Source: an uncultured Butyrivibrio sp. (lineage in GTDB: Bacteria; Bacillota; Clostridia; Lachnospirales; Lachnospiraceae). Taken from it: 64,000 nucleotides of DNA. The notes below the pieces were generated by a model. That model worked only from the letters and a program-made list of their open reading frames with translations. It did no database searches and was not told the DNA's origin. Shown in pieces: positions 1-64,000 of this stretch. Each line of letters opens with the position of its first letter. Within the stretch, counting starts at the first letter, position 1. The translations under genes and the position numbers were made by a program. Location: positions 16,566 to 80,565 of the forward strand of contig CAMNEA010000006.1 in the NCBI GenBank assembly GCA_946536145.1, in the 5' to 3' direction.

Positions 1-93
1 AATTCCGTAAACCAGTGTATATCCGATTGCTATAAGTGCATATTGTCCGCCCACCGAAATACCGGAGAGCAAAACCGAAATGACATATTCCAT
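1..93 (-). CDS. livH: Branched-chain amino-acid ABC transporter permease, LivH type (N-terminus only)
   Basis: The minus strand opens with ATG at 93 and stays open to the window edge, giving 31 residues that start MEYVISVLLSGISVGGQYAL. This hydrophobic opening with GGQYALIAIGYTLVYG is typical of LivH-type permeases of the HAAT transporter family, which form the membrane channel for leucine, isoleucine and valine uptake. A ribosome binding site (AAAGGAT) precedes it. It lies 18 bases after the binding-protein gene on the same strand, as expected for a liv operon. The rest lies outside the window, so the substrate is inferred from the family. Confidence 0.8.
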   Translation of the reverse strand, partial: MEYVISVLLSGISVGGQYALIAIGYTLVYGI

Positions 94-111
94 AATAATT
101 TATCCTTTAAT

Positions 112-1305
112 TTATTTTGATGAGCCTGACTGAACCTTCTCAAATGCCCATGATCCGGTAGATGTGTCTGCTGTCTTGATATAAGCTGTATCACGTACTG
201 CATCGCCGATAGAGTCAAAAGCGATCGATCCGGAAACACCGTCATACTTAACAGACGGGATCGCCGCCTTGATGGCGCCCTTATCTGCGGAGCCCGCTGC
301 CTTGATTGCCTCAAGCGCTACATAATAAGCGTCATAGCCCATTGCTGTAACAGCTGAGATCGTGTCATTTCCTCCGTTTGCCGCAAGAGCATCAGGATTG
401 CTGTTGATATAACCCTTAACGCCTTTATCAAAAGTCTCGGAACCGCCCTCCTGATAGAAGGTTGAAACATAGAGCTGAAGATTTGTTCCCTTTGTTGCCT
501 CGAGAACCATGTTGTCATCAAGTGTGTCTGATCCGAGGAAAGGAATTCCTATATCGAGTGACGCAGCCTGCTCCATGATCTGCTTGGCATAGGCGATCGA
601 AACAGGTGTAAAGATTACATCAGCACCTTCACTCTTTGCCTTGTTGAGGTAAGAAGTGAAATCTGAATTGTTGGTAGGGAAAGAGTCAGCAATGACTTCT
701 CCGCCGGCAGCTTCAAATACCTGCTTGAAGAAAACCACAAGTCCCTGGTCATACTCATTGCCGTTCTCACCAAGGCAGTAAGCCTTCTTGGCTGAGAACT
801 TATCAATAGCAAAATTGGCAAGTACATCCGCCTGGAAATTGTCCAGGAAGCATATCCTGAAGTAATAGTCATTACCTGCTGTTACATTGGGGTTGGTGCA
901 GGTTACACCGATTGCGGCAAGGCCTGCCTCGTCAAACTTTGGTCCGCCTGCCATTGAAACACCTGAGCCGTAGGATCCGAGCACCAGAGATACGTTCTTG
1001 CCCACAAGCTCTGAAGCAGCTGATGGAGCCTTGTCTGCTGATGAACCGTTGTCAGCCATTACCAGCTCAACCTTATAAGTCTTGCCTCCCACCTCAACAG
1101 ACGGCGTCTCTGAGTTGGCAAACTGCATACCCAGAATCTCCTTTTTGCCGCCCGATGCGGAATCACCGGTTGAAGGTTCAAACACGCCGATCCTGATAGT
1201 GTCCCCGGAAGCACTGCTTCCCCCATCGGTACCCGCCGCACCGCCGCAAGCCATAAGGCTGACAGCCATAACAGATGAAAGTACTAAAGCAAAAATCTTC
1301 CTCAT
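112..1305 (-). CDS. ABC transporter substrate-binding lipoprotein, LivK-like
   Basis: This 397-residue protein is probably the extracellular binding lipoprotein of the adjacent Liv-type importer. It has a signal peptide ending in a lipobox (SLMAC, Cys at about residue 20), so it should be lipid-anchored outside the membrane. The body matches the Peripla_BP_6 / Leu-Ile-Val-binding fold: an early IRIGVFEPSTGD strand, a central conserved stretch (YFRICFLDNFQADVLANFA) and late MGYDAYYVALEAIKAAGS. Length is usual for the family. GGAGGA sits 6 bases before ATG. livH follows after 18 bases. Ligand is probably a branched-chain amino acid, but related proteins bind other amides and peptides. Confidence 0.9.
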   Translation of the reverse strand: MRKIFALVLSSVMAVSLMACGGAAGTDGGSSASGDTIRIGVFEPSTGDSASGGKKEILGMQFANSETPSVEVGGKTYKVELVMADNGSSADKAPSAASELVGKNVSLVLGSYGSGVSMAGGPKFDEAGLAAIGVTCTNPNVTAGNDYYFRICFLDNFQADVLANFAIDKFSAKKAYCLGENGNEYDQGLVVFFKQVFEAAGGEVIADSFPTNNSDFTSYLNKAKSEGADVIFTPVSIAYAKQIMEQAASLDIGIPFLGSDTLDDNMVLEATKGTNLQLYVSTFYQEGGSETFDKGVKGYINSNPDALAANGGNDTISAVTAMGYDAYYVALEAIKAAGSADKGAIKAAIPSVKYDGVSGSIAFDSIGDAVRDTAYIKTADTSTGSWAFEKVQSGSSK

Positions 1306-1416
1306 AACATTCCTCCTGCATTATAATTTAATCTTATAAACTTCTACACTTTATCGTACTACAGTTTTAAATTCATGTATAGTTATTTTTATCAGGTCGC
1401 AGCTTTCACGGAAACA

Positions 1417-1456
1417 AAAAAAGACCGGAAAAGGAATGATTCCTTCCGGTCTTTCT
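1417..1456 (-). terminator. Rho-independent terminator after the lipoprotein pair
   Basis: AAAGACCGGAA (1420-1430) pairs with TTCCGGTCTTT (1444-1454), with further pairing inside. On the minus strand the stem is followed by a run of T. It sits about 25 bases past the stop of the 1481-2590 gene and separates it from the liv operon. Confidence 0.85.
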
Positions 1457-1480
1457 TGTTCATATTGATAGTTAAAATAT

Positions 1481-2590
1481 TCAGACTCCGGGATAGCCAA
1501 TCTCTGCTGCCCTGTCCTTAAGCATCTGCTCCATTTCGCTTCGGGTATATGTCTTTACACCGGCCTCGGTAAATTTCTTCTTGAGCTCATTGGAGTCATC
1601 GTAGTCGGCCTCTATAGTGACATCCTCATAGTTGTCATCGATCATAAAGTACTCATAGTAGTGAGTGCGGCTGTCATAGTCCGCCTCAAAGTAGTAGTCT
1701 CTCACACCGACATGCTCGGGATCAAGTCCGTCAGCCGTGATCGTTGTGTAATCATCTTTACCTGTGTACACATAGTACTCGCCGTACATCGTGAGGGTCT
1801 CTTCTACACCGTAGTAGAATTTGTACTCTCCCTTTGCATCGACAAAGGCACGATCCACAACATGAACAGCAGCTCCGCCTGAGCCCTCGCCTTCAATGGT
1901 TCCATCCGGCTTAACTTCCACATAGCTCCTTGACCATGAGTCCTGGTCAAAACAGATGACAAGCTCTCCGTCAATCTCTTTTAAGATCATCAGAAGGTGG
2001 AATTCATCACCAAAGGGTGCGTCTGCAAGAAGCTCCGGCTCGCCGTCCCCACCGCAGTCAATCTCGCTGTACTGAATTTCAGGTAAAGCAGGGGCATAAA
2101 AAGATCCATCAGCATCTGCAAGGGAAGTTACTATCTCTGCCATGTTGTATGACTTGCCCTTTTCAAGGACCGCACTTGTATCAAGGTAGGAAGTTCTGTC
2201 GCCTGCTCCTGTGTATTTTGCCCTGACACTGCCCTGCTTGAACTCTTCAAAAAGTGATGCAGCATCTGTTCCGACTGTTTCTCCTTCATCAGATGACTCT
2301 TTATCCTTGTTCTCCTCAGCACCTGCATCAGTAGACTCTTTATCTTCAGTCTTCACTTCTGCAGCATCTGATGCTTCACTGTCTTTAGTCTCTTTATCGC
2401 CGTCAGATGCCTTGCTGTCTTCAGACTCCTCTTTTGCCTTGTCTTCTAAGGCTTCACTTTCCCCGGCTTTATCCTCGTCAACTGCCTCAAATACAGTGCC
2501 TTCACGCTTTGAATCAGCAGCGCTGTTACCACATCCTGCCGCGGTTATCATAAGTGCACACGAAAGTGCCATTACTGCGAATTTTTTCAT
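1481..2590 (-). CDS. Predicted lipoprotein with acidic linker, function unknown
   Basis: I do not recognise a named family. The track ORF begins at 2620, but GGAGG lies 10 bases before the ATG at 2590 (MKKFAVMALSC), so I start there (369 residues). A signal peptide ends in the lipobox ITAAGC. It is followed by about 90 residues rich in Glu, Asp, Lys, Ser and Ala, a flexible linker likely to reach through the cell wall. The last 240 residues look globular, rich in Tyr and Asp (for example YGEYYVYTGKDDYTT). It lies 33 bases after another lipoprotein gene on the same strand, so the pair is probably co-transcribed, and it ends at a strong terminator. Confidence 0.8.
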   Translation of the reverse strand: MKKFAVMALSCALMITAAGCGNSAADSKREGTVFEAVDEDKAGESEALEDKAKEESEDSKASDGDKETKDSEASDAAEVKTEDKESTDAGAEENKDKESSDEGETVGTDAASLFEEFKQGSVRAKYTGAGDRTSYLDTSAVLEKGKSYNMAEIVTSLADADGSFYAPALPEIQYSEIDCGGDGEPELLADAPFGDEFHLLMILKEIDGELVICFDQDSWSRSYVEVKPDGTIEGEGSGGAAVHVVDRAFVDAKGEYKFYYGVEETLTMYGEYYVYTGKDDYTTITADGLDPEHVGVRDYYFEADYDSRTHYYEYFMIDDNYEDVTIEADYDDSNELKKKFTEAGVKTYTRSEMEQMLKDRAAEIGYPGV

Positions 2591-2623
2591 ATACTTTTTT
2601 CCTCCAACACTTTTCAACACTTA

Positions 2624-3178
2624 TCAGCCCCCGAGCGTATTTCTGACAAGCTCCCTTGAACCATCCTCATCGAGTTCAACAGCATCGTAAGCCTTTCCCT
2701 CGGAATCGATGATGATTCCGGAAACGAGATCCTCATTGAAGTGATAGCCGTATTCTCCCATAGTGCCTTTAATCTTGGTATACTCTTTGTCATCGTCAGT
2801 CTTGGCATCTTCTGTAGTAAACATACCATAGTCAAAGATCTGATCATCCCTGTAGATATAGATTATTTCTCCGTCCTCATTTCTGAACATTGCAAAATCA
2901 ATAACCTTGTCAGAGCCATCTGCGCTCTTAAGTCCTCCCATAAATGTAAGGGAATCCTGAATAGCCTTTACCTCAGCTTCGAAGTCGGGCTCCTCTTCTC
3001 CGTCCTCTGCTGCCTGAGTATCTTCAGTCTGCTCTGCTGTCTTAGCAGTTTCTTCCTGCACTGCCTCTGTTGTCTGCTCAGTACTCTCACTGTTTGTATT
3101 ACCGCATGCTGCTACAGAAAAAGCCATAACAACCATGCAAAGTCCTGCTACAATTCTCTTAATAGTACCTGCTTTCAT
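2624..3178 (-). CDS. Small predicted lipoprotein, function unknown
   Basis: 184 residues. The signal peptide (IVAGLCMVVMAFSVAAC) ends in the lipobox SVAAC. A Thr/Glu/Gln-rich acidic linker of about 35 residues follows, then a compact domain of about 120 residues without a motif I can name. GAGGAGA precedes the ATG. It is the first gene of a two-gene lipoprotein operon with 1481-2590; both share the lipobox-acidic linker-globular design, but the C-terminal domains do not look alike. Function cannot be read from the sequence. Confidence 0.8.
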   Translation of the reverse strand: MKAGTIKRIVAGLCMVVMAFSVAACGNTNSESTEQTTEAVQEETAKTAEQTEDTQAAEDGEEEPDFEAEVKAIQDSLTFMGGLKSADGSDKVIDFAMFRNEDGEIIYIYRDDQIFDYGMFTTEDAKTDDDKEYTKIKGTMGEYGYHFNEDLVSGIIIDSEGKAYDAVELDEDGSRELVRNTLGG

Positions 3179-3278
3179 TTTTTCATCTCCTCTTCATTTT
3201 CAATTTTCAAAACATTGATAATGATACACCTCAAACTGTACCAATTCTATTAAATATTTATAAAATCGGTATTGTGTC

Positions 3279-3328
3279 AGAAAAAGCGCCATGGATCTGC
3301 ATTTAAGATGCTTATCCATGACGCTTTG
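3279..3328 (-). terminator. Rho-independent terminator after the sortase gene
   Basis: AAAGCG-CATGGAT (3283-3296) pairs with ATCCATG-CGCTTT (3314-3327), giving a long hairpin. Minus-strand reading ends in CGCTTTTT. It lies directly downstream of the sortase stop at 3332. Confidence 0.8.
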
Positions 3329-3331
3329 TAT

Positions 3332-4624
3332 TTATCCTTGTTCCCCGACCCTCACAGCAAACATAATAAAGTTGAGCTGGTCAGACTTTGTACATGTTGA
3401 AAGAGTTATGATCTTATCATCTACAGAAGGTTCAATCCCCGTATCGATATATGTACGATACTCAATTGTATCCAGAAACTGCCTCATCTTATCGGAAGAA
3501 TCCCCGCAGACGTTGTAGATCTCGGAGTTCTCCGGCACGCCCATATATGCAAAGATCATATACCTGTAAATGTTATCAGGTGTAATGATCCTGATGTACT
3601 TGTGGTCCTTGAGGAAGTCATTGTTGTTCTTGTAATACTTAAATGCGCCGAACATTGTGTAATCGCGCATATTATGACCATAAATTATGGTATTCGGATC
3701 ACTCAGATCAGTTTTCGATCTGTAATCAAAGAAAATCGATCCCGTGTCAGCCTCTGTTCCCGTATTATCCAGATCCGCGTACTTTTGATTATCGCCTGCC
3801 TGCATCACAGGCTGGCTTATGAGATCATCCTCAAACCAGATCCAGGCCGCAGTTTCAGGATATTCTTCCTTCAGCTCAACCAGTTTTTCCTGCAAAAGAG
3901 CTGCTTTTTCATTTATTTCAGAGAGATCAGCTGAAGTATCAGGTTCCTTCGACGCATCGGATTCTGATGCCGCTTCCTGCTCTATAGAAGCAGCGTTCTC
4001 TGCTTCCAAGTTGCCGGCATCAGTGTTCTCTTCTTCGGACTTAACTTCCTCATAAACCGCATCTGCAGTTTCTACGTTGCCGGTATCAGTGCTCTTATCT
4101 TCTTCGGATTTTACTTCCCCATCGTCCACATCTGCAGTTTCCAGGTTCCCGGTATCAGTGTTCTCTTCTTCGGACTTAACCTCCTCATCAACCACATCTG
4201 CAGTTTCCAAGTTGCCGGCATCAGTGCTCTTTTCTTCTTCGGACTTAACTTCCTCATCGGCCACATCTGCAGTTTCTGAGTTTCCGGTATCAGTGTTCTC
4301 TTCTTCGGATTCTGCTTTCGGCTCACTCTCGTTTACTTCTTCAAAGATCTCAGGTGAACTCTCACCTGCTTCCGGTCCGCTATGTGAGTCCGTCTCTATC
4401 CCGCTCTTCCCGCTTTGCCTGCTGCCCGAGTCTGCCGCGCACTTTGCGGCAACCGCTACAAGACATATCACAAGTAAAACCGGTATCACTACCTTAAGAT
4501 GCCTCTTCAAATAACCAAACAGACTAAGAATAACTATTACCGCAATTTCCGGGTAAACAATAAAAGGAAGGAGCTTTCTGTGCTTTTTATTAAACGCTTT
4601 AAACTTTTCTAAAATCTTCTGCAA
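3332..4624 (-). CDS. Class B sortase with a long acidic repeat linker
   Basis: A transpeptidase expected to join surface proteins to the cell wall or to each other. The C-terminal 170 residues carry the sortase B catalytic set: His317 in IIYGHNM, Cys411 in TLSTCT and Arg425 in FAVRV, plus the family's early QPVMQ segment. Residues 18-62 hold two hydrophobic segments, then about 180 acidic residues with tandem repeats place the catalytic domain far from the membrane. At 430 residues it is much longer than typical SrtB (about 250). The start is TTG with GGAAAGG 10 bases upstream; no better ATG exists. No adjacent substrate with a clear NPQTN-like signal is visible. Confidence 0.88.
   Translation of the reverse strand: MQKILEKFKAFNKKHRKLLPFIVYPEIAVIVILSLFGYLKRHLKVVIPVLLVICLVAVAAKCAADSGSRQSGKSGIETDSHSGPEAGESSPEIFEEVNESEPKAESEEENTDTGNSETADVADEEVKSEEEKSTDAGNLETADVVDEEVKSEEENTDTGNLETADVDDGEVKSEEDKSTDTGNVETADAVYEEVKSEEENTDAGNLEAENAASIEQEAASESDASKEPDTSADLSEINEKAALLQEKLVELKEEYPETAAWIWFEDDLISQPVMQAGDNQKYADLDNTGTEADTGSIFFDYRSKTDLSDPNTIIYGHNMRDYTMFGAFKYYKNNNDFLKDHKYIRIITPDNIYRYMIFAYMGVPENSEIYNVCGDSSDKMRQFLDTIEYRTYIDTGIEPSVDDKIITLSTCTKSDQLNFIMFAVRVGEQG
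4007..4311 (-). repeat. Tandem repeat encoding the sortase acidic linker
   Basis: About five imperfect 60-63-base units encode variants of TGNLETADVVDEEVKSEEE. Units alternate between EENTDTGN and EEKSTDAGN forms, suggesting duplication of a two-unit block. Such in-frame repeats often vary in copy number between strains. Confidence 0.85.
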
Positions 4625-4736
4625 TTTCCGATATACCTTTCCAGGGATTCTGTCCCATCCGCTTATTATACAACAAGATTGTTATTTTGCGGAGTTATAT
4701 CTTTGATTATTTTGGTCTATCAGTCGTCTTTCCGAA

Positions 4737-5045
4737 TCATTTTCTTGCGAAATACGCGGCAAAGTGCGAGAAAGCTTTAGCATATTCCACCTTTTCTACC
4801 TTTCCATCATCCTTCTGCGTATATTCATTGCGGTACGAGTTGAAAGGATCTCTTATCAAAATAAACCATCTGTTGTTATGAAGCTTAATATCCAGCGCAG
4901 TGAGCGCATAGCCTTTACTGGCCAGGGGTACAGCCTTGCCTTCAAGCAGCATCCCGCGAATAAGCCTGAGATATCCAATTTCCTCCTGTTTATAATATTC
5001 ACCGGGATTGGGAACTATAATGTTTCCTAATGATAGTCTCTGACC
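4737..5045 (-). pseudogene. C-terminal remnant of a larger protein
   Basis: The frame is open for 103 codons but begins right after an in-frame TAA at 5046-5048, with no convincing start and ribosome binding site pair. It encodes protein-like sequence around YYKQEEIGYLRLIRGMLLEG and KGYALTALDIKLHNNRWFIL, then IRDPFNSYRNEY. The layout of a small-residue/aromatic strand before a DP segment faintly recalls the C-terminal part of papain-like or calpain-like domains, but I would not name the family. I interpret it as the surviving end of a deleted gene. It could instead be a short functional gene starting at ATG 4952. Confidence 0.45.
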
Positions 5046-5142
5046 TTATTGTTCCGCTTCTTTGTAAGTTGCTTAATCCTGTCTGTGATATCCAGTCTGT
5101 TGCTCTTTTTGGCCACTTCCTGTAAGTGGGCTTTTCTTTTTA

Positions 5143-5151
5143 TGCTATAAT
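5143..5151 (+). promoter_or_regulatory. Extended -10 promoter of the GNAT gene
   Basis: TGCTATAAT is an exact extended -10 element (TGnTATAAT) 31 bases before the gene start. No good -35 is visible, which is usual for extended -10 promoters. Confidence 0.6.
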
Positions 5152-5182
5152 AGCCATTAACTTAACGCAAAAGGACATTATT

Positions 5183-5713
5183 ATGAAAAAACTCTTTTCT
5201 GAAATCCCCTGCATCAGTGGAAATGGTCTTGAATTAAAAAGAATCACTCAGAAGGATGCTGATGCTCTGAAAGAAATGGTTTCCTCCGAAGCTGTCTATA
5301 AGCTTGAGCCGACATTTCTTTTTGAAAAGAAATATGAAGACATTAACTACGTCATAGATCACCTCTACGATGAGGCGCTTGAAGAATCTCTTCTCCTCGG
5401 AATATATGAAGATGACAGTTTCTGCGGAATTGCAGAGATGTACGGCTACAAGGAGAAGATACATAAGATAAGCGTAGGATTCAGACTCCCGGAGCGCTGC
5501 TGGGGCAGAGGTATTGCCTCGAGGGCACTTGGTCTTATGGTCGATTATATCTACAGCAAGACGGATATCGAGATAATTCAGGCCAGCTCTCTTCCGGAAA
5601 ACCACGGCTCAGCCAGGGTTCTTGAAAAGAACGGATTCAGCCTTGTCGTTCAGTGCTCAGATGAGGACTGGGGCTATGATCATCCACTCCCCACTGACAA
5701 GTGGATAAGGTAG
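5183..5713 (+). CDS. GNAT family N-acetyltransferase (RimJ/RimL-like)
   Basis: Likely transfers an acetyl group from acetyl-CoA to an amino group on a protein N-terminus or small molecule. The start is ATG 5183 (MKKLFSEIP), preceded by AAAGGA, rather than the track start at 5126, giving 176 residues. The Acetyltransf_3 pattern is clear: ELKRITQKDAD near the N-terminus, the acetyl-CoA-binding loop RCWGRGIASRAL, and the closing NHGSARVLEKNGF. Length fits the family. It stands alone between minus-strand genes with its own promoter. The substrate cannot be read from the sequence. Confidence 0.88.
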   Translation: MKKLFSEIPCISGNGLELKRITQKDADALKEMVSSEAVYKLEPTFLFEKKYEDINYVIDHLYDEALEESLLLGIYEDDSFCGIAEMYGYKEKIHKISVGFRLPERCWGRGIASRALGLMVDYIYSKTDIEIIQASSLPENHGSARVLEKNGFSLVVQCSDEDWGYDHPLPTDKWIR

Positions 5714-5814
5714 TAACGGCAGCCACGTGATCCTGTCAGCCATCTTCCAATATTCGTGATCGTGTCAGATATCTCCAAATACACTTCCGTCTGGCAATTA
5801 GTCCGGTGCTGCCT

Positions 5815-6510
5815 TCACAGTATCCTCTGCGGTTTGAAATCCAGATAGTCCCCAGAGACCAGGCTGTACTTTATCCCATTCACATTGCCAAGAAGGCTGT
5901 CGTGAAATCTCTCCTGCCCATGGCAGTGCGCATAGATCACCTGCTCCACTCCGTAGGCCTGCGCCATAAGTGTAAAGCGGCTGACCTTCTCTCCTATCTC
6001 CGTCGGTGGATAGTGAAGGAACATGATAAACTTCTCATATCCCTCTGCTCTCGCCGCTTCAAAGGACAGCTTCAGGCGCTTTGCTTCCCTCTCTACCAGC
6101 ATCTGGGCGTGCTGCCTTGAGTCAAATCCCTCATAGCAGTACCCCTTCGTTCCGACAAGCGCATAATCACCATAGGAATAGAAATTATTCTGTAAAAAAT
6201 GAAGTCTCCCCTCGTAAAGGTCATTCAGCTCTTTTGTCTTTTTGGGATTCCAAAAAATATCGTGATTGCCTCGAATTAGGATTTTTCTCCCGGGAAGGTC
6301 AGCAATAAACTCAAGATCAAGCTGGCAGCCGGGCAGTTTTTTCCCCCAGCTGTGATCCCCAACAAGTACCAGTGTGTCATTGTCATCCACAAGCTTATTG
6401 CAATTCTTCTCTATTTTCTTTTCATGATTTCTCCAGATCTTACCAAATCTGTCCATTCTCTTCTCAGACTGAAATGACAAGTGAAGATCTCCAAGTGCGT
6501 AAAGTGCCAT
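5815..6510 (-). CDS. Calcineurin-like metallophosphoesterase
   Basis: A two-metal phosphoesterase of the Metallophos superfamily. Metal-binding motifs appear in order: GDLHLSF, GDHSW, GNHDIFW, FLHYPP and YAHCHG. I start at ATG 6510 (MALYALGDLH), the usual opening of this subfamily, with AGGAG 13 bases upstream; the track ATG at 6522 has its GGAG only one base away. This gives 231 residues. No signal peptide, so cytoplasmic. A histidine phosphatase gene precedes it on the same strand after 45 bases, so the two may be co-transcribed. Substrate unknown. Confidence 0.85.
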   Translation of the reverse strand: MALYALGDLHLSFQSEKRMDRFGKIWRNHEKKIEKNCNKLVDDNDTLVLVGDHSWGKKLPGCQLDLEFIADLPGRKILIRGNHDIFWNPKKTKELNDLYEGRLHFLQNNFYSYGDYALVGTKGYCYEGFDSRQHAQMLVEREAKRLKLSFEAARAEGYEKFIMFLHYPPTEIGEKVSRFTLMAQAYGVEQVIYAHCHGQERFHDSLLGNVNGIKYSLVSGDYLDFKPQRIL

Positions 6511-6555
6511 TGTCCTATGCATGCTCCTTTACATCATGATAAATATTGTCTTGAA

Positions 6556-7092
6556 CTATAGAAATTCATATCTTTTTACTTCGCAGTTCTTAATACCAAT
6601 AAGTGAGAACTCTTCATTGTCCATCTCTCTGAAATATGATTCTATGATCCTCACGAGGCCGTTGTGTGCAACAAGAATGTATTCTTTATCCCCGGCTTTG
6701 ATCTCATCAAGCAGACCATAAATCCTATGCGCGGTCTGAAGCATCGATTCTCCACTACCAAATCGGCTTGCAAGATCCTTTTTGGCTTCATAAAACTCTA
6801 AGCCGTCTCTTGGCGTGGACTCATATCTTCCAAAATTCTGCTCAATAAGTCTTGGCTCTATCTCCATCGGTATTCCGGTCACTTCAGAGATATGCCTGGC
6901 AGTTTCTGAGGCTCTTATAAGAGGCGAAGACAGAATACAGTCCGCTTTAATATTCATCTCAAGTATCTTCCTGCCGGTATCTATTGCCTGCTCATGGCCT
7001 TCTGGAGTAAGCTCTATATCAGTCACTCCGCATATCTTGTTTTCCACATTCCAAACAGTTTCACCGTGTCTTATATAATAAAAATGATCCAT
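6556..7092 (-). CDS. Histidine phosphatase family protein (phosphoglycerate mutase-like)
   Basis: 178 residues with the histidine phosphatase signature YIRHGETVWN near the N-terminus, the partner SSPLIRASETA and the second catalytic His in VAHNGLVRI. These enzymes form a phosphohistidine and remove phosphate from small molecules or proteins. The length is short for a true glycolytic GpmA, and the sequence is closer to the broad-specificity phosphatase (CobC/PhoE-like) group; the context does not support a cobalamin role. AAGGAG lies upstream of ATG. It is followed by the metallophosphoesterase gene. Confidence 0.87.
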   Translation of the reverse strand: MDHFYYIRHGETVWNVENKICGVTDIELTPEGHEQAIDTGRKILEMNIKADCILSSPLIRASETARHISEVTGIPMEIEPRLIEQNFGRYESTPRDGLEFYEAKKDLASRFGSGESMLQTAHRIYGLLDEIKAGDKEYILVAHNGLVRIIESYFREMDNEEFSLIGIKNCEVKRYEFL

Positions 7093-7292
7093 AAAATCCC
7101 ATTTACTCCTTCTTCATAGCTTGTCGCACAAGGAAATCCCGTCAGTTACGATTCAAAAGCCATACGAAATCCTCGCAAATTAAAGAGCGTGTCCTGCTTG
7201 TCTGATCATACAGAGGACAGTTTTCTGAAGCTTACTTATGACTCTTTAACGCAGGCTTCTCGCAGACATTTCCCCTTTTGTCCGCCAAAAGT

Positions 7293-7384
7293 CATGACTT
7301 CTTGAATGATATTGCAGAACCCCGCAGGCTGCGGGGTTCTGTGATTTCATCTAAGAATACATGATTTCTTGAATGATATTCCAG
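7293..7384. repeat. Pair of 25-base direct repeats flanking a hairpin
   Basis: CATGAC/TTTCTTGAATGATATT-CAG occurs at 7293-7317 and 7360-7384 (23 of 25 bases equal, 67 bases apart). A GC-rich hairpin lies between them. The rest of the 7093-7386 gap shows no gene I can support. Confidence 0.6.
7316..7340. terminator. GC-rich hairpin, probable terminator after mgtC-like gene
   Basis: AGAACCCCGC pairs with GCGGGGTTCT around a short loop. It lies about 50 bases past the stop of the MgtC-type gene. Neither side has a strong T run, so it is a weak intrinsic terminator or an RNA-stability hairpin. Confidence 0.45.
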
Positions 7385-7386
7385 GC

Positions 7387-8085
7387 TCACACTTCTTCCA
7401 CATAGTTCACATAGTCCAGATCCCTGAAGAGCGCAAGGACATCTGTATGTGAACGCTTTCTGTCCAGATCCATGTCTATCATCAGAGCTGTGTCTGAAGA
7501 CATTATGGTCTTCTCCTTGCTCTTGGTCATGCTGCTTATCCTAAAACCCTGCTCCTGGATCATGCGGGTGAGCTTATTGACACCATTGTTCTTGTTTATT
7601 TCGATATATATGCTCATGTACTGGCTGTACTCTTCAACCTTGTTGCTTACGTGAAGAAGTACCATATTGGCAAACGCAACCAGCAAAAAGCTGCAGATGC
7701 CAACCGTGAGATATCCGGCTCCGATTGCCATTCCCATGCAGGAGGTAACCCAGAGCGTTGCTGCCGTTGAGAGCCCCTTTATCTGTTTTCTTCCTGTCAC
7801 GAGGATAGTGCCGGCACCAAGAAAGCCTATTCCGCTCACAACACCTGCCGGAATACGGCTCACATCCGCATTAAATCCCGGCAGTGCAGACAGATATAAG
7901 TTCAGGGCAGTTGCCGCTGCGGATCCCAGACTCACCAGCGCAAAAGTCTTGATTCCCGCGCTATGATGCTTGATAACCCTCTCCCATCCCACAAGGCTTC
8001 CAAGAACTGTAGCAAGCACTAGTCTTATCGCAATCGCAGCGTCACTGCTACCTGTAATAAAATTCATAAAATCAGTAGAACCCAT
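7387..8085 (-). CDS. MgtC/SapB family membrane protein
   Basis: 232 residues. The N-terminal 130 residues form four to five membrane segments with the family signatures LGSLVGWERVIKHHSAGIKT, VVSGIGFLGAGTI and GLSTAATLWVTSCMGMAIG. The C-terminal 80 residues form a soluble ACT-like domain. MgtC proteins restrain F-type ATP synthase and help cells cope with low magnesium or acid in other bacteria; here the role is inferred. I start at ATG 8085, six bases after AAAGAGG; the track TTG at 8091 overlaps the ribosome binding site. A 9-bp hairpin lies in the region just upstream. Confidence 0.88.
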   Translation of the reverse strand: MGSTDFMNFITGSSDAAIAIRLVLATVLGSLVGWERVIKHHSAGIKTFALVSLGSAAATALNLYLSALPGFNADVSRIPAGVVSGIGFLGAGTILVTGRKQIKGLSTAATLWVTSCMGMAIGAGYLTVGICSFLLVAFANMVLLHVSNKVEEYSQYMSIYIEINKNNGVNKLTRMIQEQGFRISSMTKSKEKTIMSSDTALMIDMDLDRKRSHTDVLALFRDLDYVNYVEEV

Positions 8086-8108
8086 AATCAACCTCTTTTA
8101 GTAAAGTC

Positions 8109-8139
8109 AAAGTCCGGTGCTGACTTCCGGCCGGACTTT
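8109..8139 (-). promoter_or_regulatory. Hairpin upstream of the MgtC-type gene
   Basis: AAAGTCCGG (8109-8117) pairs perfectly with CCGGACTTT (8131-8139), ending 24 bases before the start codon on the minus strand. It could be a leader hairpin or the terminator of the decayed gene upstream; no strong T run follows. Confidence 0.35.
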
Positions 8140-8241
8140 AACCCTCATATCATATTATTTATATACCGACAAAAGTAAATCTGACTAAGTCATGGATGAG
8201 TCAAGCCTTCTTTTGCCGGATGACAAATTTTACCACGAAGA

Positions 8242-8454
8242 TCAAAGCGCATAGAGCATGTTGACAAGATGCTCAAAGGACGAGGATGAATTTCTGGGAG
8301 ATGCATAGGCGATCCTGCCCCGAAGACGCGGGGCGAGAAGATCCTCATATCCTTCAACGGAAATGTCTCCGATGAGATCCGATCCGTACACTTTTTCTTC
8401 CCATGAAGCCATTGTACCACACCTGTGCAAAATGATATTGGGTATGAACTGCAA
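8242..8454 (-). pseudogene. Fragment of an iron-type ABC solute-binding protein
   Basis: The 70-codon frame encodes SVEGYEDLLAPRLRGRIAYA followed by SPRNSSSSFEHLVNMLYAL. From established knowledge of the SBP_bac_6/AfuA-type ferric binding family, this is the internal 'GY-DLL-P-LKGKIA-ADP--SSS--EHL' segment. Only about 70 of some 340 residues remain; no signal peptide precedes it, and the frame ends at LYAL-stop where the family continues. I read it as a relic of a deleted transporter gene. Confidence 0.6.
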
Positions 8455-8457
8455 CTT

Positions 8458-10407
8458 TTACATCTTTTCGTAGAATACTTCCCCATGCCAGAACTTGGTC
8501 TGAAGCTCATTCTTGGTCACAGGTACGCACAGATAATCTCCGAGTATGCTCTTTACGCTTGCGTCACTCACAAGGTCGTAGCACTGTTTGTCATCTATTC
8601 CGCTAAGGACAACCACTTTTCCGAGCTGCCTTATCATTGATATTCTGTTGCGCAGTAGTATTTCTCCCTGTCCGGCACCGGCGCTTTCAATTATCCTCTT
8701 TACATTGATGACAATTCCGTCAAGCTTGTCAATGATACTGCGCCCCATTCCCATTAGCTCCGGATCAGAGTTGACCATCATGAATCTGATGTTCATCGCA
8801 CGGAACCTGTCTATGACATACATGAGCTCTTCACGCGCCTGTACAGCAATCTGATCATTGACGTCAAAAAGTATCATAGACGGATCCACCCCGTACTTTT
8901 CAAGGAGTTGCTCAACCCTGTTTACCAGTTCTTCCTTGATGACCTGAACGGACATTATGTGTATGACCATCGCGGATATATCTATCCCGCTCCTGACAAC
9001 TCCTGCCTTGATAAACCGAAATACGGACTCTATCATTCTGTACTCAAGTTCCTCAACAAAACCGCCATCCTCTGCCACCGCCATAAACTCAGAAAATCTG
9101 ATCTGTCCAAGTTCCACATCCTTTAATGTAAGAAGAACATCCGCAGATACGATCCGAAGCGTTTCCTTGTCATAGACCGGTTGGTACATGACCCTGAAGG
9201 TGTCATTGTTCATGCTACGCACTATCGCTTTTTCAACCGCAATCCTTCTGAACAGGAAATCAATATCTTTTCCCTTGAGCACGTTCTTATCGGTATCATC
9301 AATATTAGCATCCTGCAAAAGAAGGATATCGTTGGCTGCGTTGAACTCCTCGGGGCACTTGGCGCACAGAACTTTTGCCTTTATTATTGCAGGGCCTGTG
9401 CCTGTGTCAAAGCTCTCAAGCATTCTCTCCTCAATCCTGTCTAGCATGCCGTAGACCTTGGACTGCTCAGCATCCTTGCACACCATAAAAAACTGCCCGC
9501 CGGTAGTTCTGTATACCTCGTCTTTGTCATCAAGCATGAGCAGAAAGTCAGCAATCTGATTGGTGACTCTGTCAAAACTGTCGTATCCTATCACTCTTCT
9601 GTAAAGCTCTGAATTGATGACTCTGACGCAAATAACATAAAAGCTTCTTCCCGTATCCAGCAGAGTATTCAGATCAAATACAAGGGCAGCTCTGTTGTTC
9701 GCCCTGGTCTTGTAGTCCATGCGGTAGTCATCCCTCTCGATCATGATCATGATACCCATAAGTCCAAGTGCCTCGCAGATGAGTTCACTTATGATCTCCG
9801 GGAAAAACATCTGAATCAGAGTTCCGGTTGCGGCAAGTCCAAGAAAATAAAACATCGCGATCTTCTGCAGGATATTCATTGTCCGCCAGTGACGCCACAG
9901 AAAATAAGCACAGAATAAAAGGTACAACCCGCTTATAAAATATGCCACATAAATGCCGATGCCCCTTGTATAGCTTAAATCATCGTGCATCAAAAATATA
10001 AAATTTGTTGCGGGATTTGTTATGACCGCGATCTCCAAAATCGCAAACGGCGCCATGAGAAGCAGCAGAACACTTTTTTTGAAGCGGTAATACACGTCAC
10101 ATACAACCGCAATATACAGCCAGAATATGGGAGCCACGACCATATGTGTTGCGTAATAGATGTACCGGCATAAATAGACGATGATAAAGCTTGCTCTGTA
10201 CGGAAGATCTGATGCCTTTACAGTGACCGTAATTATTCCGGTCAGACTGTCAATGAGTGTTATAAATAGAAGTACCATAAACAGGCGGGTGCGAAATCTC
10301 TTTCTTGAAAGAGTCCGCATCACCGCCGAATAAAAGATACATGTCATGCAGATTATTGCAGCAGCAATCCTAAAAGACAGACCGCCCGCAGGATTCATTT
10401 CTGCCAT
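8458..10407 (-). CDS. Membrane protein with degenerate GGDEF and EAL domains
   Basis: 649 residues. About seven membrane segments fill residues 1-220, followed by a GGDEF-like domain in which GGDEF reads TGGQF, and an EAL-like domain (from about 390) in which the ExL motif reads ADVLL and the metal-binding DDFG-type motif reads VNSDPEL. Both domains should therefore be catalytically dead, acting as a nucleotide sensor or scaffold. ATG follows GAGG by six bases. It is the last gene of a four-gene operon, three bases after the response regulator stop. The N-terminal layout matches the big hybrid kinase in the same operon, so the two probably arose by duplication. Confidence 0.85.
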   Translation of the reverse strand: MAEMNPAGGLSFRIAAAIICMTCIFYSAVMRTLSRKRFRTRLFMVLLFITLIDSLTGIITVTVKASDLPYRASFIIVYLCRYIYYATHMVVAPIFWLYIAVVCDVYYRFKKSVLLLLMAPFAILEIAVITNPATNFIFLMHDDLSYTRGIGIYVAYFISGLYLLFCAYFLWRHWRTMNILQKIAMFYFLGLAATGTLIQMFFPEIISELICEALGLMGIMIMIERDDYRMDYKTRANNRAALVFDLNTLLDTGRSFYVICVRVINSELYRRVIGYDSFDRVTNQIADFLLMLDDKDEVYRTTGGQFFMVCKDAEQSKVYGMLDRIEERMLESFDTGTGPAIIKAKVLCAKCPEEFNAANDILLLQDANIDDTDKNVLKGKDIDFLFRRIAVEKAIVRSMNNDTFRVMYQPVYDKETLRIVSADVLLTLKDVELGQIRFSEFMAVAEDGGFVEELEYRMIESVFRFIKAGVVRSGIDISAMVIHIMSVQVIKEELVNRVEQLLEKYGVDPSMILFDVNDQIAVQAREELMYVIDRFRAMNIRFMMVNSDPELMGMGRSIIDKLDGIVINVKRIIESAGAGQGEILLRNRISMIRQLGKVVVLSGIDDKQCYDLVSDASVKSILGDYLCVPVTKNELQTKFWHGEVFYEKM

Positions 10408-10410
10408 TAT

Positions 10411-11163
10411 CTACCTCTGTTTAAAAAACTTGTCAAGCGTTGTAAGGAGCTTATCTTTGGATATGCTCTTTAACAGATAATCAGCAGGTTTTAGGGAAAC
10501 AACTTTTGTCACGCTCTCCTTATCATTCTTTCCTGTAAGGAACATGACAGGTGTAGAACTGGCAAAAGACTCGCTCTTTATCATCTCAAGAACCTTGGGT
10601 CCGTCAAGCACCGGCATATCATAATCAAGCAGGATCAGATCTGCCTTGTTGGTAGCAAGCCATGCAATAGCCTGAGTCCCGGAATTTGCCATTCCTATCC
10701 TGTAGGTTGACTTGAGCCACTCCCTCAGCATCTGAAGATAAGTAAGGTCATCGTCCACTATGAGAATGCACTTTCTTCTCTGCATCTCAAACTCATCATC
10801 TGTCACAATCATGACCTTTGAGATCAGATCTGCCATATCAAGAGGTCTTGCTATCTCAAAAGCCAGATCCTCCCTGGGAACGTACCTATGAACAAGGTCG
10901 AAGGCATGCTTCTCCCCTATCACGATCATTATCATGTTCTCTTCCACACACAGATCCTTGAAATAGACCATGGCATCCCGGTGCTCTTCAAGTTCAGAAT
11001 CCGTATAGAGCAAAATAAGATTGGTATTATTCTTCTTTTTGCTCAGTTCCGCCACCGAGTATGATGACTCCTCAACATTATATTTTGCGCCGATCAGCGC
11101 GTTCTTAATGGCATTTACCAAAAAGGTGGATTCATTTCTTACCAGTAAGATTTTCTTAAACAT
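10411..11163 (-). CDS. Response regulator with pseudo-receiver and true receiver domains
   Basis: 250 residues and no DNA-binding domain. The C-terminal receiver (about 131-250) has the acidic pocket ILIVDDD, the phosphoacceptor Asp180 in ILLDYDMP, the FLTG Thr position and the Lys in LKPADYL. The N-terminal 120 residues look like a second receiver fold that has lost the phosphoacceptor (LLYTDSELEE). It probably takes phosphate from the hybrid kinase encoded three bases upstream and signals through protein contacts. AGGAG precedes ATG. Single-domain output regulators of this kind often work in phosphorelays or chemotaxis-like control; which applies here is unknown. Confidence 0.85.
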   Translation of the reverse strand: MFKKILLVRNESTFLVNAIKNALIGAKYNVEESSYSVAELSKKKNNTNLILLYTDSELEEHRDAMVYFKDLCVEENMIMIVIGEKHAFDLVHRYVPREDLAFEIARPLDMADLISKVMIVTDDEFEMQRRKCILIVDDDLTYLQMLREWLKSTYRIGMANSGTQAIAWLATNKADLILLDYDMPVLDGPKVLEMIKSESFASSTPVMFLTGKNDKESVTKVVSLKPADYLLKSISKDKLLTTLDKFFKQR

Positions 11164-11166
11164 ATA

Positions 11167-14100
11167 TTACTCCTGTGCGCTAAGCCCCTCCCGGGCCAGA
11201 TTTACTATTTCGTCCCACTGCAGCTTGTAGGCAAGATCACCTATCTTCCTGAATATCCTTTCGTCATTCTCAGGGATATCATACTTTTTAAGAGAATCCA
11301 GAATGAAGGTCAGGGTATCATAGTCAAGTGTTCTGCTGACTTCCACTATGCTCTGATATGCATCAACAATCTGCGATCTGCTGATTGCTTCCCTGCCCTG
11401 CCTGTCGTCCTCGCTCTCGCCACCGCCGGCTATCTCCGGGATCCCTGAGAGTGAATGTCTGACCAGCATATATGTGTTCATAAGTTCATTCTGACAGGTA
11501 TTTATTGTCTCAACGTCATTCTCATTTCCGGCCTTTTCCATTCTCTCCGCAAGCTTCGACAGATCTTTTGCACCAATAGTCCTGCTGGTACTCTTAAGCG
11601 AATGAACGTAGCTGGTGTAGTCCTTGATGTTCCCTTCCTCAAAAGCTGTTGTGATATTGTTCTCAGTCATATCGATAGATTCATAAAAGACTTTAAGAAT
11701 GCTCAGATAGCTGTCAACGCTTCCACAGTTCTTAAGTCCCTCAGAGGCATCTATCTCTTCAAGATTTTTTATCCACTCAGGATATTCTTCGTTTGAAGCG
11801 CCGCTGTCAATGGTGCTTTCCGCTTCTTCCTCATCCGATACAACGACCTTGTCCTTTGGAAGATACCTAATAAGGCACTCCTCAAGCCTGTCGCTCTCTA
11901 TGGGCTTACTGAGATAATCATCAAAACCTTCCCTGAGGAAGTTCTCCCTTGCTCCTGATATCGCGTTTGCCGTAAGGACTACAACAGGAGTATCCCGGTT
12001 AGGACTGTCTGTGTCCTTCTTCATGTTCTCAAGGGTCTCTATTCCATCCATCTCCGGCATCCGGTAGTCAAGGAAGATGATGTCGTATTTTTTGCTGTGC
12101 TGTTTTTCAAGACACTCGGCTCCGCTTCTGGCGGACTCGATCTTCATCTTAGTCGGCTTGAGCAGCTCTCTTATTACAACATGATTCATTGGAGTGTCAT
12201 CGACAACAAGTACGACAGCTTCCGGAGCTGTGAATCTCTCCTTGTACTTCTTTCTCTCTTTAGCGGACTGGGCAAGCCTTGTCTTAAAGTCGCCTATAGG
12301 CTCGTCCCTGACTATCTTCTGCGGCAGTATGGCTGTGAAAGTAGACCCTTTGCCGTATTCGCTGTCAACGAGGATGGTTCCTCCCATGAGCTCAAGGAGC
12401 GAACTTGTGATGGCAAGACCCAGGCCGCTTCCCTCTACGGTCTTGTTCTTGTCGATGTCAAGCCTCTTGAACTTCTCAAAGAGTTTCTCCTTATCTTCAT
12501 CGCGTATGCCAAGCCCCGTGTCTGTTACATCAATCTTAAGCGTGAGAAGATCCTTAAAGTCTCTTTTCCCGCTTACACTAAGTGTCACGCTTCCGACGTT
12601 TGTATACTTTATTGCATTGTTGAGGATGTTTACCATGATCTGGCGTATCCTCATTTCATCGCCGTACATCGCATCCGGCAGTGTGTCATCTATTTTGAAG
12701 ATAAGATCCAGAGCCTTCTGCTCCGCCTTGATATGTACCATGTTGTAGACATCATTGAGCACCGAGCTGATGTCGTACTCCGCCTCATGGATCTCCATGC
12801 TTCCGGATTCTATCTTGGAAAAGTCAAGGATATCGTTTATAAGGGAAAGAAGTGTCCTGCCTGCCCCTTCGATATTCTGGGCATACTCCAGGATCTTTTC
12901 GTCCTTGCACTCCCTGAGGATCACCTCGTTCATGCCAAGCACTGCATTGATAGGTGTCCTGATCTCATGGGACATATTTGCCAGGAAATTGGTCTTGGCA
13001 TCGTTAGCGGCCTTCGCCCTTCTCTCCTCCATCCTGGCAAGCTCAGTTGCCTTGAGGATCGCGATAAACTCAGTTTTGCTCACCGGCTCGGAGAAATATG
13101 TGCCCTTCACGTAATTGCACTTAATGTGTGCAATTGCATTGACGCACTCCTGATTATCAACATTATCAATGACGATCTTAACGCCCATCTGGTTCATCAT
13201 CCTGAGCCTGTTCTCAAGAATGATCCTGTTCTGTGAGTGTTCATCGCTTCCGGCAAGAAGTGACGCGTCCATCTTGACACCTTCAAAGTTCAGTGAGGAT
13301 GCGGACTGCATGTTAAAAAATCCCGTTCCGTATTCATCCATGAAGAAGCGGATTCCGTCGCTTCTAAGCTCCTTAAGAATGTTTACAAGTACATTCTGAT
13401 CCGTCGCCGCCGCCGATTCGGTTATGTTGAAAACTATCTGCGATGCCCTGACACCATATTTTGACAGGAGTTTCCTGACCCTGCTGATAAAGTCGGATCT
13501 GATGATCTGAACTGACGAGAGGGCTATTTCAATAAACTCAAGCCCCATTTCCTCAGCTATGCCGCCGCCCAGGAAATAAAACGCTTCCTCGATGGTGAAC
13601 CATCCAAGGCTCTCGATCATGCCTGTCTGCTCCGCTATCGGCAAAAATTCATCTGCATCGATCTCTCCAAGCTCCCTGTCCCTGAAGTGAAGGGAAGCCT
13701 GAGCTGCGCATATAGCGTGATCATCCTGTGTATATACAGGCTCAAAATATACCTTAAAGCTCTGATCCTCGATTCCTCTTCTCACTGCATTTTCAACCTC
13801 TGCCTTCCGAAGCAGGAAGTCGAGGTCACTTCCGTAGAGCGCCCTGTCGCCGGCTATGTCTATCGCCGCATCCGATAAAAGGAATATCTGGTCTATGCTG
13901 CTGAACTGCTCAGGGCTCTTTGCAAGCAGGACATAGCCCTTTAAGTAGACCTTGTTGTCCCCGATTATCCATTCATTGTCAATTCTCTCTTTCAGCGTAT
14001 TCGCATAAGCTATCGCGCTCTCATCGTCAAGCCCGGGGCATATTATCATAAAACTGTCACCGGAAACCCTGTATATGTCAAACCTTGATCCGTCAGATAC

Positions 14101-14958
14101 GGAGTAGACCACTATCTGTGCAAGGATGCTCTCAAAGCTCTCATATCCCACGATCTTTCTGTAGACATCCGCATTGGTTATCCTTATGCATATCGTGTGG
14201 AATTGTCTCTTGTATTTGAAATAGCTCGCCACGTCCTTGGAAAACGCGTTGCGGTTAAATGCTCCGGTAGGAAGATCCATCCTGTCATCATCATTTTCAA
14301 GCACGATCATTATGCCCATGAAACCGATGGCTTCGCACATGAGCTCACATTTGACACCGATAAAGAACAACTGTATCAGGGTGCCGGCTATAACTATTAT
14401 AAAAAAGTAGATGAGTGCAAACTTCTTTAATCTGTTAAGAGTATTCCAGTACAAAAGAAGCGCCACTATCGCGAAAAGGAGATAAAAAGCTGCCTGAACA
14501 TAGGCCAGATACACGCCGAAATTCCTGTGAAGAACGAGGTTCTCATCATAGTAATAGACAAGATGCAGCAGAGGATTAAAAAGAACCATCATCTCCAGGA
14601 TATAGAAAGGCATGACTATAAGAGTCTGTGCTTTTTTGGAAAATCTGTAGGAGACATTGCAGACAAGAATAATATAAAGCGCAAAAAAAGGAGCTATGGC
14701 ATAGTGGGTTATGTAGTAGGCAAACTGGAGCACATCAACTAAAACGAGCTTGATTCCCTGGGATAGCTCGCTTCCTGTTACAAGTACTCCAGCTATGACT
14801 GTAATTGCATTCAGCATTACAATCACAAGATTCGCAATAAACAGCCGGTTCTTTAATCTCATCTTCCTGCGCATTAAGATCGAGTAAAACAGGCAGGTAA
14901 TTGTAATGACTACAGCAGACAGATTAAAGGTTACGCTTCCAATGCCTTCTACATCCAT
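11167..14958 (-). CDS. Membrane-GGDEF/EAL-like-hybrid histidine kinase-HPt fusion
   Basis: A 1263-residue fusion. Residues 1-220 form about seven membrane segments; 230-310 are a degenerate GGDEF (SGDSF); 400-640 an EAL-like domain with AQASL and DEYGTGF in place of catalytic motifs; 650-720 a HisKA domain with His664 (NMSHEIRTP); 760-880 a HATPase with VEGSGLGLAI; 913-1035 a receiver with Asp964 (FLDYRMP); and about 1080-1160 an HPt with His1119 (SYVHSLKS). All phosphorelay residues are present while the EAL side looks catalytically dead, so cyclic-di-GMP or a similar ligand may gate kinase activity; that is inference. It is the second gene of its operon. Confidence 0.9.
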   Translation of the reverse strand: MDVEGIGSVTFNLSAVVITITCLFYSILMRRKMRLKNRLFIANLVIVMLNAITVIAGVLVTGSELSQGIKLVLVDVLQFAYYITHYAIAPFFALYIILVCNVSYRFSKKAQTLIVMPFYILEMMVLFNPLLHLVYYYDENLVLHRNFGVYLAYVQAAFYLLFAIVALLLYWNTLNRLKKFALIYFFIIVIAGTLIQLFFIGVKCELMCEAIGFMGIMIVLENDDDRMDLPTGAFNRNAFSKDVASYFKYKRQFHTICIRITNADVYRKIVGYESFESILAQIVVYSVSDGSRFDIYRVSGDSFMIICPGLDDESAIAYANTLKERIDNEWIIGDNKVYLKGYVLLAKSPEQFSSIDQIFLLSDAAIDIAGDRALYGSDLDFLLRKAEVENAVRRGIEDQSFKVYFEPVYTQDDHAICAAQASLHFRDRELGEIDADEFLPIAEQTGMIESLGWFTIEEAFYFLGGGIAEEMGLEFIEIALSSVQIIRSDFISRVRKLLSKYGVRASQIVFNITESAAATDQNVLVNILKELRSDGIRFFMDEYGTGFFNMQSASSLNFEGVKMDASLLAGSDEHSQNRIILENRLRMMNQMGVKIVIDNVDNQECVNAIAHIKCNYVKGTYFSEPVSKTEFIAILKATELARMEERRAKAANDAKTNFLANMSHEIRTPINAVLGMNEVILRECKDEKILEYAQNIEGAGRTLLSLINDILDFSKIESGSMEIHEAEYDISSVLNDVYNMVHIKAEQKALDLIFKIDDTLPDAMYGDEMRIRQIMVNILNNAIKYTNVGSVTLSVSGKRDFKDLLTLKIDVTDTGLGIRDEDKEKLFEKFKRLDIDKNKTVEGSGLGLAITSSLLELMGGTILVDSEYGKGSTFTAILPQKIVRDEPIGDFKTRLAQSAKERKKYKERFTAPEAVVLVVDDTPMNHVVIRELLKPTKMKIESARSGAECLEKQHSKKYDIIFLDYRMPEMDGIETLENMKKDTDSPNRDTPVVVLTANAISGARENFLREGFDDYLSKPIESDRLEECLIRYLPKDKVVVSDEEEAESTIDSGASNEEYPEWIKNLEEIDASEGLKNCGSVDSYLSILKVFYESIDMTENNITTAFEEGNIKDYTSYVHSLKSTSRTIGAKDLSKLAERMEKAGNENDVETINTCQNELMNTYMLVRHSLSGIPEIAGGGESEDDRQGREAISRSQIVDAYQSIVEVSRTLDYDTLTFILDSLKKYDIPENDERIFRKIGDLAYKLQWDEIVNLAREGLSAQE

Positions 14959-14973
14959 ATACAGCCATATTCC

Positions 14974-16197
14974 TTATGCGGGAATCAGGTCACGATACCA
15001 CCTGAGTGCTCCAAGATATGCGGTGTAAACATCATTGATATCGATATCTTCAAGGACAAGAAGTCTGGAAACTTCAGTCCAGTCCGCATCCTCGTAGCGC
15101 TTAATAAAATTGAGCACCTTGGCAAAATCGCCCTTTCCGTTTAAAAGTGCCTCTTTGATATTCTTGGACACCTGGACCATTTCAAGAGCTTCCTCCATGG
15201 TCTTGTCCAGCATTATATCAAGTGCCGAGAACAGTCCCATGATAAACAGTTCCTGAGACTGCATGGCAAGCTCAAAGTTACCTGCAAGGTTCTCCGCAAA
15301 TTTCGCCCTTATCATTACAAGCCTTACGATCTCACTGGGCTTATCCGCACAGAGTTCTTTGGTGACCGCTGTATTGATCCACCTCTTAAGTTCCTTCTGT
15401 CCGAGCATGGCTGCTGCGTGCCGGATTGATGTTATCTCTGAATTGAGAGCCATTCTGTTGACGATCTCAAGAAGTGAGATAACAAGTGCAGGATCCTTGC
15501 CGATTACATCTGCAGCATCAGTAAGGTCATAGTCGGGTGCGTTTACAACGTTGAGCAGTTCAATATAGTTGACCTTAAGGGGGCTGACTTCCGAATCGGT
15601 TGTGTTTTTAGGCAGTCTGAAGAAACCTCCCTCGTAGAGGTCATATCCGCCGTCCTTTACAAGCTCGTCATACTGCTCCTGCGTATCAACATTGACAGCG
15701 CACAGCTTAATCCCCGGATACTGATGACTGAAGTAGATCCTGGCTTTTGAAATATCAATCTTCTGATGGTCAAGAAGAATGTAATCGCAGCGGCTGATTA
15801 TTTCTTTGTAAGCCTCAAAACTGCTGATGGGGAGCTTTCTTATGGCGAGTCTGTAGCCCTGCTCCTTAAGCTCTTTTACTCTCTTTATGAAATTCTCCTC
15901 CGGCAATATGGTGTTGTCCATCAGGAGTACTACCTTGTTCGCCGGTACAGTGCATTGCAGTGAAATCTCCGCGAAAACAGAGAACTGATTCACGGGCACA
16001 AATACCTCTTTGCCCCCAGAAAGAGTCGCGACACCCATGCTGCTGACAACCTCAAGCTCGTGAACCGTTCCGGCCCCGTCAAATCTCGCTCCGGACATCA
16101 GACTCGGGTTTAGAAAATAGTTTTCTTTTCGCGCAAAAACAGAGTATGCGCAGACAGTCATCTTATCATCAAAAAGGGGTATCAATGTAGCAAGCAT
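14974..16197 (-). CDS. EAL-like/HDOD domain signalling protein (YuxH type)
   Basis: 407 residues with two parts: an N-terminal EAL-like region (1-190) lacking the catalytic ExLxR motif, and a C-terminal HDOD domain (about 200-390) with the conserved LNVVNAPDYDLTDAADVIGKD-type entry and IRHAAAMLGQKELKRW. This is the YuxH/CdgJ-like architecture known from motility and cyclic-di-GMP regulation in other bacteria. AAAGGAG lies eight bases before ATG. It is first in the operon, directly behind a strong promoter, and 15 bases before the hybrid kinase gene. It is soluble and probably an adaptor for the other proteins of the operon. Confidence 0.85.
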   Translation of the reverse strand: MLATLIPLFDDKMTVCAYSVFARKENYFLNPSLMSGARFDGAGTVHELEVVSSMGVATLSGGKEVFVPVNQFSVFAEISLQCTVPANKVVLLMDNTILPEENFIKRVKELKEQGYRLAIRKLPISSFEAYKEIISRCDYILLDHQKIDISKARIYFSHQYPGIKLCAVNVDTQEQYDELVKDGGYDLYEGGFFRLPKNTTDSEVSPLKVNYIELLNVVNAPDYDLTDAADVIGKDPALVISLLEIVNRMALNSEITSIRHAAAMLGQKELKRWINTAVTKELCADKPSEIVRLVMIRAKFAENLAGNFELAMQSQELFIMGLFSALDIMLDKTMEEALEMVQVSKNIKEALLNGKGDFAKVLNFIKRYEDADWTEVSRLLVLEDIDINDVYTAYLGALRWYRDLIPA

Positions 16198-16244
16198 ATA
16201 TTTCTCCTTTCAGCCGTTGGAAAGATAAACCTCCGCTTACTACT

Positions 16245-16273
16245 ATTGTACCTCTTTACAATGATTAAACCAA
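16245..16273 (-). promoter_or_regulatory. Promoter of the EAL/hybrid-kinase operon
   Basis: Minus strand: -35 TTGGTT (16268-16273), 17-base spacer, -10 TACAAT (16245-16250). The start site should fall about 40 bases before the first gene of the four-gene operon. Confidence 0.65.
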
Positions 16274-16294
16274 TTATTTTTTTATAAAATTCCG

Positions 16295-17209
16295 TCATTC
16301 ATCTGTCGTCTTGTCAATTATATACCTGGGTCTTCCCTTGACCTCATCGTATATCTTGGAAATGTAAAATCCTATTATACCAAGTCCTATCATGGTAAAG
16401 GATCCAATGAAGCACTGAAGTATGATAACGGTTGTAAATCCTGCCTGAGCGGTCCCCTGGAAAAACCTGACCAGTGCCTCGATACTTGTAGCCAGTCCCA
16501 CAACAAATACGATGATTCCAAGTATGGTAACGAGCTGCATCGGTGCCGAAGTAAAAGACGAAATATTGGTAAGGGCATATTTCACAAGAGAGAGCGTGCT
16601 CCACTTGGATACTCCGGCCTCCCTCTCCCTGACCTCATACTCCACCTCGATGGACTTAAATCCGATCCATGAAGAAAGAGCCCTGAAAAAAGCATTCTTC
16701 TCGTTCATATTAAGAAGTACATTGACTGCCTTGCGGTCGAGAAGTTTGAAGTCTGAAGCCCTGGACATATCAAAGCCGACAGATCCGGACATTATGTTGT
16801 AAAAACTCCTTGCAGCAAATCTGTGAAGGCCGCTCTCTTTGCCCCTGTCCGACTTAACTCCCTCGACAATCTCGTAGCCCTGTTCCCAGAGTCTGTACAT
16901 CTCAACGATCTTCTCAGGCGGATGCTGCAGATCACAGTCGATCACAACGCAGCAGTCTCCACGGGCAGTAGCAAGTCCGGCAAAGATTGCCGACTCCTTG
17001 CCGAAGTTCCTCGAAAAGCACACTCCTCTGACTGTGTCTATCATCCCGGCCTGTTCAGTTATCCTGTCCCAGGTATGGTCCCCGGAGCCGTCATTAATAA
17101 ACAGAAGCTCATGTGGAATCTGAGCCTCATCAAGTATCTTATCTATTACAGAGGCGGTCTTGGGTATGATCTCCTCTTCGTTATATGCAGGTATAATTAC
17201 TGAAAGCAA
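16295..17209 (-). CDS. Family 2 glycosyltransferase with two C-terminal membrane segments (DPM/GtrB-like)
   Basis: 304 residues. The GT-A domain shows [10 protein letters not shown], the [13 protein letters not shown] metal-binding region and a catalytic-loop-like FKLLDRKAV. Two membrane helices lie at about 230-290. This is the polyprenyl-phosphate sugar transferase layout (GtrB, ArnC, dolichol-phosphate mannose synthase), which loads a sugar on a lipid carrier at the inner face of the membrane for cell-surface modification. It starts at TTG 17209 with AGGAG 6 bases before; no ATG is better placed. It is divergent from glgC and has no partner glycan gene beside it, so the sugar and acceptor are unknown. 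Confidence 0.88.
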
Positions 17210-17230
17210 GTCTCTCCTATCCTTTCATGC

Positions 17231-17259
17231 TTGATTAAAATCCTCGCACATTATATCAT
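17231..17259 (+). promoter_or_regulatory. Candidate promoter of glgCD
   Basis: TTGATT (17231-17236), 17-base spacer, TATCAT (17254-17259), about 43 bases before the glgC start. Confidence 0.5.
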
Positions 17260-17302
17260 AGAATATATGGTATTTCTACAAAATAACACAGGGGGACCTA
17301 TT

Positions 17303-18445
17303 ATGGCACAGAACGAAATGTTAGCTATGATTCTGGCTGGCGGTCGTGGTAGCAGGCTCAAAGACCTTACCACCAAGGTGGCCAAACCGGCAGTTTACTA
17401 CGGTGGCAAATATCGTATTATCGATTTCCCGTTAAGTAACTGCGCCAACAGCGGTATCAACACAGTCGGTGTCCTCACTCAGTACGAATCGGTTCTGCTC
17501 AACAGTTATGTGGCGCAGGACGGACGCTGGGGTCTGGATTCCAAAGATAGTGGTGTATATGTACTCACTCCTCGCGAAAAAGCTGATGAGGGACTTGACG
17601 TATATCGCGGTACTGCTGATGCAATTTCTCAGAACATCGATTTTATCGATAACTATGATCCGGAATATCTTCTTATTCTTTCCGGAGATCACATCTACAA
17701 AATGAATTATGATCAGATGCTTGACTATCACAAGGAGATGAAAGCCGAAGCTACAATTGCCGTACGTCCTGTTCCCCTTAAGGAGGCCAGCAGATTCGGC
17801 ATCATGAACACCGATGGACACGGCAAGATCGTAGAATTTGAAGAAAAGCCCGCAAAACCCAAGAGCAATCTGGCATCAATGGGTATCTACATTTTCAACT
17901 GGAAGCCTCTTCGCAAGATGCTCATTGAGGACATGAAGAGCCAGGAATCCAACCACGATTTCGGCAAGGATATCATTCCCAAGATGCTCGCGGATGAGAA
18001 GGCACTCTTCGCTTATGAGTTCAAGGGCTACTGGAAGGATGTTGGAACCATCGACTCCCTCTGGGAAGCAAACATGGATCTTCTCGATCCCAAGAACTCC
18101 CTCAATCTCAATGATTCCTCATGGCTGATCTACACAGAGGATATATCCACTCTTCCTCAGTACATAGGCAAAGATGCCAAGATCAAATGCGCTTATATCA
18201 CACAGGGCGTAAGAGTTGAGGGAAGTGTAACCAACTCAGTTCTGTTCACAGGCGCTGTGGTCGGCAAGAACGCCAAGGTAACCGATTCCGTACTGATGCC
18301 CGGTGTTGTAGTTGAAGACGGAGCGCAGGTTACAAGAGCTCTCGTGGCAGAGAATGTGCGCATCGGCCAGAAAGCCAAGGTTGGTGACAAGAACAGTGAA
18401 AACATTGAACTCGTTGCTAAAAATGTGAAAGGAGGTACAAATTAA
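17303..18445 (+). CDS. glgC: Glucose-1-phosphate adenylyltransferase, catalytic subunit
   Basis: Makes ADP-glucose from ATP and glucose-1-phosphate, the committed step of bacterial glycogen synthesis. The start is ATG 17303 ([14 protein letters not shown]), behind GGGGGA, not the track start 17231; this gives 380 residues, usual for GlgC. It shows the nucleotide-binding loop [29 protein letters not shown], the sugar-phosphate site [22 protein letters not shown] and VEFEEKP, and the C-terminal left-handed beta-helix. Its stop overlaps the glgD start by one base (TAATG), implying translational coupling. Firmicutes GlgC needs GlgD for full activity in characterised species. Confidence 0.95.
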
Positions 18446-19563
18446 TGGCAGTCAGCGCTTTTGGTATAGTATCCTCCGCAGACAACTCAGTACATGTGGA
18501 CGGACTTCATGATTATCGTCCTATAGGAGCTTTTTCATTCCTCGGAAGATTCCGTGTTATCGACTTCCCTATCTCAAACATGAGCAACAGCGACATCAAT
18601 CGTATTCAAGTATATGTCCGCTCACGTCCGAGATCAATAGCTGAGCATGTAGGCTCCGGCAGACATTACAACATCAACAGTAAAAGAGGTAAGATCCAGC
18701 TTCTCTTCTCAGAGAACTCATCTTCACGCTCTATATACAACAACGATATCAACGCGTACATGCAGAATATAGACATCATTCAGCGCATGCATCAGGATTA
18801 CGTTGTTATAGCTCCCAGCTATATGGTTTACAAGCAGGACTACAGACAGCTCCTCGACACCCATGTAGCATCCGGCGCAGACATCACTCTTCTCTATCAG
18901 AAGGTTGACAATGCAAGGGAATATTACAAGAACTGCCACACTCTTTCAGTCAACAAACAGAAAGGTGTTCAGTCCATCGAGAAGAACCTCGGAACAGCCA
19001 ACAACAAGAATATCTTCATGGATACCTATGTAATGCACAGAGATATTTTTGTAGAGCTTGTAAAGGCAGCCAACTGGATGTCTTCCATGTACACACTTGC
19101 TGACATCGTCAATCTCAAGTGTAAGGACATGGACGTCAGGGGATATCTCCACAAGGGCTACTTTGCTACTCTCACAAGTCTTGAAGATTACTACAACGCT
19201 TCAATGGAGCTTCTGGATTACGATACAGCCAGCGATCTGTTCAAGGCTAACTGGCCTATCTACACAAGGACCACAGACTCCTGCCCTACCCAGTACTTTG
19301 ATACTGCCAAGGTTACAGGTTCCTTTGTAAGTAACGGATGTCTCATTGAGGGTACAGTTGAGAACTCTATCATCGGACGTAGCGTAGTTATAGGCAAGGG
19401 TGCCGTGATCAAAAACTCAATCATCATGGCCTATGCCAAGATCGAAGCAGGTGTTCATATCGAGAACACTATCGTGGATAAGTGGGCACACATCATTCAC
19501 GCCAAGAACATCCACGGCGAGCCCGATGCTCCGCAGTATATCAAGAGACAGGATACACTTTAA
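18445..19563 (+). CDS. glgD: GlgD, non-catalytic partner of GlgC
   Basis: 372 residues and homologous to GlgC, but the nucleotide-binding GGRGSRL loop is replaced by a GIVSSADNSVHVDGL-type opening, as in GlgD proteins; so it is probably a regulatory subunit rather than an enzyme. It keeps GRFRVIDFPISNMSNSDI and the C-terminal beta-helix (GTVENSIIGRSVVIGKGAVI). GGAGGT lies just before the overlapping start. The operon ends at a strong terminator. Confidence 0.95.
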   Translation: MAVSAFGIVSSADNSVHVDGLHDYRPIGAFSFLGRFRVIDFPISNMSNSDINRIQVYVRSRPRSIAEHVGSGRHYNINSKRGKIQLLFSENSSSRSIYNNDINAYMQNIDIIQRMHQDYVVIAPSYMVYKQDYRQLLDTHVASGADITLLYQKVDNAREYYKNCHTLSVNKQKGVQSIEKNLGTANNKNIFMDTYVMHRDIFVELVKAANWMSSMYTLADIVNLKCKDMDVRGYLHKGYFATLTSLEDYYNASMELLDYDTASDLFKANWPIYTRTTDSCPTQYFDTAKVTGSFVSNGCLIEGTVENSIIGRSVVIGKGAVIKNSIIMAYAKIEAGVHIENTIVDKWAHIIHAKNIHGEPDAPQYIKRQDTL

Positions 19564-19575
19564 CATAGCGAAAAG

Positions 19576-19610
19576 ACAGCCCGGCAGTTTTTGCCGGGCT
19601 GTTTTTTTCT
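19576..19610 (+). terminator. Rho-independent terminator of glgCD
   Basis: ACAGCCCGGCA pairs with TGCCGGGCTGT, followed by seven T. It ends just before the convergent PepSY gene, which it may also serve in the other direction. Confidence 0.92.
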
Positions 19611-19618
19611 CAATATTT

Positions 19619-20173
19619 TTATTTGCGCTTCTTTTCCATTTCTATGAGTTTTCCACCGATTCTGCTTATCTCATATTTATAGCTGTAATTACCTGCCTTA
19701 AAGGTAATTCTGTATATTTTGATCCCGTCGTCGGTCTTCTTAATGCATCTATAGTTTTTCATTGCTGATGCCTTTTTGCCGCAGTCCTTAGCTGCAATAC
19801 TCTTTGCCTTGCTGACTGTAACTTCTTTACCGGTTTTTCCTACAGTTTTCTTATTAATAAGCTCACGGCTCATATCCAGGATCTTTCCGGTTACGGCATC
19901 TATTTCATAGTCGTACTCATATTTTCCATATCTGAATTCAATCTCATACCTGGGCTTTTTAGTACCTTCACGTTCGATCTCATAGCCTGAGACCTTCTTG
20001 TTGCCAAGTCCTGCGTCTTTTAAAGCTATTTTCTTAGCGTTCCCTTTGCTTATCAATTTGGAGGCGCTTGCCGTAACTGCCACTGATGCTACCATTCCAA
20101 GCAGAATCATGCCTGATAAAAAGATAATTGCCACTCTCTTCATGATACTGTTTCTTGTCCCACACATTTTCAT
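19619..20173 (-). CDS. Secreted or membrane-tethered protein with two PepSY domains
   Basis: 184 residues. An N-terminal hydrophobic signal segment (IIFLSGMILLGMVASVAV) is followed by two PepSY repeats: RYEIEFRYGKYEYDYEIDAVTGKIL and a second near the C-terminus (IYRITFKAGNYSYKYEIS). PepSY domains are thought to restrain peptidases or act as extracytoplasmic sensors. GGAG lies 10 bases before ATG 20173. It is 31 bases downstream of another PepSY gene and beyond a two-component system, a common arrangement in which the kinase system controls the PepSY proteins. Confidence 0.85.
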   Translation of the reverse strand: MKMCGTRNSIMKRVAIIFLSGMILLGMVASVAVTASASKLISKGNAKKIALKDAGLGNKKVSGYEIEREGTKKPRYEIEFRYGKYEYDYEIDAVTGKILDMSRELINKKTVGKTGKEVTVSKAKSIAAKDCGKKASAMKNYRCIKKTDDGIKIYRITFKAGNYSYKYEISRIGGKLIEMEKKRK

Positions 20174-20204
20174 ATTTCGTATTCTCCTTTTCTAAAGATT
20201 TTTT

Positions 20205-20864
20205 TTAATCGTCTCCCTCGTCATGATCATCGTCTCTGTCATCTTTGCCATCATCATCAGTTTCCTTTTCCCCGGAAACAATATCACCGCTGTGTGCATC
20301 CACTTCATACTCGTACTCCGTGTCATCGAAGTAAAACTCGATCTCATAGACAGTCCGGCCATCCTCTTTTTCCAGCTTGGCCTTGGTGAAAGTAACCTTG
20401 TCAACCTCAAGTCCTGCCGAAGATGCAGCCCTGATTTTGGCATTGTCAACACTGATGTATGAGCTCATATTTGTGGCAGGAGTTGTGCTCCCGTCACTGT
20501 CTCCGGATACCTCCCCTGATCCGGTATCATCGCTTCTCTCAGACACCTTTGACTTTTTTTCGATGATTGTTCCCGTGGCAGCATCGATAGTATACGCATA
20601 CTCCGTTTTGCCTGAAGCAAATTCGATATCATATACATACCCAAGTCCTTTTCTTGTAAGCCTGCTATCAGCGAAGGTGACAGTTTTTTCCGAAACTTCT
20701 GCGTCAAGATAAGCAAATCTCTGCGCGGCTGCGGCGCCGAGTATGTTGCTCTTTTTGATGCTGTCAGCCGCAAAAACTGTTCCTGCCCCGGCAAACAGAA
20801 TGATCACAATGACTGCTGCCCACACTATTAAGTTGTTTTTGAACAGGTCTTTTATGTTTTTCAT
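20205..20864 (-). CDS. Membrane-anchored protein with two PepSY domains and acidic tail
   Basis: An N-terminal membrane segment (LIVWAAVIVIILFAGAGTVF) is followed by two PepSY domains (about 40-110 and 150-200) joined by a Ser/Asp/Gly-rich linker. The C-terminus is a strongly acidic Asp/Glu/Lys tail. The track start is 20909, but nothing resembling a ribosome binding site precedes it; ATG 20864 (MKNIKDLF) fits the signal segment and lies at the predicted transcription start of a TATATT -10 box, so translation may be leaderless. It is adjacent to a histidine kinase and probably its target. Confidence 0.8.
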   Translation of the reverse strand: MKNIKDLFKNNLIVWAAVIVIILFAGAGTVFAADSIKKSNILGAAAAQRFAYLDAEVSEKTVTFADSRLTRKGLGYVYDIEFASGKTEYAYTIDAATGTIIEKKSKVSERSDDTGSGEVSGDSDGSTTPATNMSSYISVDNAKIRAASSAGLEVDKVTFTKAKLEKEDGRTVYEIEFYFDDTEYEYEVDAHSGDIVSGEKETDDDGKDDRDDDHDEGDD

Positions 20865-20870
20865 GGTCTT

Positions 20871-20924
20871 AATATAACAGCCAAAGATTAGAATAAAATT
20901 AGAAAACATTAAAAATGCGATTAG
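20871..20924 (-). promoter_or_regulatory. Promoter with phased repeats upstream of the PepSY operon
   Basis: Plus-strand ATTAG occurs at 20887, 20898 and 20920, with a degenerate copy at about 20909, so the copies are spaced by 11 or 22 bases. This spacing is typical of OmpR/PhoB-family operators. The -10 TATATT (20871-20876) lies six bases before the ATG at 20864, and the repeats cover the -35 region. The neighbouring OmpR-type regulator is the obvious binder; that is inference. Confidence 0.5.
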
Positions 20925-20928
20925 TTTT

Positions 20929-22350
20929 TTATCTTAATAAAAGAGGTATTTCTACCTCGAACCTGCTGCCGGTTCCTTTTTGACTTGTGACTTTAACGGC
21001 TCCGCCGTGGAGAGATACTATTTCATGTACTAAAGAAAGGCCAAGGCCATATCCCTCCACCTCTGATCTTGACTTCTCCTCTCTGTAAAAGCGGTCAAAT
21101 ATCTTACCTAAAGCATCCTCAGATATCCCGCAGCCGTTGTCTGATACCTCAAGATGAGCATTACCACCCTCTTTTCTAAGAGATACTACTGTTCTTCCAT
21201 TTTCTCTTCCGTACTTATACGCATTATCTATCAGATTAATAACTGCTCTCTCCAAAAGATTCCTGTTCCCCTTTATGATCACCTCTTTTTCAACCTTCGA
21301 AACCACCTCAATGTTTCTGAACCGTATCCTGCTCATATCATCAACAGTCGTTCTTACAATTTCCGACAGGTCTGTTTCAGACATCGGATATCTCTTTTCT
21401 CCCTGTTCAATTCTGGACAGGCCAAGCATATCATTTATGAGCTTTTCCATCCTTTTGTTCTGCCTGCCGATAGTTTCGATTGCCTCAATGTATTCGCTTT
21501 CGGCAGGCTCTTTTGCCTGAATATGTTCTATCTGCGCCCGTATAACAGCAACAGGCGTTCTAAGCTCATGTGAAGCGTCAGAGGTAAACTGCTTTTCCCT
21601 GTTAAAAGAGTCCTCAAGCCGTCCGAGCATTTCATTGAAGGTGACGGCAAGCTGATACAGCTCATCCCTGTTGCTGCCTGTTTCTATTCTTTTCCCAAGA
21701 TCATCGGCTCCGACTATTGCCGCGGCAATCTCTTTCATTCTTCGTATCGGCATGAGGATGCTCGAGGAAGCCAGAAAGCTCACAAGAACAACCATAATGA
21801 CAAGAACGGGGATAAAAGCAGCAACACTTCGTGTGATCTGCTCAAGCTGATCCTGCTTCTTGGTCAAAGGCACTACGCCTCGTATCCACAAGCCGTCAAG
21901 TTTTTCTCCGGTTATCTTTCTGTCATACACAATGTAGCGCTTACCCGATATGACCTGCCTGTAGAGCCTTGAGGCATCAAAAGCCTCTAAAGGCATATTT
22001 CGCGATAATGAATTATTGCCATAAAGAAGCTTCCCGTACTGTGTGTACAGTGCGCTCTCGACATCACTTAGCATATCAAGAAAATCATCATCAATCTGCA
22101 GCACGCCGCTGCCATAATCAACAAAAAGGTCATCATTATCAGATTCCTTTATTATTTCTGCCACGTCTTTTTCCAGAAAAATGATCTTGTCGGTATTGGC
22201 ATCCACTGCACTTATCAGGTACTCAGAGAGAGTCTTTTCCATGACCGCTCCGGCCACGATATACACCAAGGCAAACATCAGTGACATGACAAGTGCCATT
22301 GATGCAAACAGTATGATAAATATTCTCTTCCTTATCGAAATACTATTCAA
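20929..22350 (-). CDS. Sensor histidine kinase (HAMP-HisKA-HATPase)
   Basis: 473 residues. Two membrane segments (about 10-35 and 175-200) flank an extracytoplasmic domain of about 135 residues. A HAMP domain (200-250) follows, then HisKA with His261 in SDASHELRTP and a HATPase with the N box NLIDNAYKYG, DNGCGI and GYGLGLSLV. The start is TTG 22350 with GGGAG eight bases upstream. It follows the regulator gene by 12 bases, so it is the cognate kinase. The external domain matches nothing I can name; the PepSY proteins next door may supply the signal. Confidence 0.92.
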   Translation of the reverse strand: MNSISIRKRIFIILFASMALVMSLMFALVYIVAGAVMEKTLSEYLISAVDANTDKIIFLEKDVAEIIKESDNDDLFVDYGSGVLQIDDDFLDMLSDVESALYTQYGKLLYGNNSLSRNMPLEAFDASRLYRQVISGKRYIVYDRKITGEKLDGLWIRGVVPLTKKQDQLEQITRSVAAFIPVLVIMVVLVSFLASSSILMPIRRMKEIAAAIVGADDLGKRIETGSNRDELYQLAVTFNEMLGRLEDSFNREKQFTSDASHELRTPVAVIRAQIEHIQAKEPAESEYIEAIETIGRQNKRMEKLINDMLGLSRIEQGEKRYPMSETDLSEIVRTTVDDMSRIRFRNIEVVSKVEKEVIIKGNRNLLERAVINLIDNAYKYGRENGRTVVSLRKEGGNAHLEVSDNGCGISEDALGKIFDRFYREEKSRSEVEGYGLGLSLVHEIVSLHGGAVKVTSQKGTGSRFEVEIPLLLR

Positions 22351-22362
22351 CTGTGCAGCTCC

Positions 22363-23034
22363 CTATTCATCTGTGATCATGTATCCCATTCCGCGTTTTG
22401 TTCTGATGAGCTTCCTGTCCCGGTCCTTATCTATCTTCTGCCTGAGGTACCCGATATAGACATCCACAACATTGGTTCCTCCGACATAATTGTAGTCCCA
22501 TATGTGATCCTCTATCCTGCTTCTTGAAAGGACAACGTTCTTGTTGTACATCATGTACTCAAGAAGCTGATATTCCTTGGAGGTTAAATCTATCACCTGA
22601 TTCCCCCTTTTAACAACGCGGGTCGAGGTATCAAGCTCAAGATCATCGCATCGAAGGATGTTGTCCGAAACCGCATGCTTCTGCCTTGTCAGCACCCTAA
22701 CCCTCGCAAGCAGTTCATCGAGCGAAAACGGCTTTACGAGGTAGTCGTTAGCACCTGCGTCGAGTCCCCTCACCTTTTCCTCCACAGCATCCTTGGCTGT
22801 CAAAAAGAGGACCGGAAGCGCTCCGTTCTTTTGCCTTATCTTTTTGAGGACATCATAGCCGTCGGCAACAGGCATCATTACATCCAGGATCGCCACATCA
22901 TATTCCGCGCTTTCAAGACAGTCAATCGCCTCCTGCCCATTGAAGCACGAATCGACAAGATACTGCTGTTCGCGCAGAGCCTGCGTCACTATGCGGTTCA
23001 TGTCCTTCTCGTCCTCAGCATACAGTATTCGCAT
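22363..23034 (-). CDS. OmpR-family response regulator
   Basis: 223 residues. The receiver domain carries AEDEKD, the phosphoacceptor Asp51 in ILDVMMP, Thr in LFLTAKD and the Lys in YLVKPFS. A winged-helix DNA-binding domain follows, with LTSKEYQLLEYMMYNKNVVL and VDVYIGYLRQKID. AGGAG precedes ATG. It heads the kinase-PepSY group. The 11-bp-phased repeats upstream of the PepSY gene are a likely target site. Confidence 0.94.
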   Translation of the reverse strand: MRILYAEDEKDMNRIVTQALREQQYLVDSCFNGQEAIDCLESAEYDVAILDVMMPVADGYDVLKKIRQKNGALPVLFLTAKDAVEEKVRGLDAGANDYLVKPFSLDELLARVRVLTRQKHAVSDNILRCDDLELDTSTRVVKRGNQVIDLTSKEYQLLEYMMYNKNVVLSRSRIEDHIWDYNYVGGTNVVDVYIGYLRQKIDKDRDRKLIRTKRGMGYMITDE

Positions 23035-23059
23035 TTTAACTCTCCTATATGTAATAAAA

Positions 23060-23083
23060 CCCCCTTCTGATCACAGAAGGGGG
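23060..23083 (-). terminator. Rho-independent terminator of the chemoreceptor gene
   Basis: CCCCCTTCTG-ATCA-CAGAAGGGGG, a perfect 10-bp stem; the minus strand continues with TTTTATT. It separates the chemoreceptor from the regulator gene. Confidence 0.88.
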
Positions 23084-23099
23084 AGTCTTATCAAAAGCT

Positions 23100-25169
23100 T
23101 TATTTAAGTTTGAACTTGCCAACAATCTCTTCGAGGGTGCCCGCGATAGCCTCCTGCTTGTTGGACATATCGTTGACGTTGGATACCACATCTGCCGCTG
23201 CCATAACAGAGTCGTTCACTCTGCTGGACAGATCAGCTGTATCCTGAGTGGATTCCGCAATGTTCTGGATAGCCTTAGATACTTCTTCCATGGATGCCCT
23301 TATGTTCTCAACCATCTGAGCGATATTCTCTGAAGATCCACCGAAGGAGTCTGCATCATTTCCATACTGCTTGGCAACGGTAACGAACTTGTCGTAGTCA
23401 GGTGTAACCGTCTCTTTGATGAACTCAAGGAGTTCTCCTGAAGAATTTGACAGAGTTCCGAACGCCTCCTGAACGCCGTCGATCGTATCCCTGATCTGTT
23501 CAACTGCCTCAGATGTACTGCTTGCGAGTTTGTTGATCTCAGAAGCAACAACCGCGAAGCCCTTACCTGCATCTCCTGCTCTTGCAGCCTCAATGCTGGC
23601 ATTTAGTGAGAGGAGGTTGATCTGGTCTGCTATCTCAGCGATGGTGTCAGCCAGTGTTCCGATCTGGTCAACAACTCTTGCCTTCTCATTGGCCTCAACG
23701 AGGTCTGCCTCTCTCTGCTCGGCAATGCTGATAGCATAGTCATATGCCTGTCCGGCCTGCTTCTCGATATCTCTTGCCCTTGTCTTGATGTCTGCAGCCT
23801 CTGCGCTGGTCTTCTCAGTCTCAGCAGCAAGCTGGTGAACAGATGCGTTTACTTCTTCAACAGAAGCATTTACCTCTTCCGTTGCAGCGCCTGATGACAT
23901 CATCGCGTCGTTGACGCCTGAGATATTTCCCTGAATACTTGAGAACTGATTTGAGAGTTCGCTCGCCATGCTTGCAAGTCCGGTTGATGTCTCTGATACC
24001 TGAACCGAACCGTCCGAGATCTTGCTGATAACGTCTCTGTTGTTCTCAAACATGTTGTTGAGGGAGTCGCTCATCTGTCCGAGCTCGTCTCCGCTCTTTG
24101 AAGCGATCTTGTTTACAGTAAAGTCGCCGCTTGCAAGTGCCCCTGCAAAGTCTTTGACGTTGTTGATGCTCTTTGAAATACTAAGTACGAAGATGTAAAT
24201 GATGACAGCTCCGACAAGGAGTGCTGCGACGCAAAGTCCAATGAGGAGTTTGATGAGAGCGTTTACTGTCTCATCCATCTCTGTGCAGCTCATCCTGATC
24301 ATCGCTTTCCAGTTCACATCAGGGATAGTTGTATACAGAAGCATAATTGTGTCTTTTCCCTCGTTGAAGTATACTTCTGCGACGCTGTTTGAATTGGATG
24401 CCATTACGGTACTTCCTGCTGCTGCAAGGGAAGCGTTGTCATCTTCTGTGATCTTAACAGCGTTCTGAACCTTGGAGTCATCCTGTGTGTAGAGATATGT
24501 TCCATCAGATGATGTGAGCATAGCAGTTCCGGTTCTTCCGATCTGAACTGAACGAACCATATCCTGGATATTTGTCAGCTCCATATCTACTGTTACGCAG
24601 CCGATAAATGCACCGTTGTCATAAATAGGCGCGGAACAGGTTGCCATTATCTTTCCTGTAGTAGGATCATAATAAGGGTCTGTTATCTTGGCTTCGCCGT
24701 GAGCAAGTGCCTTGGCATTTATGTAATATTCCTGATTGAGATAATCATAATCCGCATTTGAATAGTCCCAGGTCTCAACTATCTGACCACCTTCCTTGTA
24801 CCAGTAAGGTCCGATATACATTTCATCCTTATTAAACACATAGGGTTCAAACCAGATGCCGGCACCCAAGACAGAATCATTCTCTGAAATTATGCCTGAA
24901 AATGTAGCAGCATAATTATCCATCTGGACAAATTTATAGGATGTTGAGATCATCTCTGTAATGTTGGTTGCTGTGTTCTTAACGATATTAAGAGTTCCCT
25001 TGACGTCATTGACATTAGCAACAACGTTCTGCTCCATCTGCTTGGAGGTAGCACTTCTTATCGCATCCCTACTCTGTGTAGTTGCGATGTAGGTGAGCAA
25101 GATCATCGCAATTGCCATAACCGGCAGTATGCACAGAAGCATCTTGGCTCGTAGACTCATCTTTTTCAT
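23100..25169 (-). CDS. Methyl-accepting chemotaxis protein with Cache sensor
   Basis: The start is ATG 25169 ([11 protein letters not shown]), eight bases after AGAGGG, not the track start, giving 689 residues. Two membrane segments enclose an extracellular dCache-type sensor (about 35-310; [20 protein letters not shown] and [16 protein letters not shown]). A HAMP domain (about 330-385) is followed by a signalling coiled coil with the conserved tip [20 protein letters not shown]. It should bind a small ligand outside the cell and control CheA. Cache domains with this pattern often bind amino acids, but the ligand is not readable here. Confidence 0.93.
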
Positions 25170-25336
25170 CTGATTACCCTCTTTCGTTTTACGTGTAAAA
25201 AAACACAATTTTGCATCAATAATATTCTACTATATAATCAACATTGATGTTCTAAAAAAAGTATAAAAACAAATAAATATATAATAAATGTGATAAGATA
25301 AGTATAGTATTTTCCTTAAAAAGAAAGGGATAAGCA

Positions 25337-26791
25337 ATGAACGCAGAGCAATATAAAAGAGCCAGCAACAATTGTTTTTATATTAACGCGGCAGTGATTG
25401 TCAGCGGTATGCTGTTAACTCTTTTTAGTATAGTGACAAAAGGTTCATCCGTCTCGAAAATTGCCGTAATCCTGATCGGTATTTTGTGCACCTCCTTTTC
25501 TGCTCTTGGCAATTATAAATACCCGACGGTTCCAAAAGGATCCTTACTCATAATGGGAGGATCGATACTCTTCTATCTTGCCATGATTCTTTCAAAGGAT
25601 GGGATCTCCGGCTTTTCATTGGCTCTTCCGATACTGATCAGCTGCATAACATTTCTTGATGTTTCGCTTTGCAGAATATGCATTGCGGGCGTATCTGTGT
25701 CTTTTATCATCTCCTGCATCAGGTTTTATTTGACTTCAGGATCTGACGATATTTCAATCATCCCGTCAGCTGTCTCACTCATACTTGCCGGCGCCGCAGC
25801 CTACCGAGCCTCTTGTCTCCTTTCTGCTTTTCACGATGAAAACAACGAGATAATAAGCCTTAATGCCGAAAAGAGCCTCAAGGCAGAAAACTCCGTAAGT
25901 GTTATTTCGGATGCGATCACAGGTCTTTTCAACAGTTCCAAAGACAGCGTGGATGATCTCATCGATATCATTGATACACAAAAAAACAGCATGAAGGATA
26001 TCGCAGGTAATATTGAAGCTGCTGCAAGGACAATATCAGTTCATTCAAAGAAAATACAGGGAATCCAGATTCAGACAATAGCTACCGAACAGCAGCGTAA
26101 AGAAATGGACATCGCAGTTAAGGATGCCCGCCAGGCTGTAGATGAGGGAAACCTGGTGATAGATTCCATAAGGAATGAGTCGCAGGAACTTGCCAGATGC
26201 AGCAGCGAAACTGTAGACGCAACCAAAACACTCATAAGCAAAGTCGAAGAAGTCCAGAAAATAGTCGAATCCATTCTGTCGATATCAAAACAGACCAACC
26301 TCCTTGCTCTCAATGCGAGCATAGAAGCCGCCAGGGCTGGCGAAGCCGGAAAGGGGTTCGCTGTCGTTGCCAATGATGTAAGAGACCTTGCAACTCAGAC
26401 AAATACCGCATCATCGGCAATATCCGACATCATAAGCGACCTTACAGCCGGCATACAAAAAGCCATTTCAGGTATTGATGACACCGCAAAATGCGTCGCC
26501 TCGCAGAGTGAGATGATCGATAAAGCAGGCTCATGCATCGAAGATATAAACAGCAGCGTCGGTGCGATGCTCCTTCGCTACGCTGAAATAGACTCGGGAA
26601 TGAGGCTGATCATCGAATCCGCAGGAGATATTGGCGATGGAATATCAAACCTTTCCGATACCAGCAAGGAAATTGCTGCCCTCTCCTATCAGGTTGTCCA
26701 GAACTCAGCGAATGCAACTGACAAGTTCAATGAATTCAAATCCGTTCTCGATGAGATGTCTTTTCAGGCAAGCAGGCTAAACAATGTTTGA
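25337..26791 (+). CDS. Chemoreceptor-like protein with polytopic membrane domain, no Cache or HAMP
   Basis: 484 residues. The first 170 residues form about six membrane segments; the cytoplasmic part is a chemoreceptor signalling domain with the exact tip [21 protein letters not shown]. No extracellular ligand domain or HAMP is apparent, so it probably senses something within or across the membrane. AAAGGG precedes ATG. It diverges from the Cache chemoreceptor with 167 bases between them; that A+T-rich gap has no clear sigma-28-type promoter. Polytopic chemoreceptors are less common than Cache types, so the signal is open. Confidence 0.88.
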
Positions 26792-26844
26792 CCAGTATAA
26801 GTCTGACATATTCGAATTTTTTTCTAAAATTTTATACAAAACAC

Positions 26845-26901
26845 TTAACTTTTATCCGTAACATCCGTTATAATGAATAGTGGTAGAATAATTCTGCCAC
26901 T
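26845..26901 (+). promoter_or_regulatory. Promoter and 5' hairpin of the 57-residue gene
   Basis: -35 TTAACT (26845-26850), 18-base spacer, -10 TATAAT (26869-26874). Immediately after the expected start, AGTGGTAGAAT pairs with ATTCTGCCACT (26879-26901), placing a stable hairpin at the 5' end of the RNA. Confidence 0.6.
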
Positions 26902-26948
26902 AATTATTTTGTTATTCAGATACAATTTAGGAAAGGAGGAAAACGTGT

Positions 26949-27122
26949 ATGACAGCTACATGCGATGCAAAAATGGAAGTTCTCGACTGCATTATGAATG
27001 ACTGCGGCAATGAGTACTACCCCGACCCCGAAAAAGTAGCGCATATTACGGGTTTACCGCTGGGGGTTGTTTTTGATCTTCTTATTGAGTTAAAAAATCA
27101 AGGCCGTTTAGGCAAACACTGA
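26949..27122 (+). CDS. 57-residue protein, winged-helix-like
   Basis: Too short for the ORF track. ATG 26949 follows a strong AAAGGAGG by eight bases, and a clear promoter lies upstream. The protein reads MTATCDAKMEVLDCIMNDCG at the N-terminus, then PEKVAHITGLPLGVVFDLLI and ELKNQGRLGKH. The second half resembles the helix-turn-helix-wing entry of small regulators (a helix, GLP turn, recognition helix). Three Cys are clustered at residues 5, 14 and 19. It is followed by a possible 7-codon ORF and a terminator. Function unknown. Confidence 0.75.
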   Translation: MTATCDAKMEVLDCIMNDCGNEYYPDPEKVAHITGLPLGVVFDLLIELKNQGRLGKH

Positions 27123-27163
27123 GAATCGATTGGAGATTATAATGGAAGATACCAAGCAGTACT

Positions 27164-27196
27164 AAAGGTCCTATGCTCATGAAGCATAGGACCTTT
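27164..27196. terminator. Bidirectional terminator
   Basis: AAAGGTCCTATGC pairs perfectly with GCATAGGACCTTT. It serves the plus-strand small gene and the convergent minus-strand gene at 27218-27469. Confidence 0.85.
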
Positions 27197-27217
27197 GATA
27201 ATTTTCAAGGTTTGAAA

Positions 27218-27469
27218 TCAAAGCATCTCAACCGGCTCATGTGTGAAGTCGGCTTTGCCGTCCTCGTATAATTTTCTTACAAAATCTATAGCTCTCTGAC
27301 CCGACTCCTCAATGGGCACATTCTGAGAATAAATATACTTGATGCTGTCTCCCGATGTCAGAATAAAGTCCATCTCCGTACCGCATATCTGACCATCCCC
27401 AAAGTCCAGCGGCTTAACCTCAACCGAACTTACTTCTTTCACAACACCCTCGTTAAAAAGAACTCTCAT
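27218..27469 (-). CDS. 83-residue acidic protein of unknown function
   Basis: No family recognised. GGAGG lies seven bases before ATG, and it ends at a strong terminator, so it is likely a real gene. It is soluble, with no signal peptide and no Cys-rich pattern; the sequence alternates beta-like stretches (GTEMDFILTSGDSIKYIYSQ) with a C-terminal helix (RAIDFVRKLYEDGKA). It lies 50 bases downstream of the FHA-GGDEF cyclase on the same strand and may be co-transcribed with it. Confidence 0.72.
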   Translation of the reverse strand: MRVLFNEGVVKEVSSVEVKPLDFGDGQICGTEMDFILTSGDSIKYIYSQNVPIEESGQRAIDFVRKLYEDGKADFTHEPVEML

Positions 27470-27519
27470 TTGATACCTCCTTAGTTATATTTAATAGGTT
27501 TCCATTCTTTATAAACAGC

Positions 27520-28434
27520 TCAGGCTTTTTTATACAAGCATATTCCTTTTTTGCCCTTGTTTTTGATATGGTAAAGTGCCTTGTCTGCCATTCCTACAAG
27601 TTCTGCTATGCTCGTCGGATTTAAGGCATCGCTTATATCGGCGTATCCAACGCTTGCATATATCGGCGGACAGTCCTCTATGTCATGATTCTCAATCTTT
27701 TTGAGCAGTTCTTTTAACCTGTCCTCGACATTGTCGTGGCTGCCTGGCAGGATCCCCACAAACTCATCTCCTCCCCACCTGCAGACCTGATCCTCGTATC
27801 TGACGCAAAGGCGTAGCTGGTCGGCCACATACTTAAGAACATCATCTCCTAGATTGTGCCCGCGGCTGTCATTTATCTTCTTAAAGTTATCGATATCAAG
27901 GATAAATATTATTCCCTGAGAATACTCGTTCTTCCAGTAGTTCTTTTCCCACCAGGAAATGAACCTCTCCCTCTTGCAGATGCCTGTAAGCTGATCTGTT
28001 GACTGCTTCCTGAAGCCTCTCCAGAGATTGATCCTTGCATAAGACGCAGCATAAACAAGAAGCACAAACCCGTCTCCTCCGTCCCTCTCATCCCCCGCAG
28101 GGATCAGCAGCTCGTCGCCATCGTTTAGCACTATCCTCTCTCCGGGATCAAGTATCTTGCCGTTATAGAGCGTGCCATTGGTGGACTTTTCTGCAATGAA
28201 AGTCGTGTGCTTTTTGTTTGTCTCGAATACTCCGTGTCTTCTGGACACAAACCTGTTCATTATTGAAATCTCAGGCTCTGCCCCGTCCACCGGTCTTCCC
28301 ATGACCTGCATGCCCTGCAGTCTGTGCTCCGAGATACTGCTGCCCTGACACACAAAGATCCTGGGCCCGACGGTACCGTCAAGCTCAGTGTTCTTGTCCA
28401 GATTGAATATCATTGCAGTGTTATCGCTTACCAT
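27520..28434 (-). CDS. FHA-GGDEF diguanylate cyclase
   Basis: Likely makes cyclic-di-GMP from GTP in the cytoplasm. Residues about 25-120 form an FHA phosphothreonine-binding domain (MNRFVSRRHGVFE, EKSTNGTLYNGK), and 140-300 a GGDEF domain with intact RWGGDEF, ILDIDNFKKIND and SVGYADI. I start at ATG 28434 (MVSDNTAMIF), because AAAGG lies seven bases before it; the track ATG at 28452 has no such site. It is the only intact GGDEF domain in the window. The FHA domain suggests control by Ser/Thr phosphorylation, although no kinase is encoded nearby. Confidence 0.9.
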   Translation of the reverse strand: MVSDNTAMIFNLDKNTELDGTVGPRIFVCQGSSISEHRLQGMQVMGRPVDGAEPEISIMNRFVSRRHGVFETNKKHTTFIAEKSTNGTLYNGKILDPGERIVLNDGDELLIPAGDERDGGDGFVLLVYAASYARINLWRGFRKQSTDQLTGICKRERFISWWEKNYWKNEYSQGIIFILDIDNFKKINDSRGHNLGDDVLKYVADQLRLCVRYEDQVCRWGGDEFVGILPGSHDNVEDRLKELLKKIENHDIEDCPPIYASVGYADISDALNPTSIAELVGMADKALYHIKNKGKKGICLYKKA

Positions 28435-28525
28435 CGTCATCCTTTCAGTCATAGTATTATTGAGTCTAATAAAATCTTAACATAAAGACAGACGGCAAAT
28501 CGTAAAAAAACAATAAAACATTTAT

Positions 28526-28659
28526 CAGTTTTGAGTCACTGGGGACGTTACAGTTTGACTCATTTTGAAAAGCAAAATGAGTCAAACTGTAACGTCCCCG
28601 GTGACTCTTTGAGAAACAAAATGAGTCAAACTGTAACGTCCCCAGTGACTCAAAAACTG
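28526..28659. repeat. REP-like palindromic element with three arms
   Basis: GAGTCACTGGGGACGTTACA (plus, 28533-28552) recurs inverted twice, at about 28573-28607 and 28617-28653, ending in CAGTGACTCAAAAACTG that mirrors the opening CAGTTTTGAGTCACTG. The whole 134-base unit can fold as a large hairpin. The GGGGACG-core sequence and small size resemble REP or miniature inverted-repeat elements mobilised in trans; no transposase is encoded here. Confidence 0.72.
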
Positions 28660-28673
28660 CACGTATATTTATT

Positions 28674-28702
28674 TTGATGCTTTACTCAATATGTGCTATA
28701 CT
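28674..28702 (+). promoter_or_regulatory. Promoter of the 28758 lipoprotein gene
   Basis: TTGATG (28674-28679), 17-base spacer, TATACT (28697-28702) with TG one base upstream of the -10, making an extended -10. Confidence 0.65.
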
Positions 28703-28757
28703 ATTGCAGCGAATACATATTACTAAATCATATGATTTTAAGGAGATTTTTACATAA

Positions 28758-29513
28758 ATGAATATATTAAAGAGACTTTCCATAGGGCTTGTTTCAGGTC
28801 TTATCATTGCAGTTTCCCTATCAGGATGCCAGTCAAAGGATAAGACCGCTGTTACAGAAGCTGCAGAGAACTTCCTTGAAGCTGTTAAGACAGGTGATCA
28901 GGACAAGATAAACGAATACTCATCAGGCGACGTCGCAACCGGGTCTTTTGTCTCACTGTTTGATGGGGATTACCTCAAGGATCAGCTCACTTCAAGCCTT
29001 GATTCGACCGAGCTTACAGATGAGACCCTCGCCAAACTCGATGAGTTCTACTCCATGTATGAGACAACACTGCAGGAGTATAAGGTAAACGATGTTACCC
29101 TCAATGAAGACGGCACTTCGACTGTATATGCGACGATGAAGACCAACTTCCCCATTGATGTTACTACCAGCGAAGAAATCCAGAAGAAAGTTAAGGATGC
29201 CGGCGACAAATACAATGAAGAGAACATGGACGAGATCTTCAAGGTCAAGGATGAACAGGGCGATGAAGCCGCAATAGCCAAGGCCTACAACGACCTCATC
29301 ATCATTACCATGAATATCTATGAAGAAGCCATCGCTCTCTCGCAGCCTGAGACCTACTCAATTGCCCTGACTCTTGAAAAGAATGAAGAGACAGACTCGT
29401 ACTATGTAACCGCCGTTCAGAGCTATGACAGCTCGATCGCCGGTACCGGTGCTCCCGCGACCAAGACCGATACATCCACCACTGAATCAAGCACAGCTGC
29501 TTCTTCAAATTAA
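28758..29513 (+). CDS. Predicted lipoprotein, DUF5105-like
   Basis: 251 residues. The signal peptide ends in the lipobox SLSGC. The early mature protein (AAENFLEAVKTGDQDKINEY) is the helical 'two-repeat NTF2-like' opening often found in Firmicutes lipoproteins; the rest is acidic and helical, ending in a Thr/Ser-rich tail. AAGGAG lies 12 bases before ATG. It has its own promoter and a strong terminator, so it is a single-gene unit. The role is unknown; assignment to a specific DUF is tentative. Confidence 0.82.
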   Translation: MNILKRLSIGLVSGLIIAVSLSGCQSKDKTAVTEAAENFLEAVKTGDQDKINEYSSGDVATGSFVSLFDGDYLKDQLTSSLDSTELTDETLAKLDEFYSMYETTLQEYKVNDVTLNEDGTSTVYATMKTNFPIDVTTSEEIQKKVKDAGDKYNEENMDEIFKVKDEQGDEAAIAKAYNDLIIITMNIYEEAIALSQPETYSIALTLEKNEETDSYYVTAVQSYDSSIAGTGAPATKTDTSTTESSTAASSN

Positions 29514-29524
29514 ATGAATAAATA

Positions 29525-29580
29525 AAGAACGTCAAGGATCTGCATGTTTTTGAAACTCTGCTGTCCCTGACGTTCTTTTT
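29525..29580. terminator. Bidirectional terminator
   Basis: GAACGTCA (29527-29534) pairs with TGACGTTC (29568-29575), with further pairing inside; T runs follow in both directions. It separates the lipoprotein from the convergent oxidoreductase. Confidence 0.85.
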
Positions 29581-29592
29581 TATTTGCTGTGA

Positions 29593-32412
29593 TCAGTCTT
29601 TATTTTTTCCAATCACGCGGTTTATAAGGATCTTTCCTGCTCTCTTGGCGGCGTAAGGACCAACTGCCTTGAGTTTGTCCTCAGATTTGTACATGGTGCT
29701 TGCTTCCGGCATATCCCTCGTAAGGTGAATTGCGTCAAACTCGCACTTGGTCGTACAAAGACCGCATCCGATACATCTGTTCTCATCTACGGTCGTAGCT
29801 CCGCAGCCCAGGCATCTTGCAGCCTCAGTCTTAACCTGCTCCTCTGTGAGTGTGAGACGAAGATCCTCAAAGGTATCCTTAGCAATTTCTGCCTTCTTGC
29901 CCGGAATCTGTCTTGGTGCATTATCAAAGCTCTCAATAAGGATATCGTCCTTGTCAAGTTCAATAAACTCTCTTCTGTCTCTGGCAAGGTCAAGTCTGTT
30001 GCCCTCGTGAACAAAGCGGTTGATGGATACATAGCCTTCTCTTCCGCCGGCAATGGCATCGATGGCAAACTTTGCTCCGGTAAAGACATCTCCGCCCACA
30101 AAGATGTCAGGCTCAGCTGTCTGTCTTGTGAGAGCATCAGCCTTGGCAGTTCCGTTGCGGTTAAGTTCAACCTTTGATCCGGCAAGGAGGTCTCCCCACT
30201 GAACAGACTGTCCGATTGAGAGAAGAAGGTTCTCGCATGGAATCTCTATGGTGTCATTCTCATCATACTTAGGAGCAAATCTGTGCTCAGAGTCAAACAC
30301 GCTTGTACATCTCTTGAAGATAACTGACTTAACACGGCCGTTCTCTGTAACGACTTCCTTAGGTCCCCAGCCGTTTCTTACTTCGATGCCCTCTTCCTTT
30401 GCCTCTTCAACTTCATCTCTGGCTGCAGGCATCTCTTTTTCTGACTCAAGGCAGAGCATGGTAACCTTGGAAGCCCCCGCCCTTACTGCGGTTCTTGCCA
30501 CGTCTATTGCAACGTTGCCGCCGCCTACAACAACTGTCTCACCGCTAAGTTTAACAGAGTGATCCTGGTTGATCCTCCTGAGGAAATCAACACCTGTCTG
30601 AACGCCCTCAGCATCCTCTCCGGGAACTCCTGCGAGCCTTCCGCCCTGCATGCCGATAGCGATAAAGAATGCCTTGTAGCCCTCATCACGAAGCTGCTGC
30701 AGGGTAATGTCCCTGCCGACTTCAACGCCGCATTTTATCTCTACGCCCATCTGGCGGATAACATCGATCTCAGCGTCAATAATATCTTTTTCAAGACGAT
30801 AGCTCGGTATACCGTTCATGAGCATACCGCCTGCTCTCTTTTCCTTCTCAAACACGGTAACGGGATAGCCGTTCTGTCTTAAGTAATATGCTGCAGAAAG
30901 ACCTGCAGGTCCGGCGCCGATAACAGCAACCTTGTACTCATCGCCCCACATACCGCCATCGTGTTTCTCGCAGAGAGGCACATATCTGTTCTCAGCCTTA
31001 AGTTCAAGCGATGCGATAAACTTCTTGATCTCATCAATAGCAAGAGGCTTGTCAAGTGTTCCTCTGGTGCAGGCATCCTCACAGCGTCTGTTGCAGACAG
31101 CGCCGCAGATCATCGGAAACGGGTTGTCCTGCTTGATGAGCTTAAGAGCATCCTCATATCTGCCTTCGGCAGCCATCTTGATATAGCCCTGAACTGAAAG
31201 GTGTACTGGACATGCAGTCTTACATGGTGCCGTACCTGTCTCATAACAGTTGATCTTGGCATCATCACGATAGTTGTAATTCCACTTGTGCGGTCCCCAC
31301 TTCTTGTCATCAGGCAGCTCTGTCTTGGGATACTTAACTTCGCTTCCGTTCTTTTTGCAGAGCTTCTGTCCGAGCTTGGCCGCACCGACAGGACAAACTT
31401 CAACGCACTTGCCGCAGGCTACGCACTTGTCCTTTTCAACGTGAGCCCTGTAGGCTGATGCAGACATATTCGGTGTGTTGAACAGCTGTGAAGTCCTAAG
31501 GGCATTGCATACGCCCGGAGCGCAGTTACAGATTGCAACTATCTTGCCCTCACCGTCAATGTTGGTGATTTGGTGAACATAGCCGTGGCGCTCAGCCCTC
31601 TCAAGGATCTCGTAGACCTCTTCCTTGGAGACTAAATGTCCTATTCCGCGGTCGTTCATGTACTCGGCCATGTCGCCCATTCCGATACAGTAGTCACCCC
31701 TGATCTCACCGCTGCCCTCGCCTCGCATTGCCTGCTGCTTGCGGCATGAGCACTCAGAAATGCCATATTTGTCATACATATCAATCCAGCGGGAAAGATG
31801 CTCAACAGGTACCGACTTGTTCTCCAGAGAGATTGCCTTCTCTACAGGGATGACATGCATTCCTATTCCTGCGCCTCCAGGAGGCACCATCTCGGTCACA
31901 CCCTGCAGAGGGAGCTGTGTCATGAGGTTAAAGAATGTAGCCAGCTGCGGGAACTCATCAGTCAGCTTGCCCTGCATCATCATAAACTCCGCAGATCCCG
32001 GTACGAAGATTGGAAGCTCATATTGAAGATGTCTGTCAGGAGTCTTGGCTCTGTTCTGCTCTATAACTCCTATCCATCTGAGGCGCTCAACCATCTTGGT
32101 GGTCTCTTCCTCAGTCATGTTGTTCATCTCGGCCAGCTCAGGTATTGAATATGGAACTCTTGTCTTTTTGAAATTAAGAAGGAACTTCACCTGCTCCTTG
32201 TTAAGTATCAGATCAAGCATCCAGTACTCAGGATCTCTGTTATTGACTTTTTTTGTCAGTTTCTTGACCATACGGTCAGTGATAAGAGTAGCAAGCTCAA
32301 GAACCAGCTTCTCTTTCTCCGGATCCTCGGCAACGTAATTGGGATCCTGCCAGTAATCCCTCTCGTTGATCATCGGATCGCCGATTTTCCATTCTGCCAT
32401 TGTCTTTGCCAT
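29593..32412 (-). CDS. Multidomain Fe-S/FAD oxidoreductase with GltD-like core
   Basis: 939 residues, probably NAD(P)H-linked. The N-terminal 200 residues include a helix-turn-helix-like segment (YSIPELAEMNNMTEEETTKM). A Cys-rich region with a 4Fe-4S ferredoxin motif follows (Cys330, 333, 336 and 340). Then comes a GltD-like module: 4Fe-4S-binding Cys near 397-401, FAD motif VIGAGPAGLSAAYYL at about 497 and an NAD(P)-binding GGGNVAIDVARTA. A second ferredoxin domain closes it (CLGCGATT, CIGCGLCTTKCEF). GltD-type subunits normally pass electrons to a partner; none is encoded beside it, so it may work with a soluble partner. AAAGGGG precedes ATG 32412. Confidence 0.85.
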   Translation of the reverse strand: MAKTMAEWKIGDPMINERDYWQDPNYVAEDPEKEKLVLELATLITDRMVKKLTKKVNNRDPEYWMLDLILNKEQVKFLLNFKKTRVPYSIPELAEMNNMTEEETTKMVERLRWIGVIEQNRAKTPDRHLQYELPIFVPGSAEFMMMQGKLTDEFPQLATFFNLMTQLPLQGVTEMVPPGGAGIGMHVIPVEKAISLENKSVPVEHLSRWIDMYDKYGISECSCRKQQAMRGEGSGEIRGDYCIGMGDMAEYMNDRGIGHLVSKEEVYEILERAERHGYVHQITNIDGEGKIVAICNCAPGVCNALRTSQLFNTPNMSASAYRAHVEKDKCVACGKCVEVCPVGAAKLGQKLCKKNGSEVKYPKTELPDDKKWGPHKWNYNYRDDAKINCYETGTAPCKTACPVHLSVQGYIKMAAEGRYEDALKLIKQDNPFPMICGAVCNRRCEDACTRGTLDKPLAIDEIKKFIASLELKAENRYVPLCEKHDGGMWGDEYKVAVIGAGPAGLSAAYYLRQNGYPVTVFEKEKRAGGMLMNGIPSYRLEKDIIDAEIDVIRQMGVEIKCGVEVGRDITLQQLRDEGYKAFFIAIGMQGGRLAGVPGEDAEGVQTGVDFLRRINQDHSVKLSGETVVVGGGNVAIDVARTAVRAGASKVTMLCLESEKEMPAARDEVEEAKEEGIEVRNGWGPKEVVTENGRVKSVIFKRCTSVFDSEHRFAPKYDENDTIEIPCENLLLSIGQSVQWGDLLAGSKVELNRNGTAKADALTRQTAEPDIFVGGDVFTGAKFAIDAIAGGREGYVSINRFVHEGNRLDLARDRREFIELDKDDILIESFDNAPRQIPGKKAEIAKDTFEDLRLTLTEEQVKTEAARCLGCGATTVDENRCIGCGLCTTKCEFDAIHLTRDMPEASTMYKSEDKLKAVGPYAAKRAGKILINRVIGKNKD

Positions 32413-32478
32413 AATAATATCCCCTTTAACTATAAAAATTGGTTTTACTGCAGTTACCCGGCCCTCCGGGCATCTTGT

Positions 32479-33343
32479 TTAAAATATTTTGGCGGACATA
32501 TCATCAGCAAGTTCGCTGATGGTGCCATTTGCAAAAGGCGACTTAAGTCCTACCTGCGCAAGCTCCTCTTCATAAAAGTCCCTCGCAGAAAGCTCGCAAA
32601 GCTCGAGATAATGCTTCCATGCGTCATCAAAGTCCTTATCCATCCACACCTTGAACTGCATGGCAACAACTGAAGCAAGTACATAGTCAATGTAATAGAA
32701 CGGGTTCCAGAAAATATGCCCCTGTCTCTGCCAGTAGCCGCCCTCACCAAAGAATGGATCTCCATCAAAGTCAAGCCACGGGCGGTACTGCGACTCAAGC
32801 TCTTTCCAGACCTCTTTTCTCTCCGCCGGAGTCATATCAGGATTGTCATATACAATGTGCTGGAACTCATCAACCATGCACCCGTAGGGTATAAAGGTCA
32901 CCGCATCCTGAAGATTTGTCATATCTGCTGATGAGCGCATTCTCCTCCTGCATGAGCGGCAGGATCTTCTCATCTATGGATTTGTTCCGGAGTTCAATAT
33001 TTTTGAAGGCCACCCTGCTTATCTTTTCTTCAAGGTATGGCCTGTATGGAGATTCAAACAAAGTCTTGTTATATTCATTTACATATTGTGAAATGAGAGG
33101 TGTTATCTCATCAATATAATCATTTTCTTTAGAATAGAATTCCTCTGTTGTATCGATGTTATGTCTGAAAACACCAAGCCTTATATTGGTGTAGACATCA
33201 GACATGAATTTGTAGTACTTTTTGTGAAGCCTAAGCTGATCCTCCCCGCTCTCAGCATTTTTGCTGTCAGCAATAAGCGTATCAAAAAACTTCTTAACCT
33301 CATCCATATCCACTCTTGAATATGGCATTTCAGAACATTTCAT
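32479..33343 (-). pseudogene. M3-family oligoendopeptidase lacking its catalytic core
   Basis: Two overlapping reading frames encode the two ends of one protein. The N-terminal frame (32870-33343; MPYSRVDMDEVKKF, PYRPYLEEKISRVAFKNIEL) and the C-terminal frame (32479-32973; AVTFIPYGCMVDEFQHIVYD, GGYWQRQGHIFWNPFYYIDY) match oligoendopeptidase F-type M3 proteins, normally about 560 residues. Roughly 280 internal residues with the HExxH zinc site are absent, and the join near 32930-32950 is out of frame. A perfect promoter and the start codon remain, so it may still be transcribed. It is not functional as a peptidase. Confidence 0.8.
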
Positions 33344-33379
33344 ATATTACCTGCTCCCACTTTCCTTTCCTGACATTTA

Positions 33380-33416
33380 CAGGAAAGACTATAAGACTAT
33401 CTTATTGTCTTTCCTG
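33380..33416 (-). promoter_or_regulatory. Long hairpin in the leader of the M3 pseudogene
   Basis: CAGGAAAGAC-ATAAGA pairs with TCTTAT-GTCTTTCCTG around a CTA loop, 37 bases before the start codon. It lies downstream of the promoter at 33458-33486. No T run follows, so a terminator role is doubtful. Confidence 0.5.
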
Positions 33417-33457
33417 CAAGATTCAAATTTATAATTTTTTAATAAATTTACTCTTGA

Positions 33458-33486
33458 ATTATACTCTAAATAGGGTATTTAATCAA
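33458..33486 (-). promoter_or_regulatory. Promoter upstream of the M3 pseudogene
   Basis: Minus strand TTGATT (33481-33486), 17-base spacer, perfect TATAAT (33458-33463). Confidence 0.72.
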
Positions 33487-33499
33487 CGAAATTCAGTGT

Positions 33500-34216
33500 T
33501 TAAGCCAAGTTTCCGACAGTGCCCACAGACACATAATTTGAGAGGACAGCTCCGTAATCAGTTCCCTCCTCCGGCACCGGTTCGTATACTCCGTCCACTA
33601 TATACTCACTTCCGCCTCCGTTTAACTGCGATAGTTTTTTGTATCTGTCCCTGTAAAAAGAATGTCTGGACACCTTCCTGTCTCTTAGAATGCCTTTACA
33701 CTCTGACAGCTTACATTGCGGAAAGTTGATGTTATGAATAACTCCCGGGACATACTCTTTACATAGCATCTCATCCATCAGCTCTTTTAGATATCTGTCC
33801 GTGACCTCATGGCAGCCGTTTATTCCCTCTGAAAAGGCAACAGAAAGATACCCCTGAAACTCCCCTTCAAAGGCAGCTCCTGCGGTTGCCGAGTACTGAA
33901 GGTCAGATGCCACATTGTATCCGAAGTTAATGCCTGAAAAAACCGCATCAGGTCTTGCATCCATCAGAGCAAGGACGCCGAGTCTTACGCAGTCAGCAGG
34001 AGTCCCGCTGCAGGAGAATGCTTTGACACCCTCTACCGGAAAATCATAGGGATAGACCTGTATCTCATGGCGAAGTGTAATGCTGTGGGACGCAGCGCTT
34101 CTTTGTTCCGCGGGAGCCACTACAGTGACTTCTCCAAACTCCCCGGCAGCCTGCACCAGCCTTATGAGCCCTTCTGCTTTTATTCCGTCGTCATTGGTTA
34201 CCAGTATTCGCTTCAT
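33500..34216 (-). CDS. surE: 5'-nucleotidase SurE
   Basis: Dephosphorylates nucleoside 5'- and 3'-monophosphates; implicated in stationary-phase survival and protein-repair pathways elsewhere. I start at ATG 34216 (MKRILVTNDDG), five bases after AAGGAG; the track ATG at 34237 has no site. The 238-residue protein has the SurE metal-binding opening NDDG, VVAPAEQRSAASHSIT, SGTPADCV and SGINFGYNVASD. It follows the MBL hydrolase by 53 bases in what looks like a transporter-MBL-surE operon. Confidence 0.92.
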   Translation of the reverse strand: MKRILVTNDDGIKAEGLIRLVQAAGEFGEVTVVAPAEQRSAASHSITLRHEIQVYPYDFPVEGVKAFSCSGTPADCVRLGVLALMDARPDAVFSGINFGYNVASDLQYSATAGAAFEGEFQGYLSVAFSEGINGCHEVTDRYLKELMDEMLCKEYVPGVIHNINFPQCKLSECKGILRDRKVSRHSFYRDRYKKLSQLNGGGSEYIVDGVYEPVPEEGTDYGAVLSNYVSVGTVGNLA

Positions 34217-34269
34217 AGGTTCTCCTTGGTCATGCATTTTTGAATCAAGGATTCAAGATGTCATATCTT

Positions 34270-35106
34270 CTATATCTGTATCTCATCGCCTGAATGTATG
34301 TAGTCAAGCTGCTGCCCCATTATGTCCTTCATAATGTCATAGGCCTTTTCACCAGTGCAGTGGCATGTATATATTTTCGTATCACACCCGGCAAGCTTCC
34401 TCGCTGTCTCCTGTATCTCCAGCACTTCTTCCTCCTTGTACTCAGACTTCTTCATCAGGTGGAAGCCGCTGATAAGAGCATAAGGGTCTTTTCCGAAAAG
34501 GTCTTTGTAAGTATCCATAACATTCAGTACTCCGCTGTGAGCGCATCCTGATATGAGCACATCTCTTCCACCCTCATGGATCACAAGAAAGTGCTCATGG
34601 GCAAAATTATCTGGAATATATCCGGCCTGTGTCTTTTTTAGTATTCTCTTATTAGTAAACGGAATCCTGTGGGCGAATTCTTTTACCGTGATCAGTTCAA
34701 GTTCATCGTCAATCCTGAAATTTCCATTTATTTTCCTTACCTGAGGGAGATTTGCAATATCTTTATCTATACCGATATACCGGTAAATCACTTCACCGTC
34801 TTCGCCAAGCCCCGACGCGTAGTACTCACCATCAGCACTCTCCTGCATGTAAATCGCAGCGCCCGGATTGATCCTTGCAAAAGACATAATCCCACCCGAA
34901 TGATCATAGTGGCCGTGACTTAGCACCACAATATCAACGCTCTTTAGATCAACTCCGAGTTTGCCTGCATTATCCAGGGTTTCACCTGAAGGTCCCAGAT
35001 CACTAACAAGCCGGTGCGCCTTGGTCTCCACATAAAAAGACAGGCCATGCGCGGCAGTCACCTTCTTTTCACCTTCAGTATTCTCAATAAGACTTATTAT
35101 TCTCAT
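34270..35106 (-). CDS. MBL-fold metallohydrolase
   Basis: 278 residues with the metallo-beta-lactamase metal-binding signature SHGHYDHSGG and a later GCAHSGV histidine, plus GFHLM and TCHCTG near the end. The set resembles the subfamily annotated as 7,8-dihydropterin-6-methyl-4-(beta-D-ribofuranosyl)aminobenzene-5'-phosphate synthase-like, but substrates of these proteins are mostly unproven. No signal peptide. GAGG lies five bases before ATG. It begins 14 bases after the NSS transporter stop, so it is co-transcribed with it. Confidence 0.86.
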   Translation of the reverse strand: MRIISLIENTEGEKKVTAAHGLSFYVETKAHRLVSDLGPSGETLDNAGKLGVDLKSVDIVVLSHGHYDHSGGIMSFARINPGAAIYMQESADGEYYASGLGEDGEVIYRYIGIDKDIANLPQVRKINGNFRIDDELELITVKEFAHRIPFTNKRILKKTQAGYIPDNFAHEHFLVIHEGGRDVLISGCAHSGVLNVMDTYKDLFGKDPYALISGFHLMKKSEYKEEEVLEIQETARKLAGCDTKIYTCHCTGEKAYDIMKDIMGQQLDYIHSGDEIQI

Positions 35107-35120
35107 ATAACCTCATTTAA

Positions 35121-36497
35121 TTATGCAGGGATAAAGTAGCTGATAATCCCGTAAGCAGTTAAAAACAAAAGTACGATCGGCAGTACGATCTTGAAGTACC
35201 ACTTAAGCCCCACGCTCATCTTGACTCCGACTCCCTGATTGACCTCATCGATGTAGTTGTCAAAGCCCCAGCCGAATTTCATTGTACAGAACAGGCAGGT
35301 TATAAGGGATCCTATCGGAAGGATCAGGTTACTTACAAGAAAGTCCTCGAGATCCATGATCGTGTTGCCGGCTTTAAGCGGCTCAATAAAGCTAAGGACA
35401 TTAAATCCAAGTGCGCAGGGTATGGAGCCTATAGTGATGATGACTCCTGCGAAAAGCGCTGCCTTCTTTCTGTCCTTTCCAAGAAGGTCGATAGAGAAGC
35501 TGACATCGTTCTCAAACACGCCGATCATGGTCGACAGTGCAGCAAAATACATGAACAGGAAGAACATACTTCCAAGGAACCTTCCTCCCGGCATTGACGC
35601 AAATATGTTGGGAAGCGTGAGGAATATAAGGCTTGGTCCCTTATCAGGCTCTACGCCGTACGCAAAGCACGCAGGAATGGTTATAAGCCCCGCAACTATG
35701 GCAACGAAAGTATCAAGCCCGGCAACAAGAACTGCTTCTCCCACAAGACTCCTCTCTCTCTTAATATAACTTCCGAATATCTCCATGCTGCCCATTCCGA
35801 TGCTCAGGGTAAAAAAGCTCTGGTTGAGTGCAGCGTACAAGACGTTTCCAAGGCCTACTTTCCTGACATTCTCCGCATTGGGCATAAGATAGAACCTGAC
35901 GCCCTCTGTTGCACCCGGAAGGGTCAGAGACCTCACTCCAAGTCCGATCATGATGACAAAGAGTGCAATCATCATAACCTTGGTGATCTTCTCAACACCG
36001 GACTGAAGTCCCATTGATGTAACTGTTATTGTGATGACCATAGTGATCGCCATAAACAGAATCAGAGTTAATGGGCTTCCCATCATGTTCTGAAAGCTTA
36101 GCGCGATTGAATCCGAATCCGCTCCCACAAAAGCTCCCGTAACCGACAGCACAAAATATCTGAGTATCCATCCTGATACAACCGAGTAAAACATCAGAAG
36201 CAAATAATTACCTGCAATTGCAAAGTAGCCGAATATATGCCACTTCGTACCCTTGGGCTCAAGCTTTTTTATCGCGGGAAGGATGCTAAGTCTGCTCGAC
36301 CTTCCCATTGCATACTCCATCGTGAGTATCGGCACTCCCAGTATAAGCAGGAACAGCACGTAAACGATAACAAAAAGTCCACCGCCGTTCTCTCCTACCA
36401 TGTACGGAAAACGCCATACATTTCCAATACCTATTGCGCATCCCGCAGACAACAGTATAAATCCCAGTCTGCTTCCAAGTGATTCTCTTTCCTTCAT
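35121..36497 (-). CDS. Sodium-dependent transporter, NSS/SNF family
   Basis: 458 residues and 11-12 membrane segments. The family's sodium-site opening SAGCAIGIGNVWRFPYMVGENGGG is present at the N-terminus, as are TMEYAMG and the middle-segment AALNQSFFTLSIGMG. Bacterial NSS proteins import amino acids or similar amines with sodium (LeuT, TnaT, MhsT). AAGGAG lies six bases before ATG. It heads a unit with the MBL hydrolase and surE, behind a promoter overlapping a large palindrome. Substrate unknown. Confidence 0.92.
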   Translation of the reverse strand: MKERESLGSRLGFILLSAGCAIGIGNVWRFPYMVGENGGGLFVIVYVLFLLILGVPILTMEYAMGRSSRLSILPAIKKLEPKGTKWHIFGYFAIAGNYLLLMFYSVVSGWILRYFVLSVTGAFVGADSDSIALSFQNMMGSPLTLILFMAITMVITITVTSMGLQSGVEKITKVMMIALFVIMIGLGVRSLTLPGATEGVRFYLMPNAENVRKVGLGNVLYAALNQSFFTLSIGMGSMEIFGSYIKRERSLVGEAVLVAGLDTFVAIVAGLITIPACFAYGVEPDKGPSLIFLTLPNIFASMPGGRFLGSMFFLFMYFAALSTMIGVFENDVSFSIDLLGKDRKKAALFAGVIITIGSIPCALGFNVLSFIEPLKAGNTIMDLEDFLVSNLILPIGSLITCLFCTMKFGWGFDNYIDEVNQGVGVKMSVGLKWYFKIVLPIVLLFLTAYGIISYFIPA

Positions 36498-36515
36498 AAA
36501 AACTCCTTCAAAAAA

Positions 36516-36568
36516 ATGACTAATGCGTTAAACTTTTGAACTTTAACGCGCTAGTCATCATTATATCA
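36516..36568 (-). promoter_or_regulatory. Extended -10 promoter overlapping a 43-base palindrome
   Basis: Minus strand TGATATAAT (36560-36568) is an extended -10. Its start site lies inside the palindrome ATGACTA-GCGTTAAA / TTTAACGC-TAGTCAT (36516-36558). On the minus strand the palindrome is followed by TTTTTT and then the GAAGGAG of the transporter gene. It could be a repressor operator or a 5'-end transcription attenuator. Confidence 0.6.
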
Positions 36569-36647
36569 TGTAATCAGAAATTTGCACTCAGATTTTAATC
36601 CATTCTCTTCTTTTGTTTTATTAAGGATTTTTCAGCAATGAAATTAC

Positions 36648-36656
36648 TGTTATAAT
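36648..36656 (+). promoter_or_regulatory. Extended -10 promoter of the LRR gene
   Basis: TGTTATAAT, an exact TGnTATAAT element 77 bases before ATG 36734. Confidence 0.6.
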
Positions 36657-36733
36657 ATGATTAAAGGGTCAAAAATAAATTTTGCCCCTTACCGAAGCTT
36701 TAGTTGAATGATCTTTCTACGGAGGTAACAGCT

Positions 36734-38266
36734 ATGAGAAAGGCGATTTTGGCTTTATTTGTAACCATGTTTTTTGTGCTGGCATTTGACAGGCTCCCGG
36801 TCAGTGCTGCCAATATTGTTGAAAACAAGACAGAAGCCGATATAACCTGGACATTCTACGACAACGGGCTTCTTGATCTGAGACAGGCCTACAACAAGAA
36901 TACCGGTAAAACTCTTACCTTTGGCAAGTATAAATCCAGGGTAAAATCAGTTGTAATCCAGCCCGGCGTCGAGAAGATCCCCTACGATACCTTTACCGGA
37001 TACACCAATTTAAAGAGTGTCAGAATGTCTGACTCAGTCCATGAGATCGGTGATTTTTCAGGGTGCACCAGTTTAAAGAGTATAACGTTTCCGGACTCTG
37101 TCAATAAAATGGGCAACTTCACAGGGTGTACTTCCCTAAAGAGCGTAACCCTGTCCAAATCCCTTCTGAAAATCGGCAATTTCACAAACTGCAAGAGTCT
37201 GACGAGCATAACCATACCTCTTTCAGCTCATAAAATCGGCGACTTCTCGGGGTGCTCTTCTCTGACTGGCATAACTATTCCGAACTCAGTTGAAAAGATG
37301 GGTAATTTCACAGGATGTACTTCCCTAAAGAAGGTAACCATGTCCAACTCCATAGTAAAGATGGGGGATTTCTCCGGATGTACTTCACTTACCTCTATCA
37401 ACATCCCTCTATCTGTTCATGAGGTAGGAAGTTTCTCAGGATGCACGAGCCTTAAGACGATTTCGATTCCGCTTTCAGTCTCCAAGATCACAGATTTCTC
37501 AGGATGCACCCGTCTTAAGAACGTGACACTTCCTAATGCTCTTTGTGATGAAATAATTGCAGACGGTTCCATTTTTAATAAATTCATTGATACGCCCTGG
37601 CTTAACAACAGGTATGACAGTGACACGATAATCCAGGGCATGCGCAAAACAGACCCAACTTATGGCATTGTCAGAAACAAAGGAACCACTATTAAGGATG
37701 CCGCAACCGGCTATAAATATTTAGTAATCTCTGACAAGAGCAGCTCTCCCACTGTAAGCTTTAAGGCAGCTTCGTCCAAGGCTTCGGCCATCACCATCCC
37801 TGATTCTTTCAGGATAAGCGGCATCACCTACAAAGTAACTGAGGTAAACGCAAAAGCTCTGAAAAACAACAAAAAGGTAAAAACTGTCAAACTTGGAAAG
37901 AACATTTCAAAGATACGAAGCGAAGCTTTTTACGGTTGCACCAATCTCACCGAAATAAAGATGGATGCAAAGCTTACGGAAATCGAATCCTTTGCCTTAT
38001 ATGGCTGCACATCCCTGACGGAGCTCACATTGCCGTCAAAGACATCGAAACTTGGAGAGAAGTTTGCCGGAAACTGCAAAAAAATGAAGACGCTTACCGT
38101 TAAATCTACCGCGATGACCAAACAGACCCTTTCAGATAATGCCTTTTCAAAAACAGGCGTAACAGTAAAGGTCAAAGTTCCAAGTGGCAAGGTCAGCTCC
38201 TATACTTCTCTTTTCCGTAAAAAGGGACTTTCCAAAAAAGTCAAGGTTCAGGCCACAGGTAAATAA
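36734..38266 (+). CDS. Secreted leucine-rich-repeat protein (BspA-like)
   Basis: I start at ATG 36734 (MRKAILALF), seven bases after GGAGGT, not the track start; 510 residues. A signal peptide ends near PVSAAN. Residues about 85-270 hold nine or so 22-23-residue LRR_5 repeats (FSGCTSLKSITIPLSV-type units), and about 370-460 a second set. No LPxTG signal or C-terminal membrane anchor is visible, so it is probably released or held by wall binding. BspA-like proteins commonly bind host or mucus proteins in other bacteria. It has its own promoter and terminator. Confidence 0.87.
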   Translation: MRKAILALFVTMFFVLAFDRLPVSAANIVENKTEADITWTFYDNGLLDLRQAYNKNTGKTLTFGKYKSRVKSVVIQPGVEKIPYDTFTGYTNLKSVRMSDSVHEIGDFSGCTSLKSITFPDSVNKMGNFTGCTSLKSVTLSKSLLKIGNFTNCKSLTSITIPLSAHKIGDFSGCSSLTGITIPNSVEKMGNFTGCTSLKKVTMSNSIVKMGDFSGCTSLTSINIPLSVHEVGSFSGCTSLKTISIPLSVSKITDFSGCTRLKNVTLPNALCDEIIADGSIFNKFIDTPWLNNRYDSDTIIQGMRKTDPTYGIVRNKGTTIKDAATGYKYLVISDKSSSPTVSFKAASSKASAITIPDSFRISGITYKVTEVNAKALKNNKKVKTVKLGKNISKIRSEAFYGCTNLTEIKMDAKLTEIESFALYGCTSLTELTLPSKTSKLGEKFAGNCKKMKTLTVKSTAMTKQTLSDNAFSKTGVTVKVKVPSGKVSSYTSLFRKKGLSKKVKVQATGK

Positions 38267-38280
38267 CAACGTCATTATTA

Positions 38281-38353
38281 AAGGAGGCTCCTCCATCTAT
38301 TCTGTACCGGCTTAAGCACCGTATACAACATAGATGGAGGAGCCCCTTTTTAA
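38281..38353 (+). terminator. Long-stem terminator after the LRR gene
   Basis: GGCTCCTCCATCTAT pairs with ATAGATGGAGGAGCC, with an additional imperfect inner stem, followed by CCTTTTTAA. Confidence 0.85.
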
Positions 38354-38382
38354 TTATTCATATAAAGCTTTTTGTCAGTTGC

Positions 38383-39927
38383 TCAATCCTTGTCATTAAG
38401 ATCAAGGAACTCAAACTCTGAATCAAGGTCATATACATCAGACACAATATTTCTTGGTTTGCGCCTTGCACCCTCTCTGGATGCACCGCCCTCCTCAGAA
38501 TTCCTGTAGGATGAACGTCTTACCTGTCTGTCATCGTCCTCTTCGCTTCTCCTGGTCTGTCTTACAGGTCTGTCTTCTGTGGAACGTCTTACAGGTCTTT
38601 CCTCTGTCTGACGTCTTGCTCCTCTGTCCTCGGTAGCACGTCTTGCACTTCTGTTGTCATCATCGTACTCAGAAGCAGGTCTCTTATTCCTTACAGGTCT
38701 CTCCTCGAATTCCTCATCTCTTCTGGTCTGTCTCTGAGGTCTTGCTGCGCGATCAGCCTCTTCTCTTGAAGGCTTTACTGTGCGCTCCTCTGAAACAGGT
38801 CTCTTGGCTCTCGGTGCAGGCTCTTCCTCCTCGTCATCGCGGGCTCTCTTTCTTGCAGGCTTGGAATAACGATCGTACTCCTCTTCTTCGTCTACATCCT
38901 CGTAATATGACTCGCGAAGCTTAAGTGCAAGAAGGATCATTCCAACTACAAGTGCTGCAATTACAACTGCAAGAATAACAAGTACGGTCTTGTAGGTATT
39001 GTTGGTCTTGGTAAGATTGCCAACCTCATCGCTGCTCTTGGCTGCCTCAATAAGCTCATTGACCTTAACTCTGTAACCACCTACGTTGTCATACAGATAC
39101 CAGATTCCGTTACCTGAATCATCTGTTGAATAAACAAGTGAATATGTGCCATCTCCGGCTTCGCTTGTAGTAGCTGAGCCTGAGTCAGAACCTGATTCCT
39201 CGCTGCCCTCCTGCTCTTCTTCGCCTTCTGATGCCTCGCCTTCGCCGCCTTCAGGAGCTTCGCCTTCTGCGTTCTCGCCGCCCTCAGAACCATCTGAAGG
39301 TGCTGCATCACCGAGCTCAAGGAGATCGCCTCTTATGAATCCGGTCTTGTTGCTGCTTCCGAAAGTAACCTGATACCAGGTCTTGTTATCTGAACCTGTT
39401 GCCTCACCGGTAACAGTTACTGTATCGCCCTTGGATACCTTGCCGACAGAATCATATCCGGTTCCTGCGCCCTGTCTTACATTGGCGCTGTCTGTTGTGA
39501 TAGTTGCAGATTTGGGATCAACAGTTGTAACTGTAGTTGCAGGAAGTGAAGCTGCAGCCGCATTTGACTCTGTTGTATTTGACTTGGTAGTCGTTGCAAC
39601 CTCTGAAGATGCGGATGAACCACCTTTTTTGTCCACCAGATCACTTCTTACATAACCAAAATCTGTCTTGTTGACGCGGATCTTGTACCAGGTATAGCCT
39701 GAAGCATCTGATGCCTCATCAACTATTTCCACTGTGTCTCCGCTCTTAAGGCTTGATACCTGTGACGCCGTTGTACTTGCAGATGATCTTACCTTAACAT
39801 TAGCAGATGAAACTGTTCCTGTTGTCTCTGTATAGGCAAAAGACATAACTCCTGCCGATACAAATAAAGCTCCCGAAACAACCACGGAAAGTCCCAATGA
39901 AATAAGCCTCTTTCCAAGATTTTTCAT
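38383..39927 (-). CDS. Single-pass membrane protein with two extracellular SH3 domains and Arg/Glu-rich tail
   Basis: 514 residues. A signal or first membrane segment (about 8-32) is followed by two bacterial SH3_3 domains (about 36-100 and 140-205; ANVKVRSSASTTASQV, ANVRQGAGTGYDSVGKVSKG) that usually bind cell wall. A Glu/Gly/Ser-rich linker and a second membrane segment (about 312-332) follow. The cytoplasmic tail of about 180 residues is rich in Arg, Glu and Asp with repeated RPVR/RRSTEDRP units. GGAGGAG precedes ATG; it begins only two bases after the purD stop, so it is co-transcribed with purine genes, an odd partner. Its role is unknown. Confidence 0.85.
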   Translation of the reverse strand: MKNLGKRLISLGLSVVVSGALFVSAGVMSFAYTETTGTVSSANVKVRSSASTTASQVSSLKSGDTVEIVDEASDASGYTWYKIRVNKTDFGYVRSDLVDKKGGSSASSEVATTTKSNTTESNAAAASLPATTVTTVDPKSATITTDSANVRQGAGTGYDSVGKVSKGDTVTVTGEATGSDNKTWYQVTFGSSNKTGFIRGDLLELGDAAPSDGSEGGENAEGEAPEGGEGEASEGEEEQEGSEESGSDSGSATTSEAGDGTYSLVYSTDDSGNGIWYLYDNVGGYRVKVNELIEAAKSSDEVGNLTKTNNTYKTVLVILAVVIAALVVGMILLALKLRESYYEDVDEEEEYDRYSKPARKRARDDEEEEPAPRAKRPVSEERTVKPSREEADRAARPQRQTRRDEEFEERPVRNKRPASEYDDDNRSARRATEDRGARRQTEERPVRRSTEDRPVRQTRRSEEDDDRQVRRSSYRNSEEGGASREGARRKPRNIVSDVYDLDSEFEFLDLNDKD

Positions 39928-39929
39928 TT

Positions 39930-41207
39930 TTACTCCTCCATTTCCTCAATTGCCTTGCCAATATCATGGCGCATGTACTTATTCTCAAAGTTGACCCACT
40001 CAGTTGCTTCGTAGGCCTTTCTGCGTGCCTCTTTAAGTGTGTCGCCCTTAGCAGTTATTCCAAGCACTCTTCCGCCATTGGTGACAATTCCCTCCGGCGT
40101 CTTTTTTGTGCCTGCGTGAAAACAATAGTATCCATCTTTTCCCTTGAAATTGTCAAGTCCTGTTATCAGCTTGCCCTTCTCATAGCTGAGCGGATAGCCG
40201 TCACTTGCAAGGACAACACATACTGTCGCCTTGTCCTCAAACTCAAGTTCAAAATCCTCGAGTGTTCCGTCTATGCATGCGTCACAGACATCAATTATAT
40301 CAGACTTAAGTCTCGGAAGCACTACCTGGGCCTCCGGATCACCAAATCTTGCATTGTACTCAAGAACCTTGGGTCCGTCCTCAGTAAGCATAAGTCCAAA
40401 GAAAATAACTCCTTTAAACTCTCTTCCCTCTTTTGCCATAGCCTCAACGGTTCTGCCATAGATGTTCTCTCTGCAGAACTTGTCGACTTCCTCTGTATAG
40501 AAGGGGCTTGGTGAAAAGTTGCCCATTCCGCCTGTATTAAGGCCGGTGTCTCCGTCTCCTGCCCTCTTGTGATCCTGGGCACTTGACATGAGCTTGTAGG
40601 TCTTGCCGTCGACAAAAGACAGCACTGAGACCTCGCGGCCTGTCATAAATTCTTCGATGACCATCTTACTGCCTGCATCTCCGAACTTTTTATCCTGCAT
40701 TATCTGCTTAACTCCGGCGAGAGCCTCTTCCTTGTCATTGCAGATCAGCACGCCCTTACCAAGAGCCAGGCCGTCTGCCTTGAGAACAATCGGAAATTTG
40801 CTGCTCTCCAAATATTTAATGGCATCATCAGCGTTATCAAATGTCTCGTAGGTCGCTGTCGGGATGCCGTACTTTTTCATAAGATCCTTGGAAAAAGCCT
40901 TGCTGCCCTCAAGAATTGCAGCGTTCTTCCTCGGTCCGAAGACTCTGAGTCCCTCCGCTTCAAAGGCATCTACAATACCGCCTACAAGCGGATCGTCCAT
41001 ACCCACAATCGTGAGGTCGATCTCTTTTTCCCTGGCAAATGCCACCAGTTTATCAAACTCCATGGGAGTTATGGGAACGCATTCAGCAAGCTCAGCAATG
41101 CCGCCGTTGCCCGGTGCACAATAAATTTTGTCTACCCTGCTGCTCCTGGAAACGGCCTCGGCAATAGCATGCTCCCTGCCGCCTCCTCCAACAATCAAAA
41201 CTTTCAT
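39930..41207 (-). CDS. purD: Phosphoribosylamine-glycine ligase
   Basis: GAR synthetase, second step of purine synthesis: joins glycine to phosphoribosylamine using ATP. The 425-residue ATP-grasp enzyme shows VLIVGGGGREHAI at the N-terminus, GLALGKGV in the ATP-binding loop, EEFMTGREVSVL, NTGGMGNFSPSPF and EYNARFGDPEAQ. Its ATG overlaps the purN stop by four bases, implying coupled translation. Last of the purE-M-N-D run. Confidence 0.96.
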   Translation of the reverse strand: MKVLIVGGGGREHAIAEAVSRSSRVDKIYCAPGNGGIAELAECVPITPMEFDKLVAFAREKEIDLTIVGMDDPLVGGIVDAFEAEGLRVFGPRKNAAILEGSKAFSKDLMKKYGIPTATYETFDNADDAIKYLESSKFPIVLKADGLALGKGVLICNDKEEALAGVKQIMQDKKFGDAGSKMVIEEFMTGREVSVLSFVDGKTYKLMSSAQDHKRAGDGDTGLNTGGMGNFSPSPFYTEEVDKFCRENIYGRTVEAMAKEGREFKGVIFFGLMLTEDGPKVLEYNARFGDPEAQVVLPRLKSDIIDVCDACIDGTLEDFELEFEDKATVCVVLASDGYPLSYEKGKLITGLDNFKGKDGYYCFHAGTKKTPEGIVTNGGRVLGITAKGDTLKEARRKAYEATEWVNFENKYMRHDIGKAIEEMEE

Positions 41208-41872
41208 CTTCCCTCTTCTCCTGTGATCCCCGGCAGAATATCACTGTCATATCCAGCCACAATAACTTTGTTACCGTCTACACTGACCTTCCCCTGCGCA
41301 ATAAGATCGATTGCCATGGGAAGCAGTTTCCACTCCGCCTCTTCCATAATGCGCCTCTGAAGGCTCTCAGGCGTATCATCATCTCTCACCATTACAGGCT
41401 TTTGAAGAATAATAGGCCCTGTATCCGTGCCCTCGTCCACAAAGTGAACGGTAGCTCCCGATACCCTTGCGCCCCTCTCAAGCACCTTCTTGTGAACACC
41501 CAGACCATAATAACCTGTTCCACAGAAAGATGGAATAAGAGATGGATGGATATTGATTATCCTGTTCCTAAATGCCCTTACTACGCTCTCAGGAATGACC
41601 ACAAGACATCCCGCAAGTACAATAAGATCCGGATCCGCCTCTTTTAAAAGCTGCAAAAGGGCTATATTGAAATCATCCCTTGTCGCATAATCTTTTGGAC
41701 TGATGCAGGCTGTAGGTATCCCCGCCGTCCTGGCTCTCTCCAGAGCATAGGCTCCGGGGTTATTGCTGTATACCATACATATCTGCGTATTTCTTATTGT
41801 CCCGTTTTTAATTCCATCAATGATAGCCTGGAGGTTGGTCCCGCCTCCTGACACCAGAACAGCTATTCTCAT
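41204..41872 (-). CDS. purN: Phosphoribosylglycinamide formyltransferase
   Basis: GART: transfers a formyl group from 10-formyltetrahydrofolate to GAR. 222 residues. The sequence opens VLVSGGGTNLQAIIDG; catalytic Asn-His-Asp positions appear in RIINIHPSLIPSFCG and HFVDEGTDTGPII. It overlaps purM (ATGA) and purD (ATGA), so the three are translationally coupled. Confidence 0.95.
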   Translation of the reverse strand: MRIAVLVSGGGTNLQAIIDGIKNGTIRNTQICMVYSNNPGAYALERARTAGIPTACISPKDYATRDDFNIALLQLLKEADPDLIVLAGCLVVIPESVVRAFRNRIINIHPSLIPSFCGTGYYGLGVHKKVLERGARVSGATVHFVDEGTDTGPIILQKPVMVRDDDTPESLQRRIMEEAEWKLLPMAIDLIAQGKVSVDGNKVIVAGYDSDILPGITGEEGR

Positions 41873-42900
41873 ATCAGATCTACACCCTTTTCACCGGCTT
41901 TAACGTTTCCAACTACAAATGCCCTGTCACCTGCTGCCTCTATAGCTCTTATCGCAGCATCAGCATCGGAAGGATCAAAAGCAAGAACCATTCCAAGGCC
42001 CATATTGTAGGTATTGTACATCATCCGCTCTTCTATGCCGCCCTTTTGCTGCATGAGCTTAAAGATCGCCGGCACCTCATAGCTGTCCTTCCTGACGACA
42101 GCTCTCATCCCATCGGGAAGCATCCTCGGGATGTTCTCATAGAAGCCGCCGCCCGTGATGTGGCTTGCTCCCTTTACCCTGATCCCTGCAGATTTGAGGG
42201 ACTTCATCATCTTTACATATATTCTTGTAGGAGTAAGAAGGCACTCCCCAAGCGTCATACCAAGTTCGTCGTAGTAGGTATTAAGGCTTTCAACGGTCAT
42301 GTCAAATACCTTGCGCACAAGAGAGAATCCATTGGAATGGACGCCGCTTGAAGCGACACCTATCAGCACATCGCCATCAGCAATAGTGCTGCCGTCGATC
42401 ATGTCCTTCCTGTCGACAACTCCCACTGTAAATCCTGCTACATCATACTCATCCTCAGGCATGAGCCCAGGATGCTCTGCGGTCTCGCCGCCAATAAGCG
42501 CACAGTCCGACTGCTTGCAGCCATCAGCCACACCCTTGACGATCTGTGCAATCTTGTCAGGTTCATTCCTGCCACATGCTATATAATCCAGGAAAAAGAG
42601 CGGCTCGCCGCCTGCGCAGGCAACGTCGTTGACACACATTGCCACAGCATCTATTCCTATTGTATCGTGCTTATCAAGTAAAAACGCAAGTTTGATCTTG
42701 GTTCCGACTCCGTCGGTTCCGGACAAAAGTACCGGGTCCTCCATGTCCTTGATCCCCTTCATGGAGAAGGCTCCCGAAAACCCTCCAAGACCTCCGAGTA
42801 CCTCGGGTCTCATGGTCTCCTTAACATACCCCTTTATCAGTTCCACTGACTTATATCCGGCCTCTATATCAACGCCGGCTGTCTTGTAATCCAGTGCCAT
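41869..42900 (-). CDS. purM: Phosphoribosylformylglycinamidine cyclo-ligase (AIR synthetase)
   Basis: Closes the imidazole ring to give AIR, using ATP. 343 residues of the PurM/HypE fold: GGFSGAFSMKG, LLSGTDGVGTKIKLAF, DAVAMCVNDVACAGGEPLFF, GGETAEHPG, and AGFTVGVVDR. AGGGAGAGAG precedes ATG. It begins 50 bases after the purE stop. No purL, purF or purH is present in the window, so other steps must be encoded elsewhere. Confidence 0.96.
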   Translation of the reverse strand: MALDYKTAGVDIEAGYKSVELIKGYVKETMRPEVLGGLGGFSGAFSMKGIKDMEDPVLLSGTDGVGTKIKLAFLLDKHDTIGIDAVAMCVNDVACAGGEPLFFLDYIACGRNEPDKIAQIVKGVADGCKQSDCALIGGETAEHPGLMPEDEYDVAGFTVGVVDRKDMIDGSTIADGDVLIGVASSGVHSNGFSLVRKVFDMTVESLNTYYDELGMTLGECLLTPTRIYVKMMKSLKSAGIRVKGASHITGGGFYENIPRMLPDGMRAVVRKDSYEVPAIFKLMQQKGGIEERMMYNTYNMGLGMVLAFDPSDADAAIRAIEAAGDRAFVVGNVKAGEKGVDLI

Positions 42901-42950
42901 CCTCTCTCCCTTCGCATAAACAATGTAGTGACAGGTAACTTACCAATATC

Positions 42951-43451
42951 TTAATAGTTCTTATAGCCTACTTCCTGAAGTCTCTCATCCTTCTCTACAA
43001 CTGCTTCCTTTAAGGATCTGCTGTACTCCTTGAGTTTTGCAAGCAGCTCATCATCACCTGTTGCCAGTATCTTGGCAGCAAGGAGCGCCGCGTTTGCTCC
43101 TCCGTTTATCGCCACGGTCGCCACAGGAATTCCTGTTGGCATCTGGACTATGCTGTAAAGAGAGTCCCTTCCGCCAAGCGATGTGGTGTGCATAGGTATA
43201 CCAATGACAGGCAGCGGAAAAATAGCCGCGCACATTCCCGGCAGATGAGCTGCCATTCCTGCACCTGCTATGATAACCTTAAATCCCTTCTCCTCTGCGC
43301 TTTTTGCATATTCAAAAAACTCATCGGGCTCTCTGTGCGCCGAGATAATACGCATCTCATAGCTTATCCCAAGCTGCTCCAGAATATCTGCCGCCTTACT
43401 CATCACGGGCATATCCGAATCACTGCCCATCACAATCCCAACCTGTGCCAT
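42951..43451 (-). CDS. purE: 5-(carboxyamino)imidazole ribonucleotide mutase (class I PurE)
   Basis: Shifts CO2 on the AIR ring to give CAIR. 166 residues. It has the class I signature: MGSDSDMPVM, ISAHREPDEFFEYAK, and the AGAGMAAHLPGMCAA loop. GAGGAGAGAG precedes ATG. It is the first gene of the purE-M-N-D-SH3 unit. A class I PurE normally needs PurK to make its substrate; no purK lies beside it. Confidence 0.95.
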   Translation of the reverse strand: MAQVGIVMGSDSDMPVMSKAADILEQLGISYEMRIISAHREPDEFFEYAKSAEEKGFKVIIAGAGMAAHLPGMCAAIFPLPVIGIPMHTTSLGGRDSLYSIVQMPTGIPVATVAINGGANAALLAAKILATGDDELLAKLKEYSRSLKEAVVEKDERLQEVGYKNY

Positions 43452-43498
43452 ACTCTCTCCTCATTTTAATATTCTATATCTTGACAGTCGTATAATAA

Positions 43499-43517
43499 CA
43501 CAATACAAAATATTGTG
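43499..43517. promoter_or_regulatory. Inverted repeat upstream of purE
   Basis: CACAATA-CAAAA-TATTGTG, a perfect 7-base inverted repeat 48 bases before purE, beside a possible minus-strand -10 (TATTAT). It could be an operator; it does not match the CGAAC-type PurR box I know. Confidence 0.35.
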
Positions 43518-43550
43518 CCACATTTTTTACAAAAAATTTAACATTTAAAA

Positions 43551-45653
43551 TTATGCTTCATCAAGCGGTATATTAAGCTCCTCCGTGCCAGGAAGAACAA
43601 ACCTTCCGTCCTTTATCACAGTCACGAAGCTGCCGTCCTGCCTGACCGCCCTGATCTCCCCAAGTTCGTCGTAGGGAATCGTAATATCGGTGTGGCAAAA
43701 GAAATATGCCTTGTCGGGATCGGTCTTTCTATTAATAGAAACCTCATTGTCCCTGGCAACTATAGCCTTGCCATCCGGGTTGTATGTACAGTTGTCCTCT
43801 TCCTGTGAATAGCAGGTGTCGCCGACAGCAAAGTGCGGTCCTGTCTTTTCCGCGATCAGGATGGGGAGCTTCTCCTCAATTCCGTACTTCCTCGCAACCA
43901 CATACGCAAGCGTGTTGGTGCCTATCGCAAACTCTCCTATCGGAAGAGTCCTGTGTCCAAAGAGGATGTTGTCGTTTATATACTTTTTGTTCTCTTCCTC
44001 AGATTCAAAATTGGAACAGCTGTAGTCGGTGATCATGCCGTCCTTAAACTTTATTTCAAGGTTCTTAAAGAAGAGCCCCTCGAGGAATACTCCTGTCACA
44101 TGAAGCGTTCCTTCAGTTCCTGTCAGTCTGGGTGAGGTGAACACCTCTCCAACGGGGATGTTGACATCTGCCACACAGTTCTCAAAGTTCGTCTGGCTGC
44201 TCCTGTCATCAAGCTCGTGCAGCATGACCTTCATGCTTGTGTGATTCTCGCCCATTCCGGTTATGAGACAGTAGGAAGCCTCATCCAGGGCATCGACGAT
44301 TTTTTGCTGTATCCTCTGATATAACTTGTAGTCCAGAGTGTTGATCTTTACTATCTCGTCAAATATCTGCGCGTAGTTCTCACCTATCTCCGGCACAGGG
44401 AAAGAGATTATGGTAAAGCTCCTCTCTTTTCCTATAATATATTCATTCTGAATAAGAGATGCCTGCACCTTGTAGTCGCTGACCATCTTCTTCTGGGCTT
44501 TGTCAAATTTGAGTGCCATGGCATCGGTTGCAGGTGAAAAGGGCTTCTCGCCAAACACTTCTATGACAGCAGGTCCGCCAAAGAGCTTTGCTTCTTTTTT
44601 GTACTTTTCTCCGGCTGCCCGCACCGCTTCAAGTCTCCTGCTGACAAGAGCCTTGTCCAGTATCAGCGCGTCATCATCCTTGTGGTCATAGTCAAACTGC
44701 CTGTTGGGAACGGCTCCGTAGTATCCGGATCTCCTTGCACTTCCTCCCATGAAGAAACCTGACATAACCGCCCTGTAGATCGTGGTTTTAAGGCCGATCT
44801 TTTCAAAATTCTCAACTGCTTTCCTGACAATCCTCTCAAATCCGAGCTGGTAGATGATCGATACTGTCTTTTTGATAGTTATGTCCTTGCCGGTCATCTC
44901 AAAGCCGATGCGGTAGCCTTCGGTAAATGTCTCCGCCAGTCTGTCTATGTCCTTCTGAGGCAGGCTGTTTAAATACTGCGCAGCCCCAAGCTCGTTTTCC
45001 GATATATACTCCCCGAACCTGTAGAGATAGCGAAGGTCTGTAAGATCGCTGTTCATGATTATATCTCTTGCAAAAGAGACATCCGGGTCGACGATCGACG
45101 CAAACCTTGCCACTCTCTCCTGCTCTGCGTAGTCGCTGTAAAACCAGTACAGGATCTTCCGAAGTTCATCAAAAGAAGGAATGCCGGCTGCCTGATCCGC
45201 TGAAGCAAATACTCCGTACACCTCAAGGAACAGCTCAAGCCTTATCACGATCTCTTCAATGTTGCCCTCATAAGCAAAGCCAATAAGCGATCTAATCTCG
45301 AAGTAAAGAGATGATAAGAGCCTCCCATAGTCCCTGCCCAGTTTGTCTGACGCAAAAGACGGATTGCCATAACTTACTGCGTAGTTCTCCGGAAGGATAT
45401 CGCTGTAGAGTTCCTCATTCTTACCCTTTAGTTCCTCCCAGGATGCATCTGAAAGTCTTCCCTCCACAGCCTCATCAAGGATTCCAAGTATTGTAAGGAG
45501 AAACCTTGAGACACTCTTAAAGTAGTCATCAAATTCCTTCGCCTTGAGTTTTTCTTCGCCGATCTGTCTGATCCTCTCCTCGCAGAATGAGAGTCTCTGC
45601 TTCACAACATCTGCGCCTGTCTCAAATTCAAAATATAGTTCGTCACCGTTCAT
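43551..45653 (-). CDS. Metallo-aminopeptidase (M29-like) with long N-terminal extension
   Basis: 700 residues, against about 400 for usual M29 enzymes. The C-terminal 360 residues show the family's metal site in order: VPVGEVFTSP-type Glu, LGEFA-like PIGEFAIGTNTLAYVV, EKTGPHFAVGD and FFCHTDITI. The N-terminal 310 residues are helical and unfamiliar; they may set substrate entry or oligomerisation. No signal peptide, so cytoplasmic peptide breakdown is likely. Its ATG follows the upstream stop by one base and the only ribosome binding site is weak, suggesting coupled translation. It is the last gene of the pyrE unit. Confidence 0.82.
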   Translation of the reverse strand: MNGDELYFEFETGADVVKQRLSFCEERIRQIGEEKLKAKEFDDYFKSVSRFLLTILGILDEAVEGRLSDASWEELKGKNEELYSDILPENYAVSYGNPSFASDKLGRDYGRLLSSLYFEIRSLIGFAYEGNIEEIVIRLELFLEVYGVFASADQAAGIPSFDELRKILYWFYSDYAEQERVARFASIVDPDVSFARDIIMNSDLTDLRYLYRFGEYISENELGAAQYLNSLPQKDIDRLAETFTEGYRIGFEMTGKDITIKKTVSIIYQLGFERIVRKAVENFEKIGLKTTIYRAVMSGFFMGGSARRSGYYGAVPNRQFDYDHKDDDALILDKALVSRRLEAVRAAGEKYKKEAKLFGGPAVIEVFGEKPFSPATDAMALKFDKAQKKMVSDYKVQASLIQNEYIIGKERSFTIISFPVPEIGENYAQIFDEIVKINTLDYKLYQRIQQKIVDALDEASYCLITGMGENHTSMKVMLHELDDRSSQTNFENCVADVNIPVGEVFTSPRLTGTEGTLHVTGVFLEGLFFKNLEIKFKDGMITDYSCSNFESEEENKKYINDNILFGHRTLPIGEFAIGTNTLAYVVARKYGIEEKLPILIAEKTGPHFAVGDTCYSQEEDNCTYNPDGKAIVARDNEVSINRKTDPDKAYFFCHTDITIPYDELGEIRAVRQDGSFVTVIKDGRFVLPGTEELNIPLDEA

Positions 45654-45654
45654 A

Positions 45655-45996
45655 TCAGCTAAGTCCCATCACTAAAATTACAATTACAAATATTATTGAC
45701 AAAGAATTGAGAATTATCCCGAGATTGGGAAATAACTTAAAAATATCCCGTTCAAATCTTGACTGTATTCCGAGAACAATTCCCACAACAGAAAAAACTG
45801 CCGCCAGCATTGCCGCTGCGGCATATTTCACCTGGGCCTGCCCGCCGTCCCTGTATGTAAAAAAGACGGCACACCCCAGGGTCACCACTGATATGCACCC
45901 GAGAATGGCTGACATTACGCCTTTCTCGGGATGCCTGTTGTCTGTAAACATGTACCGGTCTCTGACCGGTTCAAACTTTCTTATCTTAATCCTCAT
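45655..45996 (-). CDS. Small membrane protein (DUF6142-like)
   Basis: 113 residues. After a charged N-terminus (RKFEPVRDRYMFTDNRHPEKG) come three membrane segments (about 27-47, 56-76 and 90-111). AGAAGG precedes ATG. It lies 10 bases after the 50-residue membrane protein and one base before the aminopeptidase, within the pyrE unit. The DUF6142 assignment is from memory and tentative. Function unknown. Confidence 0.78.
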   Translation of the reverse strand: MRIKIRKFEPVRDRYMFTDNRHPEKGVMSAILGCISVVTLGCAVFFTYRDGGQAQVKYAAAAMLAAVFSVVGIVLGIQSRFERDIFKLFPNLGIILNSLSIIFVIVILVMGLS

Positions 45997-46006
45997 GAGT
46001 GCCTTC

Positions 46007-46159
46007 TTAAAAAACTATATGCCTTCTGCTGGAGAGTAGCTTGCCTCCGCTGACAATAAGAAGGACTCCCATCGCTATGCCTGCGACTATGGAGATAACT
46101 CCAAATGCAATACTGAGCGCGCCGGATACTCCAAGCTGTTTGTATACTTTCTCTTCCAT
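46007..46159 (-). CDS. 50-residue single-pass membrane protein
   Basis: Absent from the ORF track. ATG 46159 follows AAGGGGG. The protein begins MEEKVYKQLGVSGALS and continues into a Gly-containing membrane segment (IAFGVISIVAGIAMGVLLIVSG) and a basic end (KLLSSRR). The positive C-terminus suggests it faces the cytoplasm. It is 15 bases after pyrE and 10 before the three-segment membrane protein, so it belongs to the same transcript. I know similar short proteins from Lachnospiraceae genomes, without known function. Confidence 0.8.
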   Translation of the reverse strand: MEEKVYKQLGVSGALSIAFGVISIVAGIAMGVLLIVSGGKLLSSRRHIVF

Positions 46160-46174
46160 TGAAATAATACCCCC

Positions 46175-46858
46175 TTATTTTGCACCGTACTCTGCATAGT
46201 ATGCATCAATCGATTTCTTGATGTCTTTGGTCAGAAGAACCTCGCCGTCGATCGGTCTGTTATACAGATATGAAACCACATCATTCATCGTAACTATGGA
46301 TGCGGCGGAGAATCCATATCTCTCCCTGATCTCGTCAAGAGCACTCATATCGGAATCCTGGCCCTTCTCCTGTCTGTTCAGTGATACCATAAGTCCGACT
46401 ATATCACAGTCAGCCTGTTCCTGAATGATAGGCACGGTCTCCTCTATCGACTTGCCTGATGTAGTTACATCCTCAATGATAAGAACCCTGTCTCCGTCGC
46501 GGAGCTTGGTCCCAAGAAGTATCCCCTTGTCGCCGTGATCCTTGATCTCTTTCCTGTTGGAACAGTATCTTATCTCTCTTCCGTAGAGTTCGCTGATGGC
46601 AATCGATGTTGCAACCGCAAGAGGTATCCCCTTATATGCCGGTCCAAAGAGAACATCGAACTCAAGTCCGAAGGTATCATGAATTGCCCTTGCATAATAA
46701 CTTCCAAGCTTTTTGAGCTGAGCGCCTGTAACATAGGCTCCTGCATTCATAAAAAATGGGGACTTGCGTCCACTCTTAAGTGTGAATTCACCAAACTTGA
46801 GGACGTTGCTGTCTACCATGAATTCAATGAACTCTTCCTTGTATCTTTCCATAACCAC
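46175..46858 (-). CDS. pyrE: Orotate phosphoribosyltransferase
   Basis: Joins orotate to PRPP, the fifth step of pyrimidine synthesis. About 227 residues. The PRPP-binding motif VLIIEDVTTSGKSIEE and LFGPAYKGIPLA are clear, as is the early FTLKSGRKSPFF. The start is GTG 46858, five bases after AAAGGAG; an ATG two codons later is the alternative. It is the first gene of a unit with two small membrane proteins and the aminopeptidase and has a good promoter. Other pyr genes are not adjacent. Confidence 0.95.
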   Translation of the reverse strand: MVMERYKEEFIEFMVDSNVLKFGEFTLKSGRKSPFFMNAGAYVTGAQLKKLGSYYARAIHDTFGLEFDVLFGPAYKGIPLAVATSIAISELYGREIRYCSNRKEIKDHGDKGILLGTKLRDGDRVLIIEDVTTSGKSIEETVPIIQEQADCDIVGLMVSLNRQEKGQDSDMSALDEIRERYGFSAASIVTMNDVVSYLYNRPIDGEVLLTKDIKKSIDAYYAEYGAK

Positions 46859-46906
46859 ATAGACTCCTTTATACGTTTGCTATTGAGAGACAGATTTCTC
46901 TCTAAA

Positions 46907-46934
46907 AGTATACCAAATTATTCTGTGTAGTAAA
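46907..46934 (-). promoter_or_regulatory. Promoter of the pyrE unit
   Basis: Minus strand TTTACT (46929-46934), 16-base spacer, TATACT (46907-46912) with TG one base upstream (extended -10). A small GAGAGA/TCTCTC hairpin (46885-46902) lies at the start of the leader. Confidence 0.65.
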
Positions 46935-46948
46935 CCGTTTTAAGACAA

Positions 46949-48145
46949 TTACTGCTCGATTGTTATAATATCTGAAAGCACATAGTGAAACAGCGGATAT
47001 GAGCAGTGATCATTTTCTATGTAACCTTTCCTTAGGTCATAAGTGTCCGACGGATCCTCAGGATTTACACCGGTATAATTGCCCTTATAAACAAAATCCA
47101 CCTCACCTTTCCTGAACCGTTCTATGGCTTTGTCCATTGCCTCCTGTGTTCCAAAGGCAGCCACCTGCTGGTTCAGATCCTCCATCTCAACCCAGCCGTT
47201 CTCAAATCCTGCAGATGCATCCGTGCCATACACATGAGCTGCCAGACCTTTTTCTATCTTCCTGTCGGCCATTACTGCATCAGCAGCAGCAAGCACATAG
47301 GGCTCCCAGCATATCCTTGAAGTAACAAGGGATGCAGCAGGTGCAACCTCGGACATACTCTGATTGTATCCGACAAAGTATACGGGTTTTCCCTCTGCGT
47401 TATTCTCCTCACAGGCAATCGCAGGACCGATCGTATCGGTGTGCTGCGAAATAACTATGCATCCATCATCTATAAGGCGCTGCGCAGAGCTCTTTTCCAG
47501 AGCGTAGCTGCTCCAGGTATTGGTGTAGCATACCTTCATGGTCGTTGATGAGACAACAGATCTTGCTCCAAGGAGAAATGCGGTATAACCCGAGATAACT
47601 TCCGGAGTAGGAAACGCGGCAACAAACCCAACAATTGCCTGTTCTTCCGAGATCACACCCTCAAGAATCATCTGTCTTATCTTCATACCCGCAGCTATTC
47701 CGCTGACATACCTGCCCTGGTAGGCCTCACCCTTGAAGGTGTGGTAATTGGAAGGAACAGATTTGCCGGTCATATCCATATACGAAGTCTGACAGAACTG
47801 GATATCGGGATATTGAGGAGCAAGCTCCATGACAACTTCGCTGTAACCGTTAAGGAATATTATGTCACAGCCCTTATCCGCAAGCTCCCTGAGCGGCTCT
47901 TCCATCTCCTCGTCAAGCACGTTGCTGCAGGAAAGGATGTCCACAGCATCTCCATATTTTTTCTCGAGCGCATCGCTTGCAAGGGAAAAATTGTAGGTAT
48001 ATGGCGTACTCTCGTCATTGTCATAGATAAAGCCAACTGTAAGGTGTTCCTTCCTGCCCATGATATTCAGGACACTGAAACAGGTATGAAAGGCAGCCAG
48101 CATGATCAGGCACGTCAGAACAGTCGCAATATAAACCCTTTTCAT
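46949..48145 (-). CDS. BMP/PnrA-family substrate-binding protein, membrane-anchored
   Basis: 398 residues. The N-terminal membrane segment (about 5-28) has no convincing lipobox, so the protein is probably tethered outside the cell. The body fits the Bmp/PnrA purine-nucleoside-binding type fold: LTVGFIYDNDESTPYTYNFS, LADKGCDIIFLNGYS, FKGEAYQGRYVSGIAAGM and CIVISQHTDTIGPAIAC. Its ATG overlaps the stop of the HD-GYP receptor gene (ATGA). There is no ABC permease or ATPase beside it, so I infer a sensing role: it may present a ligand to the receptor rather than to a transporter. Confidence 0.85.
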   Translation of the reverse strand: MKRVYIATVLTCLIMLAAFHTCFSVLNIMGRKEHLTVGFIYDNDESTPYTYNFSLASDALEKKYGDAVDILSCSNVLDEEMEEPLRELADKGCDIIFLNGYSEVVMELAPQYPDIQFCQTSYMDMTGKSVPSNYHTFKGEAYQGRYVSGIAAGMKIRQMILEGVISEEQAIVGFVAAFPTPEVISGYTAFLLGARSVVSSTTMKVCYTNTWSSYALEKSSAQRLIDDGCIVISQHTDTIGPAIACEENNAEGKPVYFVGYNQSMSEVAPAASLVTSRICWEPYVLAAADAVMADRKIEKGLAAHVYGTDASAGFENGWVEMEDLNQQVAAFGTQEAMDKAIERFRKGEVDFVYKGNYTGVNPEDPSDTYDLRKGYIENDHCSYPLFHYVLSDIITIEQ

Positions 48146-51100
48146 ACTTCTCCTCCTTTCTCCTTGGATGCTTTTCTTGCTTCCTCTTCCATCTCCGCAG
48201 CCTGGATCTTGCGGTCCTCTTCAACACGTCTTGCAAGCTCCTCTGCAGCTTCCTTGTCAGCATTCTGGATATCAGCCTGCTTCTGGGCGTAGATCTCGTC
48301 GAGGTTTATGACGCCCTTGTCAATTAGGCGGAAGAATGCATCCAGCGCATCGGGGTCAAACTGCGTTCCGCGCCCCCTTAGCATTTCATTCATAACATAG
48401 GCTGTGTCCATGTGGTTTCTGTAGACACGGTTGGAAGTCATCGCATCAAATGCATCGGCAACTCCTATAATACGTCCAAACAGAGGGATCTCCTCTCCCT
48501 TGAGTCCGTCCGGATAACCCTTGCCGTCATAGCGCTCATGGTGATACCTCGTGCCCTCTTCAACATGCTCTACAAGTGTGAAGTCCTTGAGTATCTCCGC
48601 GCCTCTTGTAACATGTGATTTCATCTGTACATACTCTTCATCTGTGAGCCTTCCCACCTTATTGAGCACGCTGTCAGGAACACCTATCTTGCCGATATCA
48701 TGCATCTGGGCAGCTTTCTTGAGGTTGGATAACATCCTCTCCTTCTGCCACCACTTAAAGCAGTTCATCTCCTGCGCTATAAGTACAGAGTACTCAGCAA
48801 CCCTCAGGGAGTGCTGATGGGTTCTGACGTCCTTGGCATCGACTGCATTTGCTATCGCCATTACCGTCTCATTGGCCATATTGATCTTTATCTGCTGCTG
48901 GTTGAGCTGTCTTTGAACAACAAACCATGTGAACCAGATAATGATCATAGACAGAATCAGTATCATATAGAAAAAGAAATATGGCTGTTCATAGAATTCG
49001 CCTATCTTGACAAGCTCAAACTTGCGCTCCTCCAAAACCCTGCTCCCTGCGCTGTCAAAAATAGCAAGGTGGAAGGTGTATGTACCTGCCGGAAGATTGA
49101 CGTAGACGATATTGTTGAGACTGCTCTGAGGAGAAATAGTCCACTGTCTGTCGTAGCCCTGAAGGTAGTAACCGACATTCGGCTCCTGTACCGTATAGTT
49201 GAGGATCTCAGGGGCAAGCTCTATCCTGCTGACTCCCTGCCCTACCTCTATGGCTCCCTTCTTCGTAACAGGCTGCTGTATTCCGTCAAGCTTAACCGAT
49301 GCCAGCTGCATTCTGTAGGAACGGACATCACTGTTGTATTTCTCAACGTCTATCATATATACGCCAGTATCACATGGAAGAAGCAGTTCTCCCTTGCCGC
49401 CGTAGCAGTTCCAGGAATTGGCTGTAAGGGATGTTCCAAGTCCTCTTCTTGCATCGAGAAGCTCCCAGGCAATCTCGCCGCCTGCGACAAGTTCATCTCT
49501 CTCAACCACATAGATTCCGGCACTTGACATAACAAAAAGAGTGTCTTCGTCCTTGACCCAGATATCGTAGTTGTTAAAATACGGGAACTTATCAAGTACT
49601 CTGATAGTGCCCTCAGGTTCAAGGTAGCACAGGCTGTTGCTGGTTACTATGAACACTCCCTCAGACTTTGGATCTTTTACTGTTCTAAGGATTACTTCAC
49701 TGCTAAGACCGTCTTCGCGCTTCAGCATATCTGTCACTTTGCCGTCCTTTATGACTGCGATGCCATCGCCGTCGGTACCGGCAAGAATGCTGCCGTCGCT
49801 CATCTCTGTTATGGTCAGTATCATTGAGTTGATAAGGCCGTCCTCATTGCGAATTGTCCTGACTACCTTATGGTCTTTGATGTAACTGATACCGCCTTCA
49901 CCTGCCGCGATGATTGTTCCGTCAGAAAGTCCTGTCACAATGCGGGCTCTCTTTCCAAAACTTCCGTTGTCAGCATCATAGGTCCATATCTCGCCATTCT
50001 GTGAATATTCTAAAAGCCCGTTTCCGTATGTGCATATCCACAGATGATTGTCCTCATCCACGTACATGCACCGTATGCGTACTCCTTCAAGCTCCTGCGT
50101 CATCTTATTATGAATCTGTCTGTGGCAGGGCTTATCCACGATATCAAGTCCCTTGTCGGTTCCGATATAGTAAAATCCGTGCCATGAAATAACCGCATTT
50201 ACAACTTTCCTCTCCATACCAATAGCTCCGTAGATATCCTTGAACGGAGATTTTGCAAGGCGAAGCAGTCCAAGTCTCGATGATGTAAACCACAGATTTC
50301 CCTGATAGTCATAGAGCATATTGTCAATTGAGTTATTAAATTCGTTGGTATTTAACCTGTGGTATCCGTTTATGTCAAAATATGCCACACCGCTGTCAGT
50401 GGTAATAAACAGTGTGCCATCGTTCAGATAGTTCATATTATTGATACTGCTCACATCCTCACAGGTCAGGATATCGGTCAGCTTTAATTTATCACCGAAA
50501 ATATCGTAGGAGTATATATGATTGGTAGAAGTTCCGACCATCAGCGTTCCGTCAGGTGAAAAAGCGCAGCAATTGAACAGCTCCTGGTCATCAGGGAGCT
50601 TTGCAGAAGTTAAGACATTGCCATTGCTAAGGAGAAAGAGTCTGCCGTCTGATGCGATCGTTGCAACATGACCGTTCTGATCTGCCGTGATACTCTCGGC
50701 ATAATAGACTTCATCAAGTGTATGCACAGCCTTAAGACCATTGTTCATCTCAATGATCTGCATACTGCTGCTGGTTCCTACATAGTAATATCCGTCTGTT
50801 CCACGGATTATAGACCTTACCGAATTGGATGGAAGCCCGCTCGAAGTATCTATCACATTGACTATCTCTTCACGGATTGCAATGGAAAGACCATTGTCGT
50901 TGGTGCCAATCCAGAGTCGTCCTTCTTCATCAACATAGAGGCAGTTGACATTCTTGACAGATTCATAATCATCGATCCAGCGAAACTCTTTTCCGTTATA
51001 GCGGTATAATCCTGCATAGGTTCCTATCCACAATACACCGTCATTGGTCTGCGCTATATCATTGGCTTCACCGCAGGGAAGACCATTGTTGCTGCTGTAG

Positions 51101-51801
51101 ATACTGTGAACATAGTCATTAAAATCCGGTGCCTCAACGTCAAATGTATTCTCTGCTCTTACGCCAAGCGGCATCGCAAAACCAAGACTGAGAAAAAGGC
51201 ATAAAGTCACAGCTGCCTTTCCAGCTTTTCCTTTTAGTTTTTCTTTCTCATTAGTCTGATCAATGTTCCAGTGCCTTATACGCACAAACAGATACAGAAG
51301 TGCGATCGTAAGTACCTTGTCGGTAAATTCAATGGCCAGCTGGCCGATAACATAGCAGGCAAAAGGCGGCCAGTCCCTGTCGATAAGATAATCAATGACT
51401 CCGTTTCCCCACTTATTGCCGCAATAGCCGCCGTCAAAAATCAGATTGATAGGAACCGATACTATAAGCGAAAAAAGAACCGAAAGTGTAGCGGCCTGCA
51501 TGAATCCGTAAAACCTGTCAAACCACTTTCCCTTTGCCGCAACTCCTATGATAATTCCAAGGGTAATACTCGTAATAGAATAGAAAAGTGAGATCTGGTT
51601 GATAATGCAAAACGCAATATTACCGGTCACTCCCACTACCGCTCCGCAGAAGGGACCGGCGAAGTAGGCACACAGAACTGTGCCAAGCGAATCTGCCCAG
51701 AGAGGCAGCTCCAGCCATGAACATAACAGTTTCCCTCCAATGTTCAGGCATACGCATAAAGCAACAAATAAAACTATCTGCCACGTTTTTCTCTTTTTCA
51801 T
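48142..51801 (-). CDS. Membrane receptor: ECF-like membrane domain, beta-propeller, Y_Y_Y domain and HD-GYP phosphodiesterase
   Basis: About 1219 residues. Residues 1-190 form about six membrane segments with an ECF-S-like arrangement (LADSLGTVLCAYFAGPFCGAV-type opening, TSITLGIIIGVAAKGKWF). Another membrane segment leads to a propeller of Reg_prop repeats (DGVLWIGTYAGLYRYNGKEF, EGRLWIGTNDNGLSI), a Y_Y_Y domain (GYYLQGYDRQWT, NLPAGTYTFHL), a membrane segment at about 925 and a C-terminal HD-GYP domain with intact HDIGKIGVPD and HHERYDGKGYP, which should hydrolyse cyclic-di-GMP. I start at ATG 51801, seven bases after AAGGGG; the track start (TTG) overlaps that site. The BMP gene overlaps its end. 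Confidence 0.88.
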   Translation of the reverse strand: MKKRKTWQIVLFVALCVCLNIGGKLLCSWLELPLWADSLGTVLCAYFAGPFCGAVVGVTGNIAFCIINQISLFYSITSITLGIIIGVAAKGKWFDRFYGFMQAATLSVLFSLIVSVPINLIFDGGYCGNKWGNGVIDYLIDRDWPPFACYVIGQLAIEFTDKVLTIALLYLFVRIRHWNIDQTNEKEKLKGKAGKAAVTLCLFLSLGFAMPLGVRAENTFDVEAPDFNDYVHSIYSSNNGLPCGEANDIAQTNDGVLWIGTYAGLYRYNGKEFRWIDDYESVKNVNCLYVDEEGRLWIGTNDNGLSIAIREEIVNVIDTSSGLPSNSVRSIIRGTDGYYYVGTSSSMQIIEMNNGLKAVHTLDEVYYAESITADQNGHVATIASDGRLFLLSNGNVLTSAKLPDDQELFNCCAFSPDGTLMVGTSTNHIYSYDIFGDKLKLTDILTCEDVSSINNMNYLNDGTLFITTDSGVAYFDINGYHRLNTNEFNNSIDNMLYDYQGNLWFTSSRLGLLRLAKSPFKDIYGAIGMERKVVNAVISWHGFYYIGTDKGLDIVDKPCHRQIHNKMTQELEGVRIRCMYVDEDNHLWICTYGNGLLEYSQNGEIWTYDADNGSFGKRARIVTGLSDGTIIAAGEGGISYIKDHKVVRTIRNEDGLINSMILTITEMSDGSILAGTDGDGIAVIKDGKVTDMLKREDGLSSEVILRTVKDPKSEGVFIVTSNSLCYLEPEGTIRVLDKFPYFNNYDIWVKDEDTLFVMSSAGIYVVERDELVAGGEIAWELLDARRGLGTSLTANSWNCYGGKGELLLPCDTGVYMIDVEKYNSDVRSYRMQLASVKLDGIQQPVTKKGAIEVGQGVSRIELAPEILNYTVQEPNVGYYLQGYDRQWTISPQSSLNNIVYVNLPAGTYTFHLAIFDSAGSRVLEERKFELVKIGEFYEQPYFFFYMILILSMIIIWFTWFVVQRQLNQQQIKINMANETVMAIANAVDAKDVRTHQHSLRVAEYSVLIAQEMNCFKWWQKERMLSNLKKAAQMHDIGKIGVPDSVLNKVGRLTDEEYVQMKSHVTRGAEILKDFTLVEHVEEGTRYHHERYDGKGYPDGLKGEEIPLFGRIIGVADAFDAMTSNRVYRNHMDTAYVMNEMLRGRGTQFDPDALDAFFRLIDKGVINLDEIYAQKQADIQNADKEAAEELARRVEEDRKIQAAEMEEEARKASKEKGGEV

Positions 51802-51824
51802 ACCCAATCCCCTTATTAATATTT

Positions 51825-52249
51825 TCAGAGCAGTATCCCTGCATGTATGGCATTTCTTGTTGAAAGAACATCCTCCCCAAGAATCTGTCGCAAAAGTTTG
51901 TCCGTATTGCTGTCATCGGCAACAAAAGATATCGCACCGTTATTGCCCAAAAGCGGCATGACATCCGTTGCAAATCTCGTCATCAGAGCCAGAGCATCGA
52001 TCCTGTCGCCTATAGTAATGAGAGATTCGATCACAACCTCGTTCTTTATCTCGGTCTTCTTGGACAGAATTATACCACTTATATTTGTCCCCATTATAGC
52101 ACCAAAACTCAGATCTTCGTCATATAAACCGCTTACAAAAATCCTGGGGTTTATGCTGTAGCACAAAAAGAGAGATGATACTGACCGATCTCTCTCTTAT
52201 GCTTGCGAGTATTGCCCTTCTCATCCACTGTGATCCTGCCGTACTTCAT
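51825..52249 (-). pseudogene. Frameshifted gene of unknown function
   Basis: ATG 52249, with AAGGAGG 13 bases upstream, opens MKYGRITVDEKGNTRKHKRE but stops after 33 codons. In the next frame a 113-codon ORF to 51825 encodes protein-like sequence (INPRIFVSGLYDEDLSFGAI, IGDRIDALALMTRFATDV) with no ribosome binding site of its own. Loss of one GA unit in the short GA repeat at about 52190-52196, or a gained T in the T5 run at about 52165-52169, would join them into one protein of about 140 residues. I do not recognise the family. Sequencing error is a possible explanation. Confidence 0.5.
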
Positions 52250-52256
52250 AGACCGT

Positions 52257-53957
52257 TTATAACCTCCTTATTGCAAGCATTGTTATATCGTCAAACTGAT
52301 CGGCGCTTTGCTTGAACTCATCAAGTTCATCCTTCATGGATTCTATGAGTTCTCTCGGCTGCATGTCCTTAAATCTGTTAAGTACCCTGCCTATCCTGTC
52401 AAGACCGAAGAGCTCTCCCCCTTCATCCTGGGCCTCAGCAACTCCATCTGTATAGACATAGAGCATTCCGCCCTCCGGAATTGTGAATGAATAATCCTCA
52501 TACTCCATTCCCTCAAGGCATCCCAGTACAACTCCATGTGGCTCCTCAAAGAGCTCAAAGCATCCGTCAATGCCCGTAATAAACGGAAATTCGTGTCCTG
52601 CGTTTGCGGCAGTTACCGTAAATGTCTCCGTGTCCACTATTCCAAGCCAGGCTGTGAGAAACATGGAGCTTGGATTGTCTGCACACAGACTGTCATTGGT
52701 TATACTAAGTACCTGCGCCGGTGTCCTTCCCGGGATGCAGTTGCTCCTTAGAAGTGATTTACTGGTCATCATGAAAAGAGCTGCCGGGATTCCCTTGTCA
52801 GAAACATCCGCAATGACCAGCCCTATGTGTGTTTCATCTATTCTGAAGAAATCATAAAAGTCTCCACCCACATCCCTTGCAGGTACCATAGTGGCAAATA
52901 GTTTAAACCTGTCATTTCCGGGAAAAGACTCAAAGTTTACCGGAAGTGCGCCGCTTTGTATATTCCTTGCAAGCTCAAGCTCGGTGGCAATTCTCTCTCT
53001 GGTAGCAGCATCCTTCCTGATCTGCAGGAATGATGCCTCTATTTCCTTCTCCATATCCACCATGGTCTTCCAGAGTTCTTCGATCTCATCGCCGGTGTTT
53101 AGCGCCAGATCTTCAAATACGGATCTGTACTCTCCGCCTTCACCATGATCGCCAATGTCTTTATACCGCCTTGCACTGGCGGTCAGCTCATCAAGAGGTC
53201 TGACAACGCGCATCTTCATCCTCTTGGCCGTTCTGTTTGAACACCAGAGAATAACAAGCAGCATCAAGGGAATATAAATACCAATTATTGTCCATATCTC
53301 ATTTGCAAGTTTGTCTAGCGGCACATTTACAGCAATATATCCCACAAGTTTGCCATACTCATCGTAGATTCCCCGATAGTCTGTACCTACCCAGCCCGAT
53401 GTCTTTCCATAAGCTACCGGCATAAACCAGTCCGACTTCATCGCTTTTTCTATGGTTGCAGGCTTTTCAATATCACCGTTGTCATCTGAAACCCACTGAG
53501 CCGGAAGATAAGCGCTGTCAGGATCGTTTCCATCCATTACAAAAACAAGTCGCTTTGCCCTTTCATCCATAAATACATAGGCAATATTATCAATCTGTGC
53601 TCTCTCCCTGATAAGTGACAGAACATTTCTTTTCGCAAGGAATTCTTCATCTATATATGGGATTATCAGCTGCTTATACTCATCAGAAAATTCATCTGCT
53701 CGGATTTCCTCAGGAGTTGAATAATATAATTCTTTTACCCACTTAATGGTGTCAAGGATATACTGCTCTCCAATGAGCTGTGTTGCTATCTCGCCCTCAT
53801 GGCGAAGCTCTCTCTTGTAGGTACCCATGGATGGGAAGATCACAATCAGGTGCACAATAAGCGTTGATAGTCCGAGAAGTACAAACATCCCAAAAAGGAT
53901 AGCCCTATTGACTACCCTTTCCAGTGAATCTTTTGGTTTTAATGATTTGTATGCCAT
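52257..53957 (-). CDS. Membrane-bound SpoIIE/RsbU-type PP2C phosphatase
   Basis: 566 residues. A membrane segment (about 20-43), an extracellular Cache-like domain of about 180 residues and a second membrane segment (about 228-248) lead to a HAMP-like linker and a coiled coil. The C-terminal 240 residues form a SpoIIE-type phosphatase with VPARDVGGDFYDFF, IADVSDKGIPAALFM and YTDGVAEAQDEGGELFG. Such enzymes remove phosphate from STAS-type regulator proteins in response to a signal. No STAS or anti-sigma gene is adjacent. The ribosome binding site is only one base from ATG, so translation may be weak or coupled. It lies 34 bases after the double-glycine peptide gene. Confidence 0.9.
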   Translation of the reverse strand: MAYKSLKPKDSLERVVNRAILFGMFVLLGLSTLIVHLIVIFPSMGTYKRELRHEGEIATQLIGEQYILDTIKWVKELYYSTPEEIRADEFSDEYKQLIIPYIDEEFLAKRNVLSLIRERAQIDNIAYVFMDERAKRLVFVMDGNDPDSAYLPAQWVSDDNGDIEKPATIEKAMKSDWFMPVAYGKTSGWVGTDYRGIYDEYGKLVGYIAVNVPLDKLANEIWTIIGIYIPLMLLVILWCSNRTAKRMKMRVVRPLDELTASARRYKDIGDHGEGGEYRSVFEDLALNTGDEIEELWKTMVDMEKEIEASFLQIRKDAATRERIATELELARNIQSGALPVNFESFPGNDRFKLFATMVPARDVGGDFYDFFRIDETHIGLVIADVSDKGIPAALFMMTSKSLLRSNCIPGRTPAQVLSITNDSLCADNPSSMFLTAWLGIVDTETFTVTAANAGHEFPFITGIDGCFELFEEPHGVVLGCLEGMEYEDYSFTIPEGGMLYVYTDGVAEAQDEGGELFGLDRIGRVLNRFKDMQPRELIESMKDELDEFKQSADQFDDITMLAIRRL

Positions 53958-53991
53958 ACCTTCTCAGCCGCCTGAAATGTCACTTACCGCC

Positions 53992-54153
53992 TTATGAGCC
54001 ACTGCCGAAAACACTGCCGTTTCCGCCTCCCTTATCAGTGTTATATCCTGATTCCGGATCCACATCTTTATTCGGTGGATTTACTCCTCCTGCAACATTT
54101 TGCAGAGCTGCCTCTTCCACTTCGAGTCCTTCTATGTTCTTATTGATATCCAT
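53992..54153 (-). CDS. 53-residue peptide with double-glycine leader
   Basis: I start at ATG 54153 (MDINKNIEG), five bases after the strong GGAGGT, not the track start. The N-terminal part ends in LEVEEAALQNVAGG, matching the bacteriocin-type double-glycine leader pattern (two hydrophobic-acidic positions, then V-x-GG). The predicted 30-residue mature part is VNPPNKDVDPESGYNTDKGG followed by GNGSVFGSGS: polar, Gly-rich and without Cys. It may be an exported signalling or antimicrobial peptide or a modified natural product. No C39 peptidase or modification enzyme is in the window. Confidence 0.7.
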   Translation of the reverse strand: MDINKNIEGLEVEEAALQNVAGGVNPPNKDVDPESGYNTDKGGGNGSVFGSGS

Positions 54154-54219
54154 TTGACACCTCCGTAGTATTATCATCTCTGTAAATTTATACGAACTGT
54201 GATAGGCTGTGGCAATTAT

Positions 54220-57200
54220 TTATGCGAGATTTCCAAAATCATCATCATTCCTGCTCTGGAATGCAGGCATATACAGTATTGCTATGCACAGTCCCGCACT
54301 TATTATCGCGATGATGAACAGCCATACAGTTGCTCCGCCTCTCTGATCAAAGATATCGGTAAATCTGATGGAAGTACCCTTTGCAGCATCCTCATTATCG
54401 GCTTCAAGAAGTCCCTCCTGGTAATTCATGTCAGCACCTGTAAGTATCTTTTCCGGTGTGATGACAACCGTATAATCTGAAGCCTCGGTGATAGGGAACT
54501 GAACGTATCCGTTGTCATCAACAACAGTTGTTCCGACAGCCGTGATCTCTTTAGTCTCCTCGTCGTACTTATAAAGGGTTGCATTCATGCCGGCATGTTC
54601 CTTATTGGAAGGAACCGTGATAGTTGCCTCAAAGCCATAGTTCTCCTTACTTGTCATCGAGAACTCTACATGAGGATTGCTTCCAACCACTTCTGTAAGG
54701 TGCTTATTCGGAATATTCCTGCTTCCGAGCTTGACGCCCATATCTGCATAGGTAACAGTTGAAGCATTCTTCCAGGTAGGCGTGGCATTCGTTGTACCCT
54801 GCGTCTGACCTGCGGTCGTATTCGCTGTAACCTGGGTCTGACTTGTGGTATTAGCTGTGCTCTGGGTCTGTGCAGTGGTATTTGTTGTACCCTGCGCCTG
54901 ACCGGTGGTATTAGTTGTAACCTGGGTCTGAGCTGTGGTATTTGTTGTACCCTGCGCCTGACCGGTGGTATTAGCTGTAACCTGGGTCTGAGCGGTGGAT
55001 TCTGTTGTTCCCTGTGTCTGACTCGTGGTGTTTTCTGTTGTAACCTGTGTCTGACTTGCAGTGGTTTCTGTTGTTCCCGTCTGACTTGCGGTATTTGCTG
55101 TAACCTGGGTCTGAGCGGTAGGTTCTGTTATAGTTGTACCTTGTGTCTGAGCGGTAGTTTCCGCTGTGCCCTGTGTCTGACTTGCAGTGGTTTCTGTTGT
55201 TCCCTGCGTCTGAGCGGTGGGTTCTGTTGTAACCTCTGTCTGAGCAGTAGTTTCTGTCGTCCCCTGCTCTGTGCCGGTTGTTTCTGTTGCAGCCTGCGTC
55301 TGAGCGGTGGGTTCTGTTGTAACCTCTGTCTGAGCAGTAGTTTCTGTCGTCCCCTGCTCTGTGCCGGTTGTTTTTGTTGCAGCCTGCTCTGTGCCGGTTG
55401 TTTCTGTTGTTACTTGCTCTGTGCCGGTGGCATTTGCAGATGTAACGCTGCTTCCTTTTATCTCCCACGTCACATCATTTGGCATTCTGAGCTTCACGGA
55501 TACATCCTTGCCATCCATCGCATCAAACAGCTGACTCGATACCTGTGAGGTTCCGCTCATCTCGACTTCAATGACTGCACCCTCATCTGCTTTACTTACT
55601 TCGTTGGAGATCCTGCTCCATCCGCTGGTCTTGGCAAGACCGATGTTGGTATTACCTGTCGCGTCTGCAATATAAGGATCGCGGATAATATTGAAATCAG
55701 AATCCGAATCACTGTCTGTTCCCTTGTTCTCAGAACCATTGACTGTTCCATTTTCGGAACCGGAATCACTATTCTGCTTGTCTCCTGATCCTGCTATTCC
55801 ATTTGGCACAGGTGTAAGTCCGCTGCCGCCTCCGGCTCCTGCGCCTTCCTTCTGCGCATCGCCTGCGGCTGCACCTGTAGCTTCAGCTCCGTCAACTTCC
55901 TGGCTGGTTACCTCACTGACATTATCTGCCCTGTCAACCGCTGCAAAGTAGAAATTGTACTGCTTGCTTGGGTCAAGGCCGGATATGGTATAGGTTCCCA
56001 TCGAAACACCCTCAGCCTCCTTGCTGGTCTCAATAAGGATTCCCATGTCAAAAATGTACTGGCTTGAAGGTGCACCGCCTGATCCATTAGAAGCCTCGCT
56101 GTAGAGGAGCTTGAACCTGTCGACTCCACTGAGCTCATCCTTACCTGCCACTGCCACAATAGTACCCGATCCGTCATTAGCAGGTGTAACTGTAGCTACA
56201 TTCATCTTGGGCGCTACAGTGTCATACATTACATCTGCCGTAGACAGATTTACAGCATTATCATTCGGATCAACTATCTTGGCATAAATGTAGTTCTTCT
56301 GATCCTTGATTATCTCAGGCTTTTTGTCTTCTGAGTATTCTCTCCACTGCGAATCCTTCTCCTTGATAGCCGCCTCAACATCACTGGTGGATGAGTAGAA
56401 GGTATCACTGATAAAGTAGTAGATCTTATCAGCCTTGTAGCTGTAATCACCTGCAGTTATGGTGATCTTCTTTGCCTCCTTAGTATAGAAAGCCAGCGCA
56501 TCCTTTGAGTTGAACTTATCGCTCAAATAATCTCCAACCACGATCTTGGCATTGGTAGAATTGATTATCAGCTTAGTTATCACATCACTGATGTTTCCTG
56601 CTTTGTCAACTGCAACGATATACAGCTTGTAGTTCTTGGAAGAATCAAGCTTCTTTACCGTGCAGCTTCCGGTTGCATTTCCGTCTTCATCAGTGGTTGC
56701 TTCAATGGTAGTTCCATTCTTAACGATCTGCTTACCGTCGGGATCAGTCATGTCCCACTTAAGCTCTTTGCATACAAGCATGAACCTGTCAACTTTGCTA
56801 AGTGCGTCTTTACCACTGAGCTTAACAAGCGCGCTTTCACCACCTTCCTGATAGGTCACGGCTGAATCTGTGATAATCGGCGCAACGGTGTCGTAAATAA
56901 TCTTACCTGTGGAAAGATTTATTTGTTTCCCGTTTACATCAATTATCTTCACATAAATATAATTTCCCTCGTTCTCATTAGCCTGCGGTCTGTACTCTTC
57001 AGAATACTCACGCCACATAGACTCCTTCTCCTTGATGTCTGCTTCTACATCCTGGGGTGTTGGGAAGAACTTTTCGCTAATGTAATATTCAACTTTCGTC
57101 GCTTTTTCAGCTATTATTGCAACCTTTTGTGCATAATTCAGATTTACTGCTATACTATCTGATTTCTGGAACTCATCGCTATAGTATTCTTCACCTACCT

Positions 57201-60200
57201 CAATCCTGTAGATAGGATCAACATTCAGCACTTCCTTCGTCTCTATATCACTGATATTTCCTGCCTTATCAAGAGCTATGATATAGAGATAATAGTTTTC
57301 ATCAGGATCCAGGTTTTTAATATCGTAAGTGCATGAAGCCACTCCGTCATCATCTATTGTCGGCGTAAGCTTAGTGCCGTCATCGATGATCTCCTGCTCG
57401 CTGGGAGTACCGTCTATAGATGACTCAGATCTACATATCATCATGAAATTTGCTACTCCGCTGAGATTATCTTCTCCGGTCAGAGTAAGTGTAGCTGTCT
57501 CTTTATCAGGTTTCACCGCTGCCGATGTAATATTCGGAGCCGCTGTGTCATAGACAACATTTGCGGTTGAGAGGTATGCGACACTTCCTTTTCCGTCAGT
57601 TACCCTCGCATAGACGTAGTTGTTCTGATCTGCAGCTATCTCAGGAGCAGCACTCTTTAAGTACTCTCTCCAGTCATCATTATCACTCTTAATAGCATCA
57701 TTGACCGCTGCAGGTGTGGCATAGAACTTGTCGGTCAGATAATACTCGATTGAATCAATGCCATATACACTGTTCTCAGCAGTTATAGCTATCGTTTTGG
57801 CTTTATTTGTATAGTACGCAACAGCATCCTCAGTCTGGAAGATATTGCTTGAGTAGCTGCCCACCTTGATATTGGATGTTGAAATATTGCGCAGGAGCTT
57901 ACTTGTGACATCACATATATTGCCGGCCTTGTCAGTTGCCATCAGGTAGACAATATAGTTCAGGGTCACATCAAGATCCTTCATGGAAGCAGATCCTGTT
58001 GCCTCCCCATCTCCTGATGCAGCGGCCTTTACTTTTGTGCCTTTCTTTTGCATCTCGTCTTTTGTAGGAGTCTTCATATCACTGCCTGTGTATACCTTAT
58101 ACAGAACTGTGAAAGTCTCTATTCCGCTCAGGGCATCCGTGCCGGCGATGTCCAGTCTGCAGTTCTTTCCTCCGCCCGAGAAGATTGCAACCTGCTTGGT
58201 TATCTTGGGACTTACTGTGTCATAGATGCAGTCTCCGGTTGAAACAAATGTCTTGTTGCCCGCAAGGTCATAGACTATCGCGTAAATGTAGTTCTTTTTG
58301 TTCTTGCTGATGGTCGGCGCATCCGAATCATCATAGGCATTCCAAAGAGAACTGGTCTCCGGAACCTCCTTCAAAAGGTCTCCGGCTGCCTCATAGAACT
58401 TGTCTCCAACGTAGTAGAGAACATAGTCTACATCTTTGTCACAGTTTATCTTAATTGTTTCTGCCTTGTCTGTTGTAAGAGCGACGGTATCTGTATCTAC
58501 AAACTTGTAGCTCTTGTAATTGCCCACCTCTATGGAAGCTGATGAAGCATTTCTGTCTATCCTGATGACTATTGTAAAGGTCTGGATATCCTTGGAGTCC
58601 TTATTGTTCTTGAAATCCAGTTCCAGGGTGTTCTCGCCATCCTTGGTAACAGTGTAGCTGTCCTTGAAATTATTCTTTCCCGAATCGGAAATCGTATATC
58701 CCTCACAGGTCAGAGTGACATCCTTGTTGAACCAGTCTCTGTATTTTCCGCCGTTGTACTGAACAGGAAGATCGATATCCTTGTAGATTACGATTCCGGT
58801 AATGGTAACTGTCCTCTCACTTCCGGTAGTCTTATCCCTGAATGTCAGGTCAAAGTCAGGTGCCTTACCTGCTTTATTCCAGATATAGTAGTTGGCAAAG
58901 CTGCCACCTTCCGGAGGACCTACCTCAAAGCCGTTAGCGCTGATCCTTACACTGTCATGGTAGTAGTCAGCCTTTACGGTCTTTCCGTCATACAGTACAA
59001 CAAAGGCTGTAATCGTAATGTTCTTAAGTCTCTGCGAAACGATCCTTCCTGTAGTCTTGTTTTTGAGATATACCAGAACTCCCTGCTTTGCACCGGGGGT
59101 CTTGTAGATCAGAGAATCCCCATAAACGCCCTCATCAGGTAATGCTATCTGGTAACCGGAAGGAGCACCGATCTCAACCTGATCATAATAGTTTTCCTTG
59201 AGAGTAGTCTCTCCGTTGTAGGTAAAGCCGGAAGCCTCTGCCACTTCAACAGAGTTTCTGAAGATCCCTGAAAAGTTTCCTTTTCCCTGATAGTTAAGGG
59301 CATATTCGCTGCCGGTTTCTACAACCTGCCCTGCACTTGGGAAATCTGTTCCAAGAATAACTTCATAGTCAGTTCCCTCAACAAGAGCGTTTCCACCCAG
59401 AGCAAAAGAATATGCATCCTTGGCAAAATCAACATTGCTGGTTGCGTAATCGATATTGCCGGACTCCGTCATCTTAAGATTCGGTGACTTAGTGGCGGTC
59501 TTCTCAATGTTCAGAGGATCAATGGTTATGGCTCCATAATCCTTGGAAACTGTGAATGTCTTAGTTACAGCCGCAGATGTGTAATCGTAGGTAATGCTGT
59601 AAGTAACATCATTATCCTTATAAGTCCCGGCATTTGTCTGCTTGAAAGCATCCTCCTTAGTGTAACTCGAAATCGACACAGTAACGCCTGTTGCAGTATC
59701 AGGTGCTACAGGTTCCTTGTAGCCTTCAAGAAGCGACTGTTCCTTTCCGTTATATACAAGACCTGTCGCAGCAACAGGAGCTCCGCCGTTCTTTGTAAAG
59801 AAATCATCAAACGAAAATGGTGGCGGATTTAAAATAAGATTTTCAATCTTCTGCCTGAATACAACTCCCTTATTATTCTTTAAATATACATAGAAAGTCT
59901 GCGCAACCGGATTTACTTTGTCATAAGTATAGGTGCTGTCAAAAGTGCCAGATGCATCATCGCTTATTGTGTAGCCTGTTGCCGGCGCAATTATTACTGA
60001 CTGGTAGTATTTTCCGTCGGTCTTGAAAGGCTGCCCATCAAAAGTCAGTGCAACCTTAGGAAGACCAAAGTCCACAGAATAGTTAGAATTGAAATCACCG
60101 ACTCCAATTGCGGAAAAATCTACTGTGTTTATCTTTTGGTCACTTCCCTCTGCCACAGGAATACCTTCTTCGCCCAGTGCAGTATAGGTGACCAGATAAT

Positions 60201-63200
60201 CCTTGTCCTTGACAAGGGTGTATTCCTGTCCCGAAGCAGGTGTGTAATCTTTTGTGTACTTGAGAGTGTAAGTTCCTCCATTTAAGAAGGCGGTAGCAGC
60301 TGCATCAGCATCGGGTTTTGTAGTGATAGTACTGATATCAACAGTCTTTATCTGAAGTCCTGATATAGTAGCCGTGTATTCTCTTGTCTTCCCGGACTTT
60401 TTCAAATATACCCGGAAGTCTTCGCCGGTTCTGACTTTATATTCCGCAGAGTCAGCATAGTCGCTGTCCGGAACCTTTATCTGCAGGGCGTTGCCTCCGG
60501 AGATTTTGCCTGCAAGCAGTACTCCATAGTTGTAGGAGGCAGCCATTGTCTCTTCTCCGTTAAAAGTAACGACCGGCTTGTCTACCGTAAAGCTTTTTCT
60601 TGTCTGCCCCTCGTATTTATCTCCTTTGCCGGTGCAAAAAATGGTATACTTTTTGCCTATCTCAAGGGGGCTGCTTGTATAGTCACTGCCACTTTCATCA
60701 TTTTCGCCTTCCCTGATAACATAGGTATAGTCATCGCCAATATTAAGTGTTTCCTCAGTTCCGCCATTATCGTATTTCAGGGTAAAGAGATCATCGTTTT
60801 CAAAATCTACTTCACTGAAGGTGGCGTCTTTAATATCTCTCTTTTTTACAGTCAGATTATTTACAGGAACGCGGAAAGGCTCTCCATCGCCCTTTTTCAC
60901 ATATACATAAAAGTTCTGACTATCGCCTAGAGTTGTATAATCCACCGAATCGGTGTAATCTGATCCATCAAGTGAAATCTTATAGTTTGCAGAATCACTG
61001 CAGGCCAGAGTTACTTTCAGTATGTATGGATTAGTGGCCGTGTCACTGCCATTGAATTTTATTTTTGCTCCATCAGGCAGGGAAAGCTTGAATTTAAAAT
61101 CCTTGGTTCCTTCATAATTATTGCCCGTACCGGCAAAAGTAATGGTGTTTTCAGTTGTAGAATCCGCAACCGGCACTGACTCAAGCGTAGCGGTGTAATC
61201 CGTACCTTTTGTCATTGCAGCAGGTGTAGAAGACGAGTTTACATGCTTTAAATAAACACCTGTAGCTGCATATTCAGAGGCATCAATGGTAGTTCCGCTG
61301 CTTACGGCTTGATTGTTTCCAAAAAATACATCTACAAAATTATCATTACTATATGTCGTACCAATGTCATTTTTAGCGATATTTGCTCTAAAATCTCCGG
61401 TTTTGAATGAAACAGTCTCTGTCGTCATTGACGGTGCACCATTCTTTTTTTCAAAATATACTTCAAATTGATATTTCTGTTCCCCTGCAGATGTACCGTC
61501 ATAACCTGTCTGGTTTACAATACTTATTCTATTGAACCGATACGTAGGGAAATCTGTTCCTTCTTCAGCAAAAAATTGAGTAGTATTTCCTGTATAGTCC
61601 TTCGAACCTAAATAGGGTGTCTGATCCTGAGTATTATACACAAGACTCTGATCCGGGATTGAGCTAAATGTAATCTGATCTTTTATAAACTGAGGCATAT
61701 TATCATTACCTGCCCCAAACAGTCCCTTCCTCAATGCATTTCTGGTTATGATCTGGTTTCCACCACAAACAGTGCACAGTCCGTCTTCACCGAACGTGCA
61801 CGCTTCAATCTCTGTATAGTCGCAGAGGGCGCAGGTCCTTGTGTGGTTGCCCTTTCCATCGCTCTTCCACTTACCCATCTTATGCTCTTCAGTTATAGTC
61901 CTGTCATCGTCGTCTTCAGCGCACAACGAGCAGACACCTGTGTGGGTGCCATCGCCGTTATCTTTATATTCGTACTTATGAGTGTGGGCCTTGCCTGTTC
62001 CGTCGTCCTCTGTCTCTTCTTCCGCACCGCAGTCCGTGCAATATCTCTTTAAAGTGCCCTCATCGGTCTTCTCATAGTCTGTGTAGTTGTGTCCTTCCGT
62101 GATCTCGTCGCCGCATACGCTGCAGACTCCGGTGTGTGTTCCGTCGTCATTGTCAGTATAGTCATACTTATGTGTTGTGCACTCTGTTGTAGCAGCATCA
62201 TCTTCGACAAGGGGCTTTTCATAACCACAGATATCACAGATGTTGTCATCACCAAACTCACAGTCCTCTGTCACGGATCTGCCGGAGTGATAATAGAGGA
62301 TGTGCGTTCCATCATTATTAGATGACTTTGATTCCACATAGTCTTCTTCGTCATCATCGTTATTCAGATCATCGTTATTATTCTGATCGTCATTATTGTT
62401 CAGGTCATCGTTATTATTCTGATCGTCATTATTATTCAGGCCATCGTTATTGTTCTGATCGTCATTATTGTTCAGGTCATCGTTATTGTTCTGATCGTCA
62501 TTATTGTTCAGGTCATCGTTATTGTTCTGCTCGTCATTATTATTCAGGTCATCGTTATTGTTCTGCTCGTCATTATTATTCAGGTCATCGTTATTGTTCG
62601 GATTGTTATTGTTCTGATCATCGTTGTTGTCCTGATCATTGTTGTTCTGATCGTCATTATTATTCAGGTCATCGTTATTGTACAGGTCATTATTATTGTT
62701 CTGATCATCGTTGTTGTTCTGGTCATTATTGTTGTTCTGATCATCGTTGTTGTTCAGACCATCATTATTGTTCTGACCATCGTTGTTGTTCTGGTCACCA
62801 TTATTGTTCTGATTGCCATTATTGTTCTGATTGTCATTATTGTTCAGATCATCATTGTTGTTTTGATCATCATTATTGTTTTGATCATCATTATTGTTTT
62901 GATCATCATTATTGTTCAGATCATCGTTATTGTTCTGGTCATCGTTATTGTTCTGGTCATCATTATTATTCAGGTCAACGTCGTTATTAAGGTCGTCATT
63001 ATTCAGATTGTCTGTATCATCACCGCCCTGACCATTATTCCCATCGCTGTTAAGATCGTCTCCACTGTTATCATTATTGTTCTGATCAGAGTCGTCAGGC
63101 AGAGTCGTATTTTCACCACCATTTTCATCAATGCTGGTGTTCTCCTCAATCCTGTTCTCATTCAGATTGACATCATTAACAGTCGCGTAACTGAACATGG

Positions 63201-63303
63201 ATCCTATTCCGGACGCCGTGCACAGCATGCTGGTTATCAGAAGACCTATAAAGATTCTCTTCGCTCCCGCCTTAAGATTTTTAAACTGTTTTTTTATTTT
63301 CAT
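54220..63303 (-). CDS. Giant surface protein (about 3027 residues) with Asn/Asp and Thr/Gln tracts
   Basis: I start at ATG 63303 (MKIKKQFKNL), eight bases after GAGGGG. In order: a signal segment (IFIGLLITSMLCTASGIGSM); about 250 residues of Asn/Asp repeats; a Cys/His-rich section (about 345-515) of HTHKYEYKDNGDGTHTGVC-type repeats with several CxxC pairs; a long stretch of MBG/Ig-like beta domains; four modules of about 218 residues (opening I-VGxYxSxxF; containing YDTxAPxIT and GxDxLSGV; ending DKAGNISDV); a Thr/Gln-rich tract; and a C-terminal membrane segment (ATVWLFIIAIISAGLCIAIL) with a short acidic end. It looks like a stalk-type adhesin anchored by its C-terminal membrane segment; no LPxTG. 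Confidence 0.88.
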   Translation of the reverse strand: MKIKKQFKNLKAGAKRIFIGLLITSMLCTASGIGSMFSYATVNDVNLNENRIEENTSIDENGGENTTLPDDSDQNNNDNSGDDLNSDGNNGQGGDDTDNLNNDDLNNDVDLNNNDDQNNNDDQNNNDDLNNNDDQNNNDDQNNNDDQNNNDDLNNNDNQNNNGNQNNNGDQNNNDGQNNNDGLNNNDDQNNNNDQNNNDDQNNNNDLYNNDDLNNNDDQNNNDQDNNDDQNNNNPNNNDDLNNNDEQNNNDDLNNNDEQNNNDDLNNNDDQNNNDDLNNNDDQNNNDGLNNNDDQNNNDDLNNNDDQNNNDDLNNDDDEEDYVESKSSNNDGTHILYYHSGRSVTEDCEFGDDNICDICGYEKPLVEDDAATTECTTHKYDYTDNDDGTHTGVCSVCGDEITEGHNYTDYEKTDEGTLKRYCTDCGAEEETEDDGTGKAHTHKYEYKDNGDGTHTGVCSLCAEDDDDRTITEEHKMGKWKSDGKGNHTRTCALCDYTEIEACTFGEDGLCTVCGGNQIITRNALRKGLFGAGNDNMPQFIKDQITFSSIPDQSLVYNTQDQTPYLGSKDYTGNTTQFFAEEGTDFPTYRFNRISIVNQTGYDGTSAGEQKYQFEVYFEKKNGAPSMTTETVSFKTGDFRANIAKNDIGTTYSNDNFVDVFFGNNQAVSSGTTIDASEYAATGVYLKHVNSSSTPAAMTKGTDYTATLESVPVADSTTENTITFAGTGNNYEGTKDFKFKLSLPDGAKIKFNGSDTATNPYILKVTLACSDSANYKISLDGSDYTDSVDYTTLGDSQNFYVYVKKGDGEPFRVPVNNLTVKKRDIKDATFSEVDFENDDLFTLKYDNGGTEETLNIGDDYTYVIREGENDESGSDYTSSPLEIGKKYTIFCTGKGDKYEGQTRKSFTVDKPVVTFNGEETMAASYNYGVLLAGKISGGNALQIKVPDSDYADSAEYKVRTGEDFRVYLKKSGKTREYTATISGLQIKTVDISTITTKPDADAAATAFLNGGTYTLKYTKDYTPASGQEYTLVKDKDYLVTYTALGEEGIPVAEGSDQKINTVDFSAIGVGDFNSNYSVDFGLPKVALTFDGQPFKTDGKYYQSVIIAPATGYTISDDASGTFDSTYTYDKVNPVAQTFYVYLKNNKGVVFRQKIENLILNPPPFSFDDFFTKNGGAPVAATGLVYNGKEQSLLEGYKEPVAPDTATGVTVSISSYTKEDAFKQTNAGTYKDNDVTYSITYDYTSAAVTKTFTVSKDYGAITIDPLNIEKTATKSPNLKMTESGNIDYATSNVDFAKDAYSFALGGNALVEGTDYEVILGTDFPSAGQVVETGSEYALNYQGKGNFSGIFRNSVEVAEASGFTYNGETTLKENYYDQVEIGAPSGYQIALPDEGVYGDSLIYKTPGAKQGVLVYLKNKTTGRIVSQRLKNITITAFVVLYDGKTVKADYYHDSVRISANGFEVGPPEGGSFANYYIWNKAGKAPDFDLTFRDKTTGSERTVTITGIVIYKDIDLPVQYNGGKYRDWFNKDVTLTCEGYTISDSGKNNFKDSYTVTKDGENTLELDFKNNKDSKDIQTFTIVIRIDRNASSASIEVGNYKSYKFVDTDTVALTTDKAETIKINCDKDVDYVLYYVGDKFYEAAGDLLKEVPETSSLWNAYDDSDAPTISKNKKNYIYAIVYDLAGNKTFVSTGDCIYDTVSPKITKQVAIFSGGGKNCRLDIAGTDALSGIETFTVLYKVYTGSDMKTPTKDEMQKKGTKVKAAASGDGEATGSASMKDLDVTLNYIVYLMATDKAGNICDVTSKLLRNISTSNIKVGSYSSNIFQTEDAVAYYTNKAKTIAITAENSVYGIDSIEYYLTDKFYATPAAVNDAIKSDNDDWREYLKSAAPEIAADQNNYVYARVTDGKGSVAYLSTANVVYDTAAPNITSAAVKPDKETATLTLTGEDNLSGVANFMMICRSESSIDGTPSEQEIIDDGTKLTPTIDDDGVASCTYDIKNLDPDENYYLYIIALDKAGNISDIETKEVLNVDPIYRIEVGEEYYSDEFQKSDSIAVNLNYAQKVAIIAEKATKVEYYISEKFFPTPQDVEADIKEKESMWREYSEEYRPQANENEGNYIYVKIIDVNGKQINLSTGKIIYDTVAPIITDSAVTYQEGGESALVKLSGKDALSKVDRFMLVCKELKWDMTDPDGKQIVKNGTTIEATTDEDGNATGSCTVKKLDSSKNYKLYIVAVDKAGNISDVITKLIINSTNAKIVVGDYLSDKFNSKDALAFYTKEAKKITITAGDYSYKADKIYYFISDTFYSSTSDVEAAIKEKDSQWREYSEDKKPEIIKDQKNYIYAKIVDPNDNAVNLSTADVMYDTVAPKMNVATVTPANDGSGTIVAVAGKDELSGVDRFKLLYSEASNGSGGAPSSQYIFDMGILIETSKEAEGVSMGTYTISGLDPSKQYNFYFAAVDRADNVSEVTSQEVDGAEATGAAAGDAQKEGAGAGGGSGLTPVPNGIAGSGDKQNSDSGSENGTVNGSENKGTDSDSDSDFNIIRDPYIADATGNTNIGLAKTSGWSRISNEVSKADEGAVIEVEMSGTSQVSSQLFDAMDGKDVSVKLRMPNDVTWEIKGSSVTSANATGTEQVTTETTGTEQAATKTTGTEQGTTETTAQTEVTTEPTAQTQAATETTGTEQGTTETTAQTEVTTEPTAQTQGTTETTASQTQGTAETTAQTQGTTITEPTAQTQVTANTASQTGTTETTASQTQVTTENTTSQTQGTTESTAQTQVTANTTGQAQGTTNTTAQTQVTTNTTGQAQGTTNTTAQTQSTANTTSQTQVTANTTAGQTQGTTNATPTWKNASTVTYADMGVKLGSRNIPNKHLTEVVGSNPHVEFSMTSKENYGFEATITVPSNKEHAGMNATLYKYDEETKEITAVGTTVVDDNGYVQFPITEASDYTVVITPEKILTGADMNYQEGLLEADNEDAAKGTSIRFTDIFDQRGGATVWLFIIAIISAGLCIAILYMPAFQSRNDDDFGNLA
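54800..55445 (-). repeat. Thr/Gln tract repeats in the giant protein
   Basis: Tandem units such as TETTAQTQGTT, TASQTQGT and TEQVTTETTG repeat for about 210 residues. At DNA level units of 30-48 bases recur, and one longer block is duplicated (55200-55260 and 55315-55370). It probably forms an extended, glycosylated-like wall-spanning stalk. Confidence 0.85.
62340..63095 (-). repeat. Asn/Asp tract repeats in the giant protein
   Basis: Units of DDLNNNDDQNNN (18, 21 and 36 bases at DNA level) repeat about 250 residues near the N-terminus. The plus-strand ORFs at 62322-62990 and 62863-63393 are shadows of this repeat. Confidence 0.9.
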
Positions 63304-63317
63304 AATATTACCCCTCT

Positions 63318-63341
63318 TTGTGACCACGACGCCTGTCACAA
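63318..63341 (-). promoter_or_regulatory. Inverted repeat next to the giant gene's ribosome binding site
   Basis: TTGTGAC-N10-GTCACAA, perfect 7-base arms, ends one base before the AGAGGGG site of the giant gene. It could be a leader hairpin affecting translation, or an operator. It is not a standard CRP site because the spacing is wrong. Confidence 0.45.
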
Positions 63342-63455
63342 CTTTCTAAAACTGATATGTCAGCGGACTCCTCACTACATTTATTTCGGCTAAATCCGCC
63401 TTCTAATCATTTGACAAAAATCACAAAAATACTCCATTCAGGATTTATATTATGT

Positions 63456-63770
63456 CAGGGTCAAACTCTTCTTCTGGATTCTTCCCTATTTCACTGATAT
63501 TTTTGACCCAAATGAACTTTTTTACTTCTTCAGGTCATACTCTGCCTCTGGATTCTTCCCTTTTCCACTAATGTTTTTGACCCGAATGAACTTTTTTACT
63601 TCTTCAGGTCAAACTCCCCTTCCGGATCAATCCCTATTCCACTAATACTTTTGACCCGAATGAACTTTTTTACTTCTTCAAGTCAAACTTCGCTTCCGGA
63701 TCAATCCATATTTCTCTATTATTTTTGACCTGAATGAATATTTTTATTTCTTCAGGTCATATTCCTTTTC
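63456..63770. repeat. 74-base tandem repeat array
   Basis: Four full units and a partial fifth begin at about 63456, 63531, 63605, 63679 and 63753. Each contains CAGGTCAAACTC..., a GGATTCTTCCC or GGATCAATCC part, and TTTTGACCCGAATGAACTTT. GGTCAAA and TTTGACC arms allow a hairpin across neighbouring units. As 74 is not a multiple of three, the array is probably non-coding. It lies upstream of the giant surface gene. Confidence 0.85.
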
Positions 63771-64000
63771 AGAACTATGCATGGGTTTTGCCAGTTATAC
63801 CCTGGGCAAAGCTGTTTTACTACCCTGATTGGAGGCAGGACACTCTTACCATTTATACGAATGAACATGCCGAGATGTAAATTTCCTCAACTCGAAGCTC
63901 CGATGTAACGACTCACTAATATTAACCAAAATGCATGTATCTGAATTCATTTGATGCGTCAAAACTCGACAATTCACGATATTACGGTTACCGAATTTCT
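63771..64000. other. Right edge, no supported gene
   Basis: A minus-strand frame of about 38 codons (MFIRINGKSVLPPIRVV) ends at the repeat array, but it has no good ribosome binding site or family match. I see no tRNA, terminator or promoter that I would defend. Confidence 0.6.

Follow-up and report, generated by a model that had tools for sequence, protein, structure and literature searches.

A BMP-family binding protein paired with a propeller/HD-GYP receptor in Butyrivibrio: a candidate purine-base sensor acting on cyclic-di-GMP

In the 64,000-nucleotide stretch of Butyrivibrio DNA analyzed here (the window), a gene for a large membrane receptor (1219 aa; 48142..51801, minus strand), comprising an S-component-fold domain, TM7, a Reg_prop propeller, a Y_Y_Y domain, TM8 and an HD-GYP domain, is followed by a gene for a BMP/PnrA-like binding protein (398 aa; 46949..48145, minus strand). 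We propose that the BMP is a former transporter binding protein that now serves a c-di-GMP phosphodiesterase receptor as its ligand-sensing subunit, the two genes forming one signaling unit; we put the probability of this reading at about 0.72. Most likely, the pair lets the cell sense external purine bases, not import them. The ORF calls place the BMP start codon inside the receptor stop codon, with four bases (ATGA) shared (48142..48145, minus strand), a layout that points to translational coupling. The same reading frames, coordinates and overlap had been given in an initial annotation of this DNA, as had the lack of an ABC permease or ATPase at the locus, and indeed none adjoins the pair. 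Rfam detected no riboswitch in the 44–56 kb region of the window. The window's genome is no more than 73% complete, and claims of absence therefore rest on relatives.

The pair occurs in Butyrivibrio relatives from the gut and the rumen. The survey covered 80 loci, all of them in Butyrivibrio-like genomes and with a receptor identity of 72–77% in the best segment; 77 of these extend past the receptor and can be judged. The BMP gene lies next to the receptor gene in all 77, with the identical four-base overlap in 67, and the same pair is seen in 12 other Lachnospiraceae genera, at BMP identities of 46–52%. Flanking genes change between loci. The SpoIIE phosphatase gene upstream and pyrE downstream in the window were considered as members of the unit and rejected, being found beside the pair at 0–1 of the 80 homologous loci. 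Among 79 genomes of the genus, a receptor orthologue is present in 26, and a BMP orthologue in exactly those 26 (Fisher, 2e-21). The pairing, whose conservation the initial annotation had left to a survey of relatives, is well beyond chance. The receptor can nonetheless persist without the BMP, because one genome (G009, 96% complete) retains a receptor of the paired clade and has no Bmp-family protein at all; in another (G487), only a remnant of the BMP is left.

Pfam matches in the receptor comprise HD_5 (2.2e-36), Reg_prop (5.8e-23) and Y_Y_Y (4.1e-07). The topology predicted from hydrophobicity starts with the helices of an S-component (ECF-S/5TMR) fold membrane domain (residues 1–185; 51247..51801) and continues through TM7 (196–214; 51160..51216) to an extracytoplasmic propeller of Reg_prop repeats with relatives of PDB 4a2l (221–860; 49222..51141) and the Y_Y_Y domain (861–940; 48982..49221), also outside; TM8 (944–962; 48916..48972) then leads to the HD-GYP domain inside (966–1160; 48322..48906), all on the minus strand. 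HD_5 is the sole cytoplasmic domain, and no histidine kinase or receiver was found in the chain by Pfam. Residues 11–174 match the NCBIfam profile ECF_S_CD3073 (NF045596) at 5.9e-18 and 65 bits, below the curated cut-off of 180. In an AF2 model of residues 1–197 (pLDDT 87), the only good Foldseek matches in the PDB are the S-components TmRibU, ThiT and FolT (best E value 4e-3, probability 1.00 for the best, TM 0.46–0.67). Pfam, NCBIfam and AF2 thus bear out the ECF-S-like, Reg_prop, Y_Y_Y and HD-GYP make-up described initially. Receptors with the S-component/5TMR 'transceptor' fold are already known (PMC11109136), and the window protein resembles them in having this fold within a receptor and in not conserving the AxxxA motif of helix 1, which is missing from the window protein and present in 11 of 90 relatives. 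The text of that paper mentions neither propeller/HD-GYP combinations nor a binding-protein partner. Across the window protein and 92 relatives, TM7 is hydrophobic and weakly conserved, with AxA-like ends and the look of a signal peptide, and the receptor chain might be cleaved there into two parts.

The catalytic residues of the output domain were assigned by reference to PmGH (PMC4159591) in an alignment of 93 receptors. Equivalents of PmGH D183, H189, H221, D222, K225, H250, H276, H277, D305 and D308 are invariant (93/93), and seven of the eight PmGH metal ligands are kept throughout. The window domain contains the HD and HHExxDGxGYP motifs (residues H1034, D1035, K1038, H1063, H1087, H1088 and D1116). 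The exception among the metal ligands is E185, whose position is occupied by Arg993 in the window, by R in 82 of the 93 receptors and by N in nine, which suggests that the metal site is binuclear. Judged from the alignment, Arg at this metal-ligand position is an unusual HD-GYP variant. The domain is likely active, and the receptor probably breaks down c-di-GMP.

By domain composition, the receptor belongs to a family that is widespread in Lachnospiraceae and whose outputs have been swapped. Receptors that join the S-component domain to a propeller and Y_Y_Y domain, with GGDEF, HD-GYP, HD-GYP-REC or hybrid-kinase outputs, occur in many genera, and hence the linkage of ECF-like and HD-GYP parts on such a chain is not unusual, contrary to what the initial annotation held; the unusual element is the dedicated BMP partner. 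In the receptor tree, the paired receptors fall into a single clade, within which the BMP-less receptor of G009 is nested. Their sister group consists of BMP-less HD-GYP receptors, and the GGDEF and hybrid-kinase versions fall outside. The window's own genome encodes a GGDEF twin that shares the S-component, propeller and Y_Y_Y parts and has no BMP partner (L086:4392-8210, C88), for which the opposite effect on c-di-GMP is predicted. It also encodes two more proteins that combine an S-component domain with an HD-GYP or HD-GYP-like domain and lack a propeller (L090 and L091). In one of these (L091:1-1833), the HD-GYP-like end, which has no Pfam match, reads YD in place of HD (APLYDIGK) and is probably inactive. 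In other genera, SBP_bac_1 genes adjoin S-component/propeller receptors of the hybrid-kinase type (L198:3610-4875 and L209:8892-10112), a possible second binding-protein pairing within the same family.

The partner matches the Bmp family (PF02608) at 3e-26, with 92.5 bits against a cut-off of 24.1. Its AF2 model contains an N-terminal helix (residues 2–26) that ends a few residues ahead of the domain, and the protein is predicted to be held in the membrane by this helix, uncleaved. A pattern search found no lipobox in the window BMP; a lax version of the pattern matches 20 of 89 paired BMPs through a Cys within the hydrophobic stretch at a position that is not conserved, compared to 24 of 26 ABC- or MCP-linked BMPs. 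By sequence and fold, the nearest structures are AtzT (6PI5) and Brucella 3S99. In AtzT, guanine is sandwiched by Tyr45 and Trp194, with further contacts from Glu165, Asn218, Asn220 and the Ser97–Phe98 loop (PMC6834077). The pocket of the window BMP (Y49, R145, E182, W211, H235 and D237) retains the Tyr/Glu/Trp set and, among paired BMPs, is conserved at Y49 (90/90), E182 (90/90), W211 (89/90), H235 (86/90) and D237 (88/90); the last two give the His/Asp of 3S99, which was modeled with adenine, where AtzT has Asn/Asn. The Ser97–Phe98 loop is hit by a two-residue deletion in 78 of 90 paired BMPs (the Butyrivibrio type, window included), with its Ser kept in the other 12 and S-Y found in most non-Butyrivibrio genera. 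Given that this loop is missing in Butyrivibrio, the ligand may differ from the guanine of AtzT. AtzT probably serves uptake as an SBP, whereas the window BMP has neither an ABC partner nor a lipobox. From the pocket and the operon context of relatives, our best guess for the ligand is a purine base (guanine-, adenine- or xanthine-like), a related heterocycle being possible.

The BMPs next closest to the paired ones (36–44% identity) are encoded together with two permeases and an ABC ATPase, and most carry a lipobox. Several of these sister operons include xanthine phosphoribosyltransferase (xpt), and at one of the 20 sister loci inspected a purine riboswitch accompanies the BMP gene. Paired BMPs form a single clade (support 100/100) on a long stem, nested inside the ABC-linked BMPs. 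Recruitment of the BMP on one occasion, from a purine-base ABC transporter, would best explain this tree. The pair and an ABC-linked BMP occur together in only two genomes (p=0.007), and these same two are the only ones of the 26 pair genomes to encode the permease of the sister operon, which is present in 6/6 ABC-only controls. A BMP was also taken up beside another kind of signaling receptor: at two loci (L156:6517-7731/4783-6504 and L157:6767-7969/5016-6755), the gene immediately upstream of an sCache chemoreceptor (MCP) gene encodes a BMP. These differ from the pair described here in their separate origin on the tree, in belonging to another BMP branch, in keeping a lipoprotein-type signal and in their chemoreceptor output.

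That the BMP still serves transport, feeding an ABC permease of the BMP type from another locus and being merely co-transcribed with the receptor, strikes us as very unlikely. Transporter SBPs are its nearest outside relatives, and most pair genomes do contain distant BMP-type permeases (∼30% identity). However, the orthologous permease is absent from 24 of the 26 pair genomes, seven of which have no permease match whatever, and the distant transporters inspected in three pair genomes come with an SBP of their own, encoded next to uridine phosphorylase or cytidine deaminase. The tendency of the pair and the ABC system toward mutual exclusion, the lack of a lipobox in the window BMP and the long time over which the paired clade has evolved separately likewise argue against continued transport. 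No BMP-type transporter that uses the window protein, which the initial annotation had named as grounds against a signaling role, was found in the genomes searched. The only other BMP found in the window's own genome is a 648-aa frame with a C-terminal BMP domain behind a region of ∼300 aa (L085:4624-6570, C26); since this genome, 73% complete, has no permease-like match, the protein is not an obvious transporter SBP. Similar frames of 640–700 aa are common in many relatives. As for the ligand, a nucleoside is improbable. The nucleoside binders PnrA, BmpD and Lbp are also structural relatives of the window BMP, but the base binders AtzT and 3S99 are closer by sequence and rank above PnrA and BmpD by fold, the Trp/Glu/His/Asp pocket is common to the xpt-linked transporters, and the nucleoside-type transporter of the genus lies in a different BMP branch. 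The core of the initial proposal, a binding protein reporting to c-di-GMP breakdown, is hence strengthened by conservation, co-occurrence, phylogeny, permease absence and lipobox loss; its 'nucleoside-type' label is probably wrong, with the pocket and sister operons pointing to purine bases.

Other alternatives concern the receptor itself. The S-component domain could be the true sensor, with the BMP just presenting or scavenging the ligand in a two-step capture and the propeller playing a structural part. Its fold is supported, polar and aromatic residues (W35, D37, N61, N129 and D161) are conserved in it, and the same domain occurs without a propeller in the two own-genome proteins mentioned above; yet it is common to BMP-less receptors with other outputs and, among the folded parts of the receptor, is the least conserved, and we regard this explanation as unlikely. 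We also doubt strongly that the HD-GYP domain is something other than a c-di-GMP phosphodiesterase, acting on a different dinucleotide or by protein contact. The Arg at the E185 position would be compatible with such a role, as would the rank of a 3′3′-cGAMP phosphodiesterase (5z7c) as second-best PDB relative and the absence of the P of GYP in nine distant receptors. Against it stand the seven shared metal ligands and the D183 and K225 equivalents, invariant in 93/93, and the existence of a GGDEF twin whose sensory part is the same.

In the favored reading, of a BMP that gates a c-di-GMP phosphodiesterase, the BMP would be tethered to the outside of the membrane by its uncleaved helix and a short linker and would bind a guanine-, adenine- or xanthine-like base. 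The closed BMP would then touch the receptor's extracytoplasmic propeller/Y_Y_Y portion, from which the signal would pass through TM8, possibly via the S-component membrane domain as well, to the cytoplasmic HD-GYP domain, altering c-di-GMP hydrolysis in one direction or the other. A broader proposal, tentative and in our view somewhat doubtful, is that the tethered ex-transporter BMP and the transporter-derived S-component domain jointly form the input of one c-di-GMP receptor. Transport apparatus would then have been turned wholly into a purine-base sensor. This sensor would be one of the output variants within a large receptor family of Lachnospiraceae, so far undescribed, in which members could make c-di-GMP (the GGDEF twin), break it down or phosphorylate, and some are accompanied by binding proteins of another kind (SBP_bac_1 beside hybrid-kinase-type receptors).

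SBP-gated c-di-GMP control is known from the NspS–MbaA polyamine system of Vibrio cholerae and Sinorhizobium (PMC8967002, PMC9993111), and in the literature searched this proteobacterial system was the only example. There, as proposed for the Butyrivibrio pair from gene pairing and co-occurrence, an ex-ABC-type binding protein with no transport role gates a membrane c-di-GMP enzyme. NspS binds polyamine and MbaA is bifunctional, making and degrading c-di-GMP, whereas the Butyrivibrio pair, from Bacillota and built of unrelated parts, has a BMP/purine-type SBP, predicted to be tethered, and a receptor with S-component, propeller and HD-GYP domains. The extracytoplasmic Reg_prop propeller and Y_Y_Y domain recall the sensors of Bacteroides hybrid two-component systems (4A2L, 3V9F and 3OTT), from which the receptor differs in its HD-GYP rather than kinase–receiver output, its added S-component domain and its separate SBP. 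Within the part of the literature covered, we found no published account of this pair, either among BMPs linked to propeller/HD-GYP proteins or among ECF-S/c-di-GMP fusions. If our reading is correct, the pair would add an independent example, from Bacillota, that differs in ligand class, binding-protein family and receptor, and would suggest a ligand for a receptor of the propeller/Y_Y_Y type. It would also represent an import protein turned sensor whose ABC-linked sisters are still available for comparison, and would open purine sensing by rumen Butyrivibrio to direct tests. The wider receptor family, in which one sensory chassis carries interchangeable outputs, offers material for assigning ligands to receptors.

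Several other genes drew our attention. One gene of the window (11167-14958) joins EAL, histidine kinase, receiver and Hpt domains; together with its neighbors, a second EAL gene (8458-10407) and genes for a receiver and an HDOD protein, it forms a c-di-GMP cluster. Another (54220-63339) encodes a repeat-rich surface protein of 3039 aa with long low-complexity runs of NNNDD(Q/L) and TTETTAQTQ. At L192:9001-11064, isopropylmalate synthase (LeuA) is apparently fused to an AraC-type helix-turn-helix domain.

Follow-up and report, generated by a model that had tools for sequence, protein, structure and literature searches.

The peptide gene and its neighbours

The window, i.e. the whole stretch of 64,000 nucleotides of Butyrivibrio DNA analysed in this work, carries on its minus strand, at 53992-54153, a gene whose translation from the ATG yields a putative double-glycine (GG) peptide precursor of 53 aa, MDINKNIEGLEVEEAALQNVAGG^VNPPNKDVDPESGYNTDKGGGNGSVFGSGS. 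This confirms the GG-leader ORF of the original prediction, in which the strand was left unstated; ORFs on the plus strand at the same positions were rejected, their reading being interrupted by stops. The ribosome binding site, already described as strong, is the GGAGGTG sequence (54158-54164) located 4 nt upstream of the ATG. The 23-residue leader (54085-54153), ending in ...LEVEEAALQNVAGG, fits the double-glycine columns with V-12, L-7, V-4 and the final GG, the exception to the C39 consensus being the A at position -8 instead of the usual E or D. The predicted mature core of 30 residues (53995-54084) is rich in Gly and Ser and devoid of Cys, as anticipated, but also rich in Asn, and has a net charge of about -2. 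Pfam and NCBIfam searches with the 53-aa peptide gave no match and revealed no long leader of the nitrile-hydratase-like or Nif11-like types, and a direct search with the same peptide retrieved no convincing homologue, only mostly spurious hits with E>0.1; relatives of the peptide were reached only via the similarity of the adjoining phosphatase.

The peptide ORF starts 66 bp after the stop of the gene for a giant secreted repeat protein of 3,039 aa (54220-63339) and is separated by 34 bp from the downstream gene of a 566-aa membrane SpoIIE-type phosphatase (52257-53957), both on the minus strand as well. A simple scan found no terminator-like site between the giant protein, peptide and phosphatase genes and, therefore, their co-transcription is plausible; a terminator-like stem does lie within the phosphatase gene, at its start, but such a hit is expected by chance. 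Both flanking genes had been named in the original prediction, although the term adhesin used there for the giant protein goes beyond its only Pfam match, fn3. This protein contains long repeats of NNNDD, recurring CxxC segments of GTHTGVCSVCG-like sequence and a region rich in TQ, and has a transmembrane (TM) segment at its C-terminus, with no LPXTG. Elsewhere in the window, ORF P0005 (51825-52166) has no family match, and the region 48142-51807 encodes a 1,221-aa protein in which a membrane part resembling an ECF-S component is joined to a Reg_prop propeller bearing a Y_Y_Y domain and to an HD-GYP domain.

Pairing with one clade of SpoIIE phosphatases

A search with the phosphatase identified relatives in 69 of 79 Butyrivibrio genomes. 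Small ORFs with a double-glycine leader were sought in the window and in 60 SpoIIE phosphatase neighbourhoods (referred to by L numbers) taken by phosphatase similarity alone, which together with the window amount to about 980 kb. A GG stretch was found beside each of the 28 phosphatases of one clade, 27 of these stretches being intact. A strict automatic rule placed a GG ORF at 25/28 clade members versus 1/36 other SpoIIE phosphatases (p=2e-13), and a relaxed rule, applied to all, at 27/28 versus 4/36 (p=9e-13), p-values that overstate the pairing because related loci were treated as independent. Strict GG hits located more than 400 bp away from any phosphatase were only four in the about 980 kb. 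The 28 phosphatases constitute a single group in a maximum-likelihood tree (support 96/93), which is nonetheless diverse, with ectodomains down to about 30% identity. The GG ORF adjoins the phosphatases that are similar in full length to the window's protein, mostly within about 120 bp, and its placement varies among upstream on the same strand, divergent, and downstream convergent; simple inheritance as a passenger in one operon is thus no explanation for the linkage.

At three of the clade loci the GG stretch escaped the first rule and was recognised on visual inspection. The L067 peptide has a GA leader. L068, with a variant leader, is a paralogue of the window pair within the source genome, which thus has a second pair; this genome is a draft, about 73% complete, and Butyrivibrio sp. 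UBA3740 is among its relatives. The GG stretch of L075 was left out of the intact set because it has no in-frame start codon, probably as the result of a frameshift. GG-like ORFs running antisense inside phosphatase genes (L095, L097, L101 and L114) were discarded as artefacts. Judged from these genomic comparisons, the GG peptide ORF and the phosphatase of this clade are a conserved gene pair, beyond what chance would produce, which bears out the conservation at homologous loci that had been proposed as a check.

Leaders and cores of the related peptides

Alignment of 31 related peptides revealed G at position -1 in all of them and at -2 in 30, together with V/I/T-4, L-7 (29/31) and L/I/V/M-12, so the GG site is kept in the homologues; neither its loss nor the lack of a C39 transporter, two of the refuting conditions set originally, was observed. 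These columns are those read by C39 peptidases, according to the leader consensus taken from PMC6363468. The assignment of the window precursor as a double-glycine peptide is strongly supported.

The cores, of 13-49 residues, are hydrophilic and rich in Gly, Pro and Asn, with a median charge of -1, a median GRAVY of -0.68 (positive in 3/31) and no Cys in 25 of the 31. They diverge fast among relatives, and some cores of related phosphatases are hard to align, so that a single binding motif may not be common to all. That of the window resembles those of L060, L063 and L066 (GYNTDKGGGNGSVFG vs [GA]YSxDExxTGNGTIYG). A short G(x)N element occurs in 17/31 cores, against a mean of 5.9 and a maximum of 13 in shuffled sequences, a count that is inflated by near copies and refers to an element chosen after inspection. 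Core similarity tracks ectodomain similarity (r=0.69), a correlation that common descent alone could explain. On the other hand, the cores of different pairs within one genome are unlike, as would be expected for private channels. Relative pairs of such peptides that are sufficiently diverged show dN/dS values of 0.17-0.36, near-identical pairs being uninformative and only those with enough synonymous change used, which argues for purifying selection on the diverged peptides.

These data bear on the possibility that the peptide ORF is a false call, or that it travels with the phosphatase gene without having a function. Being short, single and unmatched by any database family, with cores that align poorly over the clade, it could be read in this way, but the association holds at every one of the clade loci despite the changes in orientation, and the low dN/dS values together with good ribosome binding sites make this explanation highly improbable. 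As for the kind of peptide, the predicted core of the window is not bacteriocin-like: its charge of -2 departs from the cationic, hydrophobic or amphipathic core of class II bacteriocins, and the cores of the family are hydrophilic, in line with the mismatch pointed out originally. The annotated genes around the window peptide include none recognised as immunity-like, although short immunity genes can be overlooked.

The phosphatase and its outside domain

The phosphatase consists of an N-terminal TM segment, an outside domain of about 180 residues, a second TM segment, a linker and the SpoIIE catalytic domain (aa 375-565; 52263-52835), which matches Pfam SpoIIE with an E-value of 1.4e-45 and conserves in the alignment the Asp residues of the metal site. 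The extracytoplasmic domain with its flanks (aa 40-225; 53283-53840) gave rise to an ectodomain-only profile that retrieves exactly the 28 clade places in the 79 genomes. A weak dCache_1 match was obtained for 4/28 clade members (best E 0.005), and the best PDB matches of the ectodomain model are Cache chemoreceptors (E 1.7e-3, with low TM-scores). This model, built on a two-sequence alignment and of low confidence (pLDDT 63), shows a helical and then PAS-like order of elements; the AF2 model of the full phosphatase is poor (pLDDT 51). The ectodomain model and these matches hint weakly at a Cache-like domain of the ligand-binding type. Outside the genus, weakly related ectodomains occur with STAS or RsbW genes nearby but with no GG peptide, which counts against the ligand reading proposed below.

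Gene neighbourhoods of the pairs

The giant protein of the window, a possible part of the locus, has homologues upstream of the pair only in L060, L063 and L066 (37-40% identity over about 500 residues), where two genes lie between the homologue and the pair. Other large secreted proteins are encoded near other pairs, one of them common to L058, L061, L062 and L064, and L068 with its own. The HD-GYP and Bmp-family genes downstream of the window pair are conserved in L084 alone, where the phosphatase is a distant member of the clade. Because the neighbours differ between pairs, the control of surface proteins by the pair is only suggested by them.

Two further observations concern these neighbourhoods. 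In L084 (9489-16099) the identity with the window exceeds 70% for the HD-GYP and Bmp-family genes but is 33% for the adjacent, distant pair, a pattern that would fit an exchange of pairs at a single locus. In addition, a family of small proteins with a GG leader and a zinc-ribbon-like mature part, with two CxxC motifs, is encoded beside phosphatases or NHLM operons (L059 6879-7088; L062 10189-10398; L064 8470-8679; L077 7989-8654; L109 6848-7045; L172-L174; L178; L189; L008 1381-1602); if a C39 transporter does export a zinc ribbon, it would be unusual.

The GG product itself could stay at the surface, as part of the matrix or cell wall or in association with the giant protein, with the phosphatase monitoring its export or assembly. 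The large secreted proteins encoded near the pairs of the window and of L058, L060, L061, L062, L063, L064, L066 and L068, as well as the exported-looking GG zinc-ribbon proteins, would fit this explanation, which we consider improbable given that the large proteins differ between subclades and that a structural role would be surprising for cores as short as 13-20 residues.

Exporter and partner-switching genes

The genome-wide search for a C39 peptidase-transporter, another of the checks proposed, found one match in the source genome (G000:C46, PF03412 E 7e-34). It is an NHLM-type ABC1 protein, scoring 855.7 bits with TIGR03796 (cut-off 853.3), and it is followed by an ABC2 that falls just below the cut-off of TIGR03797 (676.4 vs 709.4); both models score above cut-off in L077. 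C39 proteins are present in 18/18 genomes with the clade versus 43/61 others (p=0.005, uncorrected for relatedness). No exporter gene is adjacent to the pair in the window, pairs without a linked exporter being the rule.

The source genome yielded six matches for STAS and three for HATPase_c_2, all above cut-off, and its STAS and RsbW homologues are 53-69% identical to those of L109. No STAS or RsbW gene was found beside the window pair; such genes are present at a few other pair loci, and in the subclade L058/L061/L062 about 7 kb separate the pair from a STAS gene and an RsbW-like gene in the same stretch. The run in L077 comprises STAS, a 155-aa membrane protein, NHLM ABC1 and ABC2, two GG zinc-ribbon proteins, a phosphatase of the clade and a GG peptide. 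That of L109 starts with a GG peptide, a GG zinc-ribbon protein, a SpoIIE phosphatase of another clade, an RsbW-like gene and two other genes, and continues with STAS, a second RsbW-like gene, a 138-aa membrane protein, C39 ABC1 and ABC2. Most of this arrangement is carried by L171, L172, L173 and L189, the latter with no SpoIIE in the stretch examined. These runs indicate a tendency of GG peptides, partner-switching genes and SpoIIE phosphatases to co-occur with the exporter in Butyrivibrio.

As an observation in its own right, an NHLM export operon recurs in the genus (L109 6532-15935; L171-L173; L189) with genes for SpoIIE, a GG protein of about 77 aa with a EEFEAAWDALKMEKKGYTGNMRAE core, the GG zinc ribbon, RsbW, STAS, the second RsbW-like protein, the 138-aa membrane protein and the two ABC components.

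The exporter genes lend some appeal to the view of the peptide as an effector, bacteriocin-like or with another secreted function, whose production or export would be controlled by a phosphatase sensing something else: NHLM exporters have been named as bacteriocin exporters, and phosphatase, STAS and RsbW genes sit within exporter operons as a regulator of export would. Nevertheless, the cores are hydrophilic and mostly of negative GRAVY, no immunity-like gene turned up among the annotated neighbours of the window peptide, where a short one could escape notice, orphan pairs without exporter are the rule and a single ectodomain clade tracks the peptides, all of which renders the effector role unlikely, if less so than a surface product.

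A candidate peptide-receptor module

We favour instead the peptide as a ligand of the phosphatase; the pairing and the exporter can be read in the genomes, the ligand-receptor action being what we infer. In such a peptide-receptor signalling module, to which we assign a probability of roughly 0.6, the 53-aa double-glycine precursor would be cut after GG, and its 30-aa core would be exported in trans by the C39/NHLM ABC exporter of the genome, which has this machinery. The core, or a piece of it, would then bind the extracytoplasmic Cache-like domain of the co-encoded SpoIIE phosphatase, altering its activity through the linker; the phosphatase would dephosphorylate a STAS anti-anti-sigma protein, which in this form would draw an RsbW-type kinase off its partner (i.e. 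partner switching). The outcome would probably be a self- or population-sensing switch. We give about even odds to the wider generalisation that GG peptides are direct ligands of SpoIIE phosphatases with a partner-switching output, with 2-3 private pairs in some genomes and shared NHLM exporters whose operons often carry partner-switching genes. Of the cell-surface signalling role originally suggested by the position of the peptide gene, the link to the phosphatase has gained from the clade-wide pairing and the C39 exporter, whereas that to the giant protein, extending to three other pairs only, is weaker; signalling as such stays a deduction.

To our knowledge, most SpoIIE/RsbU-type phosphatases have no known extracellular ligand. 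The conserved pair puts a candidate ligand and a candidate receptor side by side, making the ligand question directly testable. If true, this would be the first peptide communication system for Butyrivibrio, an important fibre-degrading genus of the rumen, and NHLM exporters would have a role beyond bacteriocin export.

Comparison with known systems

The literature surveyed, with most subscription papers and all preprints outside its scope, holds no account of GG peptides with SpoIIE, of peptide pheromones with partner switching or of NHLM with anti-sigma, nor of Butyrivibrio double-glycine peptides or Butyrivibrio SpoIIE; SpoIIE and phosphatase are unmentioned in a 2026 survey of rumen bacteriocins. 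Like RsbU, SpoIIE and SiaA, the window phosphatase joins a SpoIIE catalytic domain to a membrane sensor part, in a genome with STAS and RsbW proteins; unlike them, it is encoded with a secreted-peptide gene, and its score with the SiaA equivalog model is 57.5 against a cut-off of 700 bits.

The NHLP/NHLM exporter family (TIGR03796/TIGR03797) was defined by Haft 2010 (PMC2887384), with GG at average position 83 in precursors with nitrile-hydratase leaders and 70 in those with Nif11 leaders. The exporter is common to both systems, but the leaders described here are short and of neither type, and several Butyrivibrio NHLM clusters carry SpoIIE, STAS and RsbW genes, whereas the terms phosphatase and anti-sigma are absent from PMC2887384. 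In the LahT/PCAT peptidase-exporters of Lachnospiraceae (PMC6363468), as would hold here, the C39 domain accepts widely differing cores provided that the leader end is conserved; the substrates there are Nif11-type lanthipeptide precursors, in contrast to the unmodified-looking, mostly Cys-free cores of our peptides.

A close parallel is provided by GG pheromones of the ComC/ComD and BlpC/BlpH type, which likewise combine a short GG-leader precursor, a C39 ABC exporter in the genome, a peptide gene beside that of a membrane receptor candidate and cores that vary between lineages. The known peptide receptors of Gram-positive bacteria are mainly histidine kinases or cytoplasmic regulators. In ComC/ComD and BlpC/BlpH the receptor is a histidine kinase, while here the candidate is a SpoIIE-type phosphatase and the exporter is NHLM-type and usually unlinked. 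The near-constant pairing of peptide and phosphatase suggests a new mode of peptide signalling, read by a phosphatase rather than by the usual sensor kinase, a system that would work like a GG-pheromone system yet is not a member of those with histidine-kinase receptors.
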